Assembly (NCBI GenBank): GCA_015064355.1
Contig: SVSJ01000006.1
Span: 19,873 to 83,872, forward strand
DNA length: 64,000 bases
From: Oscillospiraceae bacterium
GTDB taxonomy: Bacteria > Bacillota > Clostridia > Oscillospirales > CAG-272
Direction: 5' to 3'
The translations under genes and the position numbers were made by a program. The notes below the pieces were generated by a model, which worked only from the letters and a program-made list of their open reading frames with translations, was not told the DNA's origin and made no database searches. Below are positions 1-64,000 of this stretch, one piece after another (the stretch's first letter is position 1; each line of letters opens with the position of its first letter).

Positions 1-705
1 GATCAAATACGCGGTTGCAGATGCGAAAAGGCCAATGATAACACCCTCAAACACGAAAGGCAGAGAGATAAACCAGCCGGTAGCACCAACGTATCTCATA
101 ATGCTGATCTCGTTTCTGCGGGCAAACACCGAAAGCTTAATGGTATTAATAATGATGAACACGCTTACCACACCGAGGATGGCAAGGAACCAGACAAAGA
201 TAAGCATAACACCGCTTTTCAGGCTTTCAATGGTGGTTGCAAGGTCCAGTCTGTTGTTTACCTTAATTATTCCCTCGATCTGCCTGATCTGATAATCAAG
301 CTCAGGCACCTTTTCGTTATTTATGTATGTAATAACAAAGCTGTCGGAGAGGGGGTTGTTTTCTTCGGTTACGTCGTCGTAAATGTCGGATTCTGCCTGC
401 ATCTGGGCGAGGCCTTCAGCTTTTGTGATCCGTTTGACAGAATCAACGTTATCAAGCTTCTTGATGGTATCGCCGATTTCAACTATCTCTTCTTCGGACG
501 CCTCTTTATCGCAGAACACAACGATCTGATTGAGAACGCCGAACTGTTCAAGGTTTTTGTCAATGGTTACAACAAGCATTGTGAATCCACCGATTACAAC
601 AAGCAAGCTCATAAGTACAGCAATTGATGCAAAGGTCATTACACCGTTGCGGCACATACTTGAAATGGCCTGTCCTATAAAGTAGAAGATGTTATATCTT
701 TTCAC
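1..705 (-). CDS. ftsX: Cell division ABC transporter permease FtsX (C-terminus truncated by window edge)
   Basis: Manual minus-strand translation from GTG at 705: [46 protein letters not shown]...; overlaps the 3' end of ftsE; FtsX-like TM and extracellular loop, and '..RRNEISIMRYVGAT..' motif. Absent from the ORF track because it runs off the edge. Confidence 0.9.
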   Translation of the reverse strand, partial: MKRYNIFYFIGQAISSMCRNGVMTFASIAVLMSLLVVIGGFTMLVVTIDKNLEQFGVLNQIVVFCDKEASEEEIVEIGDTIKKLDNVDSVKRITKAEGLAQMQAESDIYDDVTEENNPLSDSFVITYINNEKVPELDYQIRQIEGIIKVNNRLDLATTIESLKSGVMLIFVWFLAILGVVSVFIIINTIKLSVFARRNEISIMRYVGATGWFISLPFVFEGVIIGLFASATAYLI

Positions 706-1378
706 TGAACATACCTCCTACTCTGTCCTCCACGATATATCCGTCGCGAAGGCTGACAACGCGCTGCTTATAATAGTCAACGAGACTCTTCTCGTGAGTA
801 ACAACGATTACAGTCTTGCCGAGCTTATTGATCTTAACAAGCAAGCTCATGATCTCAAGGGACATTTTCGGGTCGATATTACCAGTAGGCTCGTCCGCGA
901 TAATTACCTTGGGGTTATTTGCAAGAGCTCTGGCAAGGGCAACTCTCTGCTGCTCACCACCGGAGATCTCGTGAGGATAGGAATCCTGTTTTCCCGCAAG
1001 GTTTACTGTATTCAGAATAGCGGGAACGCGGCGTGCGATCTTTTTTCTGGGAGTTCCAACAACTTCCATGGCGAAGGCAACGTTTTCATAAACGGTCTTC
1101 TTCGGGAAAAGTCTGAAATCCTGGAAAACCACGCCAAGCTCACGTCTGTAGTGAGGTACGCGAAGATTGGACATATTGGTCAGGTCATAGTCGCCAACGA
1201 TAAGCTTACCGGAGGTAGCCTTCTCTTCTCGGAGCAAAAGCTTCATAAGCGTAGTCTTACCGGCTCCTGAATGACCTACGATAAACACAAATTCGCCATC
1301 GTCAATATGGAGGTTAACCCCTTTGAGGGCCATCGTTCCATTTGGATAGGCTTTTTTAACATTCACAAAATCTATCAT
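692..1378 (-). CDS. ftsE: Cell division ATP-binding protein FtsE
   Basis: Walker [10 protein letters not shown], signature [14 protein letters not shown], Walker [13 protein letters not shown]; adjacent to ftsX. Confidence 0.95.
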
Positions 1379-1523
1379 AAAATACCTTTCTTACCATAGT
1401 CAAGGTTATTAATGTGCGCATTATACAAGTTCAAAGCAAAAAGCGTCCTGTAAATACAGAATAACGCCAATATTTGAAAATATTGTTTTACTATTCTGTA
1501 TACAGATTGTTATTAAGCCATAA

Positions 1524-1570
1524 TAAAAATACTGCAGGGACTGTATTTCCTCGGAAATCATGTCCCTGTA
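1524..1570 (-). terminator. Rho-independent terminator downstream of the CdaR-like gene
   Basis: cagggac...gtccctg stem with T-rich tract on the minus strand. Confidence 0.6.
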
Positions 1571-1622
1571 TTATTTATGTTATTCGGTTAGTGATCCGAA
1601 ATATCGGTCGACCGCCGGTAAA

Positions 1623-2708
1623 TTAATATCCGATAGACTTTGTGGTCAGATATCTCTTAACCATAAGTGCTACCTTGAATGTGATAGCGTGGTCGAACTC
1701 ACGAAGGTCGAGGCCTGTGAGCTTGCGGATCTTTTCGAGTCTGTAAACAAGAGTGTTTCTGTGAACAAACAGCTTTCTGGATGTTTCGGAAACGTTGAGG
1801 TTATTGTCAAAGAAGCACTGAATGGTCATGAGAGTTTCTCTGTCGAGAGAGTCAAGAGAGCCATTCTTGAATACTTCCTGAAGGAACATTTCGCAAAGGG
1901 TTGTGGGAAGCTGATAAATAAGTCTACCGATGCCCAGGTTTTCGTAGCTTACGATATTCTTTTCGGTGTCAAATACCTTGCCAACCTCGAAGGCAACCTG
2001 TGCTTCCTTGTAGGAGCGTGCAAGATCCTTGATGTTGTCAACAATTGTACCGATACCAATGGACACCTTAACGTAGAATTCAGAGTTCAATGTATCAGCG
2101 ATGCTCTTCGCGATCTTTTCGATCTCTCTGATGTCGGTTCCCGGCTTAACTTCCTTAACGAGAACGATGTCCTGATCGCCTGTAGAAATAACGTAGTCTT
2201 TGTTTTTGTCCGGGAAGATATTTTGAACCATATCAAAGGAAAGAACGTCAGACTTTGAATGGAACTTAATAAGGAATACTACGCGGGTCTCTTCGGCGTT
2301 GAAGCGAAGCTCCTTGGATTTGATATAAATATCACTGGGAAGAATATTGTCAAGGATAATATTCTTGATAAAGGAATTCTTGTCGTACTTTTCGTCGTAG
2401 AGGTTCTTGATGTTGGAGAGAGAAACTGCAAGCATTGTTGCTGTCTTTTCAGCATACTTATCCTCGCCTTCAATGAACACCACGTATTCCCATTTGGTAG
2501 CGGTGCCGATCGGCTTGTAAGTATATCCGCCGGATGTGATAGCATCAGATGCATAAGCAAGCTCGTCGCGAACGCCCTGTCTCATCTCACCAATCTTCAC
2601 AAGCTCGCTGCAAGCAATAATAACGCCATTATCGTCGATAACTCCGATGACTCTGTCAACAGCGTCTCTCATCTGATGAATTATGCCCTGAAACAGTCGA
2701 TTTGACAT
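1623..2708 (-). CDS. CdaR/PucR-type transcriptional regulator with C-terminal HTH
   Basis: C-terminal 'FFDNNLNVSETSRKLFVHRNTLVYRLEKIRKLTGLDLREFDHAITFKVALMVKRYL' is the PucR-type HTH; central GGDEF-like region. Confidence 0.85.
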   Translation of the reverse strand: MSNRLFQGIIHQMRDAVDRVIGVIDDNGVIIACSELVKIGEMRQGVRDELAYASDAITSGGYTYKPIGTATKWEYVVFIEGEDKYAEKTATMLAVSLSNIKNLYDEKYDKNSFIKNIILDNILPSDIYIKSKELRFNAEETRVVFLIKFHSKSDVLSFDMVQNIFPDKNKDYVISTGDQDIVLVKEVKPGTDIREIEKIAKSIADTLNSEFYVKVSIGIGTIVDNIKDLARSYKEAQVAFEVGKVFDTEKNIVSYENLGIGRLIYQLPTTLCEMFLQEVFKNGSLDSLDRETLMTIQCFFDNNLNVSETSRKLFVHRNTLVYRLEKIRKLTGLDLREFDHAITFKVALMVKRYLTTKSIGY

Positions 2709-2929
2709 ACGGTATACCTTCCATTATATATAGATTTTAACATTGTAAATACTATACTATATTTTACACGATAATTTGTTATTTTTCAATAGGAAAATAA
2801 GTATTTTTCATATATTTTGACACTTTTTTTCGTAAAATATCATAGCAATTGTCAATTATTTACGATTTGGACATTTTTTTGGAATAGTGAAATTACACAA
2901 ATGAGTTCTTCTCTGACCAGTCAAGAGAC

Positions 2930-2963
2930 AAAAAATCAGTGACCCGAGAGCATCAGGTCACTG
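2930..2963 (-). terminator. Rho-independent terminator
   Basis: cagtgacc...ggtcactg stem followed by T6 on the minus strand, downstream of the 2981-3448 gene. Confidence 0.75.
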
Positions 2964-2980
2964 TAATTTTCGTTTTGTTA

Positions 2981-3448
2981 TTATTTCTTGTAAAGAAGAA
3001 TTGTGTAGATGTAATATACTGCAAAGAGTACGCTTACGATCATTGTCATTGTATAGAACAGGTAGGGAGTAATTCTGAACACATTGTAGAATACGCCTGT
3101 ATTAACAACAGCAAGATAAAGAGTAGCGGCTGAGATCATAGCGGGGGTCATAACATAAGCCGAGGTGTCTATCTTCTTTACTATTGTAATAATGAAGTAA
3201 ACAACAGAAGCAGCGAACAGTCCCCAGAACACCCATGCAAGAACCGGACGAACATTCATATAGAAGGGCGCTTCAACTTCTGCAGGGCTATGGGTGATAT
3301 AGTGGAACAGCCACGCTACGATAAGGTCGAGAGCTGCTATAATAACTATTCTCCAAAAAATTATAGCACCAGCTTCATCCTTGGAAAGCTTGCCGATCTT
3401 TGTCTGATTAAATTCAGGTTTAATAAGTCTTGTCTTTGCCATATTCAT
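2981..3448 (-). CDS. Hypothetical membrane protein (4 predicted TM segments)
   Basis: 155 aa ORF with hydrophobic segments; own terminator downstream; unusual SD-start spacing (see findings). Confidence 0.75.
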   Translation of the reverse strand: MNMAKTRLIKPEFNQTKIGKLSKDEAGAIIFWRIVIIAALDLIVAWLFHYITHSPAEVEAPFYMNVRPVLAWVFWGLFAASVVYFIITIVKKIDTSAYVMTPAMISAATLYLAVVNTGVFYNVFRITPYLFYTMTMIVSVLFAVYYIYTILLYKK

Positions 3449-3523
3449 CTTATGATAAGCTTCGTTCTTTTTGAAGCTTTCTCCTTTCTATTATGGGGGA
3501 CGGTTTTGTTTCTATTATCCTTA

Positions 3524-4267
3524 TTATAATTCGTATTCGTATGCCAGACAGGAAAGAACAAACGGTGCCGCAGTTTCTGTGCGGAGAATGCGCTTGCCAA
3601 GTCCGGTCATCTTCATGCCTGCGGAATTTGCGAGATCCGCTTCAGCTTCTTCGAATCCGCCTTCAGGTCCGATCATGATCGCCACGCTCTTCGGGTCTAT
3701 GCACTGTTCTGTTATATTCGGCAGAGGGGCTGTTCCCTCCCCTTCGTAGCAAAACAGAGCCAGATCGGTTTCAGTAGCCATTTTTACGGCATCGCTGAAT
3801 TTCACGGGATTTTTAACTATCGGAATCATACCTCGGCCGCACTGCTTTGCAGCTTCGTAAACGATTCTTTGCCAACGTTCAGTCTTTTTTGCGTAGTCGG
3901 ACTCAGTAAGTTTTACTGTGCATCTGGTCGTGATCACGGGAACGATCTCACAAGCACCAAGCTCTGTTGACTTTTGCAAAACCGTGTCGAAGCGGTCTCC
4001 CTTAACAAGAGCCTGAAAAACAACTGCCTTGTACGGCGGCTCGTTTAAAGACTGTCTCTTGTTAAGAACGTCTAGAACCACCTCTGCCCCCAGTGACAGA
4101 ACAACGGTCTCATATTCGATGCCACCCTCGTCACAAACGGTAACGCGTTCACCGGGCTTCATTCTTAACACCCTGGTAATATGAGCCGCATCGTCGCCGC
4201 GAACAGTTATAAGCACTCGGTCGGGTGTCAGAGACACATCAGACGACGAAACAAAAAATCTTGGCAT
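3524..4267 (-). CDS. rsmE: 16S rRNA (uracil1498-N3)-methyltransferase RsmE
   Basis: MPRFFV...HITRVLRMKPGERVTVCDEGG...IGPEGGFEEAEADLA...LGKRILRTETA motifs. Confidence 0.93.
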   Translation of the reverse strand: MPRFFVSSSDVSLTPDRVLITVRGDDAAHITRVLRMKPGERVTVCDEGGIEYETVVLSLGAEVVLDVLNKRQSLNEPPYKAVVFQALVKGDRFDTVLQKSTELGACEIVPVITTRCTVKLTESDYAKKTERWQRIVYEAAKQCGRGMIPIVKNPVKFSDAVKMATETDLALFCYEGEGTAPLPNITEQCIDPKSVAIMIGPEGGFEEAEADLANSAGMKMTGLGKRILRTETAAPFVLSCLAYEYEL

Positions 4268-4599
4268 GATAAATCCTTAATCTTTCAGAGCAAGCGTGGC
4301 CTGCTCACTTTCATACACCAATGAATTATACCACAAAACAATTCATTTGTCAAACGATTTTGCAGAGAATTTATGCATATATTTTTAAAAAAGTTATATT
4401 TTTTTGCTTTTTTAATGTGTTTTAGCGGATTTTGTCACCGGTTTCCGCGCTCGTGCAACGATCCAACGCAAATACTTCACCAAATACTGAATACGGAATG
4501 ATTCTTTAACTTGGCACTAAATACGGGGTATGGGTCAATTTGCATAGAATTTTCGTTGATTTTTTGTTCACTATTTAATCACATTTTCGTCGACATTTC

Positions 4600-4628
4600 T
4601 TGACAAAAAATCCACAATATGTTATACT
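4600..4628 (+). promoter_or_regulatory. Sigma-A-type promoter of the permease gene
   Basis: TTGACA (4600-4605), 17 bp spacer, TATACT (4623-4628). Confidence 0.85.
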
Positions 4629-4634
4629 ACTCCT

Positions 4635-4753
4635 AACGTGTGTCCGTATGCTTTCGGACACGTTTGCAAGATCGGTGTTACCCACGGTAATCTTGCTGTG
4701 AGGAGATTTCTTCCCCTCATTCACCAAATAATATAATATTATTGGAGGAAGTT
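4635..4753 (+). promoter_or_regulatory. Structured 5' leader (four consecutive inverted repeats) of the permease mRNA
   Basis: Hairpins 635-664, 666-696, 699-719 and 727-743 (offsets +4000) between the promoter and SD/ATG. Confidence 0.6.
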
Positions 4754-6124
4754 ATGCAACTTATCTACAAGCCCCAAGACAAACCCAAGTTTGGCCAGCT
4801 GATCGTATTTGCTATTCAGCAGCTTCTTGCGATCATGGCAGCTACAATCGCTGTTCCCGCTATCGTTGGTAACGGTATGACCGCTTCTGCCGCTCTCTTC
4901 GGCGCAGGTGCAGGCACTATTATCTACCAGCTTTTCACAAAGTTTAAGAGCCCTGTATTCCTTGGCTCATCCTTCGCATTCATCGGTTCTATGGCTACCG
5001 CTTTTGCCGGAGCTGCTTCTATGTCTCTCGGTTATCTCGGTCTCCTTCTCGGTGCTTTTTTCGCAGGTCTCGTATACGTTATCATCGCTATCGTAGTTAA
5101 GTTCGCAGGCGTTAAGTGGATCAACAAGCTTATGCCCCCCGTTGTTATCGGTCCCACAGTTGCTCTCATCGGTCTTTCCCTTGCAGGCGCTGCTGTTAAT
5201 GACGTATTCTCCTACGGTCCCCAGGACGGCAACGGTTCCTTCATTATGTCCGGCAGCGCATGGGTTTCCTTCATCTGCGCTATGGTTACTCTCGTAGTAG
5301 TTATCCTCTGCTCCGTTTACGGCAAGAAGATGGCAAAGCTTATCCCCTTCATCATCGGTATCCTCGCAGGCTACGCTGTTGGCCTCGTATTCACTCTCAT
5401 CGGTATCGCTACAGACAACGCTAACCTTATGATCATTGATTTTGCCCCCTTCAAGGCTCTCGTTGCTGACGGCGTTAACCTCAGCACATTCCTTGCTGTG
5501 CCCAAGTTCACATTCCTTGAAGCTATCAAGGGTGTCGGCGACTTCAGCTGGTCCTACGTTGCTACAATCGCTGTTGCATTCGTTCCCGTTGCATTCGTTG
5601 TATTTGCTGAGCACATCGCAGACCACAAGAACCTCTCCACAATTATCGAGCAGGAACTTCTTGAAGAACCCGGTCTCCACAGAACACTTCTCGGTGACGG
5701 TGTTGGTTCTATCGTTGGCGCTATCTTCGGTGGTTGTCCCAACACAACATACGGTGAATCCGTTGGTTGCGTAGCTATCACAAGAAACGCTTCCATCGTT
5801 ACAATCACCACAACCGCTATTATGGCGATCCTCGTTTCCTTCATTTCCCCCTTCGTTGCATTCCTTGATTCCATCCCCGGCTGCGTAATGGGTGGCGTTT
5901 GCATCACTCTCTACGGCTTCATCGCAGTTTCCGGTCTCAAGATGATCCAGAAGGTTAACCTTGAAGATCACGCAAATCTCTTCACAGTTGCTGCAATCCT
6001 TATCCCCGGTATCGGCGGTATGGCTATGGCAATCGGCAAGGTTACTATCACAGCTATCGCTTGCTCTCTCATTCTCGGTATCATTGTTAACATCATTCTT
6101 AACAAGGGCAGACAGGCTGAATAA
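4754..6124 (+). CDS. Uracil/xanthine permease (NCS2 family)
   Basis: ATG at 4754 preceded by GGAGGA; NCS2 transporter motifs 'LGDGVGSIVGAIFGGCPNTTYGESVGCVAITRNAS'. Confidence 0.92.
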   Translation: MQLIYKPQDKPKFGQLIVFAIQQLLAIMAATIAVPAIVGNGMTASAALFGAGAGTIIYQLFTKFKSPVFLGSSFAFIGSMATAFAGAASMSLGYLGLLLGAFFAGLVYVIIAIVVKFAGVKWINKLMPPVVIGPTVALIGLSLAGAAVNDVFSYGPQDGNGSFIMSGSAWVSFICAMVTLVVVILCSVYGKKMAKLIPFIIGILAGYAVGLVFTLIGIATDNANLMIIDFAPFKALVADGVNLSTFLAVPKFTFLEAIKGVGDFSWSYVATIAVAFVPVAFVVFAEHIADHKNLSTIIEQELLEEPGLHRTLLGDGVGSIVGAIFGGCPNTTYGESVGCVAITRNASIVTITTTAIMAILVSFISPFVAFLDSIPGCVMGGVCITLYGFIAVSGLKMIQKVNLEDHANLFTVAAILIPGIGGMAMAIGKVTITAIACSLILGIIVNIILNKGRQAE

Positions 6125-6145
6125 TCAAATTAAGACAAAAAATTA

Positions 6146-6174
6146 CCGCATGGCAAAACGTCATGCGGTTTTTT
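6146..6174 (+). terminator. Rho-independent terminator of the permease gene
   Basis: ccgcatg-N9-catgcgg followed by T6. Confidence 0.9.
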
Positions 6175-6179
6175 GTTTG

Positions 6180-8186
6180 TTATTTTGTGTATTTTCCGTC
6201 TATTGCGGTGTTGTTTTCGGTGATATAAAGACGGTAGCGGGGGGAATTTGGGATGTCCGCCTTACTAACGCCCACACAAACAAACCAATCCACTCCAACA
6301 TCGGCGCCAAAGTTCAGCGTATCAAGGGAAACCGTCAGAAGTTTTCCCTCCTCTACCGTAACACTTGTAATAACGTTGCCGGTATTGTAGTGTCCTTGGC
6401 TGAAGTGAATAAAGATCAGTGCGTTTTCGTTAAACCATTCAGCGTTGTACGGTGCGGTCAATCCTTCAAAGGTTATCGTGTTAGAGGTTATGTAGTATAT
6501 TGATTCATCGAAAACAAGCTTTTCATTTATCTCACTAACGAAAGCTGCATAGCTGTCATAGTCGGTAAAAACCGACATATCACCGTATAGTGACGAACTT
6601 TCTTTTGTGGAATAATCGAAAATGTCCTGTGGAGTGTATTCAGAGTTCCAGATAAATGCCATATCTCCAAGCATCTCGTATTTGACTTCGTTTGCTACCC
6701 GGTTGTCTTTGGAGTATTTATCATACCCTATATCCCACTTGTCGAGATCATCTATCGATATTCTTCCCGCGGCAAGTGCGTTACCTACACTCTCCATAGT
6801 GTCGTCGGCATATATGACTACCACTGCCGCTTCATAAGGTGTATGAAGAACGTACCAATACTTATCATCCTCATAGATCGTGTCATAGGTATCGTCGTAC
6901 ATTCCGCCCCCGAAGTCGTTTTTCAATTCCCCACTTGCCACTCGGTCGTATATAACTTTTACACCCGTAGTTCCTTTATACTGATTCGACTCAGTATAAT
7001 AATCAATTCCGAATCTGTCGAGATCTTCTATGGTCGCACGTCCTGCGGAAAGCGCCAACCACACAGGCTCAGTTGAACCGTCTTCGTAAACTGCAATAAC
7101 AAGATCTTTTATCCAGTTCATAAAGAAATATTCGTATTCATCATCTGCATAAAATTTCTGGCCTGCGGTCGAATACTCACAATCTGTGACAGCGGTTAAA
7201 TCTATGATATTTACAAGAGTGGATTTACCGGAGTCATCCTTTGATTCTTTGTAATAACTGATCCCGAATCTGTCGAGGTCTTCGATCGTTGCTCTGCCGG
7301 ATGTTAATGCGTCCTTCACGTTTTCCTGCCAGCCGGCTTCGTAGATCACCACGATGTACTCGCTCTTCAATGAGGAGAAAATGTAGCGGTAGGTCTCGTC
7401 CTCGTAGAACACCTCTTCCATCTCCGCAGTCTCAATGCCGTACTCAACAGACCAGTCCGTGATATTCGCGATAGGCATTGGGGTTTTAACAGCAGGCTTA
7501 TCTACGGTGATATAGTCTATGTTATACAGTTTCAACTGATCAACGCCAAGGAGTCCCATCTCCAGCGCTTCACGTATGGTGTAGATCATGTCGTTACTGC
7601 ACTGGACTATTACGTACTCGCTTTTGATACTTGGGAAGTAGTACATGGAATACTCGTCTTCCCAGAATTTCTCGAGAGCATCATCTGTGGGAATCCCATC
7701 GGTAACAGTGCGGTCTATGACCTGAATAACGTACACAGGTCTAACACGCTCTTCTTTATAGTAGCCGATGCCGAAACGGTCAAGGTCGGTTATGGTGATT
7801 CGACCCTCTCCAAGTGCTTCTTTAGCTGGCTGTGTAGTGCCGTCGGAGTAATGCACTATAACGTACTGGCTTTTGATGCTGGGGAAATAATAATTATAGT
7901 ATTCGTCAGAATAAAAGCCCTCCAGCGCATCTGCCGTGACTATGTCCCCGTTTTCAGTAAGATCAACTATGTCTACAATCTCAACCACTTCGGGCACGGG
8001 CGTGTCCTCTTCCGTGTCAGGTGTGGTTTCGGGAATCTCCGGGAACGGGTCGGTGGGATAGGGGCCTGTGGGATATGGTTCAGTTACCCAACCGTCAGGC
8101 AAGTCGCCGGTATCCTCTGTGCAGCCAACAAGACAAACTGCCCACGCAATGACAATAACCATAAACAGTAATGCAATTTTCTTCAT
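6180..8186 (-). CDS. Secreted lipoprotein with five ~75-80 aa 'YYFPSIKSEYVIV..DGT..VKEAL..GRATIEDLDRFGIDYY' repeats and a C-terminal domain
   Basis: Lipobox LVGC after signal peptide MKKIALLFMVIVIAWAVCLVG; repeats read directly in the translation. Confidence 0.85.
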   Translation of the reverse strand: MKKIALLFMVIVIAWAVCLVGCTEDTGDLPDGWVTEPYPTGPYPTDPFPEIPETTPDTEEDTPVPEVVEIVDIVDLTENGDIVTADALEGFYSDEYYNYYFPSIKSQYVIVHYSDGTTQPAKEALGEGRITITDLDRFGIGYYKEERVRPVYVIQVIDRTVTDGIPTDDALEKFWEDEYSMYYFPSIKSEYVIVQCSNDMIYTIREALEMGLLGVDQLKLYNIDYITVDKPAVKTPMPIANITDWSVEYGIETAEMEEVFYEDETYRYIFSSLKSEYIVVIYEAGWQENVKDALTSGRATIEDLDRFGISYYKESKDDSGKSTLVNIIDLTAVTDCEYSTAGQKFYADDEYEYFFMNWIKDLVIAVYEDGSTEPVWLALSAGRATIEDLDRFGIDYYTESNQYKGTTGVKVIYDRVASGELKNDFGGGMYDDTYDTIYEDDKYWYVLHTPYEAAVVVIYADDTMESVGNALAAGRISIDDLDKWDIGYDKYSKDNRVANEVKYEMLGDMAFIWNSEYTPQDIFDYSTKESSSLYGDMSVFTDYDSYAAFVSEINEKLVFDESIYYITSNTITFEGLTAPYNAEWFNENALIFIHFSQGHYNTGNVITSVTVEEGKLLTVSLDTLNFGADVGVDWFVCVGVSKADIPNSPRYRLYITENNTAIDGKYTK
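6711..7976 (-). repeat. Five imperfect protein-coding repeats within the 6180-8186 lipoprotein
   Basis: aa 71-492; conserved F/Y-Y-x-DE-Y-x-YYF and DLDRFGIxYY signatures. Confidence 0.85.
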
Positions 8187-8212
8187 AATGATCCCTCCTT
8201 TGTTTATCTATC

Positions 8213-9553
8213 TTATCGATCCTTTGAAACTTTATAATATTCCACACCAAATTTTTCAAGATCATCTGTTGTCATACAGTTCCGGTATAAAGCTTCCTTC
8301 ACTGTAACGTAACTATTGTTTGATAAAAAAGCGATAACGTATTTTCCTTTTCTTCCTCGATAATAATACTCATATTCTGCGTCTTCAAAGAATAATTCGT
8401 CCTCGCCACTATATGACAAATTTTCCGTCTCTGTTCTGTCAATAACATATATAGCCGAAAGTTTGCCTTTGAGGTCATCCGGAGTATTTGGGACTTTATA
8501 GTACAGTATACCAAATCGCTCAAAATCTTCGACTGCAGTGTAGTAATACTCTGCTTCCTTGAGTTTAACACTCATTCCGTCATTGTATTCGAGAATTATG
8601 TAATCACTCTTTACACCTGGCAGATAGTAGCGGTATTCGTGGTCATTTTTGAATTGCTCAAGTGACAAGTCATATCCAATATCTCCTCGCGCCGTCATGT
8701 CTGTCACATTGCAAACTGAGCGTTCGAAAAACGCATCGTATATATCGCACTTTTCCATGTCAGATTTCGCTATGCTTATAAATATAAAGCGATTAATGTC
8801 ACATTTTTCGTAGCCCGGCTCGATATTCATTTGAACGGTTAGGATATATCCCAAAGGGTCTCCACCGCAGAAGGAACCAACCCCATATTCGGAATAATCG
8901 TCAACTGCAAGCTGTGATACTTCACATTTTGCTGAACGATCAGATTCTACCAGATTCATAATTATAAGAGAGTTTTTCTCAAACCATTCCGGGGTGTATT
9001 CATCTATTACAGCAACAAATTCATCTGATTTTTCTTTGTTGTCAGCATAAGCTTGCTTCACCTCATCAGAGAAAGAGAAGAATGATTCAAAACCGCTGAA
9101 CACCGCCATTGGTATATGCACACAGCCTTGAAAATCAGAATATTCAGTAGCGTTAACAGCGTACTTTGAAAAAAATACGGTCTGTCCTATGTTTTCGAAT
9201 TCTGCTGATTTATATTTGGGGTACTTGGGCTTTATCTCCACGTTGTATTCGATTCCATAGCGGTCGAGGTCATTTATCACAATATATTCTCTATCGAGAG
9301 CTTCTTTCACGTCACACGTCGTTCCGTCAGATAATTCAACAATTATATACTGGCTAATTATATTGTTGAAATAATAATACTTATCCTCATCCTCATAAAA
9401 GGTTTCAAGGGCTGGTTGTATCATCAGAGATTCGTAGTCTAGCCTGTTGTATATGTTAACAACAATTGGTTCACGTAAAGGCGGTGAATTCGTGGTACTG
9501 CATCCACAAAAAACGAGTAGCAATGTAAATAATACAAGTACTAACCCTCTCAT
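8213..9553 (-). CDS. Secreted lipoprotein, paralog of the 6180-8186 product (three repeats plus a shared domain)
   Basis: N-terminal MRGLVLVLFTLLLVFCGCS lipoprotein signal; same repeat (FYEDEDKYYYFNNIISQYIIVELSDGTTCDVKEAL..INDLDRYGIEYN). Confidence 0.85.
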   Translation of the reverse strand: MRGLVLVLFTLLLVFCGCSTTNSPPLREPIVVNIYNRLDYESLMIQPALETFYEDEDKYYYFNNIISQYIIVELSDGTTCDVKEALDREYIVINDLDRYGIEYNVEIKPKYPKYKSAEFENIGQTVFFSKYAVNATEYSDFQGCVHIPMAVFSGFESFFSFSDEVKQAYADNKEKSDEFVAVIDEYTPEWFEKNSLIIMNLVESDRSAKCEVSQLAVDDYSEYGVGSFCGGDPLGYILTVQMNIEPGYEKCDINRFIFISIAKSDMEKCDIYDAFFERSVCNVTDMTARGDIGYDLSLEQFKNDHEYRYYLPGVKSDYIILEYNDGMSVKLKEAEYYYTAVEDFERFGILYYKVPNTPDDLKGKLSAIYVIDRTETENLSYSGEDELFFEDAEYEYYYRGRKGKYVIAFLSNNSYVTVKEALYRNCMTTDDLEKFGVEYYKVSKDR

Positions 9554-9734
9554 AATGCTTCCTCCTTTGTTTATCTACACTTATTAGACGAAATCCACTG
9601 GCAAAAGTTCCGATAAATCCCCAAGTATTTACTTTAATTAATATTGTAGTGGATTTCTTTGTCCGCTATGTGAACTGGTGGAAAATTTTTGCTGATTGTT
9701 TACATTTTTCGCTACTTGAAAAGGCGATATTTAT

Positions 9735-9763
9735 TTGACAAAGGGCAAGTTAGGTGGTATAAT
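9735..9763 (+). promoter_or_regulatory. Sigma-A-type promoter of uxaB-uxaC
   Basis: TTGACA (9735-9740), 17 bp, TATAAT (9758-9763). Confidence 0.88.
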
Positions 9764-9801
9764 GACAAGAGTATAGATTTTTTCATTTGGAGTAAACTAT
9801 T

Positions 9802-11238
9802 ATGAAACAGTTAAACAAGAATAATTTCACGAAGAAAACCAGACCTGTGAAGATCCTCCAGTTCGGAGAGGGTAACTTCCTCCGCGCTTTCGTTGAATGG
9901 ATCATCCAGGATATGAACGATAAGGGCGTGATCGACGCCGGCGTTGCGGTAGTTCAGCCTATGCCTGTGGGCAGAGTCGAGAATCTTGAAGCGCAGAACG
10001 GTCTTTACACCGTTTGTCTCGAGGGTATCGACAAGGGTGAGATCGTAAAGACCCGTCAGATCATTGACGTTCTCGAGGATTTCATCAATCCCTTTACACA
10101 GTATGACAAGTATCTCGAATACGCAAAGAGCGCAGACCTTGAAGTTGTTATCTCAAACACAACTGAGGCAGGTATCGCCCTGAATGCTGATGACACAGAC
10201 TTCACAAAGTGCCCCGTAAGCTTCCCCGGAAAGCTTCTCGCATTCCTCAAGGCAAGATACGATCACTTTAACGGTGCTGAAGAAGCCGGTCTTGCAATAG
10301 TTCCCTGCGAGCTTATCGACCACAACGGCGCGGTACTTAAGGAAGTGCTGAATCAGCTTGCTGCGATCTGCGGCTACGATGCTGACTTCATTAACTGGAT
10401 GAACAACGCAAATCACTTCACCGAAACTCTCGTTGACAGAATCGTTCCCGGTTATCCCCGCGACACAGTTGAGTCCATCTGGGAAGAAACCGGATTCAAG
10501 GACGACAACGTAGTTAAGGCTGAATGCTTCCACCTCTGGGTTCTTAAGAAGGAGCCTGTTGTTGAAGCACGCTTCCCTGCTGACAAGACGGGGCTTAACG
10601 TGATCTTCGCCGATGATATCACTCCCTACAAGCAGCGCAAGGTAAAGATCCTTAACGGTTCTCACACAGCAATGGTGCCGATCGCTTACCTTTCCGGTAT
10701 CGACACGGTTTCCGAAAGCCTTAACGATCCCGACGTTGGTGAATTCGTGCGCCAGCTTATCTTCGATATCGTTAACCCCACTATTGACCTGCCACAGGAT
10801 CAGATGAAATCCTTTGCAGACAGCGTTCTTGAAAGATTCAAGAATCCCTTTATCCGTCACGAGCTTATGTCTATTGCTCTGAACTCCACAACAAAGTTCA
10901 AGACAAGACTTCTTCCCACATACAACGATTACATCGCAAAGTTCGGCAAGGCTCCCCGCCACATTCTCTTCGCATTTGCTTCTCTCGTAGTATTCTACCG
11001 TGGCAAGCGCAGAGACGCGGATATTGCTCTTAACGATGCTCCCGAATACATCGATTTCTGGACAAAGCTGTGGCAGAACGAATGTTACACAAAGATCGCA
11101 GAAGGCGCCCTTTCCGCATCCAATCTCTGGGATCAGAACCTTGCAACAGACGAAACCGTAGCACTTGTTGCATCCTACATCAAGGATATTATTGAAAACG
11201 GTGAACGCGCAGCACTTCAGAATTTTCTTAAAGCTTAA
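9802..11238 (+). CDS. uxaB: Tagaturonate reductase (mannitol dehydrogenase family)
   Basis: 'ILQFGEGNFLRAFVEWIIQDMNDKG', 'KVKILNGSHTAMVPIAYLSG'; adjacent to uxaC. Confidence 0.9.
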   Translation: MKQLNKNNFTKKTRPVKILQFGEGNFLRAFVEWIIQDMNDKGVIDAGVAVVQPMPVGRVENLEAQNGLYTVCLEGIDKGEIVKTRQIIDVLEDFINPFTQYDKYLEYAKSADLEVVISNTTEAGIALNADDTDFTKCPVSFPGKLLAFLKARYDHFNGAEEAGLAIVPCELIDHNGAVLKEVLNQLAAICGYDADFINWMNNANHFTETLVDRIVPGYPRDTVESIWEETGFKDDNVVKAECFHLWVLKKEPVVEARFPADKTGLNVIFADDITPYKQRKVKILNGSHTAMVPIAYLSGIDTVSESLNDPDVGEFVRQLIFDIVNPTIDLPQDQMKSFADSVLERFKNPFIRHELMSIALNSTTKFKTRLLPTYNDYIAKFGKAPRHILFAFASLVVFYRGKRRDADIALNDAPEYIDFWTKLWQNECYTKIAEGALSASNLWDQNLATDETVALVASYIKDIIENGERAALQNFLKA

Positions 11239-11258
11239 GAAAGATTGAGGATAAATTT

Positions 11259-12653
11259 ATGAAAAAATTTATGGATAAAGATTTTATTCTGGAAACCGAA
11301 ACCGCTCAGAAGCTGTATCACGAATACGCGGCTGATATGCCCATTTTCGACTTCCATTGTCATCTGAACGTTCAGGAGATCTATGAAGACAAGAAGTTCC
11401 GCTCCATTACAGAGGCTTGGCTTGGCGGAGACCACTACAAATGGAGACTTATGAGACAGCTCGGTGTTGATGAAAGCTACATCACCGGCGACAAGAGCGA
11501 CTGGGAAAAGTTCGCGAAATTTGCTGAGGTTATGCCCTACGCTATCGGCAACCCCATTTACCACTGGACTCACCTGGAGCTTCAGAGATTCTTCGGAATT
11601 GACGAACAGCTCTCTCCCGAGACTGCAAAGAGTATTTACGATCGCTGCAACGAAAAGCTCCAGACACTCACCGCTCGCCAGCTTATTAAGATGAGCAACG
11701 TTAAAAAGCTCTTCACCACTGACGATCCCGTTGACGATCTCCACTTCCACAAGCTTATCGCAGAGGACGAGTCCTTTGACGTGGTTGTTGGTCCTGCCTT
11801 CCGTCCCGACAAGGTTATTAACATTGAGCTTTCCACATATATTCCCTACATTGAAAAGCTTGGCGAAGTATCCGGAATCAAGATCGACTGCATCGAGAAT
11901 CTTTGCAAGGCGCTTGAGAGCCGCGTGGAATTCTTCGATTCTATGGGTTGCGTCTGCTCCGACCACGCGCTTGACGTTGTAATGTACGCACCGGCTTCAG
12001 ATGCTGATGCGGAAGCTGTATTCCAGAAGGCTATGAGCGGCAAGAAGCTTACTCCCACAGAAACCGAGCAGTACAAGGGATATATTCTCGTGTTCCTCGG
12101 CAAGCAGTACGCTAAGAGAAATTGGGTTCAGCAGTACCACATCGGTGCTCTCCGCAACAATTCCAAGAGATACATGAGCATTCTCGGTCCCGACACAGGA
12201 TTTGACGCTATCGAGGATCAGACCTTCGCAAAGAAGCTGTCAATGCTCCTTGACAAGCTTGACTCCACAGACGAGCTTCCCAAGACTATTCTCTACTGCC
12301 TCAATCCAAGAGACAACGAAGTTCTCGCTACTATTATCAATTGCTTCCAGCAGGGTGGCGCCGTAAGCAAGATGCAGTTTGGCTCCGCTTGGTGGTTCAA
12401 CGATCAGAAGGACGGTATGGAACGTCAGCTTATGGCTCTTTCTCAGGTTGCGCTTCTCTCAAAATTCGTTGGTATGCTTACCGACAGCCGCAGCTTCCTT
12501 TCCTACACACGTCACGAATATTTCAGACGTATTCTCTGCAACATGCTCGGTAATCTCATCGAAAACGGTGAGTACCCCGCAAACGTTGAATTCGTAGGTC
12601 AGATCGTCCGCGACATTTGCTACAACAACTCTATTGCTTATTTCACAAAGTAA
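11259..12653 (+). CDS. uxaC: Glucuronate isomerase
   Basis: MKKFMDKDFILETETAQKLYHEYAADMPIFDFHCHLN...TDSRSFLSYTRHEYFRRILC. Confidence 0.95.
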   Translation: MKKFMDKDFILETETAQKLYHEYAADMPIFDFHCHLNVQEIYEDKKFRSITEAWLGGDHYKWRLMRQLGVDESYITGDKSDWEKFAKFAEVMPYAIGNPIYHWTHLELQRFFGIDEQLSPETAKSIYDRCNEKLQTLTARQLIKMSNVKKLFTTDDPVDDLHFHKLIAEDESFDVVVGPAFRPDKVINIELSTYIPYIEKLGEVSGIKIDCIENLCKALESRVEFFDSMGCVCSDHALDVVMYAPASDADAEAVFQKAMSGKKLTPTETEQYKGYILVFLGKQYAKRNWVQQYHIGALRNNSKRYMSILGPDTGFDAIEDQTFAKKLSMLLDKLDSTDELPKTILYCLNPRDNEVLATIINCFQQGGAVSKMQFGSAWWFNDQKDGMERQLMALSQVALLSKFVGMLTDSRSFLSYTRHEYFRRILCNMLGNLIENGEYPANVEFVGQIVRDICYNNSIAYFTK

Positions 12654-12663
12654 ATAATAAAAC

Positions 12664-12694
12664 GCTGCTCTCGACCACGGGGGCAGCTTTTTTT
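12664..12694 (+). terminator. Rho-independent terminator after uxaC
   Basis: gctgctc...gggcagc followed by a T-run. Confidence 0.75.
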
Positions 12695-12826
12695 ATCAAA
12701 AAATCTTATAAATTTTCCATAATTAAGTGGATTTTTTCCGTCTTATGTGTTATACTGTAAATTGTATAATTATATAAAGAGGATTTTTGAAAAAATACTG
12801 AAAAATCGGGAAAGCGAGGGAACTTT

Positions 12827-14311
12827 ATGAAAAAGAATATCGTCTTAACTGTGTGTGTTTCCTTGCTGATTTTTTGTGTTCTCACAGTTTGCGTATCTGC
12901 CGCGGAAGCTGATCACAACGGCGCGAATATTGAAAACGGCGGTTTCTCCGAGGGATACCTGATGAACGACGGAAACGAGCGCACGTACTCCACCTCCTGG
13001 GGTGAATCCTCTGTTACTGTAACAAGAGATGACGGTTTAAACTCCTTGTACGTTGTGTTTGACAGACTCCCACCGGAGTGGATACTGACAGACTTATCAA
13101 ACGGAGATTCCGTTGTATGCGGAAATAACACTTTTCTTCACGAATTTGTAAACGTTGCAGAGCTTTTCGGATATGCCCCCGTGTCGGTCAAGCTGTCCTT
13201 TGACACGGGAGTTTCCATTGCGGAGATCTACGGTTTTGGCGCAGGTGAGCTCCCCGGATGGGTTCAGATATGGGAGCCTATCCTTGAGGAGGCAGATCTT
13301 CTTATGATTTCATCCCACTCTGATGACGAGCAGCTTTTCTTCGCAGGAGTTCTTCCCTATTACGCTGGGGAGCTTGGACTTCGGGTTCAAGTTGCATATG
13401 TAGTGAACCATTTTGATACGAGAATGCGCCCCCACGAGCAGCTTGACGGGCTTTGGGAGGTCGGTGTAAGAAATTACCCCATTATTCCAAAGTTCCCCGA
13501 CCTTTATTCCGAGTCATACGAAGGGGCTGTTGCCGCTTTTGGTAATTACGGTTATTCATTCGACGATTTCTGCGAATATTTCACCGAGACCATTCGCCGC
13601 ACAAAGCCACTTGTAATTATGACCCACGATATTAACGGCGAGTACGGTCACGGCACACATATACTTTGCACAGCAGCTCTTCGCGAGTGCATTGAAAAGA
13701 CCGCTGACGCCGCATACTTCCCGGATAGTGCTGTCAAGTACGGCGTGTGGGACGTGGAGAAGGTTTATCTCCATTTGTACGGCGAGAATCAGATCGTGAT
13801 GGACTTCGACAAGCCCCTTGAGAAGTTTGGAGGCAAAACTGCTTTCCAAGTATCACAAGACGGATTCAAGCATCACACATCACAGCACTGGACCTGGTTC
13901 TACAAGTGGATCTACGGCAGCGGCTACAAGATCACAAAGGCTACAGAGATCACTACCTACTCACCTATTTATTACGGTCTTTACAGAACAACCGTTGGGT
14001 ACGATGTTGTAGGCGGGGATTTCTTCGAAAACGTAAAGACATACGCAGTTCGCGAGGCTGAAGAGGCAGCACGTGAAACCGAGCCTGCTGTAACGGAAGC
14101 CCCCACCACAGAAGCTCCCGCCACCGTGCCATACGCCACAGACGCACCGACAACTGAAGCACCTGAAACTATACCGACTGACAATCCCGGGGATGGCACA
14201 AGGCTTGATCCGGTTATTGTAATCGTCGGTGTGGTGGTATTTATGGCAATTATTCTTATTACATCTATGATATTACTGAAAACACCTGACAAAAAACGGA
14301 GACACAGATGA
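12827..14311 (+). CDS. Secreted membrane-anchored PIG-L/LmbE-type deacetylase with TEAP-rich linker and C-terminal TM
   Basis: Signal peptide; 'LLMISSHSDDEQLFFAGVLPYY' and 'THDINGEYGHGTH' (PIG-L metal-site motifs); TEAPTTEAP linker; C-terminal TM plus basic tail. Confidence 0.85.
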   Translation: MKKNIVLTVCVSLLIFCVLTVCVSAAEADHNGANIENGGFSEGYLMNDGNERTYSTSWGESSVTVTRDDGLNSLYVVFDRLPPEWILTDLSNGDSVVCGNNTFLHEFVNVAELFGYAPVSVKLSFDTGVSIAEIYGFGAGELPGWVQIWEPILEEADLLMISSHSDDEQLFFAGVLPYYAGELGLRVQVAYVVNHFDTRMRPHEQLDGLWEVGVRNYPIIPKFPDLYSESYEGAVAAFGNYGYSFDDFCEYFTETIRRTKPLVIMTHDINGEYGHGTHILCTAALRECIEKTADAAYFPDSAVKYGVWDVEKVYLHLYGENQIVMDFDKPLEKFGGKTAFQVSQDGFKHHTSQHWTWFYKWIYGSGYKITKATEITTYSPIYYGLYRTTVGYDVVGGDFFENVKTYAVREAEEAARETEPAVTEAPTTEAPATVPYATDAPTTEAPETIPTDNPGDGTRLDPVIVIVGVVVFMAIILITSMILLKTPDKKRRHR

Positions 14312-15393
14312 GTATTTTTGATAAAGTAACAGTTGTTATTCCCTCCTATAAGCCTGACGAGAAGCTGATCTCCACCTTGAACGGAGTAATCGACACAGGC
14401 TTTACTGACATAATCGTTGTTGATGACGGCGGCGGTGAAAAATACGCCCCCATATTTGAAAAGGTTAAGGCTATGCCCGGTTGCACAGTTCTGCACCACC
14501 CGGTAAATCGCGGAAAGGGTGCTGCGCTGAAGACCGCTTTTGCATATTACCTTGAGAATCGCCCGGAATCGGTTGGTCTCGTTACCGCTGATGCTGACGG
14601 TCAGCACCTGCCCGAGGACATTCTCGGCTGTGCCCGTGATATGGCAGAAAAGGAGAGCGTTATCCTCGGAGTAAGAGATTTCTCTCTCCCTCACGTACCG
14701 CCACGAAGCAAAGCCGGAAACCGTTTCACCTCCGGATTTTTCAAGATCTTCTTCGGAATGAACATTTCCGACACACAGACGGGCCTTCGCGCAATTCCGA
14801 GAAAGTATCTCAAGCCGATTGCAGAGGTTGAAGGTGACAGATACGAATACGAAACCCATATGCTCTTCCTTATCGGAAAAGCGCATATTCCTATGGCGGA
14901 GCACACCATCGACACGGTTTATATTGACGACAACAGTTCCTCTCACTTCAGAGTTGTCCGCGACAGCGCAAGAATCTATAAAATGGTTCTTTTGTTTGCG
15001 TTCAGCTCCCTTGTCTGCACGGTGATCGATATTGTGCTGGATCTTACTCTCGCAACAATCGTTTCCGACATTTTGCAGGTATCAAATGTGTTCGCTACAG
15101 CGCTACTTGCGTTTGCGGGAGCAAGGCTTATTTCTGCAGTGATCAACTATTTCTTAAACCGATTTGCAGTTTTCAAGGACGGCGGTCGGATCTCATTCCC
15201 TCGCTACGTTTTACTTGCTTGCTCGATCTTCGCAGTAAACATAATCCCTATACTGATCGTTTTTGTTTTTCCAATTCCGTTTACAAACGCCATTGTTATG
15301 CCCCTCAGACTAATTGTGAGCCTTATGGTCTTCCCTGTAAGCTTTAAACTCCAGCATAACTTCGTGTTCAACAAATACAAATGTATTAAGTAA
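14308..15393 (+). CDS. GT2 family glycosyltransferase fused to C-terminal GtrA-like membrane domain
   Basis: 'VVIPSYKPDEKLISTLNGV...IVVDDGGG...ADADGQHLPEDI...DTQTGLRAIP', then 4 TM segments with 'ARLISAVINYFLNRFAVFKDG'. Confidence 0.88.
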   Translation: MSIFDKVTVVIPSYKPDEKLISTLNGVIDTGFTDIIVVDDGGGEKYAPIFEKVKAMPGCTVLHHPVNRGKGAALKTAFAYYLENRPESVGLVTADADGQHLPEDILGCARDMAEKESVILGVRDFSLPHVPPRSKAGNRFTSGFFKIFFGMNISDTQTGLRAIPRKYLKPIAEVEGDRYEYETHMLFLIGKAHIPMAEHTIDTVYIDDNSSSHFRVVRDSARIYKMVLLFAFSSLVCTVIDIVLDLTLATIVSDILQVSNVFATALLAFAGARLISAVINYFLNRFAVFKDGGRISFPRYVLLACSIFAVNIIPILIVFVFPIPFTNAIVMPLRLIVSLMVFPVSFKLQHNFVFNKYKCIK

Positions 15394-15404
15394 AGGATCC
15401 TTCA

Positions 15405-16940
15405 ATGAATAAGAAACCGAAATTATCGTTCAAATACAAATATCTGGTGTGCGTGACGCTCCTTTTGTGTGTGGCGCTCATTGCCGTTGCTTATGTATGG
15501 ACTCTCCTTGATGATTACGAGAAATCCCAGCCGGAGAGACAGGTCGAGGCGCAGATAGAGCTTCTCCGTGAAAGTGCTATTGACGGCACTCTCTGGAACA
15601 AGTATGCTCTTCCCGATGTTCCAAAGAGCAAGTACGAAAGTATAGATTTCAGAGAACTTTATACTACGCTACTGAAAAACAATGAAATCTCATACAAGCT
15701 CAAGCCCGGCACGTTCAGTGAAACAAGCCTGGTTTACGAGATCGTTTGGCAGGACAAATACGTCCTTGCTGACGTAACTCTCGAAAGCGTTGGTGAACCT
15801 GTGACAAAGCTTGCGGTATTCACAATTCAGGAGTGGGAAACCTCCTCTGTGGATATTGTTGTTAACGCTCAAACTTACACTGTTGAAGCACCTGCCGACT
15901 TTACTGTCACGGTCAACGGAATCGAGCTTGACAGCAGTGAAGCATCCCCTCTCGCTGACGGTTCCGTTAAATACACCTGTGAGAACATTTTTGTCAAGCC
16001 AGATATTGTTATCACATCACCCGAAGGAGAAATCGCAACATATAAACAGTCCGGAAAACGATTCAAAACTGTTTTCTACGATTTCAGCCTTACCCTCCCC
16101 GCATCTCTTACTGTTTATCTGAACGGACAGCTCCACGAGGGAGTTGAGGTTGGCGACGGTACTGTTCGTCATGAGATCCGTGAGCTTTATGAACCTGAAG
16201 TTAAGATAACAGACCTTATGGGCAACACCGTTGAATACACCGGCGGAAGCAGTCTTCCCCTTACATTCTGCCAGGTTATTGTTGACGATAATTTCTCCGT
16301 AACAATTAACGGTGAAATTGCTCCTGATTCAATGAAGACTTTGTCTGACAATCCTGATTACGTGCATATCAAGGATTACGCTACCGGTGTTCCTCAGATA
16401 GCAACCTATAACATAGCTGTAGTCCTTGACGATGCAAAAATTGTTGCATTGGACGAAGACAGCGGAGCAGTATTTATTGATGCCACCGTAAAATCTCACA
16501 ATATAACCGATCGTAAGACCGGCAGCGATGTGCCTGAAGACATAGCCGCAGATATCGACGTACTGGCAACAGCAAAAAAGTGGAGCCTGTTTATGTCAAA
16601 GGACCTGACCGGCAACAACTACGGCTTCTGGGATCTGGCAAACAGCCTTGTTAAGGATTCCTACCTCTACAACGTGGCTTACAAGTACGCGACAGGTATT
16701 GATATTACCTTTACAAGTATCCACACTCTCAAGAATCCGCCATTTGTCAACGAAACCGTGGACAACTTCAAGTGGATAACAGACGACTGCTTCTCCGTTG
16801 ACATCGGATTTGACAAGCAGATGATTCTCGGAGACGGCAGAGATCTTACCGACACAATGTACTCAACATTCTATTTCGTTAAAAATGAACGCACGGGCAA
16901 TACGTGGAAATTAATTCAGATAAAGGAGATCGTGGAATAA
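15405..16940 (+). CDS. Membrane-anchored protein with three tandem TcaA-like beta domains
   Basis: Single N-terminal TM; repeats 'TVEAPADFTVTVNGIELD', 'TLPASLTVYLNGQLHEG', 'IVDDNFSVTINGEIAPD'. Confidence 0.7.
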   Translation: MNKKPKLSFKYKYLVCVTLLLCVALIAVAYVWTLLDDYEKSQPERQVEAQIELLRESAIDGTLWNKYALPDVPKSKYESIDFRELYTTLLKNNEISYKLKPGTFSETSLVYEIVWQDKYVLADVTLESVGEPVTKLAVFTIQEWETSSVDIVVNAQTYTVEAPADFTVTVNGIELDSSEASPLADGSVKYTCENIFVKPDIVITSPEGEIATYKQSGKRFKTVFYDFSLTLPASLTVYLNGQLHEGVEVGDGTVRHEIRELYEPEVKITDLMGNTVEYTGGSSLPLTFCQVIVDDNFSVTINGEIAPDSMKTLSDNPDYVHIKDYATGVPQIATYNIAVVLDDAKIVALDEDSGAVFIDATVKSHNITDRKTGSDVPEDIAADIDVLATAKKWSLFMSKDLTGNNYGFWDLANSLVKDSYLYNVAYKYATGIDITFTSIHTLKNPPFVNETVDNFKWITDDCFSVDIGFDKQMILGDGRDLTDTMYSTFYFVKNERTGNTWKLIQIKEIVE

Positions 16941-18055
16941 TGGACAGAACAAGAAACCCTTCAAACCGCGCTCCCCGGAAATCAACTCACGGCAATCCTG
17001 CAGCGAAGATTATTTTACAGATTCTCGCAGTGTTTTTAACCGCTATAGTCATTCTCGCCCTCACTCTGGTTATTTCAGTCAGAATGATGTGCTCGGAAAT
17101 CTCTCCGGCAGCCCAGAGAATGTTTGTTACGACCCTGCTTGAAACCGGACAGATGAAGTTTATTCCCTCTCTGTTCCTCTCGGAAGAAAAGATCCAAGAG
17201 ATCGTAAACACCAACTCCATGAGCTCCTTTGACGAGGAGGTTGACGACAGCCTTATCAGCGTTGGTAATTTCGGAAGCGTTGATATCGGCGGAACTGAAA
17301 CCGGCAAGGAAGAAAAGGACATTGAGGTAATCGAGATCTCCGGTCCCACATATTATGCTAATCTTATCGTTGTTAAAGATCCTTCAAGAGTAAGCGTTGC
17401 TTCCATCTTCCCCTGGAGACACGAAGGTGTTACCCTTGATAAGCTAGTTAATGATGCGGGAGCTATTGCCGGTATCAACGGCGGGCTCTACAACTCATAC
17501 AACAACTCCGGCGGAACTCCCTACGGTGTGGTTGTATCAAACGGTGAGATCCAGCTTAATGAGCCGAATCAGTGGCCCGGACTTGTGCTTATCGGTCTGA
17601 CGGAAGATAATATTCTCCAGATCGTAAATATTGACGGTATGTCAAAGGCGCAGGTTGAAAGCCTTATTAAAGATAAAAAGATTCGCGATGCTGTTACTTT
17701 CCAGGAAGAAAACAGCGACGTAAACAATCACTTCGTTCAGCTCGTTATAAACGGCGAGGCTCGTGAGCTTAACGGTAAAGGAAGCGGACTTAACCCTCGT
17801 ACAGCAATCGGTCAGCGAGCAGATGGAGCTCTCCTTCTTCTTGTTACTGACGGACGAGGCAAGAGCGGTCACCTTGGTGCTTCTGCCTCGGATCTCATTA
17901 ACATTATGCTTGAACACGGTGCTGTGAACGCGGCAAACCTTGACGGCGGAAGCTCATCCTGTATGTACTACGACGGCGAATATCTTATGACAAGCGTTAC
18001 GTTCTATTATACAAATGCTTCCTGGAAGCTTCCTCTGGCCTTTGTTGTAAATTAA
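16940..18055 (+). CDS. Phosphodiester glycosidase (NAGPA domain) protein, N-terminally membrane anchored
   Basis: ATG at 16940 overlaps the upstream stop (TAATG); 'AGAIAGINGGLYNSYNNSGGTPYGVVVSNGEI', 'NPRTAIGQRADGALLLLVTDGR', 'NAANLDGGSSSCMYYDGEYL'. Confidence 0.9.
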   Translation: MDRTRNPSNRAPRKSTHGNPAAKIILQILAVFLTAIVILALTLVISVRMMCSEISPAAQRMFVTTLLETGQMKFIPSLFLSEEKIQEIVNTNSMSSFDEEVDDSLISVGNFGSVDIGGTETGKEEKDIEVIEISGPTYYANLIVVKDPSRVSVASIFPWRHEGVTLDKLVNDAGAIAGINGGLYNSYNNSGGTPYGVVVSNGEIQLNEPNQWPGLVLIGLTEDNILQIVNIDGMSKAQVESLIKDKKIRDAVTFQEENSDVNNHFVQLVINGEARELNGKGSGLNPRTAIGQRADGALLLLVTDGRGKSGHLGASASDLINIMLEHGAVNAANLDGGSSSCMYYDGEYLMTSVTFYYTNASWKLPLAFVVN

Positions 18056-18065
18056 AAACTTAAAA

Positions 18066-18093
18066 AGCACTGTAAATTTACGGTGCTTTTTTC
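18066..18093 (+). terminator. Rho-independent terminator
   Basis: agcactgtaaatttacggtgct hairpin followed by T-run. Confidence 0.88.
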
Positions 18094-18102
18094 AATTTAC
18101 CC

Positions 18103-18131
18103 TTGTAAAGTGGCAAATTGTGTGATATAAT
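18103..18131 (+). promoter_or_regulatory. Sigma-A-type promoter of proBAC
   Basis: TTGTAA (18103-18108), 17 bp, TATAAT (18126-18131). Confidence 0.75.
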
Positions 18132-18172
18132 CATTTATTATTTCATATTTCACTATTTGAAAGGCATTCGCT

Positions 18173-18940
18173 ATGAGAATCGCTGTAAAAATCGGAACAT
18201 CAACCATTGCCCATCCCACGGGCAGACTTAATATAAAACACGTTGAAGATCTGTGCAAGACCATTTCCGACCTGGCAAACGCCGGAAACGAGGTTGTTCT
18301 AATCTCCTCCGGCGCCATCGGCATGGGTGTAGGTAAGCTGAATCTCAAGAGCCGTCCAACCGATATTCCCACAAAGCAGGCGGCTGCGGCAGTTGGCCAG
18401 TGTGAACTTATGTACGTTTATGATAATTTGTTTGCCGAGTACAATCACACAGTTGCCCAGATACTGCTTACAAGCGCTGACTTTGAAAGCCAGATCAGAT
18501 TTGAGAACTTCAAAAACACCATGAACCGACTTCTTGAGCTTGGGGCAATTCCCATTGTCAACGAGAACGATACTGTTGCTACTGATGAGATCGTCATCGG
18601 TGACAATGACACCTTGGCGGCTATGGTTTCTGTGGCGATCCACGCGGATCTTCTTGTGCTTCTCTCGGATATTGACGGTCTTTACACCGCCGACCCCCAC
18701 AAGTCAAGTGATGCAAAGCTGATTGACACTGTCGAAGAGATCACACCCGAGATCATCGCTCTGGCAGGGGGAAAAGGCTCCGAACTTGGTACAGGCGGTA
18801 TGACCACAAAGCTTCGCGCCGCACAGATCTGCACCGAGGTTGGTACTGACATGATCATCGCAAACGGCTCAAAGCCCTACCTGCTTTACGACATTGCAGA
18901 GGGCAAGGCTGTGGGAACAAGATTCGTTTCCAAAAAGTGA
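18173..18940 (+). CDS. proB: Glutamate 5-kinase
   Basis: 'VKIGTSTIAHPTGRLN', 'SSGAIGMGVGKL', 'GSELGTGGMTTKLRAAQICTEVGTDMIIANG'. Confidence 0.96.
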   Translation: MRIAVKIGTSTIAHPTGRLNIKHVEDLCKTISDLANAGNEVVLISSGAIGMGVGKLNLKSRPTDIPTKQAAAAVGQCELMYVYDNLFAEYNHTVAQILLTSADFESQIRFENFKNTMNRLLELGAIPIVNENDTVATDEIVIGDNDTLAAMVSVAIHADLLVLLSDIDGLYTADPHKSSDAKLIDTVEEITPEIIALAGGKGSELGTGGMTTKLRAAQICTEVGTDMIIANGSKPYLLYDIAEGKAVGTRFVSKK

Positions 18941-18948
18941 GGTTTAAT

Positions 18949-20205
18949 ATGACTACAATAGATATGCTGAAAGCTGCAAAGCGAGCGGCTCCTTCCCTTT
19001 CCCGCGCAAGCAGCGAAACAAAAAACAAGGCTCTCCTCTCAATGGCGGACGCCCTTATAGAAAGTACTGACAAGATCCTTCTTGCCAATGAGATCGACGT
19101 TAAGAATGCGGAGGGAAAGATCTCTCCTGTAATGATAGACCGTCTCCGTCTGACGGAGGAACGGATCGAGGGTATGGCACAAGGTATACGCGACGTTGCC
19201 GCACTTCCCGATCCCGTTGGGCTAAAGCTTAGCGAGACCATTCGTCCAAATGGACTTAAGATCACAAAGGTTTCCGTGCCCCTTGGCGTTATTGCAATAA
19301 TTTACGAAAGCCGTCCAAACGTTACATCTGACGCGGCGGCGCTGTGCATTAAGAGCGGTAACGCTTGTGTGCTTCGCGGAGGCAAAGAGGCCTTCAATTC
19401 CGCGAGTGCTGTTGCTGATGCGCTGAAGATCGGTCTCCGCAAGGCCGGTCTGTCGGAGGATCTTTTGTTCCTGGTACAGGACACTACTCGTCAAAGCGCG
19501 ACGGAGCTTATGACTGCTGTTGGGCTTGTTGATGCCTTGATCCCCCGTGGCGGTGCAGGTCTCATTCGTGCTTGTATCGAGAACGCAAAGGTTCCTTGCA
19601 TACAGACAGGAACTGGCATTTGCCATGTTTACGTTGACAAGGATGCGGATATCGGCATGGCTCTTAATATTATCGAAAACGCTAAAACCAGCCGTCCGTC
19701 TGTTTGTAATGCTGCCGAATGCTGTATTGTTCACAGGGATATTGCCAGTGAATTTCTCCCGAAGATGCGGGAGAGACTGGTTGGGGATCGCGAAAAGTCT
19801 GGCAAAACTCCCGTCGAGCTGCGTCTTGACGAATCTTCTGCAAAGATCATCGACGGAACTCTGGCAGGCGATGCAGATTTCGACACAGAATTCCTCGACT
19901 ATATTCTCGCAGTAAAAATCGTTGACAGCGTCGAGGAGGCTGCAGAGCATATCACCGCGCACTCTACCACCCACAGCGAGGCGATTGTCACAAACAATGA
20001 CGATACAGCTGCTTATTTCGTTTCTGCAGTTGATAGCTCGTCGGTTTACGTTAATGCTTCCACCCGCTTTACCGACGGCGGAGAATTCGGTCTCGGATGT
20101 GAAATGGGCATTTCCACGCAAAAGCTACACGCAAGAGGTCCTATGGGACTTTCCGAGCTTACTTCTTATAAATACGTGATCTACGGTAACGGTCAGACAC
20201 GCTGA
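18949..20205 (+). CDS. proA: Gamma-glutamyl phosphate reductase
   Basis: ATG at 18949 with upstream GAGG; 'PLGVIAIIYESRPNVTSDAAALCIKSGNACVLRGGKEA'. Confidence 0.96.
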   Translation: MTTIDMLKAAKRAAPSLSRASSETKNKALLSMADALIESTDKILLANEIDVKNAEGKISPVMIDRLRLTEERIEGMAQGIRDVAALPDPVGLKLSETIRPNGLKITKVSVPLGVIAIIYESRPNVTSDAAALCIKSGNACVLRGGKEAFNSASAVADALKIGLRKAGLSEDLLFLVQDTTRQSATELMTAVGLVDALIPRGGAGLIRACIENAKVPCIQTGTGICHVYVDKDADIGMALNIIENAKTSRPSVCNAAECCIVHRDIASEFLPKMRERLVGDREKSGKTPVELRLDESSAKIIDGTLAGDADFDTEFLDYILAVKIVDSVEEAAEHITAHSTTHSEAIVTNNDDTAAYFVSAVDSSSVYVNASTRFTDGGEFGLGCEMGISTQKLHARGPMGLSELTSYKYVIYGNGQTR

Positions 20206-20216
20206 CGGAGGATATT

Positions 20217-21020
20217 ATGAGAAAAATCAAAATCGGATTTATCGGTTGCGGAAATATGGGCGGTGCTATTGCCTCCAGAGTTGCTCAGTATGAGGACGCC
20301 ATCGTTTTCGTCAGCGATTATTCTGTAGAAAAAGCAGAAAAATTCGCCTCTGAAATCGGTGCTGCGACTTCAGACAATTTTGAAATTGCAAAAAAGTGTG
20401 ATTATATCTTTCTTGCAGTAAAGCCGCAGGTAATGGCAGGAGTATTGACTGAAATAAAAGAAACTCTTGCCTCACGCAAGGACAGATTCGTCCTTGTTAG
20501 CATGGCGGCAGGCATTACTATCGAGAAAATCAAGTCTCTCTGCGGCGACTTCTCTGTTATCCGCATTATGCCAAACACTCCCGTGGCGGTCGGCTGCGGT
20601 ATGATCGTTTATGCCACATCCGCTGACGTGAGCAAAGAAGAAACGGAGAATTTCGCAGCATTTATGAAGGACTGCGGCAGGCTTGATCCCATTGACGAAG
20701 GAAAGATCGACGCGGCAACTGCAATTCACGGTTGCGGTCCTGCATTCGTATATATGTTCGCAAACGCAATGGCCGACGCTGGTGTTGCCAACGGTCTCAC
20801 AAGAGATCAGGCAATGGAATACAGCGCACAGACTCTCCTAGGTGCGGCAAAGATGATACTTGAGTCAGGCAAACACCCCATGGAGCTCAAGGACAATGTT
20901 TGCAGTCCCGGAGGCAGCACTATTGCAGGAGTTATGGCACTTGACGGTTACGCTTTCAACGCAGGTGTTGAAGCTGCTGTCAACGCCGCTTACGAGCGTA
21001 CAAAAGAACTTGGTAAATAA
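20217..21020 (+). CDS. proC: Pyrroline-5-carboxylate reductase
   Basis: 'KIGFIGCGNMGGAIASR', 'VRIMPNTP'-like, 'VCSPGGSTIAGVMALD'. Confidence 0.96.
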   Translation: MRKIKIGFIGCGNMGGAIASRVAQYEDAIVFVSDYSVEKAEKFASEIGAATSDNFEIAKKCDYIFLAVKPQVMAGVLTEIKETLASRKDRFVLVSMAAGITIEKIKSLCGDFSVIRIMPNTPVAVGCGMIVYATSADVSKEETENFAAFMKDCGRLDPIDEGKIDAATAIHGCGPAFVYMFANAMADAGVANGLTRDQAMEYSAQTLLGAAKMILESGKHPMELKDNVCSPGGSTIAGVMALDGYAFNAGVEAAVNAAYERTKELGK

Positions 21021-21035
21021 TACAAAAGTACAAAA

Positions 21036-21067
21036 ACCCCGGAGGCTCAAATTTCCGGGGCTTTTTT
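21036..21067 (+). terminator. Rho-independent terminator after proC
   Basis: accccgga...tccggggc followed by T6. Confidence 0.88.
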
Positions 21068-21142
21068 CCTTTTTGCTTGCAAAAGGTCGAATATTATGAT
21101 ATAATTTATAATAGATAGGTATTGATATGGAGATATTATACT

Positions 21143-22423
21143 ATGAGTCCTATGATATTTTCACTCCTTCTTTTTATTCTCACATATGTACTGATGCTTG
21201 CGTTCCCAAAGTATCGTCCCATCATTGCACTTACTTCTGCCGCAATCTTCATTATCAGCGGTATGATGCCACTCGGTGAAGCCCTCTCAAACATGGACAG
21301 CTGGAACGTTCTTCTTATGATCGCCGGTACTATGGGTACGGTTTCTCTGATGATAGAGTCAAAGATGCCTGCTCTGCTTGCCGACCTGCTTATTGAGCGT
21401 GTTCCTAACGTAAAGTGGGCAATCGTTACACTCTCACTCTTTGCCGGCATTGTGTCTGCGTTTATTGACAATGTTGCTACCGTTCTTATGATCGCTCCTA
21501 TCGCTCTTGAGATTGCTAAGAAGTTTAAGATAAATCCCGTTGGTATGATCATCGCGATTGCTGTATCCTCTAACCTTCAGGGCGCGGCTACTCTCGTTGG
21601 CGACACTACATCTATATTGCTGGGTCAGCAGGCAGGAATGGACTTCCTTGACTTCTTCGTATACAACGGAAATCCCGGTATCTTCTTTGCGGTTGAGCTT
21701 GGCGCGATCATTTCCGCTATCATTCTGCTCTTTATCTTCAAGAAGGAAAACGGCAAGGTTGAATCCGGTGAACGTACTGTTGTTAAGGACTACGTTCCCA
21801 CAGTCCTGATGGTTGGCACAGTTGTTCTTCTTATCGTTGCATCCATATTCCCGAACAAGCCTGCTATTACAAACGGTCTCATTTGCGTAGTTCTTATGGT
21901 TATCGGTGTGGTTTACGACTGCATCAAGAAGAAAGACTTTAAGGCATCCCTCAAAGTCCTCAAGGACATCGACTACGACACAATTCTTCTCCTCTTCGGT
22001 CTCTTTATCGTTGTCGGCGGCATCGAAAAGCAGGGTGTTGTTTCAGCTATTGCTAATCTCTTCACAAAAATTGGCGGCGGTAACCTGTTCGTTATCTACT
22101 CTATCGTAGTCTGGATGAGCGTTCTCCTGTCCGCATTTATTGATAACATACCCTACACCGCAACAATGCTCCCCGTTATGGCGGGTATTGCTCACTCAAT
22201 GGGAGTTGACCCCACGGTTCTCTACTTCGGTCTCTTGAGCGGTGCAACTCTTGGTGGTAACCTTACTCCCATCGGCGCATCTGCAAACATAACAGGCATC
22301 GGTATTCTCCGCAAGGAAGGATATGAAGTTAAAAACTCCGACTTCCTCAAGATCGGTATTCCCTTTACATTTGCCGCAATTATTCCTGCTTACATTTACA
22401 TCTGGATATTCTACGGCGTTTAA
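21143..22423 (+). CDS. SLC13/ArsB-NhaD superfamily ion permease
   Basis: ATG at 21143; polytopic; 'SAFIDNVATVLMIAPIALEIAKK' and 'SAFIDNIPYTATMLPVM' pseudo-repeat motifs. Confidence 0.85.
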   Translation: MSPMIFSLLLFILTYVLMLAFPKYRPIIALTSAAIFIISGMMPLGEALSNMDSWNVLLMIAGTMGTVSLMIESKMPALLADLLIERVPNVKWAIVTLSLFAGIVSAFIDNVATVLMIAPIALEIAKKFKINPVGMIIAIAVSSNLQGAATLVGDTTSILLGQQAGMDFLDFFVYNGNPGIFFAVELGAIISAIILLFIFKKENGKVESGERTVVKDYVPTVLMVGTVVLLIVASIFPNKPAITNGLICVVLMVIGVVYDCIKKKDFKASLKVLKDIDYDTILLLFGLFIVVGGIEKQGVVSAIANLFTKIGGGNLFVIYSIVVWMSVLLSAFIDNIPYTATMLPVMAGIAHSMGVDPTVLYFGLLSGATLGGNLTPIGASANITGIGILRKEGYEVKNSDFLKIGIPFTFAAIIPAYIYIWIFYGV

Positions 22424-22443
22424 TTCAAGAAAGGATAAACGTT

Positions 22444-23859
22444 ATGCGTAAAACAAAAATTATTTGCACAATCGGACCTGCCTGCGACACTGAAGAAACC
22501 TTAACTCAAATGTGTCTCGCAGGTATGAACGTTGCCAGACTCAACTTCTCACACGGTACTCACGAGGATCACCTTGAAAAGATCGAGCTCATAAAAAAGG
22601 TTCGCGAGAAGCTGGATCTGCCTATTGCTATTATGCTGGATACAAAAGGTCCCGAGTACAGAATCAAGACCTTCAAGGACAAAAAGATCACCCTTGCTGA
22701 CGGTGACACCTTCACATTTACAACTCAGGATATTGTCGGTGACCAGACTCGTGTTGCTGTCAACTATGATCACCTTATGCAGGATCTCAGCGTTGGTGAC
22801 ATTATCAAGGTTAACAACGGTCTTGTAATCTTTGAGGTTTGCGAGCTCACCGAGACTGATGCTATATGCAAGGTTATTTCCGGTGGGGAGCTTTCCGACA
22901 AGAAGAGCATGAGCTTCCCAAATAAGACCTTAAGCCACGCTTATCTTTCAGAACAGGACAAGGCTGACATTATCTTCGGTATCGAAAATGACGTTGATTT
23001 CATTGCGGCATCCTTCGTTTCTACCAAAGACGATGTTGAATCAATCAGATGCCTTCTCAATACAAACGGTGGCGAAAGCATTAACATCATCGCAAAGATC
23101 GAAAACCGTGCGGGTGTTAACAACATTGACGAGATCTGCCAGGTTGCAGACGGAATTATGGTTGCGAGAGGTGATCTTGGTGTTGAGATCCCTTATGTTG
23201 AGGTACCCTCTGTTCAGAAGCATCTGATCAACAAGTGCAGAATGCTTGGCAGCCGTGTAATTACCGCAACAGAAATGCTTGAATCAATGATCCACAATCC
23301 CAGACCCACACGCGCCGAGATCTCCGACGTTGCAAACGCGGTTTACGACGGTTCTTCCGCTATTATGCTCTCCGGTGAGACAGCCGCAGGTAAACACCCT
23401 GTTGATGCAGTCAAGACTATGAGCGAGATAGCAGAATATACAGAGCAGCACATTGACTACAAACGCTGGTTCACCACCACAGATTATAAGATCAAAAACA
23501 TCCTCGACGCTATCTCCCACGCAACCTGTGCTATGGCTATTGACGTTGGTGCCAAGTGCATTATTGTAAACAGCGTATCCGGTCTCACAGCGCGAATGGT
23601 TAGCCGCTTCCGCTGTCCTGCTGATATTATGGGACACACCACGAGCCTCAAGGCTTGGCGTCAGCTTAATCTTAGCTGGGGTGTTACTCCCGTACTCAGC
23701 GAAACGTATAACTCCCTTGACGTTGTGTTCTATCAGGCCACACAGAACGCGAAGAGAGTGTTTGAACTGAAAAAAGGTGACAACATCGTTATCACCGGCG
23801 GTATGATCAACGGTGATCCCGGAAACACCAACACAATCAAGGTTGAAACAATAAAATAA
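22444..23859 (+). CDS. pyk: Pyruvate kinase
   Basis: 'KTKIICTIGPACDTEETL', 'IMVARGDLGVEIPYVEVPSVQK', 'SGETAAGKHPVDAVKTM'. Confidence 0.97.
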   Translation: MRKTKIICTIGPACDTEETLTQMCLAGMNVARLNFSHGTHEDHLEKIELIKKVREKLDLPIAIMLDTKGPEYRIKTFKDKKITLADGDTFTFTTQDIVGDQTRVAVNYDHLMQDLSVGDIIKVNNGLVIFEVCELTETDAICKVISGGELSDKKSMSFPNKTLSHAYLSEQDKADIIFGIENDVDFIAASFVSTKDDVESIRCLLNTNGGESINIIAKIENRAGVNNIDEICQVADGIMVARGDLGVEIPYVEVPSVQKHLINKCRMLGSRVITATEMLESMIHNPRPTRAEISDVANAVYDGSSAIMLSGETAAGKHPVDAVKTMSEIAEYTEQHIDYKRWFTTTDYKIKNILDAISHATCAMAIDVGAKCIIVNSVSGLTARMVSRFRCPADIMGHTTSLKAWRQLNLSWGVTPVLSETYNSLDVVFYQATQNAKRVFELKKGDNIVITGGMINGDPGNTNTIKVETIK

Positions 23860-23866
23860 GCCTGCA

Positions 23867-23903
23867 AAGCCCTCCTCAATTCAGGGGATGGCTTTTCTTT
23901 TTT
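23867..23903 (+). terminator. Rho-independent terminator after pyk
   Basis: agccctcct...aggggatggct followed by a T-rich tract. Confidence 0.7.
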
Positions 23904-23973
23904 CTATTGCAATTTTCGAGAGAATATCTTATAATTAACTATATCAAATACTCCCGATTCAGGAGGTCAGATT

Positions 23974-26121
23974 ATGACAAACATACTTAACAGATTGCTT
24001 CCGAGACCTAAAAAAGTTGAAGAACGCGGCGGTTTTCTTACCCTTTCCGCAGGTGCTCGAGCTTTCACGCAAGACGAGTTTGCAGAAAAGCTTGCCGCCT
24101 ATCTTTTCAGAGGAAATTTTAGTTTCGCAGATACCATTGAGGGCACGGCATTGACCCTCAAGATCGACGAAGCTATTGAAAATACAGAAGCTTACGTAAT
24201 TGATATTGACAAGGATATCACGGTAACTGCCGGGGGAAAGAACGGCATTATGTCCGCGCTCCAGACCCTCAAGGATATTGCAGAGTTTGTGGACGACGGA
24301 ATCAAATTCCCCTGCTGTTGCATAGAGGACGCCCCCTACAAGCCATACCGCGGTGTGCATCTCTATCTGCCGCCCGTGTATATGATGGACGAGTTCCTCG
24401 TTCTGCTTGATACTCTGGCTTCACTAAAATATAACAAGATCATTCTTGAGATCGGCGGTTGTGTTCAGCTTGACCGTCATCCCGAGATCAATCTGGCTTG
24501 GCTGAAGTTCTGTCACGAAGCTCACACTTATCCTACAGGCCCCCAGGGGATTCAGGGATCAGAGGCTTACTGGAAGGATTCCACCCACGTTGAGATCAGC
24601 GGCGGCGGTCTTATCTCAAAGGCTGACCTGCGCCGTATTGTTGACCACTGCAAGCTCCTTGGCATTGAGCTGATACCCGAACTTCAGTCTTTGAGCCACG
24701 CTTATTATCTCACCCTGGCTCATCCCGAAATCGCAGAGCGTCCACACGAGAGATGGCCAGATCACTACTGCCCTTCCTGCGACGAGAGCTACGAGCTTTA
24801 TTTCGACGTTGCTGACGAGCTTCTTGAGGTGATCAAGCCCACTATGGTACACATCGGCCACGACGAGGTTCGCGTACTTGGCGAGTGCCCCCGTTGCCGT
24901 GAAAAGAGCGGCCATGAGCTTCTGGCGGGAGACCTTAACAGAATTTACAACTTCTATAACGCCCGCGGTATCAAGATTATGATGTGGGGCGAGATGGTTC
25001 AGAACTTCACATCCTGGAAAGGTATGCCCACAGGTGGCGTTGAGCACAATCACGTTGACAAGTATGGCAGAATCTATCACCTGCCTCCCACACACGAGTC
25101 TGCGTATATGATCCCCAAGGATATTCTGATGCTTGACTGGTACTACTCCATGGCTGACGGCACGGAATGTGAGTTTAACGAAAAGGGATTCACCGAAATG
25201 TACGGCAACTTCCGTGGCTCCCAGATCGCAAACTGGGACAAGAGATCACGTTGCCCCAACGTAATGGGTGCTGAGGTTTCCACTTGGTGTATCCCAAGTG
25301 AATATGAGATCGGGTTCAACGGCTGGTTCTACGAGCTTGCCTTCTCCGCTATGGTACTGTGGCACGACGATTTCTGTGACGCAAAGAGGGGAGAATACAG
25401 CCGCACCGCTGAAGAATACATGCCTGTAATTATGGAAAAGATCAGCGGAGCACGCGCATTTGACGGTACTCTCGATTCCCTTGCAGAGCTGACTGTAAAC
25501 AATGGTGAGGCAAAAGATATTACATATCGCTACGGCACTATTGGCGAGGACGTGGCTGCTGCTGTTGCAAAGGGTGGGCTCACACCTCTCAAGGAGGGTG
25601 AAAAGCTCCAGCTCAACGGAGAAGCCAAGAAGATCGTATTCTTCCACGCGACTACAGGTCAGCCCAAGGACAGACTCACGACATGGGCGTTTATGGACAA
25701 GAGACCCCGCATTCCCGCAAGGTACGTTGTGGATTACGAGGACGGAATGTGCAAGACTGTTATGGTTGAGTTTGGCGCGGCAGGTCACTACGGAATCGCT
25801 GTGGGAGACATGAACTCAACCGACGCATATGTTCGCCCAGACGCCCACGGAAATATGCTTAACGACATTGACGATGCAAACGTGGTTGACGAAGAAAAGG
25901 CGACCCTATCCCCCATGTACGCACCTGTCGACAACTGGAGAGGGGCAGAAATATACTCCTGCAGATTCGCGGAATTTGACACACCCGACGGCATCCGCAC
26001 AGTCTACTCCTGTGAGTGGGAAAACCCCTATCCCGGCCACAAGATCACCGGTGTAAGATTCGTGAACGAACCGTTCTCCCATCTGGAAGCCCAGCTCTAC
26101 GCAGTAGCCCTGGCTAAGTGA
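23974..26121 (+). CDS. Beta-N-acetylhexosaminidase (GH20), no evident signal peptide
   Basis: 'YRGVHLYLPP', 'IELIPELQSLSHAYYL', 'MVHIGHDEVRVLGECPRC'. Confidence 0.85.
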   Translation: MTNILNRLLPRPKKVEERGGFLTLSAGARAFTQDEFAEKLAAYLFRGNFSFADTIEGTALTLKIDEAIENTEAYVIDIDKDITVTAGGKNGIMSALQTLKDIAEFVDDGIKFPCCCIEDAPYKPYRGVHLYLPPVYMMDEFLVLLDTLASLKYNKIILEIGGCVQLDRHPEINLAWLKFCHEAHTYPTGPQGIQGSEAYWKDSTHVEISGGGLISKADLRRIVDHCKLLGIELIPELQSLSHAYYLTLAHPEIAERPHERWPDHYCPSCDESYELYFDVADELLEVIKPTMVHIGHDEVRVLGECPRCREKSGHELLAGDLNRIYNFYNARGIKIMMWGEMVQNFTSWKGMPTGGVEHNHVDKYGRIYHLPPTHESAYMIPKDILMLDWYYSMADGTECEFNEKGFTEMYGNFRGSQIANWDKRSRCPNVMGAEVSTWCIPSEYEIGFNGWFYELAFSAMVLWHDDFCDAKRGEYSRTAEEYMPVIMEKISGARAFDGTLDSLAELTVNNGEAKDITYRYGTIGEDVAAAVAKGGLTPLKEGEKLQLNGEAKKIVFFHATTGQPKDRLTTWAFMDKRPRIPARYVVDYEDGMCKTVMVEFGAAGHYGIAVGDMNSTDAYVRPDAHGNMLNDIDDANVVDEEKATLSPMYAPVDNWRGAEIYSCRFAEFDTPDGIRTVYSCEWENPYPGHKITGVRFVNEPFSHLEAQLYAVALAK

Positions 26122-26132
26122 GGAGGTTCTTC

Positions 26133-26891
26133 TTGAACAAGAAAATAAAGTTATTGCTTATAGTTCTTGGTATACTAATAATTGGAGTTATTTCTGCAGT
26201 TGCACTGTATCATATGGTGTGGAACGGTGTGATACTTCTCAATAACCCCTCAAAAAGAAAATATCCTGTTCGTGGTGTGGATGTTTCCCATTATCAGGGT
26301 GATATTAACTGGGATGTCCTTTCAGGAGAAGATATAGATTTCGCATTTATTAAAGCAACTGAAGGAAGTTCATTTGTTGATGACCGATTTGCTTATAATT
26401 TTGGCAAAGCGCAGAAGTGCAGCATAGCTGTGGGAGCTTATCACTTCTTCAGTTTCAGCAGTCCCGGTGCAACACAAGCGGAAAACTTCATTAGCACAGT
26501 GTCTCCCTTTGACGGTATGCTTCCTCCGGTAATTGATCTTGAATTCTACGGTGATTTTGCCGTAAATCCGCTGTCAAAGGAAGAGGTTGACAAGGAACTT
26601 GGTTCAATGATCTCGGCCATTGAGGAATACTACGGGTTAAAGCCAATAATCTATGCCACGGAAGACAGCTACGAGCTTTATCTCGCAAATGATTACGAGG
26701 AATACGATATCTGGATCAGAAATGTCAAAACTAAAGCAAAAATGTCAGACGGTCGGCAGTGGACTTTATGGCAGTACACCAACCGAGAACAGCTCAACGG
26801 ATACAGCGGTGAAGAAAAATTCATTGATATGAACGTTTTTTTCGGAAGTGAAGAAGAATTTGCGGCGTATCCGCGGTACACCTTAAAATAA
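26133..26891 (+). CDS. GH25 family lysozyme (muramidase), membrane-anchored
   Basis: N-terminal TM; 'RGVDVSHYQGDINWDVL', 'DFAFIKATEGSSFVDDRF', 'DLEFYGDF', 'IYATEDSYELYL'. TTG at 26133 follows AGGAGG; GTG at 26118 is the alternative. Confidence 0.9.
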   Translation: MNKKIKLLLIVLGILIIGVISAVALYHMVWNGVILLNNPSKRKYPVRGVDVSHYQGDINWDVLSGEDIDFAFIKATEGSSFVDDRFAYNFGKAQKCSIAVGAYHFFSFSSPGATQAENFISTVSPFDGMLPPVIDLEFYGDFAVNPLSKEEVDKELGSMISAIEEYYGLKPIIYATEDSYELYLANDYEEYDIWIRNVKTKAKMSDGRQWTLWQYTNREQLNGYSGEEKFIDMNVFFGSEEEFAAYPRYTLK

Positions 26892-26899
26892 AAACAGAA

Positions 26900-26930
26900 A
26901 TGAGCAGTTTTTTAGGCTGCTCATTTTTTA
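26900..26930 (+). terminator. Terminator between converging GH25 and rqcH genes
   Basis: tgagcag...ctgctca hairpin with T-rich tail. Confidence 0.8.
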
Positions 26931-28691
26931 TTTTTGTTTCATTTTTGTGATCCGATCTTCGTCGGGGGTGACGTAAGCGGTCCAGTTGGTTGAGTATGTT
27001 ACAAATCCGGGCTTTGAGCCTGCGGGCTTTTTCACCTTGGCTACCTTGGTGTAGTCGACTGGGATCATAACACCGCCGCGAGCCTTTGAGTTGTACGCCG
27101 CTATTTCTGCCGCTTCGGTGAAAGCTTCACCTGAGGGATCGTCCTCGCCCTCCTTATTCACAAGCACAACGTGAGAGCCGGGCTGGTTCTTAACGTGGAA
27201 CCACCAATCTCCCCGGTCAGCAAGCTTTGTTGTAAGATAATCGTTGGCAATATTGTTTCTGCCGCAGAGGACTGTGTGACCGTCGGTTGTAAGGTATTTC
27301 GCGATACTGGGGGCTGATTGCTTTTTCTCCGTGTAATTCTTCATTTTGGAGGCATATCCGCTGTGGTAAAGCTCTGCACGGATCTCCGAAAGCTCCTTTT
27401 CGCCGTCTGCACGGGAGAGGGAGTCAAGAACAGAGTAAACATATTCAAGCTCCGCCTGTGCACCTTCAAGCTGTTCTGTGAGATGCACACGCGCCGCTTT
27501 GGATTTGTTATACTTTTTATAATACCGCTGGGCGTTGGCGGATGGGGTGAGCCGTTTGTCGAGTGGGATCGTTATATCCTCGTAATCCTCGCTCATATAA
27601 TTCTGGACGGTGCATTCCTCCATACCGCGATTCAGTCGGTAGATATTTGCGGTGATAAGGTCTCCCCAAAGCTTGTATTTTTCGCCCTCATCGCAAGCTG
27701 CAAGTTCATCCCGCTGGAGGTTCATCTTCTTGATGATTCTGGTTTCTGCGTTTGAGAGAAGCTTGAAAATGTCGGACATTTTCCTATGCACTCTCTCGTC
27801 ACGGCTTCGCTCACCGAAGTACACATCAATAAGCTGGCCAAAGGATTCACATTCTTCAACCTGTGCATCTCTGCCGTACTGGCGAATGTCAGTAAACGCG
27901 TACTCGATAGGTATTCCTTCGTGGTTCTTTATTACTACGGGCTTACCGCGGAGATCCTTGATCGAGTCGATCGTGGAGAAGAATTTTTCAGTAAGCTCGC
28001 GGGATGCCTCACCAAGGGTTGCGTCACACTTCCCTGCGGCTCTGTAAACTATCTCACGGGCGATGAGAGGAGAGATACCGGAGAAATTGGAGATAATAAA
28101 CTTCTCGGCAGACTTGTTCATATCCGCTTCCGACGCAAGCTTATTGAAGAATCGCAAGTCAACCGCATCGGACATAGGATCGTGCTTGTCCTGCTTGGGC
28201 GGCAGCTCGTACTTCATTCCCGACAGCACCTGCCTTTTTTCACTGGTGGTAAAGTCGATGGACTTCAGCACGCCGATGATCTTGTCTTGCTCGTCGGTTA
28301 TGATTATGTTTGAAAACCTGCCCATAAGCTCACAAATGATATGCTTCTTTGAGGCAAATCCCAAGTCATCGTGGGTGTCAAAGGTGAGTCTCGCCGCTCT
28401 TTCAAAGCCAAGCTGCTCTGCCCCCGCAAATCTCGCGCCCTGAAAATGCTTGCGAAGCATCATACAGAACATAGGCGGAGTGGCGGGGTTTTCGGTTTTT
28501 AGTTTTGTCAGATTCATTCGCGCACCGTTGCCACCTGCGGATATTGCAAGTCGATGTTCTTCACCGGCGCATCTTATCTGAAACACAGCCTCATCTCGTG
28601 AGGGCTGATATATTTTGTCTACTTTTCCGTTCGTAAGCTTTGCGTTCAGCTCTGCTATAACGAATCGGAGCATACCGGCATCGTAAGCCAT
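26928..28691 (-). CDS. rqcH: NFACT family ribosome-quality-control protein (RqcH/FbpA-like)
   Basis: 'MAYDAGMLRFVIAELNAKLTNGKVDKIYQPSRDEAVFQIR', 'DWWFHVKNQPGSHVVL' NFACT motifs. Confidence 0.92.
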   Translation of the reverse strand: MAYDAGMLRFVIAELNAKLTNGKVDKIYQPSRDEAVFQIRCAGEEHRLAISAGGNGARMNLTKLKTENPATPPMFCMMLRKHFQGARFAGAEQLGFERAARLTFDTHDDLGFASKKHIICELMGRFSNIIITDEQDKIIGVLKSIDFTTSEKRQVLSGMKYELPPKQDKHDPMSDAVDLRFFNKLASEADMNKSAEKFIISNFSGISPLIAREIVYRAAGKCDATLGEASRELTEKFFSTIDSIKDLRGKPVVIKNHEGIPIEYAFTDIRQYGRDAQVEECESFGQLIDVYFGERSRDERVHRKMSDIFKLLSNAETRIIKKMNLQRDELAACDEGEKYKLWGDLITANIYRLNRGMEECTVQNYMSEDYEDITIPLDKRLTPSANAQRYYKKYNKSKAARVHLTEQLEGAQAELEYVYSVLDSLSRADGEKELSEIRAELYHSGYASKMKNYTEKKQSAPSIAKYLTTDGHTVLCGRNNIANDYLTTKLADRGDWWFHVKNQPGSHVVLVNKEGEDDPSGEAFTEAAEIAAYNSKARGGVMIPVDYTKVAKVKKPAGSKPGFVTYSTNWTAYVTPDEDRITKMKQK

Positions 28692-28709
28692 TTATGTCAT
28701 CCTCTCAAA

Positions 28710-29417
28710 TCAGTTTTCGTCGTCAAATTCCTTCCTGTAGCATACGAAAGGAAGTACAGTTTTATATAGCTCAAAGCCTGCAGAAACAGCGGTTTTCTTT
28801 GAAGCCTCGTTCTCGTCAGAGCAGATATACTCAACCTGCTCGCCTATGGAAATAAGATATTCCGTCAGCTTTGCAACGCAGGAGGCACCGTAGCCGCGTT
28901 TTCTGTAATCGGGAGCGCACTCTACGGTGATCTCGGCAAATCCGTCATCTGCTGATATATCATTAAGTCCCGCGAAGGAAACGATCCTGTCGCCGTCCTT
29001 GATTACAGCCATTCGATCCATTGGGTCTTCAGGGTCAAGGGCAAACTCGTCAAGAGGGAGGGATTCGTCATAGTCCGCACCGTCAAGGGTGTCGATGATC
29101 TCGCACTCCGGTAGTATCTTTGAGGTATCCGGTATATTGCAACGGTATTCCAGATGCACCCGGCAAGCGTCACCGTCTGATTCGTAATCAAGCTCGTCCA
29201 TTATAGGAATAAGCTTTGCGTAAAGGAACGCCTTTGCCTCGGGCGAGGTTGGGTCAGAAGAAAACTTTTTATCAAACTCCTCTGCTATATCTATGCAAAA
29301 AGAATAAGCAAGGATCTCCATTCCATCGTCTGTAATTGACAGCTCAAATGGCACCGCTATATGGTGGCGAGTGCTGATTATCTCATCTTCAAACTGCTTG
29401 TCTTCCGCTCTTACCAT
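28710..29417 (-). CDS. GNAT family N-acetyltransferase
   Basis: C-terminal 'ITVECAPDYRKRGYGASCVAKLTEYLISIGEQVEYICSDENEASKKTAVSAGFELY'. Confidence 0.85.
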   Translation of the reverse strand: MVRAEDKQFEDEIISTRHHIAVPFELSITDDGMEILAYSFCIDIAEEFDKKFSSDPTSPEAKAFLYAKLIPIMDELDYESDGDACRVHLEYRCNIPDTSKILPECEIIDTLDGADYDESLPLDEFALDPEDPMDRMAVIKDGDRIVSFAGLNDISADDGFAEITVECAPDYRKRGYGASCVAKLTEYLISIGEQVEYICSDENEASKKTAVSAGFELYKTVLPFVCYRKEFDDEN

Positions 29418-29736
29418 TTCTTCCTCCTATAGATTCCCTGTTATGGAATATATTGTAACTTATGAGGCTCCCGAAAGTCAACCGTATTTTTATGAACAAA
29501 AGTGTCTTTCGGTAATTATAAGGTGAAATATTAGCAAATAATTCCTTGTGTGGCTTAAAAATCCCGTAAACTAAACAATAATTGATGATAATCAGGAGAA
29601 AAAGTTACAAATAATCAAAAACAGGTATGGAAATTTCCCCGGAGATATGTTATAATGTAGGATAAGTATGTTATCATGCGATAAGTATTAGATAAATAGT
29701 TATACCCTATACCCGGCACAGGAAAGGAAATTTATT

Positions 29737-32172
29737 ATGCCAAGATATATAGAAAAAGCTGAAAAGCTTACATTGCCTGTAATCCCCCTCCGCGGCATTG
29801 TGGCGTTTCCCTCTATCCCGCTCAATTTCGAGCTGGAAAGAGAGATCTCCAAGAACGCCTGCCAGGCTGCATTAAACGGTGATATGATGGTGTTCCTCCT
29901 TACGCAGAAGGATATTAACGTAGACGACCCCAAAGAGGGCGATCTCTACTCCGTAGGTTGCGTGGCAAAGATCAAGCAGTCTCTGAAGAAACCCCAAGGC
30001 GGCAACATCAGAGTTGTTGCAGAAGGCTACTGCCGCGCTTCTGTTATGGAGCTTCGCCGTGAAAACGGTTGCTTCTACGCTGACGTTATGTCAAAGACCA
30101 TCACAGCAGATTTCAACATGAATGATCTCAAGACTGAGGCGATCATCAGCGAAACAATGAACACCCTCGACGAGATGCTTCGCTATATTCCCTCTTTCTC
30201 CGATGATTTCATCGTAACTGCAAGCTCTATCACAAATCCCGGACTTCTCGCCGACTTTATTGCCTCCAGCGTATTTGTACGCTTCCAGGACAAAGCGGAG
30301 ATCCTTGAAGTTTTCGATCCTATGAAGAGAGCTGAAAAGGCTATCATTCTCATGAAAAATGAGATGAAGCTTCTTCAGGCTGAGCTTGAAATCCAGCGCA
30401 AGGTTAAGAAGTCCATTGACGATAATCAGCGAGATTACTATCTCCGTGAGCAGCTCAAGGCTATTGAAAGCGAGCTTGGTATTGACGAGGATTCTGCGGA
30501 GCTTACGAAGAAAGTTGCTGCTGTAAAGCTTCCAGCAGAAGTAAAAGAAAGACTCGAAAAAGAAATAACAAAGCTCGGCAAGACTCCCCAGGGCTCACCT
30601 GAGGCTGCGGTTATCCGAAATTACGTGGAGACCTGTCTCGAGATCCCGTGGAGCACCAAGACCAAGGACAGAGTTGACATTGATGCGGCTCGCAAGATCC
30701 TTGACGCAGACCACGATGGTCTAACAAAAATCAAGGAGCGTATCCTCGAGTATCTCGCTGTAAAGCAGCTTAACCCTGAACTGAAGAATCAGATTATCTG
30801 CTTCGTTGGCCCTCCCGGAGTCGGTAAAACATCCCTCGGTGCATCTATCGCACGTGCTATGAAGCGCAAGTATGTTCGAGTTTCTCTGGGCGGTATCCGG
30901 GACGAAAGCGACATCCGCGGTCACAGAAAGACATACATCGGATCTATGCCCGGACGCATTATTACTGCTCTTACACAGTGCGGTTCACTTAACCCGGTTA
31001 TGCTTCTGGACGAGGTTGACAAAATGTGCTCCGATGTACACGGCGATCCGGCTTCTGCTCTTCTCGAGGTTCTCGACGGCGAGCAAAACAAGGCTTTCCG
31101 CGATCACTTTATCGAGCTTCCCGTGGACCTCTCCGACTGTATGTTCATTGCAACTGCAAATACACTTGACACAATCCCTCGTCCCCTTCTCGACCGTATG
31201 GAAGTCATCGAGCTTCATACATACACCCCTGCCGAGAAGCTGGCTATCGCAAAGAATCACCTCCTTCCCAAGCAGCTCAAGCGCCACGGTCTCAACAAGC
31301 GTATGCTGAAGATCACCGACGCTGCAATCGAAGAGATCATTGCAGGATACACCCGTGAATCCGGTGTACGTAATCTTGAACGTGAGATCGCTTCTCTCTG
31401 CAGGAAAGGCGCCAAGGTTATCGTTGAAGAAGGCAAAAAGTCCGTTACCATTGACAAGGTTAACATGGAAGCCTACCTCGGTCCGCGAAAGATCATTGAC
31501 GATTCCCTCTCCGAGCGCGATCTTGTTGGCGTAACAAACGGCCTTGCATACACCGAGGTTGGCGGAGATATGCTCAAGGTTGAGGTTCTCGCCGTTGATG
31601 GCAGCGGTAAAATCGAGCTAACGGGAACTCTTGGCGACGTTATGAAGGAATCCGCTCATATTGCCGTAACATACACCCGCGCTCACTGCGACAAGTTCGG
31701 TATCCCCGCAGATTTCTATAAGACAAAAGATCTACATATCCACGTACCTGAGGGAGCAGTTCCCAAGGATGGCCCCAGCGCCGGCGTGACTATGACAACT
31801 TCAATTATCAGTGCCCTTTCCAAAATCCCCGTCCGCCGCGATATTGCCATGACAGGTGAGATCACCCTTACAGGCCGCGTTCTTGCAATCGGCGGTCTCC
31901 GCGAAAAGTCCACTGCCGCTTACGCTATGGGCATCCGCACTATTCTCATTCCTGCGGACAATATGCGTGACGTGCATGAGCTTGATTCCGTTGTGGCGCA
32001 AGAGGTTAAGTTCATTCCCTGCTCCACCCTTGACGACGTACTTCGCGTTGCCCTAGTGAGAGAAAGAGAATTCGACATTGACCTTTCCGACAATGAAAAA
32101 GCAGACAAAAGAGACGAAAAGAAGATCGTGGTTCAGCCTTCCAAGGGGAAGCGAATCTACGGTACAGTATAA
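29737..32172 (+). CDS. lon: ATP-dependent Lon protease
   Basis: '[23 protein letters not shown]', '[21 protein letters not shown]' catalytic Ser motif. Confidence 0.98.
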
Positions 32173-32184
32173 CAAAGGTGAATT

Positions 32185-32784
32185 ATGAAACCGAATCTTA
32201 ATAACGTTTCACTAAAAATATCCGCAGGTATTCCAAAACAGTTTCCTGCCGACCGTCTGCCTCAGGTTGCTTTTTCCGGCAGATCAAACGTTGGTAAAAG
32301 CTCCCTGATCAACTCTCTTCTCAACAGAAAGAGCCTTGCTCGTGTCAGCGGTGAGCCCGGAAAGACCATCACAGTCAATTTCTACGATATCGACAAGAAG
32401 ATGTACCTTGTTGACCTGCCGGGATACGGCTACGCAAAGCGCACAAAGGAAGACAAGATCAAGTGGTCCAACCTTACCGACGGTTATTTTACAAATAATA
32501 AGAATATTGACTCTGTAAAGCTTATTTGCCAACTTATCGACAGCCGTACAGGCCCCACAGACGACGACTACGACATGCTCTACTATCTCCGCGAGACAGG
32601 GATGCCCCACATCATCGTCGCAACAAAGACTGACAAGCTCAATGCTACAGAAAAAGCAAAATTCAAAGAGATCATTGAGGGCGACGAGCTTACTGCCGAC
32701 CTTCCCGTGATCATGTGCTCCGCGAAGTCCAATCTCGGACGCGATGATCTGTGGCGTCAGCTTTATGCATACTGCAAACTCTAA
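32185..32784 (+). CDS. engB: Ribosome biogenesis GTP-binding protein EngB/YsxC
   Basis: 'VAFSGRSNVGKSSLINSLLNRKSLARVSGEPGKT', 'VDLPGYGYAKR', 'TKTDKL'. Confidence 0.96.
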   Translation: MKPNLNNVSLKISAGIPKQFPADRLPQVAFSGRSNVGKSSLINSLLNRKSLARVSGEPGKTITVNFYDIDKKMYLVDLPGYGYAKRTKEDKIKWSNLTDGYFTNNKNIDSVKLICQLIDSRTGPTDDDYDMLYYLRETGMPHIIVATKTDKLNATEKAKFKEIIEGDELTADLPVIMCSAKSNLGRDDLWRQLYAYCKL

Positions 32785-32813
32785 TTCCATTTATCCAAAA
32801 AGAGGCTATTAAA

Positions 32814-34112
32814 ATGATCCTTCACCCCACTTACGATATAAACGATCAGGGTCACCTGACTATCGGCGGTCTTGACTCCGTTCTGCTTGCCGGAGAGTTT
32901 GGCACTCCCGCATATTTCCTTGACACAGATGCTGTAAGAAATATGTGCCGCCTTTACAAAAGATGCTTCGCCAAGTATTTCGGCGAGAATTCCATTCCCG
33001 TTTACGCAGGCAAAGCTCTTTGCTACAAGGGTCTCTACTCTCTCATTGCAGAGGAGGGCCTTTGCGCAGACTGCGTATCCTCCGGCGAGCTGTACACAGC
33101 AAATGCCGCAGGATTTCCTATGGACAAGGTGTTCTTCCACGGCAACAACAAGACTGACTCCGATCTCCGTTATGCTCTCGAGGTGGGTGTCGGACATATC
33201 GTAGTTGACGGAATTGACGAACTTCTTGCTCTCGACGGTATAGCAGGGGAAATGGGCAAAAATCCCACCATTCTCCTCCGCATCACCCCCGGTATCGACC
33301 CTCACACTCATCAGAAGATCGTAACCGGAAACGTTGACTCCAAATTCGGTATGGCGATCCTTACAGGTCAGGCATTCGAATTTGTTAAGGCTGCTCTTGA
33401 GTGCAATAATCTTACTCTCGACGGATTCCACTGTCACGTTGGTTCCCAGATTTTTGATATTGATCCTTTCACAGAAGCTTGCGACATTATGCTGGCATTT
33501 GTTGCAAAGGTCAAGGGTCTCTACGGATACGAAGCAAAGATCCTCAATATCGGCGGCGGATTCGGTGTTCGCTATACTGAGGATGATCCCCAGATCGACT
33601 ACGAAGCAAACATTCGCGCGCTTGGCGAAGAAATTGATAAGATGTGCGCAGAATACAAAATAGACAAGCCTATGCTTCTTATGGAACCCGGTCGTTCAAT
33701 CGTCGCGGCAGCCGGTGCTACCCTTTATACCTGTGGCACAGTAAAGTCCGTAACCGGATTCAGAAATTACGTTTCCGTAGACGGCGGTATGCCCGATAAT
33801 CCAAGATATACCCTGTATCAATCGAAATACACCATTCTTAATGCAACACGTGCGAATGCCCCCGCAGATTTTCCCTGTACTGTCAGCGGACGCTGCTGTG
33901 AAAGCGGTGACCTTCTTGCTGAGGGAATCAGCATGGCTACACCAAAGCGCGGCGATATAATCGCAACTCTGGTTACCGGGGCGTATAACTACTCTATGGC
34001 GTCAAATTACAACAGAATCCCGAGAGCTCCCATCATTGAAATCAGCGGTGGTGTCGCAAAGGTAGCTGTTCGCCGCGAAACATTCGCTGACGTTGCTTCC
34101 CTTGATATTTAA
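32814..34112 (+). CDS. lysA: Diaminopimelate decarboxylase
   Basis: ATG at 32814; 'YAGKALCYKGLYSLIAEEGLCADCVSSGE', 'HCHVGSQI', 'SGRCCESGDLLAEG'. Confidence 0.94.
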   Translation: MILHPTYDINDQGHLTIGGLDSVLLAGEFGTPAYFLDTDAVRNMCRLYKRCFAKYFGENSIPVYAGKALCYKGLYSLIAEEGLCADCVSSGELYTANAAGFPMDKVFFHGNNKTDSDLRYALEVGVGHIVVDGIDELLALDGIAGEMGKNPTILLRITPGIDPHTHQKIVTGNVDSKFGMAILTGQAFEFVKAALECNNLTLDGFHCHVGSQIFDIDPFTEACDIMLAFVAKVKGLYGYEAKILNIGGGFGVRYTEDDPQIDYEANIRALGEEIDKMCAEYKIDKPMLLMEPGRSIVAAAGATLYTCGTVKSVTGFRNYVSVDGGMPDNPRYTLYQSKYTILNATRANAPADFPCTVSGRCCESGDLLAEGISMATPKRGDIIATLVTGAYNYSMASNYNRIPRAPIIEISGGVAKVAVRRETFADVASLDI

Positions 34113-34124
34113 CGGAGGTCAGAA

Positions 34125-34841
34125 TTGTTTAATTTTACTGTTCAGGACGTTATTGATATCCTGTATAGAATTCCATGTGTGCTTATTGCGCTGATCCTTC
34201 ACGAGGTCGCCCACGGCTGGGTTGCTTATAAGCTTGGCGACCCCACAGCGCGAAACCTTGGCCGATTGACCCTTAATCCCCTGAAGCATTTGAACCCTAT
34301 CGGCACCCTGTGTATGATATTCTTCCGCTTCGGCTGGGCCAATCCCGTTCCCGTTAATATGCGCTACTTTAAAAAGCCCAGACGGGACATGGCCATTGTC
34401 GCTCTTGCAGGACCTGTCACAAATATGATCCTTGCGGTCATTGGCGGATTACTGTATGCTACATTCTTCAAATTTTTCCTCTCGAATGATATAGTTACCT
34501 ACAGCTATTACATTGGGAACACCGCCGCTCTGCCCCCTGCTACTTTTTGGATTTCCTTGAAGGTAGCGCTGGTGGAAATGTCACTTACGTTTATGTTTTT
34601 GAATATCTCTCTGGCTGTGTTCAATTTGATTCCTATCAATCCCCTTGACGGATCGAGGATCCTTCATTTGCTCCTCCCTGCTAAGGCTTACTACTGGCTT
34701 ATGCAGCACGAGCGTTATATTATGATAGGTCTTATGGTCCTCCTTTGGACCGGCATTATCACAAAGCCCCTTTCTGCCGTTGTTATGTGGGTAGCTAACG
34801 GCATCATTGATATTATTACTTTAATTCCGTTCTTTGGGTAA
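34125..34841 (+). CDS. Site-2 protease family (M50) membrane metalloprotease
   Basis: TTG start; 'LILHEVAHGWVAYKLGDPTARNLGRLTLNPLKHLNPIGT', 'NLIPINPLDGSRIL'. Confidence 0.93.
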   Translation: MFNFTVQDVIDILYRIPCVLIALILHEVAHGWVAYKLGDPTARNLGRLTLNPLKHLNPIGTLCMIFFRFGWANPVPVNMRYFKKPRRDMAIVALAGPVTNMILAVIGGLLYATFFKFFLSNDIVTYSYYIGNTAALPPATFWISLKVALVEMSLTFMFLNISLAVFNLIPINPLDGSRILHLLLPAKAYYWLMQHERYIMIGLMVLLWTGIITKPLSAVVMWVANGIIDIITLIPFFG

Positions 34842-34844
34842 ATT

Positions 34845-35624
34845 ATGGAAATTATTAATTACAAATTTGAGTTATTTGAGGGTCCCTTGGATCTGCTTCT
34901 CACATTGGTTGAAAAGAATAAAGTGAAAATCGAGGATATCCCTATTGACCTCATTTGCGATCAGTATATGGAGTATATCCGCGAGGCTTCCCTTTACAAT
35001 ATTGAGCTTGCATGCGAGTTTTTATATATGGCAAGTGAACTTATGCTTATCAAGAGCCGTATGCTCCTGCCACGAGATCCCGAAAAGGATGAGGACCCCA
35101 GAAAGATCCTTATTGACGCCATCCTCGAATATCAAAAGGCAAAGCTTGCAGCAACAGAGCTATCCGATCTTTATATGGAATACGGCACCCGTATGGTTAA
35201 GGAAACCGATGACATCTCTCCTGACAAGACTTATGTTGCGGATCATTCCATAGAGCTTCTTCGTGCGGCGCTTATTCACGTATTCACAGAAACAAAACTA
35301 AACGAGAAAACCGCTCAAAAGGAATTTGACAACATCGTAAACGCACCGAGAATCCCCGTGCATACGATCATCACAAATCTTCTGACCAATCTTCGTCAGG
35401 GCGACGTTTTCCTTGATGGATTCCTTCGCGATTCCGAAAACAAGTCGGAAATAATCGCAAAGTTCATTGGTATTCTCGAGCTGCTCAAATCCCACATCAT
35501 CTCAATTAACGATGATATGGCTGATCCGGAAACCGGTGTAACAAATATGGCAACCCACGCAAAGATCTCCCTTATTGCGTCTGATGCGGAAATAGAATTC
35601 TCCGCTCTTGACAGTTATCAATAA
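34845..35624 (+). CDS. scpA: Segregation and condensation protein A
   Basis: 'YKFELFEGPLDLLLTLVEKNKVKIEDIPI', 'LYMASELMLIKSRMLLP'. Confidence 0.94.
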   Translation: MEIINYKFELFEGPLDLLLTLVEKNKVKIEDIPIDLICDQYMEYIREASLYNIELACEFLYMASELMLIKSRMLLPRDPEKDEDPRKILIDAILEYQKAKLAATELSDLYMEYGTRMVKETDDISPDKTYVADHSIELLRAALIHVFTETKLNEKTAQKEFDNIVNAPRIPVHTIITNLLTNLRQGDVFLDGFLRDSENKSEIIAKFIGILELLKSHIISINDDMADPETGVTNMATHAKISLIASDAEIEFSALDSYQ

Positions 35625-35643
35625 AAGTATAGGATTTAAAGTT

Positions 35644-36282
35644 ATGGACAATACAAATCAACTCCCTATTAACGAAGGACCCAACTACTCAATGGAAGAG
35701 CGTTTTGCAATTATCGAAGCGTGTCTTTTCGCCGCAGGTCACCCCCTTACATACGAAAGACTCGCGGACGTTTTGAATCTTACAGTAGCGGAATGCGAGG
35801 ACACCGTTGAAAAAATGGCGGCTGTGTATAACAATGACGCTCCCATTCCCCGGGGTGTTATGCTTGTGAGATTCCCCGAATCCTGCCAGCTTTGCACAAA
35901 GGAAGCCTATGGCGACCAGATCAAGATCGCTCTGGGTATGAAGCGTGGCGGTAATCTCTCCCAGTCTCTTCTTGAAGTTCTTGCTGTTATAGCTTACAAT
36001 CAGCCTACAACTCGTGCCTTTGTTGATGCGGTACGCGGTGTTGACTCCAGCTATGCAGTTGGCGCTCTTACAGAAAAGGATCTCATTGAGCAGTGCGGCA
36101 GACTTGATGCCCCAGGACGTCCTTCCCTTTATCGCACCACAACAAAATTCCTCAGAGTATTCGGTATCTCCGAGCTTTCCGAGCTTCCCACCATTACTCT
36201 GAGAAATGATAACGGCGAACCCGTTGAGATCACCCCTACTGCCGATCCCTTGACCGAGCAGGTGGGAATGGATATCGATTAA
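35644..36282 (+). CDS. scpB: Segregation and condensation protein B
   Basis: 'IIEACLFAAGHPL', 'SLLEVLAVIAYNQPTTRAFVDAVRGVDSSYAVGALTEKDLIEQCGRLDAPGRPSLYRTT'. Confidence 0.94.
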   Translation: MDNTNQLPINEGPNYSMEERFAIIEACLFAAGHPLTYERLADVLNLTVAECEDTVEKMAAVYNNDAPIPRGVMLVRFPESCQLCTKEAYGDQIKIALGMKRGGNLSQSLLEVLAVIAYNQPTTRAFVDAVRGVDSSYAVGALTEKDLIEQCGRLDAPGRPSLYRTTTKFLRVFGISELSELPTITLRNDNGEPVEITPTADPLTEQVGMDID

Positions 36283-36329
36283 TTCGATAATCATAGTTAA
36301 TTCAAATTTTGCAAACGGAGGTGAGTGGC

Positions 36330-37061
36330 ATGATCGTATTGTATATTCTTCTTGTAATCATACTGTTTTTTGCGCTTATACTCTCCCTTCACATCAAGGT
36401 GTTTATTAGGCTTGATAATGAGCTGCGGTTGCGAGTCGGACTTGGTCCTGTAATTATTACACTCTCACCCAAAAAGAAGAAGAAAGTAAAGGCTTCCGAC
36501 TTCACCTATAAAAAACACCGTAAAAGACTTCTTAAGGAAAAAAAGAAGCAGGACAAAAAATCCCGCAAGAGAGCCGAAAAGGAAGAAAAGAAGAAGCAGG
36601 CTAAGCTTCTGAAAAAAGAAGCTGAAACTGCCGCAAAAGCAAGTGAAGAAGCGACCGCCGGCAACAAGCTCGGCTCGATTATGGAGCTTATCAAATTTGT
36701 CCTCTCGGAGCTTCCGGTATTTGCGTCTTACATTAAAACCGATATAAGACAGATCTACATTACGGTTGGCGGAAAGGATGCTGATGTGACAGCACGGTCA
36801 TACGGCGCAATTTCTGCTATCCTTGCAAATCTGATCGAGCTTCTCAAAAACAAAACCCAGTTACGCCCCGTAAAAGATCGGGCAGTCGGCGTTTTTGCGG
36901 ATTTTACCGCAGAGAAGACATCCTACCGTCTTGATCTCTATTTCAGACTCCGTCTATTCTCCATAGTACGTGTCGGTTGGCACACACTTAAATGGTTCAT
37001 TTCTCAAAAAATCCAAGAATCGAAAACACAAGCTGCAGTGCAGCATAAAATACAAAAATAA
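36330..37061 (+). CDS. DUF2953-like protein
   Basis: ATG at 36330 after GGAGG; single N-terminal TM; lies between scpB and gerW as in many Clostridia. Confidence 0.75.
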   Translation: MIVLYILLVIILFFALILSLHIKVFIRLDNELRLRVGLGPVIITLSPKKKKKVKASDFTYKKHRKRLLKEKKKQDKKSRKRAEKEEKKKQAKLLKKEAETAAKASEEATAGNKLGSIMELIKFVLSELPVFASYIKTDIRQIYITVGGKDADVTARSYGAISAILANLIELLKNKTQLRPVKDRAVGVFADFTAEKTSYRLDLYFRLRLFSIVRVGWHTLKWFISQKIQESKTQAAVQHKIQK

Positions 37062-37088
37062 ATTAATTACTATATTCGGAGGTTTATT

Positions 37089-37520
37089 ATGGCTGAAAAC
37101 ACCAACAAACTTGGCGAGATGACTAAATCCTCTCTTGAATCCATCCGCTCTCTTCTGGATGCCAACACTATTGTAGGCGATCCTATCGAAACAACAAGCG
37201 GCACTTGCATTATTCCTATTTCAAAGATCTCCGTTGGATATGCGTCCGGCGGCGTGGACTACGCACAGAAAGAAGCAGCTTCCAAGCCTAACAATTTTGG
37301 CGGCGGCGGTGGCACAGGCCTTACTGTTACTCCTGTAGCTTTCCTTGTTGTTGATGCAAACGGTGGCGTTAATATTCTTAATGTAAACTCCCCTGTTGCA
37401 TCCGGCTCCGCCCCTGCTGATACTGTTTCTCAGGTTGTTGGATTCATCGAGCGTTCTCCCGAACTTATCGAAAGAATTAAGGCAATTTTTGCAAAGAAAA
37501 ACGAAGAAAACAATATTTAA
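37089..37520 (+). CDS. ytfJ: Sporulation protein YtfJ (GerW family)
   Basis: 'TIVGDPIETTSGTCIIPISKISVGYASGG', 'GGGGGTGLTVTPVAFLVV'. Confidence 0.93.
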   Translation: MAENTNKLGEMTKSSLESIRSLLDANTIVGDPIETTSGTCIIPISKISVGYASGGVDYAQKEAASKPNNFGGGGGTGLTVTPVAFLVVDANGGVNILNVNSPVASGSAPADTVSQVVGFIERSPELIERIKAIFAKKNEENNI

Positions 37521-37602
37521 CTTTTGCGGCGATATTTTTTGAGGATTTTTTACTTGCACTTCGCAAATAATACGGATGAAATCTGTATTATCGGAGTGAA
37601 AT

Positions 37603-38712
37603 ATGAAATTTTTTCTTAAAACTATCGCCTTGCTCCTGTTTACTGCTTCTCTTCTGACCATAGGCGTAAACGGTATCGACGTGTCTGCACGGTCTGCTGT
37701 CCTTATCGAAGCCGACACCGGTGACGTGATCTATAACAAGCACGCTGACGAGCGAATGTCTATGGCGAGCACCACAAAGATTATGACCGCACTTGTGGCT
37801 ATAGAAAACGGGGATCTATCAAAAGAGGTATCCGTTGCAGAAGAAGCTTGCGGTATCGAGGGATCAAGCATTTACCTGACCCCAGGTGAGGTGCTCACCC
37901 TTGAGGATCTGCTGTACGCAGTAATGCTGGAAAGCGCAAACGATGCTGCTGCCGCTGTGGCATATGAGATTGCCGGTGGTATTGAGCCGTTTGCTGACCT
38001 TATGAATGAGACTGCTGCGCGACTTGGTCTTCTGGGCACTCATTTTACAAATCCACACGGACTTGACGAGGCTGACCACTACACTACGGCCCTTGACCTT
38101 GCGCGACTTGCGGCTTATGCGCTTGAAAACGAACAATTTAAGACCATTGTCTCCACCTATAAAAAGCAAATACCTCTCAGCGGGGATGAGGGCACTCGCG
38201 TTCTTGTGAATCACAACAAGCTACTGCGGCTGTCAGAGGATGTTATCGGAGTAAAAACCGGTTTCACCAAGCACAGCGGTCGTTGTCTTGTGTCTGCCGC
38301 AGAGCGTGACGGAGTTCGGGTTATTGCAGTTACTCTGAACGCTCCAGACGACTGGAACGATCATCTCACCTTGCACGAGCTGGGATTCTCGGAGTATGAA
38401 TCATACACCTTGGCGGAGCCCGGTGAGTTTACTGTGGAGATTCCCTGTACCGGTGCTAACGGCGGTCTTATTATGCTCCAAAATCGTGACGGACTTTCGC
38501 TTACAATGAAAAGGGGCAAGGAGATCACCCACGAGATCATTGCAGATCATCTGCTGTTCGCGCCTGTGGAAATAGGCGAGGAGCTTGGTGCGGTGGTATT
38601 CTACTGCGACGGTCTGGAAATAGGGCGCGTTCCCTTGTATTCAACGGTTGAGGTAGCGCAGCCGGAAGAGACGCCGCCTTTTTATCAAAAAATTCTTGAC
38701 TTATTCCGATGA
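37603..38712 (+). CDS. D-alanyl-D-alanine carboxypeptidase (DacF-like)
   Basis: Signal peptide; SxxK 'MASTTKIMTALVAIE', SxN 'ESANDAA', KTG 'GVKTGFT'. Confidence 0.94.
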   Translation: MKFFLKTIALLLFTASLLTIGVNGIDVSARSAVLIEADTGDVIYNKHADERMSMASTTKIMTALVAIENGDLSKEVSVAEEACGIEGSSIYLTPGEVLTLEDLLYAVMLESANDAAAAVAYEIAGGIEPFADLMNETAARLGLLGTHFTNPHGLDEADHYTTALDLARLAAYALENEQFKTIVSTYKKQIPLSGDEGTRVLVNHNKLLRLSEDVIGVKTGFTKHSGRCLVSAAERDGVRVIAVTLNAPDDWNDHLTLHELGFSEYESYTLAEPGEFTVEIPCTGANGGLIMLQNRDGLSLTMKRGKEITHEIIADHLLFAPVEIGEELGAVVFYCDGLEIGRVPLYSTVEVAQPEETPPFYQKILDLFR

Positions 38713-38725
38713 AATTCGGTGAATT

Positions 38726-39469
38726 ATGGAAAAAATACGACTTCAGAAATTTTTAAGTGAATGTGGGATAATGTCCCGTCGTGCTGCAGAAGCGGAGATT
38801 GCTGCCGGAAAGATCACGGTCAATGGGGTGAAAGCCTCTCTTGGCGACAAGATCGATCCGGATGTTGACACTGTTGAATACTGCGGCAAGGTCATTGAAC
38901 AAAAAAACAGCGGTGGCATCAGTCGCCGCAATACATACTTAGCTCTGAACAAGCCTATCGGTTACGTTACAACCATGTCTGATGAGCAAGGCAGAAAGAC
39001 TGTCCGCGATCTCCTTTCGAATGTTGGAACGAGAGTTTATCCCGTTGGCAGACTGGATATGTATTCTGACGGGCTTCTGATCTGCACCGACGACGGAGAG
39101 CTGACAAACAAGATCACTCACCCCTCCCACAGCATACCGAAGAAATACCTTGCTACCCTCACAGCGCACTTGACTGATGAGGATATCCGCAAGCTTGGCA
39201 CTCCCTTTGAGCTTGACGGGTATATGCTCCGCCCCTTTGAGGTCCGGCTTGTTGAATACACTCGCACCTCTGGTGGAGACTCAACTGTGGTGGAATTCAC
39301 TCTTCACGAGGGCAGAAATCGCGAGATCCGCAACATTTGCGCTCACTATGGATACAAGCTCACACGGCTAACCCGTATCTCCGTTGGTGAAATTAAGCTT
39401 GACGGTATTTCATCGGGCAAATGGCGTCATCTCACAGAAGACGAAGTTCAATATCTGAAAAATATTTAA
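38726..39469 (+). CDS. Pseudouridine synthase (RsuA/RluB/E/F family)
   Basis: S4 domain 'RLQKFLSECGIMSRRAAEAEIAAGKITVNG', 'YPVGRLDMYSDGLLICTDDGEL'. Confidence 0.94.
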   Translation: MEKIRLQKFLSECGIMSRRAAEAEIAAGKITVNGVKASLGDKIDPDVDTVEYCGKVIEQKNSGGISRRNTYLALNKPIGYVTTMSDEQGRKTVRDLLSNVGTRVYPVGRLDMYSDGLLICTDDGELTNKITHPSHSIPKKYLATLTAHLTDEDIRKLGTPFELDGYMLRPFEVRLVEYTRTSGGDSTVVEFTLHEGRNREIRNICAHYGYKLTRLTRISVGEIKLDGISSGKWRHLTEDEVQYLKNI

Positions 39470-39479
39470 GAGGTATACT

Positions 39480-39893
39480 ATGTTTCAAGTTCAACCTGTT
39501 CGCTCCAGAGAATTGCAGGAGCAGATTGCCGATGCTATCGGATGCGAATTTCACAAAGATACATACGCGTTTTTTGCCGGTGAGGTAACTGATGACGGCA
39601 CTACGGTGACTTCCCTGATTGGTCTTTGTCAGTTCACATTTGATCCCGAGAAGTCAGTGATCAAGTCCTTGGCTGCTGCCCCGGGGTCAGAGGAAGACGA
39701 GGCGATGACAATTCTTGTCCGCTCCGTTATGTACTCGGTTTATCGTGCGGAGATACCGCTTATCGCTTTTGCCGAAGGTGTTTATCCAGACGACAAGATC
39801 AAGAAAATGGGCTTCCGCAATATAGGCGGCGAGTGGCAGATAGATCTCGTAAAGTTCTACGAATCCCCCTGTCATTACAACGCAGGAAAATAA
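39480..39893 (+). CDS. Hypothetical protein (weak GNAT-like character)
   Basis: 137 aa ORF directly downstream of the pseudouridine synthase, own RBS. Confidence 0.65.
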   Translation: MFQVQPVRSRELQEQIADAIGCEFHKDTYAFFAGEVTDDGTTVTSLIGLCQFTFDPEKSVIKSLAAAPGSEEDEAMTILVRSVMYSVYRAEIPLIAFAEGVYPDDKIKKMGFRNIGGEWQIDLVKFYESPCHYNAGK

Positions 39894-39902
39894 TAAAAGA
39901 AA

Positions 39903-39939
39903 ACAGTCTTACGGAAAAACCTAAAGACTGTTATTTTTT
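39903..39939. terminator. Terminator between converging genes
   Basis: acagtctt...aagactgt hairpin followed by T-rich tract. Confidence 0.75.
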
Positions 39940-41869
39940 ATATTATCTCGTCAATGTTCATGTCGCGCGGACAAGCGAAATACTCAACTCCGCCTTCGTT
40001 CACGGTGTATTCGCGCACCTGCTCGTCAGCTCCGTATAGCTTGCGAACTTTATCCGGGAATTTCAAGCAGATTTTACCTACACGGCTTGCTGCAACGATG
40101 ATCTTCTCGTCTCCGTAAGTGAATGGTTCACGTACGTAAACAAAATGCTCGGGAGTGAGCTTCAGTACTCTGAACAGTCCATCACGGAACACTTCGTTGT
40201 TCTTTCTGATTCGTCCAATCCGTCTGTAGTGACGAAGAAGCTCGCGATTGATATTCGACCACGGGAAAGGCTTACGGCAGAACGGGTCCCGATAACCCTC
40301 AAGTCCTGCCTCGTCTCCGTAAAATACGCAAGGCGCCCCGGGGAGTCCGGCAATAACTGCATACGCAAACTTTAGTCTATCCACCGCCACCCGTCTCTGA
40401 TCATCGTTCATTTTCGCAGTTGACAGCTCTCGATTGCTTCTATTTCCGCAGGGCTCGCCGCCAAGAACGGTAAGAATTCGCTCGGTGTCGTGAGTTCCAA
40501 GGAAGTTTAGCAGATTGTCAGAGGATTGCTTTGGGTATCTGCGATACAAGGTTTCCGTTGCCCACCGCAGAGCCTCCGCGTCACCGTGCATTGTATAGGC
40601 GATTATTGCAGCGCGCAGTGGGTAGTTCATTACCGAGTCAAGCTGCCCGCCGAGAAGGTATTTTCTTCTCTCACCGTAGGCAACCTTGTCAGTGGCGTCC
40701 TCCCATACTTCACCAATGATTACACCATCGGGATTGCGCTCCTTGACTGCCGTGCGCAAGTCCTCAAGGAACAGGTCAGAGATCTCGTCTGCTACGTCGA
40801 GTCGCCAGCCTGCAATCCCAGTGCACATCCATTTATCAATAACGGAATTGCAAATAAAGCGGCGATAGTCCTCGTTTGAGCTATCAACTCGCGGCAGGAT
40901 TTTCACACCCCACCAGCTATCGTATTCTTCGGGGAATTGGCTAAAGTTATACCAATCATAATATGGAGATTCCTTTGACTGATACGCTCCAAGAGAATCA
41001 TACTTGCCGTGTCTGTTGAAATACACGCTGTCGTCGCCCGTGTGATTAAAAACGCCGTCAAGGATAACGTCGATTCCGTATTCCCTTGCCAGATCGCAGA
41101 GTTCCCGGAGAGCAACATCCCCTCCGAACATTGAATCAACGGAAAGATAGTCACCGGTATCGTATTTGTGGTTGGAATACGCGTCAAACACAGGGCAAAG
41201 ATAGATCGTACTTACTCCGAGAGATGCTATGTACTCTAATTCTTCTGCAACGCCGTAAAGGTCACCGCCAAAGAACATATTGTTGGGTAGTGGCGCGCCG
41301 GGATACTCCGCGTACTGGGGAATTCCGTTGTCCCAGTCCTCGTTAAGCATCGCGCCCTCCTTTACCCCGCATTTGCCGCTTCTTTTGAATCGGTCAACGA
41401 ATATCTGATACACAACGCCTCTACGGTAGCTCTCGGACGTTTTGTAGGCGTCATTATAAAGGAGAAGCTGACGCTCGCCAACGAAGTCTTTGAGCTCTGT
41501 GAGAGCCAGAGGACGCTCTCCGCCCAGATAAACGGTTCCCTCATCGTTCTCCACCGCGTAATGGTAATAATACAGGCCTGTTTTATCTGTATCCTCGGTG
41601 TCACCAAACTTTTTGAAATTCAATTCGTGGGAGAATGTGAGGCAGTCTCCGTCATTCTTCACGTCGGTGAACCGTACCTTTCCGTACAGCTCCTTTTTGC
41701 CGCCCCATCCGTCCTTGTGGATAACCATAACAACGGATTCAGCAGCCATTTCCTTCGGTATACTTACAGAAAAACGCACAGTGCCGCTGCAGGAGAAAGC
41801 TCCAAACAGCGACACATCACGGTTTTCAAGTATATCGAACTTTTTTTCTTCGAAATACTTATTTTTCAT
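39938..41869 (-). CDS. GH13 family alpha-glucanase (alpha-amylase/neopullulanase-like)
   Basis: 'DVILDGVFNHTGDDS', 'GWRLDVADEI', 'VIIGEVWEDA', 'FLGTHDTERI' GH13 conserved regions. Confidence 0.92.
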   Translation of the reverse strand: MKNKYFEEKKFDILENRDVSLFGAFSCSGTVRFSVSIPKEMAAESVVMVIHKDGWGGKKELYGKVRFTDVKNDGDCLTFSHELNFKKFGDTEDTDKTGLYYYHYAVENDEGTVYLGGERPLALTELKDFVGERQLLLYNDAYKTSESYRRGVVYQIFVDRFKRSGKCGVKEGAMLNEDWDNGIPQYAEYPGAPLPNNMFFGGDLYGVAEELEYIASLGVSTIYLCPVFDAYSNHKYDTGDYLSVDSMFGGDVALRELCDLAREYGIDVILDGVFNHTGDDSVYFNRHGKYDSLGAYQSKESPYYDWYNFSQFPEEYDSWWGVKILPRVDSSNEDYRRFICNSVIDKWMCTGIAGWRLDVADEISDLFLEDLRTAVKERNPDGVIIGEVWEDATDKVAYGERRKYLLGGQLDSVMNYPLRAAIIAYTMHGDAEALRWATETLYRRYPKQSSDNLLNFLGTHDTERILTVLGGEPCGNRSNRELSTAKMNDDQRRVAVDRLKFAYAVIAGLPGAPCVFYGDEAGLEGYRDPFCRKPFPWSNINRELLRHYRRIGRIRKNNEVFRDGLFRVLKLTPEHFVYVREPFTYGDEKIIVAASRVGKICLKFPDKVRKLYGADEQVREYTVNEGGVEYFACPRDMNIDEII

Positions 41870-41871
41870 TA

Positions 41872-44298
41872 TTATTTAACTTCTGAAATGTGCCAGATTC
41901 TGTCGGCATATTCTTTTATACTTCTGTCGGAGGAGAAGAAGCCTGCCCCTGCTATATTGCAGAGAGATTTCTTTGTCCAAGCTGTCTGATCCCGGTATGT
42001 GTCGATAATACTGCCGAAGGTGCTCATATAAGAGTCGAAGTCGGCAAGGCACATATACGGGTCAGCTACGCCGTGGCTGTGGAGAAAGTAGTTATACATT
42101 GATGTGTAATTATATCCGCCAAAGGAGCCAAGGAGTCTGTCGACAGTAGTTCTGAGCTTATTACTCTTATGATAATAAGTGATAGATGAGTAACCCTGCT
42201 TCCACAGGTCGTCAACCTCTTCTGCGCGGAGACCGAAGATGAAGATGTTATCGTCACCCACAGCGTCCTTCATTTCAACGTTAGCACCGTCAAGTGTACC
42301 GAGAGTAAGGGCACCGTTTACCATGAACTTCATGCAGCCTGTACCGCTGGCTTCTTTACCTGCAAGAGAGATCTGTTCGCTGATGTCTGTAGCGGGCATA
42401 AGAACCTCTGCTGTGCTTACGTTGTAGTCTTCAAGATATACCACGCGGATAATATCGCGAACCTTGGGGTCACGTGCGATCTCTTCGCCCAGATTCCAGA
42501 TCAGCTTGATAATATCCTTTGCTGTATAGTATCCGGGAGCAGCCTTACCGCCGAAGATAAATGTTACGGGAGTATAGTTGCCATTGGGATTAGTCTTGAT
42601 CTCGTTGTAAAGAGCAATTATCTTGAGCACGTTGAGAAGCTGACGCTTGTACTCGTGCATTCTCTTAACCTGAACGTCAAATACGGAATCGGTATTAAGA
42701 GCCTTACCGGTCTTGTCGAAGTAATACTTCGCGAAGGTTTCCTTGTTTTCTTTCTTGATCGCGCGGAGTCTGTCGTGGATTGCGGTATCGTTCTCGTACT
42801 TCTTGAATTCGGAGAGGAGACCAAAGTCTTTTCTGTATCCTGCGCCGATAGTTTCGTCAAGGAGAGATGTGAGACCGGGATTGGAGTGGCACAGCCAACG
42901 TCTCATAGCAATACCGTTTGTTACATTTGTAAACTTATAAGGCATTGCTTTGTAGAAGTCGTGGAATACAGTACGCTTCAGAATATCGGAGTGAAGCTCG
43001 GATACGCCGTTAACTGTATGGGATGCCGCTACGCTGAGGTTTGCCATTCTCACCTGGGAATGAGCAACGATAGCCATGCGGGAAATTCTGTCCCAGTCAC
43101 CGGGATACATGTTCCAGAGGTCAGCGCAAAGTCTGCGGTTGATCTCTTCAACGATCATATAGATTCTGGGAAGCTTCATCTTGAAGAGGTATACGTTCCA
43201 GGACTCAAGAGCTTCGGGAAGAACTGTATGGTTTGTATAGCTTACAACCTGTGTAACAACAGACCACGCGGATTCCCAGGAGTAAGAATATACGTCCATG
43301 AGGATACGCATAAGCTCAGGAACACAAAGTGCGGGATGAGTATCGTTAATGTGAATAGCGATCTTGTCTGCAAGGTTATAAAGTGTGCCGTAATGAGCAA
43401 GGTGGTCGGAGATAATACTCTGGAGAGATGCGGAAACAAGGAAATACTGCTGTGTCAGTCTGAGGAGCTTACCCTCTTCGTGATCGTCGGAGGGATAAAG
43501 CACCTTTGAGATAACTTCAGCATTGGAGATCTCCTGAATAGCCTTAACGTACTGGCCCTGTGAGAACAGGTTCATATTGAAATTGGAAGTATCAACAGCT
43601 TTCCAAAGGCGAAGAACGTTAACAGCCTTGGAATCAGCACCGGACACCATCATATCGTAAGGTACTGCGCGAACTTCCTGATAATTTTCGTAAATGATCT
43701 CGCACTTGCCGCTATCCCAGGATTCTCTGACAGTACCGCCAAGTTTGATGTTGAAGGCCTTGTCAGTTCTCGGAACAAGCCACGGGCTTCCGTCGTGCAT
43801 CCAATCGTCAGGAAGCTCAACCTGGTTACCGTCTACGATGCGCTGCTTGAAAAGGCCGTATTCGTAGCAAATGGAGAAACCGGTTGCCGCATAATCAAGT
43901 GCGGTAAGAGAATCCATAAAGCAGGCCGCAAGTCTGCCAAGACCACCGTTACCAAGTCCGGGGTCGGGTTCTCTTTCGTATATTTTATCAAGGTCAAATC
44001 CCATTTCGGAAAGAACCGCTCTGTATTCGTCAGCTACACCGAGATTCATAAGATTGTTTCTGAGCTGACGGCCCATGAGGAATTCCATGCACATATAGTA
44101 CACTCTCTTGGGATTGCTCTTTTTGATGCTTTCACGGAAAACTGAGCGCTTTGCTGTAAGCAGGTCCTTAACGCTGAGCATAGTAACCTTACAGATCTGG
44201 TCTTCTGTTGCTTCAGTGGGACTGATGCCATAATAATTTCTCAGTTTTGCCTCAATATTTTCTTTGATTTTTGCCTGAGTAATTTTTGTGTTTTCCAT
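41872..44298 (-). CDS. glgP: Glycogen/starch phosphorylase
   Basis: 'CMEFLMGRQLRNNLMNLG', 'EASGTGCMKFMVNGALTLGTLDGANVEM' PLP-site region. Confidence 0.97.
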   Translation of the reverse strand: MENTKITQAKIKENIEAKLRNYYGISPTEATEDQICKVTMLSVKDLLTAKRSVFRESIKKSNPKRVYYMCMEFLMGRQLRNNLMNLGVADEYRAVLSEMGFDLDKIYEREPDPGLGNGGLGRLAACFMDSLTALDYAATGFSICYEYGLFKQRIVDGNQVELPDDWMHDGSPWLVPRTDKAFNIKLGGTVRESWDSGKCEIIYENYQEVRAVPYDMMVSGADSKAVNVLRLWKAVDTSNFNMNLFSQGQYVKAIQEISNAEVISKVLYPSDDHEEGKLLRLTQQYFLVSASLQSIISDHLAHYGTLYNLADKIAIHINDTHPALCVPELMRILMDVYSYSWESAWSVVTQVVSYTNHTVLPEALESWNVYLFKMKLPRIYMIVEEINRRLCADLWNMYPGDWDRISRMAIVAHSQVRMANLSVAASHTVNGVSELHSDILKRTVFHDFYKAMPYKFTNVTNGIAMRRWLCHSNPGLTSLLDETIGAGYRKDFGLLSEFKKYENDTAIHDRLRAIKKENKETFAKYYFDKTGKALNTDSVFDVQVKRMHEYKRQLLNVLKIIALYNEIKTNPNGNYTPVTFIFGGKAAPGYYTAKDIIKLIWNLGEEIARDPKVRDIIRVVYLEDYNVSTAEVLMPATDISEQISLAGKEASGTGCMKFMVNGALTLGTLDGANVEMKDAVGDDNIFIFGLRAEEVDDLWKQGYSSITYYHKSNKLRTTVDRLLGSFGGYNYTSMYNYFLHSHGVADPYMCLADFDSYMSTFGSIIDTYRDQTAWTKKSLCNIAGAGFFSSDRSIKEYADRIWHISEVK

Positions 44299-44378
44299 AG
44301 TTTTTTGCTGCCCCTATAATTTATTTCGGCGCAGTCTGTCCGAGTGGGCAAACTGCGCTGAATTTACATACTATTATT

Positions 44379-45818
44379 TTAACCGATTCTGTTGTATATA
44401 TCAATATACCTTTTAGCCGAAACATTCCAAGAAAAATCGATTTTCATGGCATTTTTCACCAAATTTGACCATTTGGAATGATCGTAATACATTGAGATTG
44501 CATATTCTATTACATGCAACATATCGTGAGCGTTGTAATTTCGGAAGGAGAAACCGTTGCCCGTTCCTTCATATTCGTTAAACGGACGGATAGTATCCGC
44601 AAGTCCACCGCACTCACGAACGATCGGTACTGTACCGTACTGGGACGCGATCATTTGCGCCAGTCCGCAAGGCTCGCTCTTCGACGGCATTAGGAACATA
44701 TCAGCTCCCGCGTAGAATTTTTTTGAGAGAGATTTATTATACTCAAGCTTTACGCAGACTTTTCCGGGATTGCGATAGGAAAGATCGGTGAAGAATCTCT
44801 CGAGCATTGGCTCACCTGTTCCAAGAAGAACAAACTGAACATTATTATGTCCGATAACATCCTCAATTACCCTCTTTACAAGGTCGAAGCCCTTGTGAGC
44901 CGCCAGTCGCGAAACCATAGCGATCACCGGTGTACCGGGTTCTTCGGGAAGTCCGCAAACTCTCTGTAGATCTGCCTTTGCCAGTGCTTTACCAGACAGG
45001 TCGTCACAGTTGAAGTTTGCTACGATCTCAGGGTCATTTGCGGAATTGTAGTATTCAACGTCGATTCCGTTTATGATTCCCGTAAGCTTCCCTTCCGCAT
45101 CTGACTGACGAAGAATGTGGTGGAGACCGCTTGAGTAATATTCCGTAAGTATTTCACGGGAATAAGTTGGGCTCACCGTATTAACCATATCAGCGCACAC
45201 GATCGCACCCTTTAAGAGATTGATGCAACCGTTGTATTCAACAACTGTTCTGTCCCATTCGGGAAGCTCGAACACATCGCCGAGAATGCTGAAATCGAAT
45301 ACGCCCTGGTAGTCAATGTTGTGAATGGTAAACAATGCGGAGATTCCGCGATATTCCGCCAAGTGTCCGTACTTACGTTTCAAGTATATGACGGAAAGTG
45401 CAGTCTGCCAGTCATTTGCGTGAAGAATATCCGGGTAAAAGTTAACTTCAGCCATAAGCTCAAGAACGGCCTTTGAGAAGAACGCAAATCTCTCTGCGTC
45501 GTCATAGTTGCCGTAGAGCATACTTCTCTCAAAATAGTAAAGGTTATCAATAAAATAGAAGGTTACTCCATCTGACTTTGTTTGCCAGATGCCGCAGTAC
45601 TGATTTCTCCATGAAAGCTTTACGGTTATCTCGGATACAAGTTCCAGCTTATCGTAAAACTTTTCGCGAATACTGGGATACAGCGGAATAACAACGCGCA
45701 CGTCCCCATCTGCACCCAGTTCTGCCTTAACAGCCTTGGGGAGTGATCCAACTACGTCTGCAAGGCCACCGGTGGATATATACGGTAGCGCTTCGGAAGC
45801 TGCGTATAAAATTTTCAA
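44379..45818 (-). CDS. glgA: Glycogen synthase (GT5)
   Basis: 'MKILYAASEALPYISTGGLADVVGSLPKAV', 'FLMPSKSEPCGLAQMIASQYGTVPIVRECGGLADT'. Confidence 0.97.
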   Translation of the reverse strand: MKILYAASEALPYISTGGLADVVGSLPKAVKAELGADGDVRVVIPLYPSIREKFYDKLELVSEITVKLSWRNQYCGIWQTKSDGVTFYFIDNLYYFERSMLYGNYDDAERFAFFSKAVLELMAEVNFYPDILHANDWQTALSVIYLKRKYGHLAEYRGISALFTIHNIDYQGVFDFSILGDVFELPEWDRTVVEYNGCINLLKGAIVCADMVNTVSPTYSREILTEYYSSGLHHILRQSDAEGKLTGIINGIDVEYYNSANDPEIVANFNCDDLSGKALAKADLQRVCGLPEEPGTPVIAMVSRLAAHKGFDLVKRVIEDVIGHNNVQFVLLGTGEPMLERFFTDLSYRNPGKVCVKLEYNKSLSKKFYAGADMFLMPSKSEPCGLAQMIASQYGTVPIVRECGGLADTIRPFNEYEGTGNGFSFRNYNAHDMLHVIEYAISMYYDHSKWSNLVKNAMKIDFSWNVSAKRYIDIYNRIG

Positions 45819-45863
45819 AATACCTCTTCCTCCTTTTGAATCAACTATAGTTCGGTTTTTCGG

Positions 45864-46997
45864 TTAAATCATCTTTCCCTTTGATACATAGAAGGGCTGT
45901 GATTCAGCGCCAACAAGCATTGTACCGTCTCTGATAACCGCATTTTTATCGGTAATAACGTAGTTGAGGAATGCGCCGTCACCAACTATGGTATCCTGCA
46001 TTATGATGCAGTTTTTGACAGTTGCATTTCTGCCGATCTTTACACCACGGAAAATGATCGAATTCTCAACAGTTCCCTCGATATAGCAGCCGTCCGCAAT
46101 CATTGAGCTGTCAACGCGAGCAGAGGGACTATAATAAGCGGGTGTGGAATTTCTTACCTTTGTGTAAACGGGGCGATTCTTCACGTTAAAGAGAGAGTCG
46201 CGGGCGTTTGCATTGGTAATAAGATCCATGCTGTGCTGGAAATAATCCTCAAGAGAGGAAATACAAGCGAAATATCCGTCGTACTTATACACGCGGTAAT
46301 TCATACGGTTTAAGTTACGGGAAATAACGTCGCGAGTAAGGCTGACATGGTCATAAGCAATGGCCTCAGCAACGATCTGACGGAGGTATGCTGTTGTCAT
46401 AACGATAATGTTAAGGGTGATGTCTGCCTCACCCTCGTAATTTACAGGGTACGCGATAACGTCGGTAAGTCTGCCGTCGTCATCGGAATTATAGATCACG
46501 TTGAGCTTTGCAGCTTCTTTTGTAAGAGCAACCTTCTTTACGGCGAATGTCATATCTGCACCTGACTTGCGATGATACTCGATCATATCGTTGAAGTCGA
46601 TATTGCAGATAACGTCGCAGTCGGAAAGAACTACGTATTCGTCTGTGATTCTGTTGATGGCGTTGCTAACACCCTTGAGAGCCTCAAGTCTGGTCTGGTA
46701 TACTGATTTAGCCTTATCCGCATAAGCTGTAATAAACGGAGGCAGGATCTTTATACCGCCGGAGCGACGTGCAAGGTCCCAATCCTTACCGGAGCCAATG
46801 TGGTCCATAAGAGACTGGTAGTTCAGATGAGTAATAACGCTGATGTTGTAAATATTGGAGTTGACCATATTGGAAAGCGTAAAGTCAATAAAGCGATAAC
46901 GGCATCCGAAAGGTACGGAAGCGATAGTACGCATTCTGGTAAGCTCCGGTATATTATTGTCGTGAATGTTAGAGAATATAATTCCTGATGCTGCCAT
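45864..46997 (-). CDS. glgD: GlgD, ADP-glucose pyrophosphorylase-like subunit
   Basis: 'ASVPFGCRYRFIDFTLSNMVNSNIYNISVITHLNYQSLMDHIGSGKDWDL'; lacks the GGxGxRL nucleotide-binding motif seen in GlgC. Confidence 0.94.
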   Translation of the reverse strand: MAASGIIFSNIHDNNIPELTRMRTIASVPFGCRYRFIDFTLSNMVNSNIYNISVITHLNYQSLMDHIGSGKDWDLARRSGGIKILPPFITAYADKAKSVYQTRLEALKGVSNAINRITDEYVVLSDCDVICNIDFNDMIEYHRKSGADMTFAVKKVALTKEAAKLNVIYNSDDDGRLTDVIAYPVNYEGEADITLNIIVMTTAYLRQIVAEAIAYDHVSLTRDVISRNLNRMNYRVYKYDGYFACISSLEDYFQHSMDLITNANARDSLFNVKNRPVYTKVRNSTPAYYSPSARVDSSMIADGCYIEGTVENSIIFRGVKIGRNATVKNCIIMQDTIVGDGAFLNYVITDKNAVIRDGTMLVGAESQPFYVSKGKMI

Positions 46998-47017
46998 TTT
47001 ACTGTTCCGTCCTTTCC

Positions 47018-48220
47018 TTACTTATTGTTTTCAAGCCAAGCGTCATTGACCATTTCGCCGCCTGCTACGTCTGTGCCCGGGCGAAGCTCCAGATCAGAGC
47101 CGATTACAGTGATCTGTTCCCCGGAGCTCTTTGTTCTACCCACAACGCAGCCGGCACCGATGGTGGTGTCACTGTCGATAATGGAGTAGTTGATCGTTGT
47201 TCCCTCTCCAATCACTACGTTTTTCATAATGATTGAGTCCTTGATATATGCGCCGCGTGCAACCTTTACGCCACTGGCGAGAACGGAGTTTTCAACGATA
47301 CCCTCGATTACGCAGCCTTCGGTAATGAGAGAGTTGGATATTCTCGCATACTTGCCGATGGACTGAGGCGGATCGGAATAGTTACGGGAGTATATCCTCC
47401 ACTTTCTGTCGCGGAGGTCAAATTCAGGTGTCTCACCGAGGAGGTCCATATTTGCTTCCCACAGAGACTGTATAGTTCCTACGTCCTTCCAGTATCCGCT
47501 GAAGGGATAAGCATACATCTTCATGCCGTCGGCGAGCATCTTGGGAATGATGTTCTTACCGAAGTCTTTGGAAGAATTTGGGTCAGCCTCGTCTTCGATA
47601 AGATACTTGCGAAGCACGTCGGTATTGAAGATATAAATACCCATTGAAGCTTTGTTACTCTTCGGCACCTTGGGCTTTTCTTCGAAATCAACGATCTTCA
47701 TATTATCGTCCGTGTTCATGATGCCGAATCTGCTTGCTTCTTCGATCGGCACTTCAAGAACCGCGATAGTGCAGTCAGCACCTGTTTCCTTATGTGCGGT
47801 GAGCATTTTGTCGTAGTCCATTTTATAAATATGGTCACCGGACAAAATCAAAACGTAATCGGGATCGTAGCGGTTGATGAAGTTCAGATTCTGGTAAATT
47901 GCGTTTGCTGTGCCCTTGTACCAGTCCGCACCGTCCTTACCCTGATACGGAGGAAGGACTCTAACACCGCTCTGGCCTCGGTCAAGGTCCCAGGGACGTC
48001 CGTTGCCTATATATTCGTTCAACTGAAGAGGCTGATACTGTGTCAATACGCCAACGGTAAATATTCCCGAGTTGACACAGTTTGACAGAGGAAAGTCGAT
48101 GATCCTGTACTTTCCGCCGAATCGAACTGCTGGCTTGGCTGTCTTTTCAGTAAGCGTGTAAAGTCTGCTACCCTGCCCTCCGGCAAGAAGCATTGCTACA
48201 CATTCCTGTTTCTTAAACAT
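47018..48220 (-). CDS. glgC: Glucose-1-phosphate adenylyltransferase
   Basis: '[45 protein letters not shown]', '[13 protein letters not shown]'. Confidence 0.97.
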
Positions 48221-48264
48221 GATAACCTCCGAATGATATATTTTTCTTTTAAAAATAGACTGTG

Positions 48265-50247
48265 TTATGAGTTTTGCTGTTTTCTGAATATCACACCGCC
48301 AAGAGGAGGCAGATTAATAGTGATATAATTATGACGCTCGCCGCGCTCGTCGGTTACTGCCCGTGTGCGGACGCCCTCCTCGTTCAGTTTGTTCTTTCCG
48401 CCGTATTCGTAATTGTCAGTAGAAAGCACCTCTTCGTATCTGCCCATCTTGGGAACTTCAACAACGAAGTCTCGTCTCTCCACAGGTGCAAAGTTTAGCA
48501 CAACGATAAGCTCCTTGCCCTTTTTGTCACGTCTGCGATAAGAAATCACGTTTATATCAGCGGCATCCGGATCGATCCAGGTGAATCCGTCCCATCCGTC
48601 ATCAATATCCCAAAGCTCGGAATTCTCAAGGTACAGGTGGTTTATTGCGCGAACAAACCTCTGCATTTCAACGTGGCGAGGATAGTCGATCATAAACCAC
48701 TCAAGCTGGTTGGTATAGTCCCATTCTCTGAACTGAGCAAATTCCGTACCCATAAACGTAAGCTTTTTGCCCGGCAGAGTCATCATATACATAATGAGAG
48801 TTCTCATACAGGCGAACTTGTCATCGTATTCGCCGAAGCACTTATCAACGAGGGACTTCTTGCAATGCACTACTTCGTCGTGAGAGATCGGCAAGATATA
48901 GTTCTCGCTGAAAGCATACATAAGCGGGAACGTCAGCTTGTTGTGGTGGTATTTACGGGCAATGGAATCTGTTGAAACATACTCAAAAATATCATTTGCC
49001 CAACCCATATTCCACTTGAAATTGAAGCCGAGGCCACCTGCGAACACAGGCTTTGTGATCATCGGCCAGGCGGTTGATTCCTCCGCAATCATAAGCATAT
49101 CGGGGAATTCGCCGAATACCGCTTCGTTCAGCTTCTTGAAGAATGCGATTGCCTCAAGGTTGTGGTTTGTACCTTCGGAATTAGGAAGCCACTTGCCCGG
49201 TTCTCTGTCGAAGTCAAGATACAGCATAGCAGCTACCGCGTCGATACGAAGTCCGTCAACATGGTATTCCCTCATCCAGAACAAAGCGTTTGAAACAAGG
49301 AAGGACTGTACCTCCGGACGGCCAACGTCAAAGTAACGTGTACCCCAGCTTGGGCTTTCCATTCTGTCCCATCCCTGGTATTCGTAGAGAGGCTGTCCGT
49401 CAAACTCAAAAAGACCGTTTTCATCCTTGGGGAAATGAGCGGGTACCCAGTCAAGAATTACACCGATACCGCAGGAGTGCATCTTATCAACGAAATATTT
49501 GAAGTCGTCGGGTGTTCCGAATCTTGAGGTGGGGGCATAATAGCCTGTTACCTGATAACCCCAGGAGCCGTCAAAGGGATGCTCCATAATCGGGAGAAGC
49601 TCAACGTGAGTGTATCCCATATCGAGAACATATGCAGACAGCTTGTCGGCTATCTCTCTGTAATTGAGATAGTGTTCTCCGTCAGCGTTGCTTCTGCCGT
49701 CACGGGTTCTCCATGAACCAAGGTGTACTTCATATATATTCAAGGGTGCGCTGTAAAAATGATGGACCTTCGGTTTGAATCCCCTTGTTTTCGGGCAAAC
49801 CGTTGACATACGCTTCTTCATCCAATCGCCGTCGCGCCAAGTGTGGCCATCCAAGTCGGCAACAATGGACGCTGTTTTACCAAGAGTTTCAGCGTGGAAT
49901 GCGTATGGGTCAGACTTATAATGAGTTTCACCGTTCTGTCCGGTTACAGCAAATTTGTAATATTTTCCCGCAAGGGATCCTTCAGCTTCAACAGCAACCT
50001 CCCAAACGCCACCGTCAGTTACGCGGTGCATCTGCCACCCGTAGTCCCAGTTTGTGAAATCTGCCAGGAGTGAGATGCTTTTAGCGTTTGGCGCCCATAC
50101 TCTGAAGGTATATCTATAGCCAGTTTCGGTCTTTTCACCGTGTGCGCCCAGATATTCGTATGCAATATAATTTGTACCTTGATGGAAGAGGTATGCCGGA
50201 AGTGAGGTGTCTTTCTCCGACAAATTAGTGTTTTTTGTTGTTACCAT
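48265..50247 (-). CDS. glgB: 1,4-alpha-glucan branching enzyme
   Basis: '[21 protein letters not shown]', '[18 protein letters not shown]', '[14 protein letters not shown]'. Start could also be 50256. Confidence 0.97.
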
Positions 50248-50409
50248 AATTATCATCCATCCTTTCTGTTACTATAATTATACATTAATTTCCAACGTTT
50301 TTCAAGAGTTTTTTGATATATATATAAATATTTTTCGTAATTCACAGGAAAATTTTTAGCAATATCAACAAAAAATTGCAAGAAATTATGTATAGTATTC
50401 TTTCTCGAC

Positions 50410-50445
50410 AAAAAACCGTAATACCACTTTGAATGATATTACGGT
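50410..50445 (-). terminator. Rho-independent terminator of the mpg gene
   Basis: accgtaat...attacggt followed by T6 on the minus strand. Confidence 0.8.
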
Positions 50446-50479
50446 GCTTGAGTTGTGTTTATTCAGTTAGTCAGATATA

Positions 50480-51115
50480 CTATTTCTTCAAAAAATCCGG
50501 CACACCGGCGTTTTCCGCAACGGTGAATCGCCAGGGATATGCCGCCGCCTCCCCTGCATAGTCGATTCCGATTCTGGGGGACGTGAGGATCTTCCCTGCC
50601 TTCCATCCGTCGTCACGAATGAAAAAGTTGCCACCGGTCAAGTCGCACCGATCGAGCTCGCAGGTTATTCCCATTGCGTTGCACAGCTTTCCCGGTCCGT
50701 TTGTGAATGAATAAAGCTCCTCTGAAGTCAGCTTTGACGAGTCAGTCGGAATGGACTTGCGTCGGCTCGTTTTTCGCACGTTCTCAAGAAGTGCATCAAT
50801 TCCGCCAATCGGGTACACTCCGCGGATCAGCACAGCCTCGGGCACGTCTGCCGAGTTTGCAGTAACGTTCATGCAAGAGTACATGCCGTAGATCAAGTAA
50901 ACGTATGCGTGGCCGCCGTCCATATACATGGTCTCAGTACGTTTGGTTCGCCGTCCGCCATATGCGTGACAAGCACGGTCGGTCACACCCATATATGCCT
51001 CAGTTTCAGTGATGATTCCGCTGATCTCCACGCCGTCTGTCCGTCTGACAAGGGTTTTTCCGATCAGCTTTTCAGCCAGCGTCAGGGCGTCCACACGAAA
51101 GAAGTTCCGATCCAT
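50480..51115 (-). CDS. DNA-3-methyladenine glycosylase (AAG/MPG family)
   Basis: 'FFRVDALTLAEKLIGKTLVRR', 'ITETEAYMGVTDRACHAYGGRRTKRTETMYMDGGHAYVYLIYGMYSCMNV'. Confidence 0.95.
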   Translation of the reverse strand: MDRNFFRVDALTLAEKLIGKTLVRRTDGVEISGIITETEAYMGVTDRACHAYGGRRTKRTETMYMDGGHAYVYLIYGMYSCMNVTANSADVPEAVLIRGVYPIGGIDALLENVRKTSRRKSIPTDSSKLTSEELYSFTNGPGKLCNAMGITCELDRCDLTGGNFFIRDDGWKAGKILTSPRIGIDYAGEAAAYPWRFTVAENAGVPDFLKK

Positions 51116-51116
51116 G

Positions 51117-51410
51117 TCAGTCGAAGCAGTAAGGTGTTGTGGAGATTGCGCGGCGGGGTGAGGCCATCATAGGAGCAACGGTCTCACGCCATTTATTGTA
51201 ATGTTCAGTCAGCTTGTGTGCTGCTGCAGCGTCCGCGTCGCGGTAAACCTCGAAAAGCACAAACTTATTGGGATCGTTGTTGTCGCGGAGAACGTCGAAT
51301 CTGACGTTGCCTTCTTCTTTTCTTGAGTTTTCGTGGTTATACCTCGTTATCTCCATAAACTGTTCTGTATATTCCGGGATAACATCAACAAAAACCAATG
51401 TTGCAAGCAT
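51117..51410 (-). CDS. Antibiotic biosynthesis monooxygenase-fold (ABM/LsrG-like) protein
   Basis: 'TRYNHENSRKEEGNVRFDVLRDNNDPNKFVLFEVYRDADAAAAHKLTEHYNKW'. Confidence 0.87.
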   Translation of the reverse strand: MLATLVFVDVIPEYTEQFMEITRYNHENSRKEEGNVRFDVLRDNNDPNKFVLFEVYRDADAAAAHKLTEHYNKWRETVAPMMASPRRAISTTPYCFD

Positions 51411-51451
51411 GTTTATTATTCCTCCGACTTGGTTTGTTATTCAAATTTTGA

Positions 51452-51868
51452 TTACTTCTGCTCCAGAATCTTGAAGAATTCAAGTTCTTCCCCGGCAGGT
51501 CCGTAAACGAATGCGCAGTTCAAGGTAAGCTTAATGGGAGCGGAGTCAAGAGGTGCAACAACAGGGGCAGATTTCGACTTTGCACCCGCCTTGAGTGCGG
51601 TTTCGTATGCCTGATCCACGTCATCAACAAGCATTGCGAAATGTATGTATTTGGGGTCTACGCTCTCTTTGTCATTTCCGCCTGCGAAAAGCTCAACGAT
51701 GTCGCCGTTGCCCATATCAAGCATAGCGATCCTGCCGTCACCCTCGCCCCACTGAGTCATAAACTTCATTCCGAGGCCTTCGGTATAAAACTTCATTGAT
51801 TCTTCAAAATCCTTCGCCTTTACTGCGATGTGATGAAATCCCATTCCTTTAATAATTTCGTTTGCCAT
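51452..51868 (-). CDS. VOC family (glyoxalase-like) protein
   Basis: 'GFHHIAVKAKDFEESMKFYTEGLGMKFMTQWGEGDGRIAMLDMGNGDIVELF'. Confidence 0.9.
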   Translation of the reverse strand: MANEIIKGMGFHHIAVKAKDFEESMKFYTEGLGMKFMTQWGEGDGRIAMLDMGNGDIVELFAGGNDKESVDPKYIHFAMLVDDVDQAYETALKAGAKSKSAPVVAPLDSAPIKLTLNCAFVYGPAGEELEFFKILEQK

Positions 51869-51889
51869 TTTTGTCTCCTTGTATGATTA

Positions 51890-52510
51890 TCAATAATATC
51901 TTACGCTTGCCACTACCTTGCCAAGTATCATAAGATTGGTCACGATAATGGGAAGCATAGTTTTGTTCTCGGGTTGAAGTCTGAAGTGGCCATTTTCCTT
52001 ATAGAAAGTTTTGACTGTTGCCTCGTCATCAATAAGTGCCACAACGATATCCCCATTTTCAGCCATAGGAGTTTTCTCGACAATAACAATGTCACCGTCA
52101 AGGATACCAGCCTCGATCATACTTGTGCCGCGAACCTTCAGGGCAAAAAGCTCACCTGACGGAAGGGGTCTAAGTCCTTTGGGATACTGAACAAATCCCT
52201 CGTAGTTCTCAACAGCAAGAATAGGCTGACCCGCAGTTACTTTACCGAGGATCGGCACGTCTGTGTAGTCGCGACCGTCTTCACGGCTATCTGGAATCAA
52301 GCCCTCAATACGCAGGGTGCGGCTCTTGCCGTTTTCCTTCTGAATGTATCCTTTTTTCTCAAGTCTGTCCAGGCACGTATGCACAGTTGATGTGCTCTTG
52401 ATCTTCAGCGCTGCGCAGATATCTCTGATAGACGGAGAATATCCGTTTTTTAAAATATTTTCCTTGATATAATCAAAAACTAATTGTTCCTTTGGTTCAA
52501 GATTTGCCAT
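51890..52510 (-). CDS. lexA: LexA SOS repressor
   Basis: N-terminal wHTH 'NGYSPSIRDICAALKIKSTSTVHTCLDRLEKKGYI'; 'VTAGQPILA', 'VRGTSMIEAGILDGDIVIVEK' Ser-Lys peptidase. Confidence 0.95.
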   Translation of the reverse strand: MANLEPKEQLVFDYIKENILKNGYSPSIRDICAALKIKSTSTVHTCLDRLEKKGYIQKENGKSRTLRIEGLIPDSREDGRDYTDVPILGKVTAGQPILAVENYEGFVQYPKGLRPLPSGELFALKVRGTSMIEAGILDGDIVIVEKTPMAENGDIVVALIDDEATVKTFYKENGHFRLQPENKTMLPIIVTNLMILGKVVASVRYY

Positions 52511-52574
52511 AAAATTACCGCCTTACAAGGATTTTTGCCGGATCTATTGTGATTTCGGTCCATCCGTTTGCCTT

Positions 52575-52613
52575 ATTATAGCACAAACGAACGCAGATGT
52601 AAACACTTGTTCG
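52575..52613 (-). promoter_or_regulatory. lexA promoter with overlapping candidate LexA/SOS box
   Basis: Minus strand: CGAACAAGTGTTTA (52613-52600) overlapping -35 TTTACA (52603-52598), 17 bp, -10 TATAAT (52580-52575). Confidence 0.72.
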
Positions 52614-52850
52614 ATTATTTCTTCAAAAATTCTGCAAATTCTCCATTTTTATTTAAATTTATTTAAAACCCGCAACAGCATTTTTACGTAATTTATTTTT
52701 TAATTATTTGATAATTTTTGAAAATCACTATTGAATTATCGTTTTCATTGTAGTATAATCTATAATAGAGAAATTTGGGAATCAAATGCTGATTCTTCAC
52801 TAAATTTCCAAGAAATTGTCAAAAATTCACTAAATATATAAGGAGTTATC

Positions 52851-54632
52851 ATGACTGCAAACAAGCACGTAATGTCTTGGGTAGAAGAAATGGCTGCCCT
52901 CACAACACCCGACAAGATCGTTTGGATCGACGGTACAGAAGAACAGGCCGAGGCTCTCCGCGCGGAAGCTTGCTCCACAGGAGAAATGATCAAGCTCAAT
53001 GAGGAAAAGCTCCCCGGATGCTACCTCCACCACACAGCTATCAACGACGTTGCAAGAGTTGAAAACAGAACATTCATCTGCACCTCCAAGAAGGAAGATG
53101 CAGGCAACATCAACAACTGGATGGATCCCAAAGAATGCTACGAAAAGCTCGGCAAGCTCTACAAGGGCTCTATGAAGGGCAGAACAATGTACGTTATTCC
53201 CTACTCCATGGGTATCGTTGGTTCTGATTTCGCTAAGTACGGTATCGAGCTCACTGACTCCATTTACGTTGTACTCAACATGCTCATTATGACTCGCGTT
53301 GGCACTAACGTTCTCGAAGCTCTCGGTGAGTCCGCTGACTACATCAAGGGTCTCCACGCAAAGGCTGACCTCGATGAAGAAAACCGTTACATCGTTCACT
53401 TCCCCGAAGACAACACAATCTGGTCCGTTAACTCCGGTTACGGCGGAAACGTTCTTCTCGGTAAGAAGTGCTTCGCTCTCCGTATTGCTTCCTACCTTGG
53501 CCGTAAGGAAGGCTGGATGGCTGAACACATGCTCATCCTCGGCGTTGAATATCCCAATGGTGAAGTTAAGTACATCTCTGCTGCATTCCCCTCCGCTTGC
53601 GGTAAGACCAACCTCGCTATGCTCATTCCTCCGGAAGTTTACGCAAAGCAGGGCTACAAGGTTTGGTGCGTAGGTGACGACATCGCTTGGCTCCGCGTAG
53701 GTGCTGACGGCAGACTCTGGGCTGTTAACCCCGAAAACGGATTCTTCGGCGTTGCTCCCGGTACTAACGAAAAGTCCAACCCCAATGCTCTCCACACCTG
53801 CATGAAGGACACCATCTTCACCAACGTATGCCACAATCTTGATGACAACACCGTTTGGTGGGAAGGTCTTGACAACAATCCTCCTACAAACGCAAAGAAC
53901 TGGAGAAACGAGCCTTGGGACTACAGAACATACGACAAGAACAACAAGGTTCAGACAGCAGGCGCACATCCCAACTCCCGCTTCACAGCTAAGGCTATCA
54001 ACTGCCCCTGCCTCTCTAAGGAATTCAACAATCCCGCAGGCGTGCCCATCTCCGCTATCGTATTCGGCGGCAGACGTGCAAAGACTGCTCCCCTGGTATA
54101 TCAGTCCACATCCTGGCAGAACGGTACATTCGTTGGCTCCATCATGGCTTCCGAAACAACCGCAGCTGCAGCAGGTGCTGTTGGCGTAGTTCGTCGCGAC
54201 CCCATGGCAATGCGTCCCTTCACAGGCTACGACATGGGTGACTATTTCGCACACTGGCTCAATATGGGCAAGAACATCCCCAACGCTCCCAAGATCTTCC
54301 ACGTTAACTGGTTCAGAACAGACGATAGCGGCAACTTCATTTGGCCTGGCTTCGGTGACAACATGAGAGTTCTCCTCTGGATCCTCGACCGTTGCGAAGG
54401 CAAGGTTGACGCTGATCTCACAGCTATCGGTTATGTTCCCAAGGCTGAAGATATCAATATCGAAGGTCTTGAAGATGTTACACTTGATACAATCAAGGAA
54501 CTCGTTTCTGTTGACGTAGAAAGCTGGAAGGCTGACATCGCAAACATCAAGGAATTCTACGCCCTCATCGGTAACAGAGTTCCTGCAGAGCTCCACGAAG
54601 AACTTGCTGCTCTCGAAGCAAGACTCGGTTAA
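52851..54632 (+). CDS. pckG: Phosphoenolpyruvate carboxykinase (GTP)
   Basis: 'FPSACGKTNLAMLIPP', 'GDDIAWLRVGADGRLWAVNPENGFFGVAPGTN', 'FGGRRAKTAPLVYQS'. Confidence 0.97.
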   Translation: MTANKHVMSWVEEMAALTTPDKIVWIDGTEEQAEALRAEACSTGEMIKLNEEKLPGCYLHHTAINDVARVENRTFICTSKKEDAGNINNWMDPKECYEKLGKLYKGSMKGRTMYVIPYSMGIVGSDFAKYGIELTDSIYVVLNMLIMTRVGTNVLEALGESADYIKGLHAKADLDEENRYIVHFPEDNTIWSVNSGYGGNVLLGKKCFALRIASYLGRKEGWMAEHMLILGVEYPNGEVKYISAAFPSACGKTNLAMLIPPEVYAKQGYKVWCVGDDIAWLRVGADGRLWAVNPENGFFGVAPGTNEKSNPNALHTCMKDTIFTNVCHNLDDNTVWWEGLDNNPPTNAKNWRNEPWDYRTYDKNNKVQTAGAHPNSRFTAKAINCPCLSKEFNNPAGVPISAIVFGGRRAKTAPLVYQSTSWQNGTFVGSIMASETTAAAAGAVGVVRRDPMAMRPFTGYDMGDYFAHWLNMGKNIPNAPKIFHVNWFRTDDSGNFIWPGFGDNMRVLLWILDRCEGKVDADLTAIGYVPKAEDINIEGLEDVTLDTIKELVSVDVESWKADIANIKEFYALIGNRVPAELHEELAALEARLG

Positions 54633-54644
54633 TTTAAGACAAAA

Positions 54645-54677
54645 CAAAACGGCTGGCCAATTGGTCAGTCGTTTTTT
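54645..54677 (+). terminator. Terminator-like hairpin, copy 1 of a 33-bp direct repeat
   Basis: caaaacggctggccaattggtcagtcgtttttt; 13-bp stem (two G.U), AATT loop, T-run; follows pckG. Confidence 0.88.
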
Positions 54678-54696
54678 GGTTGTGTATGTGCAACTA

Positions 54697-55377
54697 CTAT
54701 TTCATTCCGAGGTTCGCCAGAGCAAGCCTTTCATTTTGCAAAATGAAATTTTCAATATATTGTTTATTGGGTTGTGATAGCATTTCTATTTTATATTGAA
54801 TGGCATCAAGGTCATCTTTAATTCTCATGTGATAATCTTCTCCTAAATCATCACCGAAACATTCGATATTGCGTTGGTATGCGGTTTCAATTTGATTTTT
54901 CATTGCCAGTAAATGATCAATTCCCTTATTATACCAACTTTCTTTGACCGTCATACAAAACATTACATAATCTAAATCAGGAAACCCGTAGTCGTGATAT
55001 GCTCTATATGCATTACCGGCAGTATCTGCACTTTCAAAAAAGGGGATCAAATACTTTTCTATGTAGTCAAACATGGAGTCAATACAATTATCAATAGAGG
55101 CTAAATCATCTCTGTCAAATTCAAACCATGCATAGCTATTTTCAAAAGACTTTAAGTGAAAATGTCCACAACACGATTTGCTGATTCTTTCTCCACAACA
55201 CAGTGGGAAGGCACAAAATTCAACCGTACACTCCCGCCCACTGATTGATTGGTGTAAAGATAATGATTGAAACACATCATTAATAACTCTATAGAAGTTA
55301 TTTCTATATGGTTTGAAACCATAAGGAGATAATTGTTTTTTGCATCTTTCTTTGAATGTTTTTTCTAAGTACTTCAT
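54697..55377 (-). CDS. Hypothetical protein, DUF4304-like
   Basis: 226 aa, 'FKERCKKQLSPYGFKPYRNNFYRVINDVFQSLSLHQS'; AT-rich; own consensus promoter upstream. Confidence 0.7.
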   Translation of the reverse strand: MKYLEKTFKERCKKQLSPYGFKPYRNNFYRVINDVFQSLSLHQSISGRECTVEFCAFPLCCGERISKSCCGHFHLKSFENSYAWFEFDRDDLASIDNCIDSMFDYIEKYLIPFFESADTAGNAYRAYHDYGFPDLDYVMFCMTVKESWYNKGIDHLLAMKNQIETAYQRNIECFGDDLGEDYHMRIKDDLDAIQYKIEMLSQPNKQYIENFILQNERLALANLGMK

Positions 55378-55449
55378 AATACAATTTACCCTTCGTCGCT
55401 AAGAAGAGAAATAAGGCAGTGTTAGGCAAGAATATATAACTTTACCTCA

Positions 55450-55478
55450 AGTATACAATATTTTATATTCCTTGTCAA
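55450..55478 (-). promoter_or_regulatory. Sigma-A-type promoter of the 54697-55377 gene
   Basis: Minus strand TTGACA (55478-55473), 17 bp, TATACT (55455-55450). Confidence 0.82.
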
Positions 55479-55491
55479 TCACATCACAAGT

Positions 55492-55525
55492 CAAAACGGC
55501 TGGCCAATTGGTCAGTCGTTTTTTT
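55492..55525. terminator. Terminator-like hairpin, copy 2 of the 33-bp direct repeat
   Basis: caaaacggctggccaattggtcagtcgttttttt, identical to 54645-54677 over 33 bp. Confidence 0.85.
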
Positions 55526-55579
55526 GTGCAGAAAAAAAGGACTCACTCATAGTGAATCCCTTTTATGTATTAGGCTAAA

Positions 55580-56911
55580 TTATTTCTTTTTCTTGCCGAG
55601 TGCGATGCCGAGACCTGCGCCAACTACTACTACAACAGCAACGATTGCGATAATGAGACCTGTGTTGTTCTTTTCTACAGGTTCTTCAACCTTGGGAGCT
55701 TCAGTAGCGGGAGCCTCAGTAGCAGGAGCTTCTGTTGCGGGTGCTTCTGTTGCGGGTGCTTCTGTTACAGGTGCTTCTGTTGTGGGAGCTTCTGTAGCGG
55801 GAGCTTCTGTTGCAGGTGCTTCAGTAGCGGGAGCTTCTGTTGCGGGTGCTTCTGTTGCGGGTGCTTCTGTAGCAGGAGCTTCTGTTGCGGGTGCTTCTGT
55901 AGCAGGAGCTTCTGTTGCGGGTGCTTCTGTTGCAGGAGCTTCTGTTGCAGGAGCCTCTGTAGCGGGTGCTTCTGTTGCGGGTGCTTCTGTTGCAGGTGCT
56001 TCTGTTGCAGGTGCTTCAGTAGCAGGTGCTTCAGTAGCAGGTGCTTCAGTTGCAGGAGCCTCTGTGGAAGGTGTTACGTCGCCCTGTGCAGGGTCAATAA
56101 GAACGATAGTGTTCAGAGAATCAGCTGTGCCGTATTCGTAGAACTTACCCCAAGACAGCCAGCCTGCAAGGCCTTCGTCCAATGTGCTTCTTGAGCTCAT
56201 ACGAACAATGCCGGTACCAAGCTCAACACCGTGAAGATTCATCTTCTTTGCATTGAGACCAAGATTTGTAAGAGGAATAGCGATAGTTGCATGCATCATA
56301 TCGTCTTCCATAAGAATATACTTTTCACATTCTGCGGCAGCACCGTGATTGGAAACTGAATAGTCGTCGAAGCCAAGTGTCCAGTAATAGTCGCACATTG
56401 CATCGTAATTCTTTCTGAACTCAACAGTATCAGGATTAGTGGTAGCATCGGTGTCACCGAAGAAGCCGCAATGTGTCATATTGTTTGCAACAAGTGCTTC
56501 GAGGGGCTGAACCCAGATCTGAACACCGTCACCTACCCAAGCTGCGTCAGCACCGCATACTTCATAATCGGGAGAAAGAATACCAACATAAAGATACTTG
56601 TCATCCCAGCAAAGGTAGAGATCAAAAGGACAGTCTTCAGGCTCAACAGACTGACGGCCATCGGGACCTGTACCGCTGTGCCCATAGCCGGCTGTATCAC
56701 GGTATTCGTTCCAGTACTTGTAAAGTTCAGCGTTGTAAGAATCGGGGGTTACTGAGATAGCGGGATCGCCCCAGGATTCGTCGATTTCTTCAAGGTTAGG
56801 AGCCTTGTCAACTTTGTTTGCCTTAACAACTGTACCAACTGCTGCGTTAGCAACAACAGCAAAGCTAATCATCAGTACAGCTACAAGAATGAGAGTAATG
56901 AGTTTCTTCAT
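55580..56911 (-). CDS. Secreted CBM9/DOMON-like surface protein with TEAP repeat stalk and C-terminal TM
   Basis: ATG at 56911; signal peptide MKKLITLILVAVLMISFAVVANA; 'DLYLCWDDKYLYVGI...WVGDGVQIWVQP' CBM9-like; C-terminal 'GLIIAIVAVVVVVGAGLGIALGKKKK'. Confidence 0.82.
   Translation of the reverse strand: MKKLITLILVAVLMISFAVVANAAVGTVVKANKVDKAPNLEEIDESWGDPAISVTPDSYNAELYKYWNEYRDTAGYGHSGTGPDGRQSVEPEDCPFDLYLCWDDKYLYVGILSPDYEVCGADAAWVGDGVQIWVQPLEALVANNMTHCGFFGDTDATTNPDTVEFRKNYDAMCDYYWTLGFDDYSVSNHGAAAECEKYILMEDDMMHATIAIPLTNLGLNAKKMNLHGVELGTGIVRMSSRSTLDEGLAGWLSWGKFYEYGTADSLNTIVLIDPAQGDVTPSTEAPATEAPATEAPATEAPATEAPATEAPATEAPATEAPATEAPATEAPATEAPATEAPATEAPATEAPATEAPATEAPATEAPATEAPATEAPTTEAPVTEAPATEAPATEAPATEAPATEAPKVEEPVEKNNTGLIIAIVAVVVVVGAGLGIALGKKKK
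55694..56065 (-). repeat. 25 tandem 15-bp units encoding (A/T/V)TEAP
   Basis: First TEAP codon block 56065-56054, last 55705-55694, constant 15-bp period. Confidence 0.93.
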
Positions 56912-57139
56912 GATTTTTCTCCTAAAATGATTTTGTTCCAATAAATATGGACTAATATCTTTATACCATATTATCATTGCATAAGTCAAGGGATTTCTAC
57001 AAAAAATTTAAAACCGATTATATTTTTGTAACATTTAACAAAACTACTACTTATTTCAAATTCGCAAACTAACATTTCCGCCGAAGATAACGGCCGGTCA
57101 TTTTTAACCAGCCATTTTTGTTCATTGTACGATTTTGCA

Positions 57140-58888
57140 CTATTTTGTAGCAATATTGACATTCTCTCCTTCGAGCACTATGTCATTGCTAAAGCCGAAA
57201 GTGCCTATCCAACAGTTTCCGCTTACATCAGCGTCAACACAGTAGCGTAGCTTGATCTTGCAGTCAGCGGAGTGCCATTTGGGTCCGGAGAAGCTCTTGA
57301 AAATACGGTTATTTTTGAATGTCAGTCCTTTCACTGAGTACGCGTAGAGAACCGGGGTATCCGTTGTGTCAAACACGTTGTCTGTAATGCAGATGTTTGT
57401 GTGGAACGGGATGTTGATATCCGGTTCAGGCACCTGAGGAGAAATACTTATAATTCCCTCGCAGTCGCCGTAATAAGCGGAGAGACAAACGTCGGTGAAA
57501 ACGTTATTTCTTATTGTCACGTCGTGGCACGGACCCGACTCAAACCAATACATAGCGTCCCCCGGAATAACGATAGGTGAACCTGAGGATGCAAAGTAGT
57601 TATTCTCAACGAGAACGGACTGTGGCGTGGAGATAAGCATTCCTCTTGCATTACTGCTACCAAAACGGTTTCCGCGGCATACAAATGCTGCTGTGTGGCT
57701 GTAATTATCAACCGTAAGCTTGCCGCTTTCAGCGATCTCTTTGACATCATCAGGTATCGGCTCGCTGAACCGGAGCAAGAACGTATCGATATCGAGAAGC
57801 TCGTATTCAGCTGCTGTCATTTTTCCAAGCTGCTCCAGGTTCCCGCGGCGAATAAGTGTGATCTCGTCTCCCTTTTCAGCCCAATAATGGAAGCCTCTTG
57901 CCTCTTCGTGTCCGTATCTGCACTTTAGAGTATAGTCATCCACTACAGATTCAACGGGGCAGCAGCAGCTGTGAATGTTGATTGGGTCGTCCATCAGTCC
58001 TAGGAAAGTGCACTCGCTTACGGTTACTGTACCACTGTTGTTTGTGAGATGGAAGCCGTCGTCCCGTCCGCTGGATACGCTGCGGCCTGCTTTTGTATTG
58101 GGAACAAAATGCAATCTATTGAAGGTCATATCGTGACAGAACTGGGCCAGGCAGCCAAGTCCACCGCAGGAATGAACGATTACGTCATCAACAGTTACGT
58201 TCTCACACTTCTCGGCAAAAATACCTGCGTGGATCCTCATATTGTGGCGCAGGATGAACACGTTTCCGGGTCTTCCGTTCGTCTTTTCCCAGCAGTGCAT
58301 GCGGTACACATTATCTCCAAGGGACTCCACGCTTCTCGGAACAAAATGGTTTCCGTACACACGGCAGGCACACAGGTGTTCTTTGTCATATTGCAGACAG
58401 TTGCGCTGCAGGAGAGGATACCACTCATCGTTGCCAACGTCAAACTCAATATTGCTTCCGGTAAATCTGTGCGGAAAAACCTCGGGGTCGACATACATAT
58501 CTATGTAATACTCACCCAATCCCACTGCAGTCCCCTCGGCAACCAGCGGCTTTTTCCAGTCGATCACAAACCCCTGCATTGTTACGTTTTTGCAGTGGTC
58601 CATGGTCACCGCCTGCATATGGCCGGAATAGTAAAGACGGGCGCCGTTGCCGGTCAGCTTGCAGTTTTCCATTTCCTTCATCCATATACCAAGCACGCGG
58701 TAAGGCATAACTTCGGAATTTGAGATGCGGTAGTCATATCTCATTTCCTCATGTGGGGTGAAGTAATAGTCACCGTCTTCAAACACAAACTCCGTGTCGC
58801 GCGTATTTTCCTTGAACAGTTTCCAAAGAGAAATGGTTATATCGGTGTCGGGCAAGATCCCGTAATCTCTTAAGCGGATAGTTTTCAT
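57140..58888 (-). CDS. Right-handed beta-helix glycosidase, GH110-like (alpha-1,3-galactosidase-like), no signal peptide
   Basis: 'LGIWMKEMENCKLTGNGARLYYSGHMQAVTMDHCKNVTMQGFVIDWKKP', 'NARGMLISTPQSVLVENNYFASSGSPIVIPGDAMYWFESGPCHDVTIRNNVF'. Confidence 0.72.
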   Translation of the reverse strand: MKTIRLRDYGILPDTDITISLWKLFKENTRDTEFVFEDGDYYFTPHEEMRYDYRISNSEVMPYRVLGIWMKEMENCKLTGNGARLYYSGHMQAVTMDHCKNVTMQGFVIDWKKPLVAEGTAVGLGEYYIDMYVDPEVFPHRFTGSNIEFDVGNDEWYPLLQRNCLQYDKEHLCACRVYGNHFVPRSVESLGDNVYRMHCWEKTNGRPGNVFILRHNMRIHAGIFAEKCENVTVDDVIVHSCGGLGCLAQFCHDMTFNRLHFVPNTKAGRSVSSGRDDGFHLTNNSGTVTVSECTFLGLMDDPINIHSCCCPVESVVDDYTLKCRYGHEEARGFHYWAEKGDEITLIRRGNLEQLGKMTAAEYELLDIDTFLLRFSEPIPDDVKEIAESGKLTVDNYSHTAAFVCRGNRFGSSNARGMLISTPQSVLVENNYFASSGSPIVIPGDAMYWFESGPCHDVTIRNNVFTDVCLSAYYGDCEGIISISPQVPEPDINIPFHTNICITDNVFDTTDTPVLYAYSVKGLTFKNNRIFKSFSGPKWHSADCKIKLRYCVDADVSGNCWIGTFGFSNDIVLEGENVNIATK

Positions 58889-59067
58889 ATTTACTCCTAT
58901 TGTATTTCAGCGCCAAACGCACATGAATTATTTGCTTAATGATACCATACATCAAAGCTGTTTTCAAGAGTTTGCAGTATTTTTCCTCTGCGAAAACATT
59001 ACAGTTGATTCGCCGGAGAATTTGTGATATAATTAGTTATTACATATTTTTTTGAGAAAGTATTACT

Positions 59068-60234
59068 ATGACGAATATGCTTAATAACATAAAAAACTCC
59101 CCTGTATACATTAGGAAATGCGACACTTATTCCGTAGACGTTCTTTACGGAATTTTCAGTGATGCATTCAAGAAGCTGGGCTTTACCCGTGAGCTGATCG
59201 AAGGTAAAAACGTGCTCCTCAAGCCCAATCTGGTGCTTGCAAAAAAGCCGGAATTCGGCGCAACGTCACACCCACTATTCGTAGAGGCCTGCGCAAAGCT
59301 GATCTGCGATATGGGAGCTGCGAGCGTTACCCTGGCGGACTCCCCAGGCGGGCCTTTCGTTGCGGCAAATATTAACAACACCTATCGCGCTTGCGAAATG
59401 ACCTCCATCAACTGCGCCAAGATGAAGCTTAACGACGACTTCACTTGGCAAAGCGTGCGCGTAAACGGCGAAAAACTAAAAAATTTCCACGTAATAAGCG
59501 CGGTGTACAACGCAGACGTGATCGTGGATCTGTGCAAGCTGAAAACACACTCTCTGACAGGGCTCAGCGGTGCTACGAAAAATCTTTTTGGAATCATTCC
59601 CGGTGTGGAAAAGTTTGAAATGCACTCCACCTTCCCCGAGGTTTCCGACTTCAGCAAGATGCTCGTGGATCTTTCGTCTTATGTGCTTGAGAACAAGACT
59701 TTTATTGCCCTTTGTGATGCGATCATCTCAATGGAGGGAAACGGCCCCACCCACGGCACACCGAAAAAGACTGATACAGTCCTCATCTCCCGTTCTCCTT
59801 ACGCGCTTGATGTTGTTGGCGAGCATCTTATGAAAAACGACGGCAACGTAAAGCATCTTGACTGTGCGTCAGAGCGCGGTTACGTTTCAAGGAACTGGGA
59901 AGAAATCGAGCTTCTCGGAGACTGTGAGATCCCACAGTACGATTTCGTTCAGCCTGATACTACCAGCTTCCTTGGCAATCTTTCAGGATTTATGGGCGGA
60001 CGTTTTGCCAAGCTCTTTGAAGCTAAGCCTGCCATCAACAAGAAAAAATGCATCGGCTGCGGCAAATGTGCGGAGTCCTGCCCACGGCACACCATTACCA
60101 TTGACAAAAAGGGCAAGAAAAAGCTTGCTGTTATCCACCGCGGCGATTGCATCCGTTGCTACTGTTGCCAGGAGCTTTGCCCAATCGGTGCCGTTGATGT
60201 ACAGCAGAACATAATTATTAAACTGATTCATTGA
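59068..60234 (+). CDS. DUF362 protein with C-terminal 2x[4Fe-4S] ferredoxin domain
   Basis: DUF362-like 'KPNLVLAKKPEFGATSHP'; 'CIGCGKCAESCPRHTI' and 'CIRCYCCQELCPIGAV'. Confidence 0.9.
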   Translation: MTNMLNNIKNSPVYIRKCDTYSVDVLYGIFSDAFKKLGFTRELIEGKNVLLKPNLVLAKKPEFGATSHPLFVEACAKLICDMGAASVTLADSPGGPFVAANINNTYRACEMTSINCAKMKLNDDFTWQSVRVNGEKLKNFHVISAVYNADVIVDLCKLKTHSLTGLSGATKNLFGIIPGVEKFEMHSTFPEVSDFSKMLVDLSSYVLENKTFIALCDAIISMEGNGPTHGTPKKTDTVLISRSPYALDVVGEHLMKNDGNVKHLDCASERGYVSRNWEEIELLGDCEIPQYDFVQPDTTSFLGNLSGFMGGRFAKLFEAKPAINKKKCIGCGKCAESCPRHTITIDKKGKKKLAVIHRGDCIRCYCCQELCPIGAVDVQQNIIIKLIH

Positions 60235-60241
60235 GGTTAAT

Positions 60242-61102
60242 ATGCGCTCACTAACAACTAAAGCGTATGCGAAGATCAATCTCTATCTTGACGTGTGCGA
60301 TCTGCGCCCGGACGGGTATCACAACATCGAGAGCATAATGCAGCAGGTCTCCCTCTGCGACAGAGTAACTGTGGAGCAGCTCGACGAGGGACATGGTATA
60401 AAAATCACCTGCACCGATCCCGCAGTACCAACGGATGAAAGAAATATCGTACACAAGTGCGCGGTGAGATTTTTTGAGCATTTCGGAATTAAGGACTATT
60501 CAATCGCTATACACATTGACAAGGAGATTCCTTCCTGCGGCGGTCTTGCGGGAGGATCAACCGACGGAGCGGCAGTGCTAAAGCTACTTAACGAGCTTTA
60601 CTGCACAAATGCAGACGAAAGCATCCTTTGCGAAATCGGTGTGAAAGTTGGAGCCGATATTCCCTTCTGCATTGTGGGAGGCACCTGCATTTGCAGAGGC
60701 ATTGGAGAGATACTTACGCCTGTGGAAGTTGCGGCAGCGAAATATCAGGTGCTTATTTCCTTTCCCGGTGAAGGTATATCAACTCCTGCGGCATACAAGA
60801 TGCTCGACAGCATTGATCGCCACACAGATCACGCAGGCATTGACGACGTGTTGTCTGCTCTGCGAGGCGGGGATATTCCCACGGAAATGTACAACGCATT
60901 CGAGCTGGCAGTTTTGCCCGGACACGAAAATGCGCGGCTTGTTAAAAAAGTAATGCTTGATTTTGGCGCTGTGTCGTCAATGATGAGCGGAAGCGGCTCA
61001 ACCATATTCGGGCTCTTCGATGACACCGCTAACATTCAGAATGCGACCGTAGCACTCGGCAAGCTGGGATTTGAATCTCACACCTGCTCACCAATAAATT
61101 AA
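60242..61102 (+). CDS. ispE: 4-(cytidine 5'-diphospho)-2-C-methyl-D-erythritol kinase
   Basis: 'AKINLYLDVCDLRPDGYHNIESIMQQVSLCD', 'PSCGGLAGGSTDGAAVLKLLN', 'MMSGSGSTIFGLF'. Confidence 0.95.
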   Translation: MRSLTTKAYAKINLYLDVCDLRPDGYHNIESIMQQVSLCDRVTVEQLDEGHGIKITCTDPAVPTDERNIVHKCAVRFFEHFGIKDYSIAIHIDKEIPSCGGLAGGSTDGAAVLKLLNELYCTNADESILCEIGVKVGADIPFCIVGGTCICRGIGEILTPVEVAAAKYQVLISFPGEGISTPAAYKMLDSIDRHTDHAGIDDVLSALRGGDIPTEMYNAFELAVLPGHENARLVKKVMLDFGAVSSMMSGSGSTIFGLFDDTANIQNATVALGKLGFESHTCSPIN

Positions 61103-61125
61103 TAATAAGAAAGATAAACAGAGAT

Positions 61126-62271
61126 ATGAAAGAACATACAATTTACAAAGGACGCGCAAAGGCTGAAATGTATGACGAGCTAATGGATATGCTCAACTAC
61201 GTTTTCGGTTTTTCAAGCGCAGACTACGATTTTCAGAAGCTTTTGCCGAAACTGTACGCAGACAAAAAACAGGCTTGTCACGACAATTACATCGTTGCGG
61301 AAGGCGGCAAGATCAAGGCGGCAGTTGGGGCTTTTGACGATATAATTTCCGTTTGCGGTGAAGAGATCAAGTGCCGCGGCATCGGAAACGTGGCAGTTCA
61401 TCCCTACTCCCGCTCCAAGGGATATATGATCGACTGTATGAATATGTCAATCAACGACATGATCGAGGACGGTGTGGATATATCTTTCCTTGGCGGTCAC
61501 AGACAGAGATACGGCTACTTCGGGTTCGAGGACGGATGCCCCAGATACAATGTGCGCATTACTACAACCTCTGCACATCATTATTTCAAAAATGTGGCAA
61601 CAGAAGCTGTGGAGATCCGTGACGTCTCCGAAAATGATACGGAGATCATCGACAAGATCTTCGCCCTTTATGAGAAAAAGCCCCAGAGAAGCATTCGCCC
61701 AAGAGATCGGTTCTATCAGATCCTTCGCTCATGGACTCACCAACCGAGAGCTTTCTTCATTGGTGGCGAGTTTGTTGGGTACGGTATTGGGGGAATCAAT
61801 GAGCTGACCCTTACCGACATAAAGTATTTCGACTCGGTCATTCACGCCTTTGCCCAGATGCACGGAGATATTAATCTTGGTATCCCGGCGTGGAATACAG
61901 AGCTTTTCGAGGCAGCGCTCCGCGTTGGCGATTCACCGTCGATCAACGAAAGCTATATGCTCAGCGTGTTCAACTATAAGAAAGTAGTGGGCACACTGCT
62001 TAAACTGAAGGCATCTCTTGAGCCACTGCAGGACGGCGCGGTCACTGTGCTGATCCACGGATACGCAGGCGACTGTAAGCTAAAGCTTTCCGTTGTTGAC
62101 GGTAAGTCCTCCGTTGAAGACTATGACGGGGAGGCTGAAATTGAGCTTTCACACAAGGATGCGGCAAAGTTTTTCTTCGGAATCCACTCACCACACTGGA
62201 AGAAGCTGACTCACGCCACAAGAGCATGGCTCCCCCTCCCCTTATACGTCGAGGACGCAGACCACGTTTGA
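61126..62271 (+). CDS. GNAT family N-acetyltransferase (Eis-like architecture)
   Basis: 'IKCRGIGNVAVHPYSRSKGYMIDCMNMSINDMIEDGVDISFLGGHRQRYGYFGFE'. Confidence 0.82.
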   Translation: MKEHTIYKGRAKAEMYDELMDMLNYVFGFSSADYDFQKLLPKLYADKKQACHDNYIVAEGGKIKAAVGAFDDIISVCGEEIKCRGIGNVAVHPYSRSKGYMIDCMNMSINDMIEDGVDISFLGGHRQRYGYFGFEDGCPRYNVRITTTSAHHYFKNVATEAVEIRDVSENDTEIIDKIFALYEKKPQRSIRPRDRFYQILRSWTHQPRAFFIGGEFVGYGIGGINELTLTDIKYFDSVIHAFAQMHGDINLGIPAWNTELFEAALRVGDSPSINESYMLSVFNYKKVVGTLLKLKASLEPLQDGAVTVLIHGYAGDCKLKLSVVDGKSSVEDYDGEAEIELSHKDAAKFFFGIHSPHWKKLTHATRAWLPLPLYVEDADHV

Positions 62272-62300
62272 TCCTCGGGCAGGTTTTTGTAATAAATATT

Positions 62301-62341
62301 CAGCGAGCTGCATAATATTTAAAGCAGTTCGCTGTTTTTTT
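62301..62341 (+). terminator. Rho-independent terminator
   Basis: cagcgagctg...cagttcgctg followed by T7. Confidence 0.82.
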
Positions 62342-62489
62342 GTTTTTTCACAAAGGCAAGGAGGTATTTTCGGTGAAAATCACAAATAATTCATTGGTTT
62401 TTTTGATTAAATCGAATGGGGGAACGGTTATTTTTTTGTTGCAATATGTAGAAATTGTGGAAATCGGGTAAATATTTGCCGCGTATATA

Positions 62490-62518
62490 TTGCATTTTTT
62501 TCGATTTGGTGCTATATT
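62490..62518 (+). promoter_or_regulatory. Sigma-A-type promoter of gdhA
   Basis: TTGCAT (62490-62495), 17 bp, TATATT (62513-62518). Confidence 0.7.
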
Positions 62519-62555
62519 ATACATCGTAATAAATAATTATTCGGAGGAATCTACA

Positions 62556-63899
62556 ATGAGCTATTTAAGCGACGTTCTTGCAATGGCTGAAAAGAAATAT
62601 GCTGATCAGCCCGAATTTTTGCAGACTGTAAAAGAGGTTTTGGAATCTCTTGAACCCGTTATCGCAAAGAATGAAGAAAAATATAAGAGAGAGGCACTCC
62701 TTGAACGCATGATCGAACCTGAGCGCCAGATCATGTTCCGCGTTCCGTGGGTTGATGACAACGGTCAGATCCGTGTTAACACTGGTTACCGTGTTCAGTT
62801 CAACAGCGCTATCGGTCCTTACAAGGGAGGTCTTCGTTTCCATCCCACAGTAAACCTCAGCATTATGAAGTTCCTTGGATTTGAGCAGACCTTCAAGAAC
62901 TCCCTCACATCCCTCCCCATGGGCGGCGGCAAGGGTGGTTCCGACTTTGATCCTTCAGGTAAGTCTGATCGCGAGGTTATGGCATTCTGCCAGAGCTTCA
63001 TGACAGAGCTTTCCAAGCACATTGGTGCTGATACAGACGTTCCCGCAGGTGACATCGGTGTTGGCGCAAGAGAGATCGGTTATCTCTTCGGTCAGTACAA
63101 GAGACTCCGCAACGAATTTACCGGCGTTCTCACAGGCAAGGGTATCCCCTACGGCGGTTCTCTCATCCGTCCCGAAGCAACAGGCTTTGGTGCTGTATAC
63201 TATACTGTTGAAATGCTGAAGTATTTCGGCGATGACATCAAGGGCAAGACATTCGCGGTTTCCGGCTTCGGTAACGTTGCTTGGGGTACTGTTAAGAAGG
63301 TTACAGAACTTGGTGGTAAGGTTGTTACAATCTCTGGTCCCGACGGATATATCTACGATCCCGACGGAATCAACACTCCCGAAAAGATCGACTACCTCCT
63401 TGAAATGCGTGCATCCTGCCGTAACAAGGCTCAGGACTACGCTGACAAGTTCGGTGCACAGTTCTTCCCCGGCGAAAAGCCCTGGGGCGTTAAGGTTGAC
63501 ATCGTTATGCCTTGTGCTACACAGAACGAAGTTGGCATGGCTGAAGCTGAAAAGATCGTTGCAAACGGCGTTAAGTACTACGTTGAAGTATCCAACATGC
63601 CCACAACAAACGAGGCTGTTGCTTACCTCAAGGCAAACGGCGTAATCGTTGCTCCTTCCAAGGCTGTTAACGCAGGCGGCGTATCTGTTTCCGGTCTTGA
63701 AATGTCCCAGAACTCCATGCGCTACAGCTGGTCTGCTGAAGAAGTTGATGAAAAGCTCAAGGGCATCATGAAGAACATCTTCGAGGCATCCATTAAGGCT
63801 GCTAACGAATACGGTCTTGGCGACGACCTCGTTGCAGGTGCTAACATCGCAGGCTTTATCAAGGTTGCTGATGCTATGCTTGCTCAGGGTGCTTGCTAA
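62556..63899 (+). CDS. gdhA: Glutamate dehydrogenase (hexameric, NADP-type)
   Basis: ATG at 62556 after CGGAGGA; 'GPYKGGLRFHPTVNLSIMKFLGFEQTFKNSLTSLPMGGGKGGSDFDPSGKS'. Confidence 0.96.
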   Translation: MSYLSDVLAMAEKKYADQPEFLQTVKEVLESLEPVIAKNEEKYKREALLERMIEPERQIMFRVPWVDDNGQIRVNTGYRVQFNSAIGPYKGGLRFHPTVNLSIMKFLGFEQTFKNSLTSLPMGGGKGGSDFDPSGKSDREVMAFCQSFMTELSKHIGADTDVPAGDIGVGAREIGYLFGQYKRLRNEFTGVLTGKGIPYGGSLIRPEATGFGAVYYTVEMLKYFGDDIKGKTFAVSGFGNVAWGTVKKVTELGGKVVTISGPDGYIYDPDGINTPEKIDYLLEMRASCRNKAQDYADKFGAQFFPGEKPWGVKVDIVMPCATQNEVGMAEAEKIVANGVKYYVEVSNMPTTNEAVAYLKANGVIVAPSKAVNAGGVSVSGLEMSQNSMRYSWSAEEVDEKLKGIMKNIFEASIKAANEYGLGDDLVAGANIAGFIKVADAMLAQGAC

Positions 63900-63915
63900 A
63901 CTACATAAAAGATTA

Positions 63916-63943
63916 AACGGTAGGATTCCCTACCGTTTTTTTG
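63916..63943 (+). terminator. Rho-independent terminator of gdhA
   Basis: aacggtagg-attc-cctaccgtt followed by T-run. Confidence 0.9.
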
Positions 63944-64000
63944 TTTTGCGCGATCTTTTGGGGGAACCATCTCAAACGCCGAAGTTTCCCCCTCTCCCCC

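What the first reader, a model, noticed from the sequence alone, without database searches (positions are those of the whole stretch)
54645..55525. AT-rich orphan gene bracketed by two identical 33-bp terminator hairpins: possible terminator-mediated cassette
caaaacggctggccaattggtcagtcgtttttt occurs identically at 54645-54677 and 55492-55524. Between them is one minus-strand gene (DUF4304-like, visibly more AT-rich than its neighbours) with its own near-perfect promoter. The hairpins are direct repeats, so recombination between them would excise the ~850-bp unit cleanly and leave a functional pckG terminator. This resembles insertion or duplication at a terminator without any transposase.
Basis: partly seen in the sequence, partly recalled or inferred. 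Interest (0 to 1): 0.6.

Follow-up and report, generated by a model that had tools for sequence, protein, structure and literature searches.

The report
Immunity-like gene between duplicated terminator hairpins
A gut clostridial genome carries a foreign-looking gene, probably an orphan antidote against a rival bacterium's toxin, sitting behind a metabolic gene between two identical copies of that gene's stop-transcription hairpin, and a similar layout in a few other genomes of the family hints at a way small genes settle without an obvious enzyme.

Summary
The 33-mer occurs exactly twice in the window and twice in the whole MAG, in direct orientation 847 bp apart. Between the copies lies one minus-strand DUF4304-family gene with a near-consensus promoter and GC3 of 30%, against 56-58% in neighbours.

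The insertion reading is largely supported. The nearest relative held (G005) is colinear on both sides but has one pckG hairpin and 12 bp where the window has 2.47 kb. The extra DNA holds two genes, the DUF4304 gene and a copy of a multi-copy surface-protein gene, so the difference is more than one cassette.

The gene is probably an orphan immunity gene. Its two closest relatives, and a third DUF4304 gene, start 4-14 bp inside the 3' end of frames encoding nuclease-like toxin tips, two with RHS sequence. No RHS core was found in this MAG.

Two other genomes of the family carry a DUF4304 gene between identical hairpins that occur exactly twice per genome. How the terminator is duplicated is not shown; no recombinase, transposase or terminal inverted repeat was found at the locus. 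Excision is untested.

The parts
52851..54632 (+). pckG, GTP-type phosphoenolpyruvate carboxykinase, host gene of the terminator
   Evidence: PF00821 and PF17297
54645..54677 (+). T1: intrinsic-terminator hairpin of pckG, first copy of the 33-mer
   Evidence: orthologous to the single G005 hairpin
54678..54696 (.). 19-bp spacer between T1 and the stop codon of the DUF4304 gene; colinearity with G005 ends at 54685
54697..55377 (-). DUF4304-family gene, 226 aa, putative orphan immunity protein
   Evidence: PF14137; relatives start inside toxin 3' ends
55450..55478 (-). sigma-70-type promoter of the DUF4304 gene, TTGACA-17-TATACT
55492..55524 (+). T2: second, identical copy of the 33-mer; no + strand gene ends in front of it
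55530..55565 (-). separate terminator hairpin of the surface-protein gene
55580..56911 (-). surface-protein gene with (ATEAP)n repeats, member of a multi-copy family; also absent from the G005 site
57140..58888 (-). beta-helix protein gene, right flank; directly follows the pckG terminator in G005

Best explanation
An AT-rich, self-promoted immunity-type gene (DUF4304, Imm54-like) was acquired horizontally and inserted, antiparallel to pckG, at the pckG terminator; the event left one full copy of the host terminator on each side (T1 and T2). T1 still ends pckG transcripts; the gene is transcribed from its own promoter as an orphan immunity gene that would neutralise a nuclease-tipped toxin delivered by competitors. 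Shown: the anatomy, the composition, the patchy distribution, the colinear one-hairpin site in G005, and linkage of its relatives to toxin frames. Inferred: gain rather than loss, that the terminator duplication came with the insertion, and the protective function.
For: 33-mer exactly twice in the genome. GC3 30 against 56-58%. DUF4304 homologue in 1 of 25 genus genomes, 2 of 295 order genomes, Pfam family in 25 of 196 family genomes. G005 colinear with a 12-bp gap and one hairpin. Relatives start 4-14 bp inside toxin frames with RHS or Tox-REase-9 signatures; Tox-REase-9 is paired with Imm54 in PMC3482391. Two further DUF4304 genes lie between hairpins found exactly twice per genome. Controls: 0 of 71 pckG loci with a gene-sized duplicate; T1/T2 the only such repeat in about 0.45 Mb of the genus.
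Against: Only one informative relative, of another species, and its site lacks a second gene too. The duplicated stretches in the three DUF4304 cases differ in length (33, 74, about 200 bp), which does not point to one enzyme. Most DUF4304 loci have no such repeats. No toxin binding or protection was tested; the Imm54 identity rests on short motifs and partner toxins.
Confidence: 0.6

Rival explanations
1. Homologous (Campbell-type) integration: a circular or multimeric donor from a relative already carried the DUF4304 gene next to the same terminator, and a single crossover in the hairpin inserted it, giving direct repeats without any special mechanism.
For: 33-42 bp of identity is near the lower limit for RecA-type recombination (general knowledge); direct repeats are the expected product.
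Against: The hairpin is found nowhere else in the MAG or in 24 genus genomes, so no donor is known; it does not explain similar layouts at unrelated terminators in G187 and G084.
Confidence: 0.2
2. The terminator duplicated on its own (slippage or template switching at the hairpin) and the gene arrived independently, so the bracketing is coincidental.
For: Hairpins are prone to such errors (general knowledge); duplicate lengths differ between cases.
Against: Two other DUF4304 genes are bracketed in the same way while background loci are not.
Confidence: 0.1
3. The window state is ancestral and G005 lost both genes.
For: Only two genomes share this neighbourhood; polarity cannot be read from them alone.
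Against: The gene is absent from the other 24 genus genomes, has foreign composition, and the surface-protein gene is one of many paralogs.
Confidence: 0.07
4. Assembly artefact of a MAG: a false join through the hairpin or the repetitive surface-protein gene.
For: Two other contigs of this MAG (C31, C11) end at or near paralogs of the repeat gene; read coverage is not available.
Against: Both outer flanks are colinear with G005; a 33-bp repeat is shorter than usual final k-mers (general knowledge).
Confidence: 0.05

Closest known systems
Orphan immunity genes and polyimmunity loci of polymorphic toxin systems (PMC3482391), Imm54
   Same: Short immunity-type gene without its toxin; relatives directly follow nuclease-tipped toxins; partner toxin class matches (Tox-REase-9 with Imm54)
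   Different: A single gene with its own promoter between terminator copies, not a co-oriented array
rAID systems of gut Bacteroidales (PMC12247911)
   Same: AT-rich orphan immunity-type gene in a gut bacterium
   Different: No co-oriented array, no conserved intergenic motif, no tyrosine recombinase on the contig
Integron gene cassettes
   Same: One small gene bracketed by hairpin-forming direct repeats
   Different: Own promoter, no attC-type core sites seen, no integrase on the contig; repeats are copies of a host terminator
Elements that land at terminators (group IIC introns, Tn7-type elements; from general knowledge)
   Same: A transcription terminator as insertion place
   Different: No group II intron match in Rfam for the region, no transposase seen; those elements are not known to duplicate the whole hairpin

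Membership tests
DUF4304 (PF14137) | Score above the curated Pfam cut-off | tested here: met
   27.4 bits against 23.2
Imm54-like immunity protein | Gene placed directly behind a REase-type polymorphic toxin | tested here: not met
   Not at the window locus, and no RHS core in the MAG; met for relatives in G036, G230 and G094
Imm54-like immunity protein | Alpha+beta protein with conserved GF and Q | tested here: inconclusive
   GF conserved in the alignment; fold not resolved, pLDDT 40
Imm54-like immunity protein | Binds and neutralises its toxin | not testable with these tools
   Needs a bench assay
rAID system | Tyrosine recombinase next to the genes | tested here: not met
   PF00589 hits only on other contigs
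[quoted passage not shown]
   A single gene, though its GC is 33.6%
Integron cassette | Promoterless ORF with an attC site and an IntI integrase | tested here: not met
   Own promoter, no attC-type ends seen in the sequence, no integrase on the contig; IntI itself was not searched for
DDE transposon / IS | Terminal inverted repeats and a transposase | tested here: not met
   Longest inverted match across the flanks 9 bp; no transposase among the ORFs around the site
Group IIC intron | Intron RNA inserted at a terminator | tested here: not met
   No group II hit in Rfam up to E=1 for 52000-59500

The most novel reading that the evidence does not exclude
In this gut clostridial family, small self-promoted immunity or defence genes are spread by a mechanism that uses host intrinsic terminators as target and leaves a full terminator copy on each side, so an insertion is transcriptionally neutral to the host gene and could be reversed by recombination between the copies.
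Probability: 0.25. Interest if true: 0.75.

Novelty: new variant of a known kind. Interest (0 to 1): 0.45.

Why it matters
How orphan immunity genes enter and leave genomes is open; the rAID preprint says the way its arrays gain genes is not yet clear (PMC12247911). A terminator-duplicating insertion would explain how an isolated immunity gene settles without harming the host transcript, and it gives a search signature (a hairpin that occurs exactly twice, bracketing one AT-rich gene) that can be run on many genomes.

Tried and rejected
Close homologues of the protein in GTDB contigs, plasmids, phages and viral contigs: none. Literature on DUF4304: none. Single-sequence AlphaFold: pLDDT 40, not used for a fold search. 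PDB profile search: nothing better than E=0.045. PADLOC: E=0.0044 to a homing endonuclease model, judged not credible. Third hairpin at 57085-57117 as another terminator copy: not above chance (25-31 of 500 shuffles). Cassette-specific promoter: rejected, since the same promoter pattern precedes an ordinary-looking sugar-kinase-type gene (judged by eye). Motif m (see noticed in passing) at the window locus: no match in this MAG. A general rule that motif-m cassettes sit between duplicated terminators: not supported (7 of 29 own pairs score 20 or more, against 42 of 328 cross-locus control pairs; only G187, G084 and G100 are clear).

Full report
Observation. The 33-mer is present twice, identical and in direct orientation, at 54645-54677 (T1) and 55492-55524 (T2). 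The MAG (2.17 Mb, 80% complete) has no third copy within 3 mismatches, and the core hairpin is absent from 24 other genomes of the genus. Exact homology stops at 33 bp, or 42 bp at 93% with flanks. As + strand RNA the hairpin folds at -18.8 kcal/mol (shuffles -5 to -6) and ends in a T run, so it is a pckG-oriented terminator; the minus reading is weaker, -10.3.

The enclosed gene. ORF 54697-55377(-), 226 aa, passes the Pfam cut-off for DUF4304. Its promoter TTGACA-17-TATACT lies 13 bp from T2. GC is 33.6% against 51.0% (pckG) and 48.4% (beta-helix gene); GC3 is 30 against 58 and 56%. T2 has no + strand gene in front of it, and the next minus gene has its own terminator at 55530-55565, so T2 has no obvious job, as expected of a duplicated or displaced terminator.

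Comparison with relatives. The downstream neighbour of pckG differs in nearly every relative inspected, mostly with an unrelated hairpin of its own (judged by eye). Of the relatives checked, only G005 (pckG 96.6% aa) has the beta-helix gene there. Window 50130-54685 aligns to G005 14-4598 and 57153-58892 to 4611-6350: 12 bp against 2.47 kb. G005 has one hairpin, orthologous to T1 (score 23, best of 500 shuffles 15). The extra DNA holds the DUF4304 unit and an (ATEAP)n surface-protein gene of a multi-copy family whose similarity to its paralogs begins about 4 bp past T2. Polarity (gain) is inferred from the patchy distribution (1 of 25 in the genus; 2 of 295 in the order) and from composition.

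What the gene does. The G036 relative (41% identity, full length) starts 4 bp inside a frame that follows an RHS core; that frame has a GRADLI...D-K stretch which by eye resembles the other two nuclease-like tips. The G230 relative (26%) starts 4 bp inside a frame with RHS-type sequence (read by eye) and the same kind of tip. A G094 DUF4304 gene overlaps a Tox-REase-9 toxin by 14 bp. In Zhang et al. 2012, Tox-REase-9 is paired with Imm54, described as alpha+beta with GF and Q (PMC3482391); GF is conserved here. DUF4304 as Imm54 is a reasoned lead, not a proven identity. No RHS core was found in this MAG, so the gene is best read as an orphan immunity gene.

Recurrence. Among roughly two dozen DUF4304 loci of the family with usable flanks, two besides ours lie between direct repeats of 40 bp or more. 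In G187 (74 bp at 99%, next to a tRNA gene) and in G084 (about 200 bp in several blocks, with a strong hairpin) the hairpin occurs exactly twice per genome. In G100 a different gene lies between two near-identical copies of what looks like a tRNA terminator. Against this, 0 of 71 pckG loci have a gene-sized duplication of the downstream stretch, and in about 0.45 Mb sampled from three genomes of the genus T1/T2 is the only such repeat with a hairpin arm of 13 or more. Across all motif-m cassettes the pattern is not general, duplicate lengths vary, and the G187, G084 and G100 cassettes carry a 3' element that the window lacks. The recurrence is real but small; a common mechanism is not shown.

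Mechanism. Most likely an insertion at the terminator duplicated it, in the geometry of a staggered opening at the hairpin base followed by gap filling; this step is inference. Campbell-type integration at the hairpin is the main rival. No tyrosine recombinase lies on the contig, no long inverted repeats span the flanks and no intron RNA was found. Recombination between T1 and T2 would leave one intact terminator beside the repeat gene, but excision was not testable.

Verdict. Observation confirmed; interpretation partly supported. A new variant of a known kind (orphan immunity gene acquisition), with an unproven but testable idea about terminators as landing sites.

Noticed in passing
L050, L060, L096, L228, L229, L231, L243 (family genomes; no match in the window's MAG): Motif m: a conserved element of about 100 bp, TACATAGRYTCGTTTGCAAGCATGG-variable middle-CTCCCATCATCGCCAAGGGATAAGTCTATCC, at or near the stop codon of AT-rich genes (DUF4304, HTH, OLD-type nuclease, methylase and others), in 25 of 118 family genomes, partly in same-strand clusters, often followed about 60 bp later by a terminator-like hairpin; no Rfam match at the curated threshold. 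Some cassettes share a conserved left end. It looks like the 3' end of a mobile gene cassette.
   Followed up: partly
L079:9154-12664 (G000 contig C45, just left of the window): Four AT-rich co-oriented orphan genes, with near-identical promoter blocks repeated between them (37 bp exact at 956 bp spacing): an array of unknown function.
   Followed up: partly
window 55580-56911; L070, L071: Surface-type protein with a signal-like start, (ATEAP)n repeats and a C-terminal hydrophobic anchor, present in many copies in this MAG and fewer, more diverged copies in G005.
   Followed up: partly
L096:1-360; L050:2097-2284: Repeated copies of a tRNA 3' end with terminator-like hairpins next to the intact tRNA, as left by successive integrations at a tRNA gene.
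   Followed up: no
L125:2-850 (G036): The RHS frame ends at 448, before the nuclease-like tip, which is read in another frame up to the immunity gene: a displaced or broken toxin tip.
   Followed up: no
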